IMG/VR virus record: IMGVR_UViG_3300037264_005395
Coordinates: 1 to 21,000 of that record
Strand: one strand, 5' to 3'
DNA length: 21,000 nt
Source: a virus
Of the stretch, positions 1 through 21,000 are shown one piece after another. The position numbers were made by a program, and so were the translations under genes. Each line of letters starts with the position of its first letter. The stretch's first letter is position 1. The notes below the pieces were generated by a model. The model saw only the letters and a program-made list of their open reading frames with translations. It had not been told where the DNA came from and did not search any database.

Positions 1-872
1 CCTTCTACGACGCGGCTTCGCTCACCACGTATATCGACCATTACGGCATGGTGCCGCTGCACCGGGGCAGGTTGACCTGCGATGCCTTCACCTTTGAGCC
101 GGACGAGTGGGCTAAGGCGGAGTCCGGTGATTACCTGCTGTGGTGCGAGTTCACGCTGCTCAGGGGCAAGTACGTCCCCTCGGCTTCGGTGCACCGTTGC
201 GTCATGGGGGTGGACGTGTCGGCGGGCACGAGCGCGACGTGCAGCGCGATTTCGGTGTGGGACGCGGTGCTGCGGGAGAAGGTGTTCCGCTGGATGCGCC
301 GGGACTACCGCCCCGACCGGCTGGCGGAGGTCGCGTTTACCGTCGGCCAGTGGTTCGGGGGCGGAAACGTCAAGGTCATTTTCGAGGGCGGCACGCACGG
401 TTCGACGTTTGGGCTGCGCTTTCGTGAACTCATCGCACAGGCGGGCGGTGAGTGCCCGAACCTTTTTTGGATGGAAGTGGCGGGCCATGGCAAGAACAAG
501 GGCAAGCGTCGGCCCATGCCGGGGTTGTTTTACGAGGGCCAGGGCAAACTTAATCTGTGCGCCAACTACGGTCAGGCGTTGTTCCGAGGGGAGGCGATCT
601 GCCGGGACCGAGAGGCGTTAAAAGAGGGTTTTGCGTTCCAGTTGGGTGCGAGTTCGCTGGTGGAGCACGTAGACTCGCTGGACAAGGGGAACCCCGGCGG
701 GGCCAAGAAGAACCACGGCGACGCCTGGATGGCGGACTGTCTGGCTTGGGAGTTGCTGAGGAGCGATAAAAAAGCGGTCTCCTTGCGGGAAGCGGAGAAG
801 GACGGCTATAGTAGGGTGATGCGAGCTCAGCGTGAGGCGATGGAGGAGGCGTTGGTGGAGGACACGTGGTGA
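1..872 (+). CDS. Terminase large subunit, C-terminal nuclease part (5' end outside window)
   Basis: This is the DNA-packaging motor's nuclease end, which cuts concatemeric phage DNA at the start and finish of packaging. The reading frame is open from base 3, so the gene starts upstream and the ATPase domain is not visible. Three acidic motifs fit the RNase H-like terminase nuclease: 'VMGVDVSAG' with its Asp at codon 213, 'VIFEGG' with its Glu at codon 384, and 'HGDAWMADCLAW' with Asp at codons 720 and 735. These would bind the catalytic metals. The stop at 870-872 overlaps the GTG start of the next gene, so translation is probably coupled. The portal follows after four small genes, the usual packaging-module order. 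The family call is secure; which terminase subgroup it belongs to is not. Confidence 0.9.
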   Translation, partial: FYDAASLTTYIDHYGMVPLHRGRLTCDAFTFEPDEWAKAESGDYLLWCEFTLLRGKYVPSASVHRCVMGVDVSAGTSATCSAISVWDAVLREKVFRWMRRDYRPDRLAEVAFTVGQWFGGGNVKVIFEGGTHGSTFGLRFRELIAQAGGECPNLFWMEVAGHGKNKGKRRPMPGLFYEGQGKLNLCANYGQALFRGEAICRDREALKEGFAFQLGASSLVEHVDSLDKGNPGGAKKNHGDAWMADCLAWELLRSDKKAVSLREAEKDGYSRVMRAQREAMEEALVEDTW

Positions 873-1297
873 ATCTGACGGACGGTTTTTTGCACATCAA
901 GGAAGCGGCGAAGTCGGTCGGCCTTACGGTCGTGTCAGTTCGGATGCACGGCGACGGCGGGCAGTATCGCGCCGAAGTTTTGATTCCTTTGCTGATCGAC
1001 CCGCCAGACGACGGGCAGGCCATTGACTATACGGGCGCGGAGCTTTGCGGATTGCTGGCGACGTTTTCAGGGGAAGCTGTTGCTCGAATGGAAGATCGGT
1101 GCGCAGCCTCGGCGGCGGCGGATAGAGCGGGTCGTTCCGGTCGGCGCACGACGGCGTTGGCCGTCGCCAAACGAGAGGCTGCTGTTGACGATCAGATGGC
1201 GGGCAATATTCGGATGATGCAGGGGAACGCCCGCCCCCTCGACCTTCGTACGGTCGAGGGCCGCCGGTGGAAGCGCGAGCACGCGGGAGCAACGTAA
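866..1297 (+). CDS. Hypothetical protein between terminase and portal
   Basis: I do not recognise this 143-residue protein. Its GTG start at 866 overlaps the terminase stop and is followed directly by a second GTG at 869, so either may be used. Its stop overlaps the ATG of the next gene (TAATG). The N-terminal half, about residues 1-65, has a mixed alpha/beta look ('FLHIKEAAKSVGLTVVSVRM'). The C-terminal half is rich in Ala, Arg and Gln and looks helical or disordered. No signal peptide or membrane segment is visible. A strong hairpin (1236-1260) lies in its last 60 bases. The position suggests a small packaging or head accessory protein, but this is inference from location only. Confidence 0.7.
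   Translation: MVNLTDGFLHIKEAAKSVGLTVVSVRMHGDGGQYRAEVLIPLLIDPPDDGQAIDYTGAELCGLLATFSGEAVARMEDRCAASAAADRAGRSGRRTTALAVAKREAAVDDQMAGNIRMMQGNARPLDLRTVEGRRWKREHAGAT
1236..1260 (+). repeat. Perfect 9-bp inverted repeat (hairpin) inside a CDS
   Basis: CCCTCGACC (1236-1244) and GGTCGAGGG (1252-1260) are exact reverse complements around a 7-base loop. The hairpin lies in the 3' end of the preceding CDS and ends 36 bases before the next ATG at 1297. No T-run follows, so it is not a typical intrinsic terminator. It could affect translation of the next gene or mRNA processing. Confidence 0.5.
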
Positions 1298-1512
1298 TGC
1301 CTGACGACCTGATCGGCTGCGAATGGTTTGAATACGATTCCGTTACGCGGACCTTGAAAGCCGGAGTTGCCTTTGAGGATGGTTCCGGTGGATCGGTCTC
1401 GGTTGATGCTGCCGAGAAACAAACAGCGGAATCGCTTCTGTTTCCATCGGGCCAAATGATCTACATGAGCCAAAAGGGCGATCCGGCGGATTACGACTAT
1501 GATAGTCCGTGA
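1297..1512 (+). CDS. Small hypothetical acidic protein
   Basis: This is a 71-residue, clearly acidic protein. I chose the ATG at 1297 because it overlaps the previous stop as TAATG. An in-frame GTG at 1267 would add 10 residues but has no obvious ribosome-binding site. The segment 'WFEYDSVTRTLKAGVAFEDG' suggests two or three beta strands and loosely resembles small KTSC-like domains, but the match is too weak for a name. It ends 14 bases inside the next gene. No membrane segment is visible. The function is unknown. Confidence 0.65.
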   Translation: MPDDLIGCEWFEYDSVTRTLKAGVAFEDGSGGSVSVDAAEKQTAESLLFPSGQMIYMSQKGDPADYDYDSP

Positions 1513-1804
1513 AATTGACAACCGAGGCGGAGTCAGGACGGTTCGTCTGGTAGACTACTCGACGATGCAGGTCGTGACGGAAGTTCCGTCGCGGGAGCGC
1601 GTTGCGGACGCTTGGGTGGATCATGCCAGTTGGGCGTTGGGCGTGCATCCGCTGGACCGTAAGGAAGCGGAGAAGGACGCGGCGGCGCGGGGCGTGCCCA
1701 CGAAGTTCAATGAGAACGGCGATCCGATGATTCGCAGCGCGAGCCATTTCAAGAAGCTGTATCGCGCGTATGGCCTTATAGACAAGCAGAGTTACTATGG
1801 GTGA
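1499..1804 (+). CDS. Hypothetical protein upstream of HNH gene and portal
   Basis: This is a 101-residue protein. The ATG at 1499 lies within the end of the previous gene, and its stop at 1802-1804 lies inside the start of the HNH gene. The C-terminal pattern, 'KFNENGDPMIRSASHFKKLY' followed by 'GLIDKQSYYG', resembles small proteins I associate with the region before phage portals, where a short beta N-terminus is followed by a helix and a Gly/Tyr tail. That likeness is from memory and was not tested. The middle is charged and helical. No enzymatic motif is seen. The overlapping stops and starts suggest that it belongs to the same transcript as terminase and portal. Confidence 0.7.
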   Translation: MIVREIDNRGGVRTVRLVDYSTMQVVTEVPSRERVADAWVDHASWALGVHPLDRKEAEKDAAARGVPTKFNENGDPMIRSASHFKKLYRAYGLIDKQSYYG

Positions 1805-2303
1805 TGAGACGTGGAAACCAGTCGTCGGTTTTGAAGGTTGGTACTCTGTGTCCGATCAGGGGCGGGTGCGCCGCGATAAGCCTGGCAAGAGCACTTTCCG
1901 TGGCAGGCCGCTAAAACCGTATATTCGGCGCGATGGATACCCATGCGTACGTTTCTGCTGTGACGCCAAAACGAAAGGCATGGCGATTCATCGTCTAGTT
2001 GCCGCTGCGTTTCTTGGTCCATGTCCGGTCGGAAAAGAGGTCAATCATAGAAATGGTAATCGTTCCGATCCGTGCGCATCGAATCTGGAATATGTGACGA
2101 GAAGCGAAAACAACTTGCACGCCTATCGGATTCTGGGCGGCGGCCCTCGTTGTATCGTGAAGATCGACAATGAACAATTATCTAGATTGCGGGCATTGCA
2201 TTTGGTGGGTGTGACACAAAAGGAATTGGCTCGCATGTTTGGAATACATCAATCCCACGTTAGTAAAATTCTATCCGGCCACAGAAGGGTGAGGATTGCG
2301 TAG
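1797..2303 (+). CDS. HNH endonuclease with NUMOD4 domain (homing-type)
   Basis: This is a 168-residue free-standing nuclease of the homing type. An N-terminal NUMOD4 domain is clear ('WKPVVGFEGWYSVSDQGRVR', residues 6-25). The HNH_3 core follows: H65 in 'HRLVAAAFLG', N83-H84 in 'VNHRNGN', then 'SNLEYVTRSENNLHA' (residues 95-109). The C-terminus, residues 138-161 ('TQKELARMFGI', 'HVSKILSG'), is a helix-turn-helix that would bind DNA at the target. All the expected catalytic residues are present. The gene overlaps its upstream neighbour by 8 bases and ends 2 bases before the portal start. Its second half is AT-richer than the neighbours: I count 111 G/C in the 240 bases from 2041. This fits insertion of a mobile gene. 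Such enzymes cut genomes that lack the insertion and spread by repair. Confidence 0.93.
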   Translation: MGDETWKPVVGFEGWYSVSDQGRVRRDKPGKSTFRGRPLKPYIRRDGYPCVRFCCDAKTKGMAIHRLVAAAFLGPCPVGKEVNHRNGNRSDPCASNLEYVTRSENNLHAYRILGGGPRCIVKIDNEQLSRLRALHLVGVTQKELARMFGIHQSHVSKILSGHRRVRIA

Positions 2304-2305
2304 AT

Positions 2306-3994
2306 ATGGCAGGATTTGATCCCGAAAACGAGCAGAGCATGGAGCGGCTCGTCCGGTGTGTTCAATACGCGCGGACCAAGATGAAGCCGATGGTGGAGAA
2401 CCGCCAACTCATCATCGACGAACTGACCGGCCCCTGTCACACCACAAGGAACGTCGCCCGTAATAAGAGAATGCCGATCAATTCGCTGGACGAACTGTTC
2501 GGCACCCTGACCCGCACGCTGGTCGATCAAAACCCCACCTGCCGGGTCGTCAACCACAAACGACAGCGCACCGCCGGGATGCTGCGCGAAGAATTGCAGA
2601 AGCGGATCGTTGAAACGAACCTCTATCTCTCGTTGCAGGATTGCGTGCAGGATGCGTTGATCCGCATGGGGATTATGAAGGTGGGGCTTGCGTCCACTGA
2701 TCGAATGGAGATCGAGGGCCACTGGCATGACGTAGGCAAGCCTTACGCGGATGCCGTGAGCCTGGACAACTTCGTGATCGACCTTCGTGGAAGCCGCGAG
2801 GATGAGATTGACTTCGTGGGCGACGGGTACAGCCGCCGTCTTGATTATCTGCGTGACAATCCGAACTACGATCAGAACGTGGTGGACATGCTCGGTCCTA
2901 ACAAGACGATATCCCGCGAAGGCAAGCGCGCCTATTCCGAGACGCTGCATGATTGGGTGGACCTTCTGGACCTTTATCTGCCCCAAGAGCAGGTGATCGT
3001 TACGATCCCCGATGAAGTGATGGCGATCCCCAAGCCGCTGCGGATCATCCCCTACAACGGGCCGGAAGGCGGGCCGTACCTGTATCTGCGGTTTTCAAGA
3101 TTGCTCGGCTCCATCATTCCGACCGGCCCGGCACCCATGCTGTTTGACCTCCACGACTTCAACAACCGGGCCTATCGGCGGGTGTTCAGGCAGGCGGATC
3201 GTCAGGCGGAGTATTGGACCTATACTGGCGACTCCGAGGCGGACGCCGAAGCCCACAAGGCCGCGTACGACGGCCAGTTCGTTAAGGTCGATAATCCCCA
3301 GGGCGTGCAGCGCAGCGTCAAGGGCGGGGTAAGCCCGCACACGCTCGGCACGGCCCGGCATGGCCGGGACTTGTTCAACGAGCGGGCCGGTAATCTACGG
3401 GCGCAGTCCGGTACCGGCGTTTCCGCTGGTACGCTCGGCCAGGAGGAGCGGTTGGCTCAGGGCGTTGGTCAGATGGTCGGCCACATGCGCAATGAGGTCT
3501 ATAAGTTAACGGGAAAAATCCTCAAAAACTGGGCGCAGTACATCTGGCACGACCCCATGACGCAGGAAACAGTGACACGCTCGGTCGGCGGCAGGCCGGT
3601 CGAAAGTCTGTGGACGCCGGAAGAGCGCGAAGGGGACGTGATCCAGTTCGAGTTCGACATCGTGCCGGGTTCCATGACCATGCGAAGCAACGAGGAACAG
3701 GCGGCGTCGCTGCTGGCGTCCAGCCGGGCGATTATGGAAACGATGCAGTTTCCGGCTACTAAGCCGGTGGTGTTCGACCATGCGTATTTCGCGGAACTGC
3801 TGGGCGAATACGTCAATCAGCCGGAACTGGCCAAGCTGGTGAGTTTCGCGCCCAACGCCGAAAGCGTGGTGCCGGGCACCAAGGCGTCGGTCGGCAAACC
3901 GCCGACCAGTAGGCCGGTCCAGGCTGGAGCGCAACCGAACGACGACGCTGCGGTGGAAAAGCTGATGAACGCGGACGTGCAGACGGCAGCTTGA
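2306..3994 (+). CDS. Portal protein
   Basis: This 562-residue protein should form the dodecameric ring at one capsid vertex through which DNA enters and leaves, and onto which terminase and tail dock. The length fits podovirus-type portals. Supporting segments are the N-terminal helical stem ('MERLVRCVQYARTKMKP'), a central beta-rich wing, and the Gly-rich stretch 'SGTGVSAGTLGQEERLAQG' (about residues 369-387), followed by a long helix with 'NEVYKLTGKILKNWAQ'. That succession is typical of portal cores. A GAGG element at 2291-2294 lies upstream of the ATG. Position between terminase and scaffold/capsid agrees. The C-terminal 50 residues are Pro/Ala-rich and probably flexible. A head-tail connector of another class is the only realistic alternative. 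Confidence 0.87.
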   Translation: MAGFDPENEQSMERLVRCVQYARTKMKPMVENRQLIIDELTGPCHTTRNVARNKRMPINSLDELFGTLTRTLVDQNPTCRVVNHKRQRTAGMLREELQKRIVETNLYLSLQDCVQDALIRMGIMKVGLASTDRMEIEGHWHDVGKPYADAVSLDNFVIDLRGSREDEIDFVGDGYSRRLDYLRDNPNYDQNVVDMLGPNKTISREGKRAYSETLHDWVDLLDLYLPQEQVIVTIPDEVMAIPKPLRIIPYNGPEGGPYLYLRFSRLLGSIIPTGPAPMLFDLHDFNNRAYRRVFRQADRQAEYWTYTGDSEADAEAHKAAYDGQFVKVDNPQGVQRSVKGGVSPHTLGTARHGRDLFNERAGNLRAQSGTGVSAGTLGQEERLAQGVGQMVGHMRNEVYKLTGKILKNWAQYIWHDPMTQETVTRSVGGRPVESLWTPEEREGDVIQFEFDIVPGSMTMRSNEEQAASLLASSRAIMETMQFPATKPVVFDHAYFAELLGEYVNQPELAKLVSFAPNAESVVPGTKASVGKPPTSRPVQAGAQPNDDAAVEKLMNADVQTAA

Positions 3995-4018
3995 CAAGGT
4001 AAGACGGATCGTAATGAT
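3991..4018 (+). promoter_or_regulatory. Candidate sigma70-like promoter before scaffold/capsid genes
   Basis: A perfect TTGACA (3991-3996, spanning the portal stop) is followed after 16 bases by AATGAT (4013-4018, 4 of 6 matches to TATAAT). Alternatively TAATGA lies at 15 bases. It opens the only long forward gap, just upstream of the highly expressed scaffold and capsid genes. Short motifs like this occur by chance, so confidence is low. Confidence 0.28.
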
Positions 4019-4025
4019 TTAGGCG

Positions 4026-4039
4026 AGTCGTAATCGACT
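4026..4039. promoter_or_regulatory. Operator-like palindrome at the expected transcription start
   Basis: AGTCG-TAAT-CGACT is an exact inverted repeat with a 4-base centre. It begins 7 bases after the candidate -10 element, about where transcription would start. It could be a repressor or activator site, or a small RNA hairpin at the 5' end of the transcript. No second copy was noticed in the window. Confidence 0.25.
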
Positions 4040-4142
4040 TACGAAAAACTGAGGGGCGGCGTCCTGACTGATCATCGGGGCGTTTTGCAAACGAACAATG
4101 GGCATCGTGGGCCACGGACACGGCGTCCTTTTCTTTTGCGCC

Positions 4143-4157
4143 CCTTTTTGAAAGGAA
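4143..4157 (+). promoter_or_regulatory. Ribosome-binding site of the scaffold gene, inside a small hairpin
   Basis: AAAGGAA (4151-4157) lies 7 bases before the ATG at 4165, a strong Shine-Dalgarno match. CCTTT (4143-4147) is exactly complementary to AAAGG (4151-4155) with a 3-base loop, so a weak A/T-rich hairpin could hide the site. Confidence 0.45.
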
Positions 4158-4164
4158 TTGGCTC

Positions 4165-5091
4165 ATGCCCGATACCGAGACGATAGCGCCGGAAACAACC
4201 GAGGCCGTTGACGTTGAACAAAGTCCCGTCGAGGCCGCGTCGGCCCGATGGACGGAGGCGCAATACGGCCCGGAGACGGCGGTAGAGACGCCGGAGGCTC
4301 CCGAAGCCGCGCCAGAGGAAAAGGCTGCGCCGGAAGCCAAGGTGGAAGCGGAGCCGGAAATCGACCCCGCGTTTCTGGCGCGGGCCGAAAGCTACGGGTT
4401 GGGCAAGGAGCACTTGTCCGGTATTGACCCGCAGCGAGTGGAGGACATGTTCGCGGCGTTCGACCGCCGGTTGCTGACGCAATCAAGTCCGCAGGCCCCG
4501 CCCGTCGTTGAGCCGAACCCGGCCCCGGCGGCGGAAGTCGCGGCCCAGCCCTTTGAGTTGACCCTCGACCCCGATGAAGTGGGCGAGCCGGTCATCAACG
4601 CCTTCAAGGGCTTACAGACTCAGTTTCAGGAAAAACTCAGTGCGTACGAGGAACGCGATCAGCAACGAGAACAACAGATACGGTCGTTGAACACCATGAT
4701 GGAGATTCAGGCGTTCGACGGCTTTCTCGCTGGAATGGGCGAGCAGTGGAATGACGTATTCGGGAAGGGCGCAACGCTCGACCTGAACGAAAACTCCAAG
4801 GAGTTCAAGGAGCGCGGCAAACTCCTGCAACAGGCGTTTGCGCTCCGGGATGTGTATGCCTCGAAATTCGGGCAGAACCTTCCCCGCGCCGAATTGTTCA
4901 AACGCGCCCACGCCGCCGTTTACTCCGACGAAATCCGCAAGCGGCAGTTGTCGGAACTGAACGGCAAGATGAAAGAGCGGGCGAAACAACACACCGAGCG
5001 ACCCGGCAAACAGGAACGTCCGCCCGCCGCCCCCAGGGAGCAGGCGGAGAACACCTGGAAGGTGGGTATGCGAAAAATAAGGAATTACTAG
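4165..5091 (+). CDS. Probable capsid scaffolding protein
   Basis: This 308-residue protein sits directly before the major capsid gene. It has the typical scaffold architecture: a low-complexity N-terminus rich in Glu, Ala and Pro (residues 1-75), a Pro/Ala linker (about 108-130), a charged coiled coil ('FQEKLSAYEERDQQREQQIR', near 150-180), and a strongly basic C-terminus (about residues 260-308) that would bind the capsid inner face. No protease motif is visible, so it is probably a separate scaffold rather than a protease-scaffold fusion. It would guide capsid assembly and then leave the shell. The stop lies 3 bases before the capsid ATG. The call rests on composition and position; sequence similarity to a named family was not recognised. 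Confidence 0.75.
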   Translation: MPDTETIAPETTEAVDVEQSPVEAASARWTEAQYGPETAVETPEAPEAAPEEKAAPEAKVEAEPEIDPAFLARAESYGLGKEHLSGIDPQRVEDMFAAFDRRLLTQSSPQAPPVVEPNPAPAAEVAAQPFELTLDPDEVGEPVINAFKGLQTQFQEKLSAYEERDQQREQQIRSLNTMMEIQAFDGFLAGMGEQWNDVFGKGATLDLNENSKEFKERGKLLQQAFALRDVYASKFGQNLPRAELFKRAHAAVYSDEIRKRQLSELNGKMKERAKQHTERPGKQERPPAAPREQAENTWKVGMRKIRNY

Positions 5092-5094
5092 GAA

Positions 5095-6159
5095 ATGGCA
5101 ACCATCAACATTGAGGCAGGCGACATTCCTGACCTGTTGATCTCAACCCTTTCGGATTTGCAGAAAGGGGTCTGGTATCAGGAATTCGCCGACATTCAGG
5201 ACTACCCCATCGCCCGGATGATGATGGAGGGCGGGGTAGGCAAGGAAGGCACGGGCCGGTCCTGCACCTTCCGCATGGCGGATGATCCCGGCGACGCCGA
5301 CGGCCACTACGGACTTTACACCGACTTCGACGTGGATCGCGGCGAGCACCTGGCCGAAGGCACGGTTCCGTGGCGGCATATTCGGCACGGCTTCGCGGTG
5401 GACGAGCATGAAGTGTCCATGAACAGCGGCGAAGCGCAGATCGTGGACGATATGGACGTTCAGCGTTCCGCGATGTGGCAGCGGGTGTCCAACGACATCG
5501 AGGGCGGCGCGTGGCAGGTGCCCGCGTCCGGCGACAATCTACTGGAACGCGGCATCCCCTACTACGTGCCGTGGAGTTCGACGGCGCTGGGCAGCTTCAA
5601 CGGAAGCGGCTTGCCTGCCGGTCATACCAGCGTGGCGGGCATTACGCCGTCCGCGCATCTCAAGTACGTGCCGTGGGCCGATACCTACATCAACCCAACG
5701 AGAGCCGACTTGGGCGTGAAGCTGATGAAGATGATCCGCCATATCAACTTCCGGCCTGCGGTAAACGTGAAGGCGGAGCAGACCGGCAAGAACCGGATGT
5801 ATATGGGCAACGAAGTGTTGCAGGACATGGAGACGATGGCGGCGAACCAAAACGATCAGTTGGGGTTCGACATCGGGGCGTCGATGGACAATACCGTCCT
5901 GAAGCGCACGCCGCTGGTCTGGGTTCCGCAGTTGGATACGTCGGCTGCCGCAGCCGCCGATCCGATCTACGTCATCAACCACAGCTACCTGTATCCCAAG
6001 TTTTTGCGCGGCTGGCGGTTCAAGGAATACCCGCCCGCTCCGCTGCCCAAGCAGCGAACGGCCATTGGGATCGAAACGCACGTGACCTTTAACTGGGTTT
6101 GCCCCATTCGCCGTCGGCTTGGCGTCATCGCAAAGAGCGCTCCGTTCGGCGAGAGCTAG
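5095..6159 (+). CDS. Major capsid protein
   Basis: This 354-residue protein is the probable shell subunit, with an HK97-type fold inferred. It follows the scaffold gene, as expected. AAGGA (5080-5084) lies 10 bases before the ATG. The N-terminal stretch 'LQKGVWYQEFADIQDYPIAR' looks like the N-arm of podovirus coat proteins. The middle has 'NPTRADLGVKLMKMIRHINF' (a spine-helix candidate). The C-terminal part, 'FLRGWRFKEYPPAPLPKQRT' then 'THVTFNWVCPIRRRLGVI', ends in beta strands as coat proteins often do. It appears to be full length, with no signal peptide or membrane segment. It would be the most abundant product of this operon. I am confident of the role from position and overall look; the subfamily is open. 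Confidence 0.83.
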   Translation: MATINIEAGDIPDLLISTLSDLQKGVWYQEFADIQDYPIARMMMEGGVGKEGTGRSCTFRMADDPGDADGHYGLYTDFDVDRGEHLAEGTVPWRHIRHGFAVDEHEVSMNSGEAQIVDDMDVQRSAMWQRVSNDIEGGAWQVPASGDNLLERGIPYYVPWSSTALGSFNGSGLPAGHTSVAGITPSAHLKYVPWADTYINPTRADLGVKLMKMIRHINFRPAVNVKAEQTGKNRMYMGNEVLQDMETMAANQNDQLGFDIGASMDNTVLKRTPLVWVPQLDTSAAAAADPIYVINHSYLYPKFLRGWRFKEYPPAPLPKQRTAIGIETHVTFNWVCPIRRRLGVIAKSAPFGES

Positions 6160-6171
6160 GAACTTTTTGTG

Positions 6172-6192
6172 GTGCTGAGCTGAGGCTCGCAC
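6172..6192 (+). repeat. Intercistronic stem-loop after the capsid gene
   Basis: GTGC-T-GAGC (6172-6180) pairs with GCTC-GCAC (6185-6192): eight pairs with one bulged T and a TGAG loop. It lies between the capsid stop and the next ribosome-binding site. No T-run follows, so it may set transcript stability or reduce read-through rather than stop transcription. Confidence 0.4.
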
Positions 6193-6211
6193 CCGGATAG
6201 GAGAAACCATC

Positions 6212-7024
6212 ATGCGCGAAGCACAATCACTAGGGCGAGTCGATACCGGTCCAAGTCCTCGAATCTGGCATAACTGCCCGTGGCACGCCATCCAGCAAGG
6301 TACGCGGCGGGGAATCGCCAAACACGAGGATTTCGAGAACTTCCCCGACTTGTCTACAACCGCGGTTACGGGTTTGTACGCCTCGTACGCCGCCACCGGC
6401 GCGACCATCAAGGGCAATCTGGTTGATGAGTTCGGAGTGGCCGAACTGACCGTGGACGCGGACGCGGATCAGGAAGCGATCATTCAGAGTTCCGGCGGAA
6501 TCGGGACGATGATCGAGTTCATCAATCCGACAACGGCCAATCCCCACGAAATCTGGTTTGAGGCTCGGTACAAGCTGACCGCCGCCGTATTCGCGGGCAA
6601 CAGCTTCATCGGCTTTCAAGAGTCAGTTGTTCCCGCAACGGGTACGGTGATTACCACCAGCGGCGTGATGACCGATCACGACTTTTTCGGTTTCTCGACG
6701 CTCGAAGCCACTCCGACGATCCTAAACTTAACCTACAAGGAAGAGGGGTCTACGGTCCAGGTTCCGATTACCACGGTGGCGACGATGGCGACCGGGACGT
6801 GGATCAATGTTGGGTTCCATTACAACCCGCTCTGGCCGAACGGCCACAAGATTGCCGTTTATGCCAACAACGACAAGAACGCCACCAAGGTCACTAAGGC
6901 CAATATGGACGCGGCCACGTTCCCGAAAGACGTGGCGATGGCGTTCACGGCGGCGATTATGAACGTCACGGACATTGAAGCCATGACGATCGACTGGTAT
7001 CGCGTGGCGATGCTGGAACTGTAG
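6212..7024 (+). CDS. Structural protein, beta-sandwich-like; possible decoration protein
   Basis: This is a 270-residue protein. The start is set by ATAGGAG (6197-6203), 8 bases before the ATG. After a basic N-terminal arm (residues 1-50), the body from about 60 to 270 is almost all beta strands with Thr/Val/Ala-rich turns. Segments such as 'MIEFINPTTANPHEIWFEAR' and 'ATGTWINVGFHYNPLWPNGH' resemble concanavalin/laminin-G-type sandwiches ('...W..v...y'). No catalytic motif is seen. Directly downstream of the capsid gene, such a protein is often a capsid decoration or head-fibre protein, but it could also be a minor head protein. The gene ends exactly where the next one starts. Coding status is firm; the role is inferred. 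Confidence 0.78.
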   Translation: MREAQSLGRVDTGPSPRIWHNCPWHAIQQGTRRGIAKHEDFENFPDLSTTAVTGLYASYAATGATIKGNLVDEFGVAELTVDADADQEAIIQSSGGIGTMIEFINPTTANPHEIWFEARYKLTAAVFAGNSFIGFQESVVPATGTVITTSGVMTDHDFFGFSTLEATPTILNLTYKEEGSTVQVPITTVATMATGTWINVGFHYNPLWPNGHKIAVYANNDKNATKVTKANMDAATFPKDVAMAFTAAIMNVTDIEAMTIDWYRVAMLEL

Positions 7025-8014
7025 GTGGCTGAATCCACGCTATCCCTGACGTTTGAGGACTTGGCCCGTTCCACGGCCTTCTATCTCGGCTGGGGCCGCA
7101 AGGCCGACGCCGCAGAGGGGCTGACGGCTGGGCAAGTCTCTCATGTTCTTGCGGCCAATAACGCCGGATACAGGAAGTTTCTCGGCTCGTTTGAGTGGAG
7201 CTTCCTGTATCCGAGCGTTTCCGCCGTGCTGTTCGGCACGGTGAACGGAACGGCGGAGGCGGGCCTGACCACCACGGTTACGGCGACGACGGCGTTGTTT
7301 TTCCCGACCATGATCGGGCAGAGCATCGTATTCGATGCGGTAGCCGGCGCGCCATTCACGGCGGGGAACTCCTATACGATTACCGGCTATACGTCCTCGA
7401 CGATCATTACCGTAAATACCACGGCGGCGGCGGATTCGAGTCGATTGTTCAGGATCACGCCCAACGGCCAGTATCGACTGGCCGATGATTTCGGCGGTGT
7501 GTACGGGAACCGCGTCCGGTTCTCCAACGACGAAGGTTGGGTCAAGCAGTTGACCATCACGGCAGAAGGCATTGTCGGCGGTTATTTGCAGGGAAGTACC
7601 AGCAGCGCCCGGCCTGAATACGTGGCGTTTCGGCCTTTGACGACCGATGGTGTGACCGGCCAGCGCTTTGAAATGCTGACATGGCCCATCCCCGACAGCA
7701 ACTACACCGTTCGATTCCGGCAGTTGGTGAATCCCAACGCCTTGCTGACCACGCTGTATCCCTACGGCGGGATGCAGCACGCCGAAACGCTGCGCTTGGC
7801 CTGCACGTCGGCGGCGGAGGCCATGTTCAATGACGGGCCTGGGGCGGAGGAAGCGAAGTATCAGCGGGCGCTGGCCGACAGTATGCGCCGGGATCAGCGG
7901 TCGATCCGCGCCGCGACGGTCGGGATCGCGGGCGATTCCGAGCCGCAGGACAACTACCACGACTACTACTCCGGCATCGACTCGGTGACGGTGGGCGGCG
8001 TGAGTTACAACTGA
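7025..8014 (+). CDS. Head-tail adaptor candidate (tail tubular A / gp6-like)
   Basis: This is a 329-residue protein with a GTG start immediately after the previous stop; no ATG is suitably placed. The N-terminus is helical ('TFEDLARSTAFYLGWG', then 'LAANNAGYRKFLGSFEWSFL'), as in adaptors that attach below the portal. An inserted Thr/Ala-rich beta domain follows (about residues 70-145). The C-terminus returns to helices: 'HAETLRLACTSAAEAMFNDG' then 'EEAKYQRALADSMRRDQRSI', a hallmark pattern of this adaptor group, in which the ends pack together. It would bridge portal and nozzle. The role follows from this helix-beta-helix layout and gene order. A minor capsid role is the alternative. Confidence 0.78.
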   Translation: MAESTLSLTFEDLARSTAFYLGWGRKADAAEGLTAGQVSHVLAANNAGYRKFLGSFEWSFLYPSVSAVLFGTVNGTAEAGLTTTVTATTALFFPTMIGQSIVFDAVAGAPFTAGNSYTITGYTSSTIITVNTTAAADSSRLFRITPNGQYRLADDFGGVYGNRVRFSNDEGWVKQLTITAEGIVGGYLQGSTSSARPEYVAFRPLTTDGVTGQRFEMLTWPIPDSNYTVRFRQLVNPNALLTTLYPYGGMQHAETLRLACTSAAEAMFNDGPGAEEAKYQRALADSMRRDQRSIRAATVGIAGDSEPQDNYHDYYSGIDSVTVGGVSYN

Positions 8015-8026
8015 CGAGAGGTTGAT

Positions 8027-8392
8027 ATGTACGAGAGATTACCGGTCGAGGCCGTACAAGGCGACGCGATCAAGCTGGCTCGCCACGCTCCTGCTGCGGA
8101 TGCGGCGGCGGTCGTGACGATCGCCGCCGTAGCGAACAACCGTCATGTGATTCGGCAGATTGATTGCAGCTATTCCGGCGGCGCGGTTGTTCCCGTTGTG
8201 GCGACGCTGACGGTGGCGATTGCAGGAGCAACCGTATGGGAAGTGCTGCTGCCCAAAGTGCTCGACGTGTACAGCTTCTACTTTCCTTATGGTTTGTATG
8301 ACGCCGACAGTTTGAATCAGGCCATTGTCGTTACGTTGGCCGATCCAGGCCAAGCGGGGACCACCGGGACGTTGAACGTCTTTTACGAATAG
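8027..8392 (+). CDS. Small beta-rich structural protein
   Basis: This is a 121-residue protein. GAGAGG (8016-8021) lies 5 bases before the ATG. The sequence alternates hydrophobic strands rich in Val, Ala and Thr ('VVTIAAVANNRHVIRQIDCS', 'VVATLTVAIAGATVWEVLL') with Gly/Asp turns, ending in 'GTLNVFYE'. This suggests a compact beta sandwich of about nine strands. Similar small proteins in phage head genes are spikes or decorations. No signal peptide is seen. I do not recognise a named family. The next gene begins 35 bases on, after a strong hairpin. Confidence 0.75.
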   Translation: MYERLPVEAVQGDAIKLARHAPAADAAAVVTIAAVANNRHVIRQIDCSYSGGAVVPVVATLTVAIAGATVWEVLLPKVLDVYSFYFPYGLYDADSLNQAIVVTLADPGQAGTTGTLNVFYE

Positions 8393-8400
8393 GTTTTGAA

Positions 8401-8415
8401 CGGCGCGATGCGCCG
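8401..8415 (+). repeat. Perfect 6-bp hairpin touching the ribosome-binding site of the next gene
   Basis: CGGCGC (8401-8406) and GCGCCG (8410-8415) are exact reverse complements around GAT. The last base of the stem is the first base of the Shine-Dalgarno GAGGAG (8415-8420), which is 7 bases from the ATG at 8428. The stem is all G/C and should be stable. No T-run follows it. Confidence 0.5.
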
Positions 8416-8427
8416 AGGAGTGATTTG

Positions 8428-8745
8428 ATGTCTATTGCAAATGTTTTGGAAGAAATCGACGCACGGCGTGGTCAGGCGGGTGTGACCGCCTATACGCAGA
8501 CGTATTCGACAGCCTCGCGCACCGTTCCTGCGGCAACGGTTGTTGCAGTGGCGGGAGCGACGCCTGCGGGGGGCACGGGCGCTACGGCGGGAGCTTATGA
8601 CACCGCCGCGAACCGCGACATTCTCATCGCCACATGCGCGGAAATGAAAGTTTCAATCAATGCGCTGATCGACGACGTGCTGATTCTCAAGAAAAACATC
8701 ACGGCGATCATCGACGACCTGCAAACCCTAAAGCTGGCGACGTAG
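8428..8745 (+). CDS. Small structural protein with C-terminal coiled coil
   Basis: This is a 105-residue protein. I chose the ATG at 8428 because GAGGAG lies 7 bases upstream; the TTG at 8425 is less likely. The N-terminus ('MSIANVLEEIDARRG') is helical. An Ala/Thr/Gly-rich low-complexity stretch occupies about residues 20-58. The C-terminus is a heptad-patterned helix ('INALIDDVLILKKNITAIID', then 'DLQTLKLAT') that could trimerise. This is the look of small phage virion proteins or fibre-like plugs. No named family was recognised. It sits between the small beta protein and the internal virion proteins and is surely co-transcribed with them. Confidence 0.75.
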   Translation: MSIANVLEEIDARRGQAGVTAYTQTYSTASRTVPAATVVAVAGATPAGGTGATAGAYDTAANRDILIATCAEMKVSINALIDDVLILKKNITAIIDDLQTLKLAT

Positions 8746-8761
8746 AAACGGTAGGTGTCGT

Positions 8762-9310
8762 ATGGCTGCACCTGATTTTGTCGGCGCGCCGCTGTTCGGC
8801 TTGGGCGCGAACCTGCTGCAAGACTTTTTCTACAATCAGCGGTTCGACCAGTTTCAACAGCAACAGATTGACCCATTTAACCGGGCACTCAATCAGTCCG
8901 CCGCTTCGCTTGGTCCGATTCAGAACATCACCGGGATGTCGAATCAGTTGTATCGCAAGGCGCAGGGCTTAGTGGGCGGCATTTCCGATCAGGAAGTTAC
9001 CGACGTAAATCGCCGTTTCGATCAGTTGGGCGCATCGGCGATGGCCGGACTCAATGCACGCGGCATCGGCGGATCAACAGTCGCGCCGAGCGTAAGGTTT
9101 GGGGTGGAACGTGGCCGCAGCGACGAACTGCGCCGCGTAAATGATGAACGCCTCATGCGGCTCTTGGGCGTGGAGAGCACGTTCGGCCAGGGTCAGATTG
9201 CTGCGAATCTTTCGGCGGCTCAGACGCGGATCGGGGCCCTCGACCGGAATGTGCTGATTCCGCCCGGCCAGCCGACTCCGATTCAGGTTCAACCGCAGTT
9301 CAAGCCGTGA
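8762..9310 (+). CDS. Putative internal virion / ejection protein (small)
   Basis: This is a 182-residue protein, Gln-rich near the N-terminus ('NQRFDQFQQQQIDPFNRALN', residues 25-44), helical, with Gly-containing breaks ('GASAMAGLNARGIGGS', about residues 90-105). A GGTAGGTG element (8750-8757) precedes the ATG. The N-terminal segment 'PLFGLGANLLQDFFYNQRF' is amphipathic. Proteins with this mix of Gln-rich helices and Gly-Ala turns, placed between head-completion genes and very large virion proteins, are often small ejection proteins that insert in the host envelope during infection. That role is inferred from position and composition. A Pro/Gln-rich tail ends the protein 6 bases before the next gene. 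Confidence 0.75.
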   Translation: MAAPDFVGAPLFGLGANLLQDFFYNQRFDQFQQQQIDPFNRALNQSAASLGPIQNITGMSNQLYRKAQGLVGGISDQEVTDVNRRFDQLGASAMAGLNARGIGGSTVAPSVRFGVERGRSDELRRVNDERLMRLLGVESTFGQGQIAANLSAAQTRIGALDRNVLIPPGQPTPIQVQPQFKP

Positions 9311-9316
9311 TACGCT

Positions 9317-10849
9317 ATGCCCCAATTCATCGAAAGGCCGTTTCCGACAGCATGGTCTAATTTCCTCAGCCAGAAGCAGCTTGATCGGCTGCAACATTCC
9401 ATCGGCGAATACGAAGAGCGCAAGCAAAAGCAAAAGACGACCGGCACGGTTGTAGGACTTGTCGCCGGCGCGCTTGGCGGACTTGCGCTTGCTCCAGCCG
9501 CCGTGGCTTCCGCTGGTGCGGGTTCCGGCTTCGCCGCCGGTACGGCTCTGACGGCAGCGGGCACTTCTGCGCTAACAGGTGCGATTGTTCCAACTCTGAC
9601 CGGAGCGGCGCTCGGTAGTCAAATCGGTGGACAGCTTGCGGACAAGGATTACGCCGGGGCCATTGGCACGGCGGCGACCACTGCGGCGGGAATCGTCGAG
9701 TACAAAGAGAATGAACGCCTCTACGGCTATCAGCCCACAAAAGAGGACAAGGCGGCATTTGGCAAACTTGCGATCGAAGCCGGTACTACTCTTGGCGATG
9801 TAGCGAAGCGAGCAAGTCAGAACGGCACTACGATCGGGCAGGAGCTTGGCGTCGCGCGCGAAACCGAACAACGGCGCGATGTCGCCTTGGCGGGCGAGAT
9901 TGAATTCGAGCAGACGGCAGCGCATCTGCGGGCCAACAAAGCGGCGGCGCTGCAATCGCAACTATTCGATTTTGAGCCGGATCAGGCAAAGCTCGCTCAG
10001 ACACAGACCGACAAGGAGTGGATCGTCGAGAACATGCGTCCGCCGACGGGCGGCGGCGAGCCGCCGATCTCGATGGAGGAAGGTGCGCGCATGCTCGCGG
10101 AAGTAGCGCAGCGCGAGGACTTTCTGCTGAGCAATCCGCAGCGCGTGCCCAAGAAGGCTGTGACCATGAACGTCGAGGGGCTTGGCGCAGTCACCGAAGG
10201 TCAGCCGCGCAGGGTCGGCAACTGGCAAGTGTCCGTGGAACGCGAGAAGAGCGGCCAGCCGACGGTGAAGTGGCAGCAAGTACCGCCAGCTTGGATGTTT
10301 GAACCCGATCCCGCCGTGCGAAAAGCCAAGAGCGAGCAAGAGGCGGAGTCGCAAATCGTCACCGTCAGGGGCAAGGAATACCGCTGGAACAAAGACGGCA
10401 CGTTAGACGAGAACAAGCAGGATAAGGAGGACGGGAACGATTTCAAAGACCGACTAAAGCAAATAGAAGGTGCGCGCAAGGAACTCCAAAAAGAGCAAGA
10501 GAGCAAATTAAGCCTGACTGATTCAGAGGGGAAGGCGATATATCCCACCCTGCCGGACGTTACCGATCAAGAAGTTCTGGATCGCGTCAGGAAAAATAAG
10601 GCGCTCGTGGATCAACTCGATGCTCCGCCGCCGGAAGAGAAGCCTGCGGCGCAAGCAAGAAGCGCAGCGGCTTTAGTAACTGGTCCGCCCATGACGACGG
10701 AACAGATCGAATCGGGAACCGTGGAAAATCTCGGCCAGGAGATTGAAGCGATGATGAATAAGTACGGCAGCGTCGAAAAGATGAACCCGGATGACCGCGC
10801 ACAATTTCTAAGCATGGTCCAACTCTATAGGGCGTTGGGTGGCGGCTGA
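9317..10849 (+). CDS. Putative internal virion / ejection protein with glycine-rich membrane segment
   Basis: This is a 510-residue protein. The N-terminal 40 residues are charged and helical. Residues 42-130 are a long hydrophobic Gly/Ala run with glycine-zipper spacing ('TVVGLVAGALGGLALAPAAV', then 'GAALGSQIGGQLAD'), suited to packing inside a membrane. The rest (130-510) is hydrophilic and helical, with short beta segments near 280-320 and a Glu/Lys-rich coil near 380-410. No enzymatic motif is seen. A glycine zipper in a protein without signal peptide, next to a giant virion protein, suggests a protein packaged in the capsid and ejected to form part of the DNA conduit. No clear Shine-Dalgarno precedes the ATG. 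The stop overlaps the next start as TGATG. Confidence 0.82.
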   Translation: MPQFIERPFPTAWSNFLSQKQLDRLQHSIGEYEERKQKQKTTGTVVGLVAGALGGLALAPAAVASAGAGSGFAAGTALTAAGTSALTGAIVPTLTGAALGSQIGGQLADKDYAGAIGTAATTAAGIVEYKENERLYGYQPTKEDKAAFGKLAIEAGTTLGDVAKRASQNGTTIGQELGVARETEQRRDVALAGEIEFEQTAAHLRANKAAALQSQLFDFEPDQAKLAQTQTDKEWIVENMRPPTGGGEPPISMEEGARMLAEVAQREDFLLSNPQRVPKKAVTMNVEGLGAVTEGQPRRVGNWQVSVEREKSGQPTVKWQQVPPAWMFEPDPAVRKAKSEQEAESQIVTVRGKEYRWNKDGTLDENKQDKEDGNDFKDRLKQIEGARKELQKEQESKLSLTDSEGKAIYPTLPDVTDQEVLDRVRKNKALVDQLDAPPPEEKPAAQARSAAALVTGPPMTTEQIESGTVENLGQEIEAMMNKYGSVEKMNPDDRAQFLSMVQLYRALGGG

Positions 10850-13800
10850 TGCCCGAACTGCTTGCACGCATTGATGAATTCTTGGGGAACGAGCAAGAAG
10901 AATCCGCGCCGCCGCTTCCGTTGGGCAATCGCATTGACGCTTTTCTGGGATCAGTCGCCCGTGGGGCCGCGAATACGGCGGGTGAGATGTATTTGGAGGC
11001 CGGTCTAAATCCGCCGGGCGTGAATCGCCCTGGCGTTCCGATGGGGGACTACCAAGCCCCGTTGCCCGATCCATTCCGCCATGCGGTCCCAGGACCAATT
11101 GAAGCCACTTTGCGTAAGAGCGTGCCCGGCCTGATTGCCGGTGCTATCGAACGAGGTATAGGGATCGAAACACCAGAGGCGGATTTCGGTCCTGCCGGGA
11201 ATCTTGCCACGTCGGTCGGTGGACTTCTTGTTGATTTCCCGTTGTTCGGTCTGAGCGCTGCAGCGGGCAAAATAGTCGTCGAGGGGTTGGTCAAAAGGTT
11301 CGGTACGCGTGCTGTTACGCAAATGCTTGGCGAGAAAGCGTTGCCGAAGGTCGTCACCAAAACCATCGAAGCCGCTGTAACGCTTGGCGGTTACGACGCC
11401 GTTCGTGCGCCATTGGAGCATTACGTGGAGACGGGCGACGTGGACGCCTTGAAGCCGTTGGAAGGCTTCGTGAAGGGCGCGCTCGTTGGCGCGACGGCTC
11501 TTGGACCGGCTTCGATGCTGAAAGGTCCGGTTCGGCGTACTGCTGCGGAGATGGCTGGTTTTGCGGTCGCGCCAGCGCTTCTCGAAGAGCGTGCGCCTAC
11601 GCTGGAAGATGTCGCGCAGTCGGTCGGAACGATCGGCGGATTGAAGTTGGCGGGATTCACCGCGAAGAAATTGTTGACGCTGAAAGGTGCGAAAGAGTAT
11701 GCAAGGGCGTATCCCGAATCCGCGGACGCGATCGCCAAGATCGAAGGGCCGGTCAACAAGCGCGGTCCCATGCGCCAAGTCATTGAGGAAACCGGGCAGC
11801 AACTTGGCGAGAAGCTGCCCGAACAGGAACAGCGGAATCAATTCCGCGATTTGATAAAGGAGAACAAACGTGTCGAAATCAAAACCCCGGAAGCCCTCCC
11901 AGCCCAAGCCGCCGAAGAAGGCGCGGAAGGCAAAGAAGCCAAAGTCAACGCTGTACTAAATTCGGAATCTCAAGTCGAAGGTGGAATCAGGCGCGACGCG
12001 ACCATTCAAGAGAATGGGCAACCAATACTTGAGGTTCAATTTCTCCTTGCGCCGAACGGCGTCGCTACCGTCGAGAGCGTTCTTTTGCCAAAGGGCATCC
12101 GCTCGACGGCGGGCAAAGGAATTGCAGGCGTCGTTGCCGATGCTGGCACACTCGGAACTGGAAAATTGCTTGCCGTTTCTAGGGCACTAAAGCGGCAATT
12201 CCCTGATATTCAATCATTTGAAGGCGAAAGGCTGACTGGCGCAAGAGGTACGGCGAGTTCCTTTAAGGGATGGCCGCAGCTTGCCCAAGTCCCCAAAGCC
12301 GAAGTCGAGCCTGTACTAGCCTCCCCCGTCGGTGATGTATTAGCGAAGCAGCCGTGGGAGATGCAGATATCCGAGTTCACCGGAACGAATATTTCGTGGC
12401 AGCTTAATCGTGAGAGTGCCAAATTCAAAGCCTTATCACTAGAAGAACAAGCTCCTTATGTTGCAAAGCAGGGCATTAAAGATGCCATCAATAAGGGATT
12501 GAACGACTATCGAGATTTTGCCCATGATCTTGCGCGACGCGAAGCTGAATCAGGAAAAGATTGGACAAAGCGCGTCGCTGAATGGTCTGATAAGGATAAA
12601 GCTCACGAATGGCTCGTTAGACGAGCAGTCGCCGAAGGCAAACCCGTTCCGCCCGCCGTCCTCGCGGAATATCCAGACCTGAAGCCCGTCGAGCGGCAGA
12701 AGGGGACGGGGGCGGAGATACCGGCGGAACGTGCGCCAGTACGCTCGATGCCAGTTAGCGAAATCGGCGTCGATCCCGAACGGTTTCAATTCAAGACTGG
12801 CGTGGATGTTGAAGGTGCTGGAAAGTCCCTCAAGGGCGCAAAGCAATTCGATCCGCGACTCGCGGGCGTTGTTTCGGTTTGGACTGATCCGCAGACGGGT
12901 AAGACTTGGGTAGTCAATGGTCATCATCGCCTTGCGTTGGCGAAACGCAGTGGGGTCAAGAGCATCGACGTGCGGGCCATTGATGCGCCGACCGCCGAAG
13001 AGGCGCGTGCCTTCGGTGCGCTAATCAACATTGCGGAAGGTCGTGGCACGCCTGTTGACGCTGCAAAGTTTATGCGCGATAGCGGATTGACCGCTTCGCA
13101 GCTTGCCGACCAAAACATTGACCTGACGGACTACACCGCGCGGGAAGCCGTCGGCCTTACGAACTTACGCGACGATCTTTTCCAGCAAGTTGCCACGGGT
13201 CGCATGACAACCAAGCGCGGCGCGCTTATCGGCCGAGAGCTTCCCGATCACGCGGATCAAAAAGCAATCGCGGACATTCTTGCCAAGAAGTCGATGACCA
13301 ACGAAGTCCTACGGGAAATGATCCGTCTGGCGAAAACCGCGCCGCGAACGCAGCAGACGGAACAGACTCTTTTCGGCGAGGACGTACAAGAGGTAAACCT
13401 GCTTGCTCGTAAAGCGGAAATCTCGGCCTACGTGCGGCAGAAACTCCGTAACGCGAAGCAGGTATTCGGGTTTGTGTCCAACACCGACCGCGCGGCGATG
13501 ATCGAAGCCGGGAAAGCCGGGGTCGTGGATGTGGAGCAAGCCGCCAAATTAAGCGACGAAGCCGCGATTAGCTTGTTCCTATACGACAAATTATCGGGCT
13601 ATAAGGGGCCGGTTGCGGACGCCCTGAATCGTGCTACACTTGTAAAGGGGCTGAATGATGCCAAACGACAAGCCTTCGATGAAGTCAAACAAGCCTTGGC
13701 GGAAGCTGACGCCGCAACAGTGGCGTCGTCTGCTCCGTCAACTGAAACAGCACGTCCAGAAGCCCCCAAGTCGTTCGGCCTCGAAGTAGACCTGCTGGGC

Positions 13801-16359
13801 CAACCCCACGGATTTGCCGAAGCGGGCGGGCAAGGTCAACTGCTGTCGCCAGAAGCGATCGACGCGACTCGCAACAAGTCATTGAGGCGTAAGCCGCCCC
13901 CGAAACCGCCGGATGAACCCCTGCCCGACGTGCCGGGGCAGGGGAAGTTGCCGATTGACGAGCCATCTGGGCCGACAAGCATCAAAAATGCCGTGGTGGA
14001 CGAAGAACGCAAGGCGCGAGGTCTGCCGCCTGCGATGGAAGAGGCCAAGCGCAGCTTCCAGAAGGTATGGGATGAGGCCAGCGCCATCGCCGATTCCGAC
14101 CCCCATCGCGTAACAGGTTTGATCGACTCGCTCAAGGAAAATCCAAAGGCGATTGGCGACCTCGACGATGCGCTGCTTCTACATCGGCAGATCGAACTTC
14201 AAAACGAATACGATAAGGCACTGATACAGCGCGAGGCCATCACCGACCCGATCGAATTGGATCAACACATCGTCCGCGAAGATGCCCTGCTAAAACAACT
14301 GTTGAAACTGTACGACGTGGACAAGGCAGTCGGACGGGAAACCGCGCGGGGCCTGAATGCCCGCAAGATGCTGGCGAATGAAATGTTTTCGCTGGTCAAA
14401 ATGGCTGCGATGAAGCGCAACGCACTCGGCGTTAAAACCCTTGACGCTAATTCCGTTGAGCAGATCAAGGACGCCCACGCCAAGATCGCGGACTTCCAAA
14501 AGAAATACGATGACCTGTCGGCCAAGATGGACGCGATGGTCAAAGAACGGCAGTCTCGCGCCGCGCAACCGCGTACGCGCCGCACCACCAAGGCCAAGCA
14601 GGAATTGGAAGCGACGTGGAAAGAAGTGTTGTCCCATTGGGATTCTGTCACTTTCGCCAACCCTGTTCCGCAGGTGGCGCAACTGCTCGCCGATGGTGTC
14701 AAGGTGGCAAAGGCTTACATCAAAGTAGGCGGCGCAGGGGCCGCTGATTTCTACGCGGACGTGAAGGCCCGCTTCGGCGAAGAACGCTTTGCGAAAACGC
14801 AAGCTATATGGGAACAGGCGTGGAACGACGCGCAGGCGGGTTTGGGCGATAAGGAACTTGCTCGGATCGCCAAGCGCAAGGCGGCAATCGAGGACAAGAT
14901 TGCCCGTGGCGACTATTCCAAAAAAGTCCGCGTGCCCAAGAAGGTATCGAAAGCAGTTGAAGCTGCACGCTTCGATTTGGAGGAAGCACAGGCGCGGTGG
15001 CGACAAGGGCTAAGGAAAGACCAACGGAAGCGGCGGTCGCTTGTGGCGAAGGCGCTTGACTATTCCATCGGTATGCCGCTGGACATGCTTAAATCGCTGA
15101 AAACCACGTTTGACGTTTCAGCGGTCGGGCGACAGGGATTTCTAATCGGCATGGGGCATCCGTCGGTTGCGATCCAGAACTTCGGCACCATGTTTAAGGT
15201 CATGGCTCCGGGACGAATCGGCAGAGCGCAAGAATCGGCGGTGATGAACGAAATCCATTCCCGCGAGAACGCGCACTACTATCGACGCCACGACATGATG
15301 CTGGAGCCGGGCGAGGAAGAAGCCCATCCATCCAACGTCGTTACTAAGGTTCCCGGTATCGGAGCCAGCGAACGAAGCTATCGCGTCTACTTGAACAAAC
15401 TACGCGCCGATATGTTCGATCTATTGATGAGCGTGTGGCACAAAAAAGGTGGAACGAATGAAGCCAGGGACGCGGCGGCGGCTGATGCGGCCAGGTTCGT
15501 GAAGGTTTTCAGCGGTCGCGGGCCATTGGGCGAATTTGAGCGAGCCGCGAAAGGACTTAACCGAGCCTTTTTCTCGCCCCGCGCCGTGGCGTCAAGGTTT
15601 CAGGCTTTGACGCTGCATCCATTATTGAAAGCGTCCGATCCGACAATGCGCCGCATCATCGCCAAGGAATATGCCCGCACGGCGATGGGGATTGGCGCTT
15701 CCCTAAGTCTGATCGGTGCCGGGCTTTATGGCTTTTTTGGTCCACCGGGGCCGGATAAACGATGGGAATACGCGCTTGATCCGCGTTCGTGGAAAGGCTT
15801 GCGATTGCGGATTGGGCGCACCTGGATTGATCCGTGGGCGGGACTGGCGCAAGTCGTGCGGCTTGGCGCGAGGCTCGTAACCGGGAAAACCGCCAAGGAA
15901 AGCGGGCGGCTGGTTTCCATTCGCGGCAAAACGAAGTTTGGCGAACGTACGGCGGGCGATGTTGTTTCCTCGTGGTTTCGCAGCACGTTATCGCCCGGAG
16001 CCGGGACCGCGTGGAACATCGTAAGCGGCACAGACTATCTCGGCGATGAAATGAGCGCTAAGGACATCGCATGGGAGGCCATTGTTCCCATTGCGCCGGA
16101 CGATGTGGCGCATACGCTTAAAGAAGAAGGGTGGAGCAGGGGTTCCATTCTGGGATTGCTGTCGGCCACCGGACTAAATGTGCGGACGATGGAACAGCCC
16201 GACATGAAACGAATCAAGAGTTGGCGTAAAGCGGTCGAATACCAACCAGAGAAGCAGGACCACGAGAATTGGGATGACTTTCGGGCGAGAAAACACGCCG
16301 CCAACATTGACCGTAATTACGCTCGTCAACAGCTTCAACTTCTAAAAGAGGCCGGATGA
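10849..16359 (+). CDS. Giant polyvalent virion protein with ParB-like domain
   Basis: This is an 1836-residue protein, one-base overlapped with its upstream gene, and probably an internal protein ejected with the DNA. Layout: a duplicated RIDxFLG motif (residues 7-13, 28-34); a helical and hydrophobic region (115-330); an acidic linker (330-365); an alpha/beta domain (366-467); a ParB-like domain (about 625-735) with 'MPVSEIGVDPERF' at 634 and the 'NGHHR' motif at 690-694, followed by helical DNA-binding-like repeats to about 835; a Pro-rich linker (1012-1045); a coiled coil (about 1204-1238); and a conserved-looking C-terminal region from 1405 ('DVSAVGRQGFLIGMGHPS' at 1422) containing one hydrophobic segment (1612-1632). 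This mosaic is characteristic of large polyvalent phage proteins. ParB-like folds can bind DNA or CTP or cut DNA; which applies here is unknown. Confidence 0.88.
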   Translation: MPELLARIDEFLGNEQEESAPPLPLGNRIDAFLGSVARGAANTAGEMYLEAGLNPPGVNRPGVPMGDYQAPLPDPFRHAVPGPIEATLRKSVPGLIAGAIERGIGIETPEADFGPAGNLATSVGGLLVDFPLFGLSAAAGKIVVEGLVKRFGTRAVTQMLGEKALPKVVTKTIEAAVTLGGYDAVRAPLEHYVETGDVDALKPLEGFVKGALVGATALGPASMLKGPVRRTAAEMAGFAVAPALLEERAPTLEDVAQSVGTIGGLKLAGFTAKKLLTLKGAKEYARAYPESADAIAKIEGPVNKRGPMRQVIEETGQQLGEKLPEQEQRNQFRDLIKENKRVEIKTPEALPAQAAEEGAEGKEAKVNAVLNSESQVEGGIRRDATIQENGQPILEVQFLLAPNGVATVESVLLPKGIRSTAGKGIAGVVADAGTLGTGKLLAVSRALKRQFPDIQSFEGERLTGARGTASSFKGWPQLAQVPKAEVEPVLASPVGDVLAKQPWEMQISEFTGTNISWQLNRESAKFKALSLEEQAPYVAKQGIKDAINKGLNDYRDFAHDLARREAESGKDWTKRVAEWSDKDKAHEWLVRRAVAEGKPVPPAVLAEYPDLKPVERQKGTGAEIPAERAPVRSMPVSEIGVDPERFQFKTGVDVEGAGKSLKGAKQFDPRLAGVVSVWTDPQTGKTWVVNGHHRLALAKRSGVKSIDVRAIDAPTAEEARAFGALINIAEGRGTPVDAAKFMRDSGLTASQLADQNIDLTDYTAREAVGLTNLRDDLFQQVATGRMTTKRGALIGRELPDHADQKAIADILAKKSMTNEVLREMIRLAKTAPRTQQTEQTLFGEDVQEVNLLARKAEISAYVRQKLRNAKQVFGFVSNTDRAAMIEAGKAGVVDVEQAAKLSDEAAISLFLYDKLSGYKGPVADALNRATLVKGLNDAKRQAFDEVKQALAEADAATVASSAPSTETARPEAPKSFGLEVDLLGQPHGFAEAGGQGQLLSPEAIDATRNKSLRRKPPPKPPDEPLPDVPGQGKLPIDEPSGPTSIKNAVVDEERKARGLPPAMEEAKRSFQKVWDEASAIADSDPHRVTGLIDSLKENPKAIGDLDDALLLHRQIELQNEYDKALIQREAITDPIELDQHIVREDALLKQLLKLYDVDKAVGRETARGLNARKMLANEMFSLVKMAAMKRNALGVKTLDANSVEQIKDAHAKIADFQKKYDDLSAKMDAMVKERQSRAAQPRTRRTTKAKQELEATWKEVLSHWDSVTFANPVPQVAQLLADGVKVAKAYIKVGGAGAADFYADVKARFGEERFAKTQAIWEQAWNDAQAGLGDKELARIAKRKAAIEDKIARGDYSKKVRVPKKVSKAVEAARFDLEEAQARWRQGLRKDQRKRRSLVAKALDYSIGMPLDMLKSLKTTFDVSAVGRQGFLIGMGHPSVAIQNFGTMFKVMAPGRIGRAQESAVMNEIHSRENAHYYRRHDMMLEPGEEEAHPSNVVTKVPGIGASERSYRVYLNKLRADMFDLLMSVWHKKGGTNEARDAAAADAARFVKVFSGRGPLGEFERAAKGLNRAFFSPRAVASRFQALTLHPLLKASDPTMRRIIAKEYARTAMGIGASLSLIGAGLYGFFGPPGPDKRWEYALDPRSWKGLRLRIGRTWIDPWAGLAQVVRLGARLVTGKTAKESGRLVSIRGKTKFGERTAGDVVSSWFRSTLSPGAGTAWNIVSGTDYLGDEMSAKDIAWEAIVPIAPDDVAHTLKEEGWSRGSILGLLSATGLNVRTMEQPDMKRIKSWRKAVEYQPEKQDHENWDDFRARKHAANIDRNYARQQLQLLKEAG
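11870..11959 (+). CDS. Possible nested small basic ORF (29 aa) inside the giant gene
   Basis: In the +1 frame of the giant gene, AAAGGAG (11856-11862) stands 7 bases before a GTG that opens a 29-codon ORF ending in TAA. The product starts 'MSKSKPRKPSQPKPPKK' and is almost only Lys, Pro, Ser, Arg and Ala, with no acidic residue. It lies in the acidic linker before residue 366 of the main protein. A +1 reading of Glu/Ala-rich codons naturally gives Lys/Pro, so composition is weak evidence; the ribosome-binding site is the main support. Confidence 0.18.
   Translation: MSKSKPRKPSQPKPPKKARKAKKPKSTLY
13655..13789 (+). CDS. Possible nested small basic ORF (44 aa) inside the giant gene
   Basis: In the +1 frame, AAAGGGG (13644-13650) precedes tandem ATGs at 13655 and 13658; the second is 7 bases away. 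The ORF runs 44 codons to TAG. The product starts 'MMPNDKPSMKSNKPWRK' and continues 'LTPQQWRRLLRQLKQHVQK', a well-formed amphipathic helix with Trp, Leu and Arg, with 12 Lys/Arg against one Asp. This is less like a random shadow than most alternative-frame ORFs here. It lies in a Glu/Ala/Thr/Pro-rich linker of the main protein (about residues 936-980), where dual coding would be tolerated. It could bind nucleic acid. Expression is unproven. Confidence 0.28.
   Translation: MMPNDKPSMKSNKPWRKLTPQQWRRLLRQLKQHVQKPPSRSASK
13918..13944 (+). repeat. Perfect 9-bp inverted repeat in the giant gene's Pro-rich linker
   Basis: CCCCTGCCC (13918-13926) and GGGCAGGGG (13936-13944) are exact reverse complements with a 9-base loop. 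The stem has eight G/C pairs of nine. It falls in the codons of the Pro-rich linker near residue 1024. Pro and Gly codons favour such runs, so it may be incidental. Confidence 0.4.
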
Positions 16360-16366
16360 TGCGCAA

Positions 16367-16720
16367 CTACTCCAACGCAATCTTCAAGCGATCGTTCGGG
16401 ATCGGCTCTTTCGCCGCCTCGGCCTGCTTGCGGGCGGCATCGGATAGGGACGTGGCGACGGGTGCGAACATTGACAGGCGAATGATCCGCAGGTTGGCTT
16501 CGGGGGCATTGAACAAACCGCCGGGTTCGACTTGCTTACTCCATGCGCGAAAGTCATCGGCGATTTTCTTAAACAAGATGCCCAAGGAAATGTCGTCCTT
16601 CCCGCGGATCAAGGCATTTTTTTCAAGAGTTTCGGCTACTTGCCCTTGGCTGAGGATGGCGAAGCCTTGCGAGATAAAGGCGTATGGCGGCCCTGCGTTG
16701 TCTCCGTTTTTTTCGCTCAT
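16367..16720 (-). CDS. Probable reverse-strand small protein between giant gene and nozzle genes
   Basis: This is a 117-residue protein read from ATG 16720 down to the stop at 16367; a GTG at 16741 would add 7 residues. It has balanced charge and helical segments ('QGQVAETLEKNALIRGKDDI', 'SLGILFKKIADDFRAWSKQV', 'LSDAARKQAEAAKEPIPNDR'). First codon positions favour G and A, as in genuine genes, whereas the competing forward ORF has many T and gives a Ser/Arg/Cys-rich, nearly acid-free protein. Against it, no Shine-Dalgarno is seen, and the forward ORF fits the gap neatly. It would be convergent with the giant gene (7 bases between stops) and divergent from the nozzle gene (14 bases between starts). 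The function is unknown; a regulatory role is only a guess. Confidence 0.55.
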   Translation of the reverse strand: MSEKNGDNAGPPYAFISQGFAILSQGQVAETLEKNALIRGKDDISLGILFKKIADDFRAWSKQVEPGGLFNAPEANLRIIRLSMFAPVATSLSDAARKQAEAAKEPIPNDRLKIALE

Positions 16721-16734
16721 GGGGGCTTTGTAGC

Positions 16735-17505
16735 ATGGCACGCAACACGATTCAAGTAGTCGCCCCTCTCGCGGGCCTCGATCGGGCGTGGGCGTTCCAA
16801 AGCCAGCCGCCGTTCACCTTATGCGATGCCGCGAATGTAAGAGGTCGATCCACATTCGACGGTCGCGCGATCCTCGCTTCAAGGCCGGGGCTGGTGAAGG
16901 CGTTCGCGCAGAATGTGAGCACGGCGGCTGCAGTGGAGTCGTTCACGCGGCCTTTCGAGGTCCAGAATGATGCGTACATTTTCAGCCAAGACCCGAATGG
17001 CGTACAAGGCGGGAATCATTTCACCGGAACTTACAACGCAAGCGCTGGCTGGCGGTATCGCTCTCTTTACTATTTCAACCTGACGAGCCTTCTCGGTGCC
17101 ACCGTAACTCACGCGAACTTCAAAATTGGATCGCTGGTTGGCGTGCAGGGAGCCGCAGGACAAACGCTTTTCTCGGCGAATCGGATCACGCAGCCCGGAT
17201 GGGTTGATACGCAGGTGACGTGGAACAGATACACAACGTCTTTGACGTGGGCTTTAGCAGGCGGCGATTTTTCCACAATCAGTGCGTCACCCTATCTCCC
17301 GGCTACCAGCGGCGGGCAACACAACACGATCGTAGACATCACCGCGCTGGCGCTGGATGCAGTCGTATCTCGTTCCGGGCATCTTCATGTGCTTCTAAAG
17401 AAATTGGATGAAAGTATCGACAATAGCTATGCATCGAACTTCAACATCGAAGACCCGACGGACCTTGCGGCGGTCGTGGAGGTGACTTACGAGGTGGCTG
17501 TGTAA
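16735..17505 (+). CDS. Tail protein with nozzle-type N-terminus and DNRLRE-like domain
   Basis: This is a 256-residue protein. I chose the ATG at 16735: a GGGGG stretch (16721-16725) lies 9 bases upstream, and the sequence from there, 'PLAGLDRAWAFQSQPPFTLC' then 'DAANVRGRSTFDGRAILASRPGLVK' in two parts, is the N-terminal signature of phage tail-nozzle-type proteins (residues 11-55). Residues about 75-256 match the DNRLRE pattern: 'RYRSLYYFNLTSLLGATVTH', W156 and 'VTWNRYTT' (161-168), 'VDITALALDAV' (200-210), then a beta ending. DNRLRE domains are beta sandwiches of cell-surface and phage adhesion proteins. The stop overlaps the next ATG (TAATG). The expected propeller body is missing here and is found in the next gene. 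Confidence 0.82.
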   Translation: MARNTIQVVAPLAGLDRAWAFQSQPPFTLCDAANVRGRSTFDGRAILASRPGLVKAFAQNVSTAAAVESFTRPFEVQNDAYIFSQDPNGVQGGNHFTGTYNASAGWRYRSLYYFNLTSLLGATVTHANFKIGSLVGVQGAAGQTLFSANRITQPGWVDTQVTWNRYTTSLTWALAGGDFSTISASPYLPATSGGQHNTIVDITALALDAVVSRSGHLHVLLKKLDESIDNSYASNFNIEDPTDLAAVVEVTYEVAV

Positions 17506-20171
17506 TGGCAACAGAATGCCGTTTGCTCAATGTCTGTAGAACCCTTCCAACCGGAACGGGCGTCGTTCAGGCAATCCTCAACGGCACGTTCGTAGACGGT
17601 ACGGGTTGGACCTTGGGGGCCGGATGGTCTGTCGCCGGTGGCGTGGCAGTTGGCAGCAACGTCACCGGCTTTCTGACCGCGACCGTGGCACCATTGACTA
17701 TCGGCTTGATCTATCGCGTTACCTACACGGTGTCGTCTTACAGCGCGGGCGGGGTGCGCGTTCTCTTGGGAACCTCCGCCGCTGCGGGCGGAACGCGATC
17801 AGCGAATGGTACTTATACCGAAGATATTGTCGCCGCTACCACGGGTTTTAGGTTCGAGAGCAACGGCGGCAATTTCACGGGCAACATCGACTTTGTTACG
17901 GCAGTGCCCGTCGCCGAAACGTCTGTGCTTGATGCTTTTACCGCGATTGATACAACGCCGCCGAACTCTTGGGCCGATGTCGGCGGGACACTGGACGGCA
18001 CGGCGTCGTCGGGAATCATTGTCGCCGCCGGTGGGTTGGCGAAAACCACGGTCGTCGATGGTCTGCACACTGCTTATTTTTCGCTTACCGTCGCTGCGCC
18101 CGGACCCGATTATCTGATTTCCACATCGCAGTATCGGGAAGTCAGGCTTACCACCGTCGTTGTTCCGATTGACGGTGCTGTTTCAATTCTGATGGACATG
18201 GCGAACACCACGCCGGTCTACACCACCGGGCTGCGGATGAAGGTGGAGCGGCTATACACCACGCCCGCGCACACGGCGACCTACTGGAACGTGACCTTGT
18301 ATCTGAACGATGCGGTAGTCGCTACGGGTACGTCGTCACCGGCAACGAGTCCGCTCGCCGGAATGAAAATGACCATCGACGCCTTTAAGACGATTCGATG
18401 CTACTTGGATTCGGGCGGCTTTTATCCGGTCATCACCTACTACAGTGCCGCATACAATCCGGTCGGCGGTCGAGTCGGTCTGGCGCTCAAGGCCAAGGAT
18501 TTCGTGGATGCGTCCGCAGACTCGTTCTCTTTTTGGTACACGCCGGAAATTGCCACCACCCTTGCGGCTTCCGACCTTCCGTCGCGCACGTTGGTATCCT
18601 CCGCCAATGGACTCATCTACGTCGAGAAAAAAGACGGGACTATGGCCGTACTCGGAACAGCGGGTGCGGTGGTGCGCACGCTGGCGAGCGATCGACTGTT
18701 ATCCTCGGTGAATCGACTCGCCAAGCTCTACATCGCGGACTACGCCCTGCGCCGCTACGGAACCACGGGCAGCAATGCGGGGGCCGTCTTTACGGATTCG
18801 ACGTTTACCACGGCCACGCCATTCGATTCCATCGGCATCGACGCGGACGATGACCGTTTGGAAATCCTGTCGGGTACGAACGCGCCGATCGGAATTTACA
18901 ACATCACTGGTATTACGGCGACTACTCTCACAATTCAGGGTGGCACGCTCTTCCCGACTCCGCCGCAGAACGGATCGTCGCTGACCTATCGTATCTGTCG
19001 TGCTCCGAAAGTCTTTGATTCGTCGGCCATGACACTGAAACTTGTGCCGATCGGCGAAGTGCCGGATGCTAATGGTGTTGCCCGAACGCCCGGCCAGTAC
19101 CCGCTCGGCTGCACCATTGTTTCCGCGTGGCGCGATCGACTCATCTGGTCCGGCGATCCGTTATTCCCGCACGTTGCTTATTTTAGCAAAATTGGTGATC
19201 CAGACAATTATCTTTATGCCAATGAAACGGAAGATGAGGCTGTTGCCTATGATCCCGTTCATGCGGAAGGCGCTTCTCAGTTGAGCGACGCGGTGACGGC
19301 GGTTATCCCTCATAGTTACGATTATTGTATTTTCGCCGGTTATCGCTCCACGATGATTCAACGTGGCGATCCGACACTGAATCCCGTACCGGACCTCATC
19401 AGCCGCGACATCGGGATCATTGACAAGTACGCATGGTGCTATACCCCGGAGCAAGTGATTCTCGGCCTGAGTACGGATGGATTGTATCTGTTCAGTCCAA
19501 GCCCTAACTCCGTTCCGCTGCGCGTTTCCCGCGAACGGCTCCCCGCCGAATTGCTCGACATCGACACGGCCCGCTATGACGTTCAGCTTGCGTACGACAT
19601 AGAGCATCAGGGCGTGCATATTTGTCTTACGGAGCGAACGACCGGCGGGACCGGGCATTGGTGGTTTGATTGGGGCAAGAAGGCGTTTTGGCCGGAAACC
19701 TATCCACCCAATCAAGAACCGACGGCGATGTGCGTGCACACGGTCGCGGGATCAAATGTCCCATCGGTGATCTTCGGCTGCCGCGACGGGTATCTGCGGC
19801 GAGCGAGCGACGCTTCGGGCAGCGACGACAGTACGCCCTTTACGTCCACGGCTTTGCTTGGTCCGTTCCAACTTGGCTCACCGCAGTTCGTCGGCTTGCT
19901 TCATCGGATTTGGTTAGAATTTGCACGCAATCAAGGCGTTCTCACGATCGACGTGCTCATGGGCGACAGCGCGGAACGGGCGCGGTACGCGGTCCCGGCA
20001 TACACGTTCACCTACGCCGGGAGCAGCGAACCGACGGTGCCGAACGTCGAAATCGTCCGCGCTCGCGGTAGTGCGTGTTTTATTCGTATTACGAGTACGG
20101 CGGCTTTGCCCTGGGCTTTGGAGGCGATGTCGCTAGAAAGAGAAATCGTCGGCGAAAGGCGTCTCGCTTGA
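17505..20171 (+). CDS. Tail nozzle-like protein body with N-terminal carbohydrate-binding-type domains
   Basis: This is an 888-residue protein. Residues about 22-135 form a CBM-like beta sandwich ('ILNGTFVDGTGWTLGAGWSV', with an 'NGTF..GTGW' opening). Residues 140-350 form a second sandwich of laminin-G look ('DAFTAIDTTPPNSWADVGG', then 'TYWNVTLYLND'). From about 355 on it is propeller-like: 'TIVSAWRDRLIWSGDPLFPH' then 'FSKIGDPDNY', followed by 'VTAVIPHSYDYCIFAGYRST', 'GLSTDGLYLFSPSP' and 'VHICLTERTTGGTGHWWFDW'. These are repeated strand motifs I associate with gp12-type nozzle (tail tubular B) proteins of short-tailed phages, which close the tail tip and engage receptors. The usual N-terminal nozzle signature is absent because it is in the preceding gene. 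Translation is likely coupled through TAATG. Confidence 0.83.
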   Translation: MATECRLLNVCRTLPTGTGVVQAILNGTFVDGTGWTLGAGWSVAGGVAVGSNVTGFLTATVAPLTIGLIYRVTYTVSSYSAGGVRVLLGTSAAAGGTRSANGTYTEDIVAATTGFRFESNGGNFTGNIDFVTAVPVAETSVLDAFTAIDTTPPNSWADVGGTLDGTASSGIIVAAGGLAKTTVVDGLHTAYFSLTVAAPGPDYLISTSQYREVRLTTVVVPIDGAVSILMDMANTTPVYTTGLRMKVERLYTTPAHTATYWNVTLYLNDAVVATGTSSPATSPLAGMKMTIDAFKTIRCYLDSGGFYPVITYYSAAYNPVGGRVGLALKAKDFVDASADSFSFWYTPEIATTLAASDLPSRTLVSSANGLIYVEKKDGTMAVLGTAGAVVRTLASDRLLSSVNRLAKLYIADYALRRYGTTGSNAGAVFTDSTFTTATPFDSIGIDADDDRLEILSGTNAPIGIYNITGITATTLTIQGGTLFPTPPQNGSSLTYRICRAPKVFDSSAMTLKLVPIGEVPDANGVARTPGQYPLGCTIVSAWRDRLIWSGDPLFPHVAYFSKIGDPDNYLYANETEDEAVAYDPVHAEGASQLSDAVTAVIPHSYDYCIFAGYRSTMIQRGDPTLNPVPDLISRDIGIIDKYAWCYTPEQVILGLSTDGLYLFSPSPNSVPLRVSRERLPAELLDIDTARYDVQLAYDIEHQGVHICLTERTTGGTGHWWFDWGKKAFWPETYPPNQEPTAMCVHTVAGSNVPSVIFGCRDGYLRRASDASGSDDSTPFTSTALLGPFQLGSPQFVGLLHRIWLEFARNQGVLTIDVLMGDSAERARYAVPAYTFTYAGSSEPTVPNVEIVRARGSACFIRITSTAALPWALEAMSLEREIVGERRLA
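20154..20170 (+). promoter_or_regulatory. Ribosome-binding site that selects a TTG start
   Basis: GAAAGG (20154-20159) lies 8 bases before TTG (20168-20170), which overlaps the TGA stop of the nozzle gene. This choice is better than the far upstream ATG at 20075, which has no comparable site and would overlap the nozzle by 97 bases. Confidence 0.55.
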
Positions 20172-20710
20172 GTTTCGTACGTTTCAATCCCAATGTCAAA
20201 ACGCTCGACGAGACTCGTCAGGCGTTGGAACGTATCTATCGCGCACTCGATCAAACGCAGGTGGCGAAAAACAACTTCGCCGCCACGCGAAACCCGATCA
20301 ACGGAGTTGGCGGCGATGATGCGGGCGACGGATACTCCGCTGGCTCCATCTGGATCAACGTAACGCTTAACCGTGTCTATATCTTGGAGGACGCGACGGT
20401 CGGCGCGGCAAGTTGGATTCTGCTCGCACCGGAGGGCGGCAGCGCCCCGTTGACCGCGACGTTCATCACCCAGACTCCTAGCGCCGAGTTGCCGAACGAG
20501 CAAGCGCTTTCGACCTTGGTGAATCAACCGGGGATTCTCAAAAGCAACGCAGGCGTTGTCTCGATTGCGGCGGCGGGAACGGACTTCCCGGCATTGGGAC
20601 ATACACATCCGTTGACGGAAATTACCGACGACGGCAAACTGGCTTACGTTGATACGGTGGAGTTTTTGACTCCGTTTTTTGTGTCCGCTACTCCGGTAGC
20701 GATTTTGTAG
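20168..20710 (+). CDS. Tail fibre / minor structural protein
   Basis: This is a 180-residue protein from the TTG start described for its ribosome-binding site. The N-terminus is a short strand and helix ('FVRFNPNVKTLDETRQALER'). A compact domain with 'GDGYSAGSIWINVTLNRVYI', 'LEDATVGAASWILL' follows (about residues 56-95); this pattern recurs in phage fibre and baseplate proteins, where it forms a small beta unit. Next comes 'PNEQALSTLVNQPGILKSNA' with 'AAGTDFPALGHTHPL', a repeat-like fibre motif with a His-x-His-Pro end. The protein probably joins the nozzle to receptor-binding fibres. It overlaps the nozzle stop and precedes another fibre-type gene by 13 bases. Family likeness is from memory; exact role is uncertain. 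Confidence 0.77.
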   Translation: MSFVRFNPNVKTLDETRQALERIYRALDQTQVAKNNFAATRNPINGVGGDDAGDGYSAGSIWINVTLNRVYILEDATVGAASWILLAPEGGSAPLTATFITQTPSAELPNEQALSTLVNQPGILKSNAGVVSIAAAGTDFPALGHTHPLTEITDDGKLAYVDTVEFLTPFFVSATPVAIL

Positions 20711-20723
20711 AAAGGATGTTTTC

Positions 20724-21000
20724 ATGGCAGCAGCAAGTGATTATCTGGAAGGTCAGGTTCGAGCGCATATTTTCCGTACGGCGTCGTTTACAAAACCGAG
20801 CGTATTGTCGATTGCGTTGTGTACCGCGGCGACCACTGATGCGCAAACCGGCGCGACCATTACCGAAGTAGCGAATGCGAACGGCTATGCTCGTCAGACG
20901 CTAAATCCCCTGGACGCCAACTGGACCGCGGCGAGCGCGACCGATGGATTAACCGATAACGCCTCGGCGATTACTTTCCCCGCGGCAACCGGGTCTGCTT
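20724..21000 (+). CDS. Phage tail fibre-like protein, N-terminal part (runs off window)
   Basis: The gene opens at ATG 20724, 7 bases after a strong AAAGGA (20711-20716), and stays open to the window edge (92 complete codons). The protein begins 'MAAASDYLEGQVRAHIFRTA', then 'SFTKPSVLSIALCTAATTDA', and later 'GYARQTLNPLDANWTAAS' with 'TDNASAITFPAATG'. This order, a short helix, 'KP...ALCTA', 'Y.R..l...nW' and 'TDN...ItFP', is the well-known phage tail fibre-like domain seen at the ends of structural operons. It probably assembles on the particle's tail tip. The 3' end, and thus any receptor-binding part, is not in the window. Confidence 0.85.
   Translation, partial: MAAASDYLEGQVRAHIFRTASFTKPSVLSIALCTAATTDAQTGATITEVANANGYARQTLNPLDANWTAASATDGLTDNASAITFPAATGSA

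Follow-up and report, generated by a model that had tools for sequence, protein, structure and literature searches.

The nozzles of T7 (gp12) and SU10 (gp17) are described as single-chain hexamers that seal the DNA channel (PMC6702177, PMC9509320). In T7 gp12, or tail tubular protein B, the platform strands are N-terminal and the propeller comes next; according to the same text, the 45-residue N-terminus contributes three of these strands (PMC6702177). In SU10 the platform is split around the propeller. After the N-terminal part of the platform the chain continues into blade 1; blades 1-3 are set back from the channel, and additional Ig-like domains are carried between blades 2 and 3 (PMC9509320). 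P22 gp10 and the Pa223 nozzle are short single chains, of 471 and 512 residues as solved. No description of a nozzle made from two genes was found in the nozzle literature covered, mostly at abstract level.

The DNA analysed here (the window) is a 21,000-base virus record from an uncultured phage. Gene 1 (16735..17505, +; 256 aa) and gene 2 (17505..20171, +; 888 aa) meet in a TAATG stop/start overlap (17503..17507, +), with GAGG 10 nt 5' of the ATG. These positions, lengths and the overlap had been given correctly in a first-pass annotation, which read the pair as an ancestral nozzle divided at a set of inserted adhesion domains. A podophage-type major capsid protein (5095-6159; NF033394, E 6.9e-25) and an 1836-aa internal-virion-like protein (10849-16359, +) are encoded upstream of gene 1, and a GP4 fibre-I-like protein (PF23140, E 6.2e-17) downstream of gene 2. 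Residues ~625-942 of the internal-virion-like protein are similar to Prochlorococcus phages P-SCSP1, at about 35% and with E as low as 7e-40, and match PHROG 21, labelled portal, as well. Single-sequence searches with the capsid protein and a 562-aa protein were empty. A 124-aa frame antisense to the operon (16367-16741, -) occupies the gap after the internal virion protein and reaches 7 nt into the start of gene 1. It is kept on the minus strand in two other contigs, L121 (locus L124 of that contig; 52.5% over 118 aa) and L117 (42.5% over 113 aa), and family searches with it gave no match.

Gene 1 opens with the nozzle arm (residues 1-57, PLAGLDRAW...SRPGLVK; 16735..16905, +), whose predicted role as platform strands is taken from T7 gp12 (PMC6702177). 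An arm profile of 60 positions was built from 57 single-chain nozzles, with the window left out of the seeds, and matched gene 1 with E 8e-14. Six-frame translations of 168 loci gave 152 matches to this profile in 30,028 segments. Of these, 136 were in the frame of the nozzle body, 16 were at most 3.5 kb upstream on the same strand, and none were elsewhere. Since matches are confined to nozzle frames or their near upstream, the N-terminal signature picked out in the first pass is far beyond chance. It was also rightly placed in gene 1 only: with filters off and E up to 1000, the profile matched none of the three gene 2 proteins (window, L121, L117).

The remainder of gene 1 holds a DNRLRE domain (residues 79-232; 16969..17430, +), as had been suspected. 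NF033679 matched with E 8.9e-11 and 42.1 bits, above its curated cut-off of 34. Three of the 13 members of the arm alignment passed this model, namely the gene 1 proteins of the window, L121 and L117; the other rows have no such region. None of 48 rows scanned (the three gene 2 proteins plus 45 intact chains) contained DNRLRE, and neither did any of 10 further intact chains. A genome scan with the gene 1 alignment returned two loci that matched the DNRLRE part only (a Bathyarchaeota MAG and a Planctomycetota MAG), and single-sequence searches with gene 1 were empty, including that of the annotated phage collection.

The first residues of gene 2 (1-14, MATECRLLNVCRTL; 17505..17546, +) correspond to a strand that in single chains comes after the linker of the arm and there reads HVNLLNSVRTG (L126) or VHLLANVRV (L022). 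An extra domain follows (residues ~18-138; 17556..17918, +), which, of the three split relatives, the window alone has. Its earlier label of 'CBM-like' could not be confirmed: Pfam gave 0 matches, the one PHROG match (E 1.1e-5) is to a family of unknown function, and the region is unfolded in the model of gene 2. The gene 2 proteins of L121 and L117 lack this domain and have fewer than 20 residues ahead of the lectin-like domain that comes next (residues ~139-346; 17919..18542, +). The latter was assigned via the single-chain homologue L048, residues 82-272 of which match ERGIC-53, CBM66, legume lectins and phage receptor-binding modules with Z 15-17, and it is thus a predicted concanavalin/laminin-G-like sandwich. 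The alignment between L048 and the window's gene 2 runs from residue 132 onward (32.5% over 756 columns), and the lectin-like domain therefore predates the break. The term 'laminin-G-like' stands as a statement of fold; it fails as a description of an insert at the break, since the domain is commonplace in the family and present in most intact chains. Profile and fold agree on the propeller body that had been assigned to gene 2 (residues ~361-775; 18585..19829, +; limits approximate). The C-terminal region (residues 776-888; 19830..20168, +; limits approximate) is predicted, from the secondary structure of the gene 2 model and the domain order of T7 gp12, to form a fibre dock and C-terminal platform strands. 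A single-sequence search of viral contigs with gene 2 gave no relative, and annotated phages yielded only tail tubular protein B at chance level (E 0.5).

Relatives were collected with a pattern of fixed spacing taken from gene 2 (RGDP...GI...AW), which matched at least 119 viral stretches. Among the matches listed, 115 lie in frames of at least 250 aa, and almost all of them look like nozzle propellers. A full nozzle profile of 781 positions was then made from 43 single-chain seeds. As judged by profile alignment, both halves of the pair are homologous to this one single-chain profile: gene 1 covers positions 3-82 (E 1.1e-20) and gene 2 positions 139-780 (E 1.8e-145), both E-values applying to a test of two sequences. 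Coverage by gene 1 and gene 2 is 2-74 and 67-780 in L121, and 3-67 and 66-780 in L117. A sequence search of the PDB with the family profile gave chance matches and no nozzle, and PHROG 376 ('tail protein') matches just 5 of 44 members.

The arrangement is the same in L121 and L117, where gene 1 consists of arm and DNRLRE, gene 2 of the remainder, and the two overlap by ATGA. Identity of these separate contigs to the window is 35-45% for gene 1 and 49-66% for gene 2, with both frames open. A frameshift from sequencing or assembly, or a decayed gene, is scarcely credible as the source of the break. Among the other loci L163 does look like a frameshift, within the lectin-like domain, and L098 and L020 are doubtful; here three separate contigs keep both frames open with overlapping starts and both halves conserved, and recurrence of the arrangement in L121 and L117 rules out a sequencing slip. 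It is also very improbable that programmed -1 frameshifting fuses the frames and makes the split merely apparent. In its favour, the frame of gene 2 relative to that of gene 1 is the same in all three contigs. However, no slippery heptamer was present at 17380-17520 of the window or in the searched junction stretches of L121 and L117, the ATG starts overlap the stops exactly (TAATG, ATGA, ATGA), and the shared open stretch is just 28 nt in L121 and L117.

The nearest relatives outside this group in the tree are L125, whose frame runs off the 5' end of its locus, and L126, the nearest with a complete 5' end (grouping 98 by SH-aLRT). L126 is a single chain. In alignment, L126 residues 8-71 pair with residues 4-67 of gene 1, and L126 residues 264-816 with residues 321-887 of gene 2. 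The break falls between ...LVKAFA and ...RLLNVCRT, where L126 has a linker of about ten residues (KAFATELGSGNHVNLLNSVRT), and it is at this linker point that DNRLRE is located in the split lineage. An ancestral single nozzle now carried by two genes, as the first-pass annotation had proposed, is well supported because profile coverage is complementary, three contigs share the break and a close relative is intact. Its further proposal, that adhesion domains were inserted at the split, may hold for DNRLRE, the one domain that coincides with the break, though its arrival may have come before or after the division, as no intact chain scanned has it. It does not hold for the lectin-like domain, which is ancestral, nor for the 'CBM-like' region, which is absent from L121 and L117.

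For a wider view of the family, loci were counted by contig. The sample combined the pattern matches (at least 119) with loci from searches that started from the window lineage and from L112/L019; 27 repeat loci were dropped and 141 contigs left, window included. Among the matches listed, arm and body share one frame in 112 of the 141, which supplies the intact fusions that the first pass had suggested looking for. The 888-residue protein is not already complete in the sense then intended, as its single-chain relatives have the arm that gene 2 lacks. Chains differ in the length of the slot between arm and body: the shortest with a clear measurement have about 50 aa there, the longest 443 to 574 aa. 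Among the matches listed, the median slot length is 243 aa, taken over those 88 of 112 intact chains in which the match to the body begins near the start of the profile, and the usual content of the slot is a concanavalin-type domain. The remaining contigs were tallied, among the matches listed, as 13 with the body frame off the 5' end, 10 with the arm in a different frame from the body, four bodyless (L008, L015, L073, L076) and two in which no arm was found (L023 and L081, the latter with just 295 nt upstream). One of the 13, L118, was shown by a later locus to be split by TAATG, bringing the contigs with arm and body in different frames to 11; given how contigs were gathered, 11 of 141 is not a population rate.

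Eight of these 11 (among the matches listed) are clean breaks, every one in the slot between arm and propeller: the window, L121, L117, L009 (TAATG), L112 (TAAATG), L118 (TAATG), L019 and L013. L020, with one in-frame stop and a possible start at GTG, is doubtful, as is L098, which has a 122-nt frame overlap. L163 was removed as a split, its profile match running over 3-162 and then 170-780. In L019 the arm gene is followed by a 474-aa frame (6619-8040, +) and then the body, and in its relatives L112 and L118 no such frame separates arm gene and body. In L013 two further frames intervene (3534-5893, -). One has many Ser/His repeats, and the common ending of the two, ...LIYYEE(Y/F)S, is similar to LVASANGxLYxE, a strand of the nozzle. 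Relative to the RLLNV strand, the break lies before it in the window lineage, after it in L112, L118 and L019, and further on in L009. A quick LG+G4 tree of 114 labelled rows needed four changes for the eight clean splits. A single clade of all eight was not rejected by the AU test (p 0.113), its log-likelihood being 87.9 lower. The differences in break point between the groups speak for several origins. A different layout was seen in L038 (987-2120, -), L039 (7423-8542, +) and L049 (1049-2389, +), where an extra arm-bearing frame without a propeller match precedes an intact nozzle that has its own arm. The extra frame has an Ig-like match in L049 (Big_1, 2.4e-6, below the gathering score) and a weak one in L038.

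Structural comparison was made with models of L048 and gene 2. The L048 model (pLDDT 90.9) has the fold of T7 gp12 end to end (6r21: Z 16.1, 477 aligned, rmsd 4.6) and scored Z 20.6 with Pa223, 19.2 with SU10 and 17.4 with P22 gp10. From residue 5-8 onward it aligns to residues 1-3 of the solved nozzles, only first and last aligned residues being given. SU10 was the best PDB match of both models in Foldseek (L048, 1.3e-19; gene 2, 2.0e-18), and gene 2 also matched the Pa223 nozzle (E 8.3e-16). By its modelled propeller and platform fold, gene 2 is placed with the podophage nozzles of gp12/gp10/gp17 type. A single polypeptide, usual for nozzles and not strictly defining, is replaced here by two overlapping frames, and this sets the pair apart from T7 gp12, SU10 gp17, P22 gp10 and Pa223 alike. 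Like SU10 gp17, it carries additional domains and would have a platform split around the propeller, though in SU10 these domains sit between two propeller blades and here between platform and propeller. The available text on T7 gp12 mentions neither a lectin-like nor a DNRLRE domain (PMC6702177). Other uncultured phages have nozzles with the lectin-like domain on one chain, L048 and L126 among them; these share arm, lectin-like domain and propeller by sequence, and differ in having one open frame and no DNRLRE in 55 scanned.

We consider it probable that the protomer of this podophage nozzle consists of two chains, with the arm of gene 1 completing the platform of gene 2 in trans. The arm strands would complete the adaptor-docking platform, a part played in T7 gp12 by the 45 N-terminal residues, and gene 1 would hang DNRLRE outside the tail, where it may bind a surface glycan. 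Gene 2 would supply the strand following the arm, its private insert, the lectin-like domain, the propeller and the C-terminal platform. TAATG-coupled translation could keep both chains near 1:1, with presumably six copies of each per virion. The slot would face outward with all that it holds, namely DNRLRE in gene 1 and, in gene 2, the extra domain and the lectin-like one, as expected because the SU10 chain enters blade 1, away from the channel (PMC9509320).

Alternatively, gene 1 could be a separate receptor-binding protein held by its arm as a generic anchor, with the gene 2 platform made otherwise. We regard this as unlikely, yet some observations favour it. The extra arm frames of L038, L039 and L049, with the Ig-like match in L049, show that a further protein can bear an arm where the nozzle is itself complete, and therefore an arm need not mean platform completion. 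The gene 2 model, moreover, aligns to nozzle N-termini, superposing on solved nozzles from residue 4-6. That model has a pLDDT of 74.2 with residues 12-122 mostly below 50, and unrelated propellers score equally high. We think that its apparent nozzle N-terminus is an artefact, because the gene 2 alignment placed single-chain arms onto gene 2 residues 15-85 and because so little precedes the lectin-like domain in L121 and L117, which have no room for a second arm. Against a generic anchor, the sole arm found in the window, L121 and L117 is that of gene 1, and its conservation matches the core. Identity between the window and L121 is 46/57 (80.7%) in the arm, 278/404 (68.8%) in the propeller and 56/173 (32.4%) in DNRLRE; with L117 the values are 50.9%, 58.0% and 30.8%. 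The arm, conserved about as well as the nozzle core and far better than DNRLRE, therefore evolves with the nozzle, unlike its fused domain.

The reading of a nozzle protomer in two chains can be extended tentatively, at slightly less than even confidence, to the platform-propeller connection as a general socket: phages would repeatedly break the nozzle at this point and put platform strands on a separate adhesin, which strand complementation then anchors. The extra arm proteins of L038, L039 and L049 and the intervening gene of L019 would be further uses of it. The pair would represent a new form of nozzle, and the similar breaks in other phages hint at a recurring plug-in site for surface-binding parts. 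If true, the two-chain reading would explain the orphan-looking stand-alone arm genes of about 75-100 residues in L013, L019, L112 and L118, and it would offer a testable case of strand complementation in the tail. Completion of the nozzle in trans by an adhesin would be a way for a core tail part to gain surface-binding modules with the channel undisturbed.
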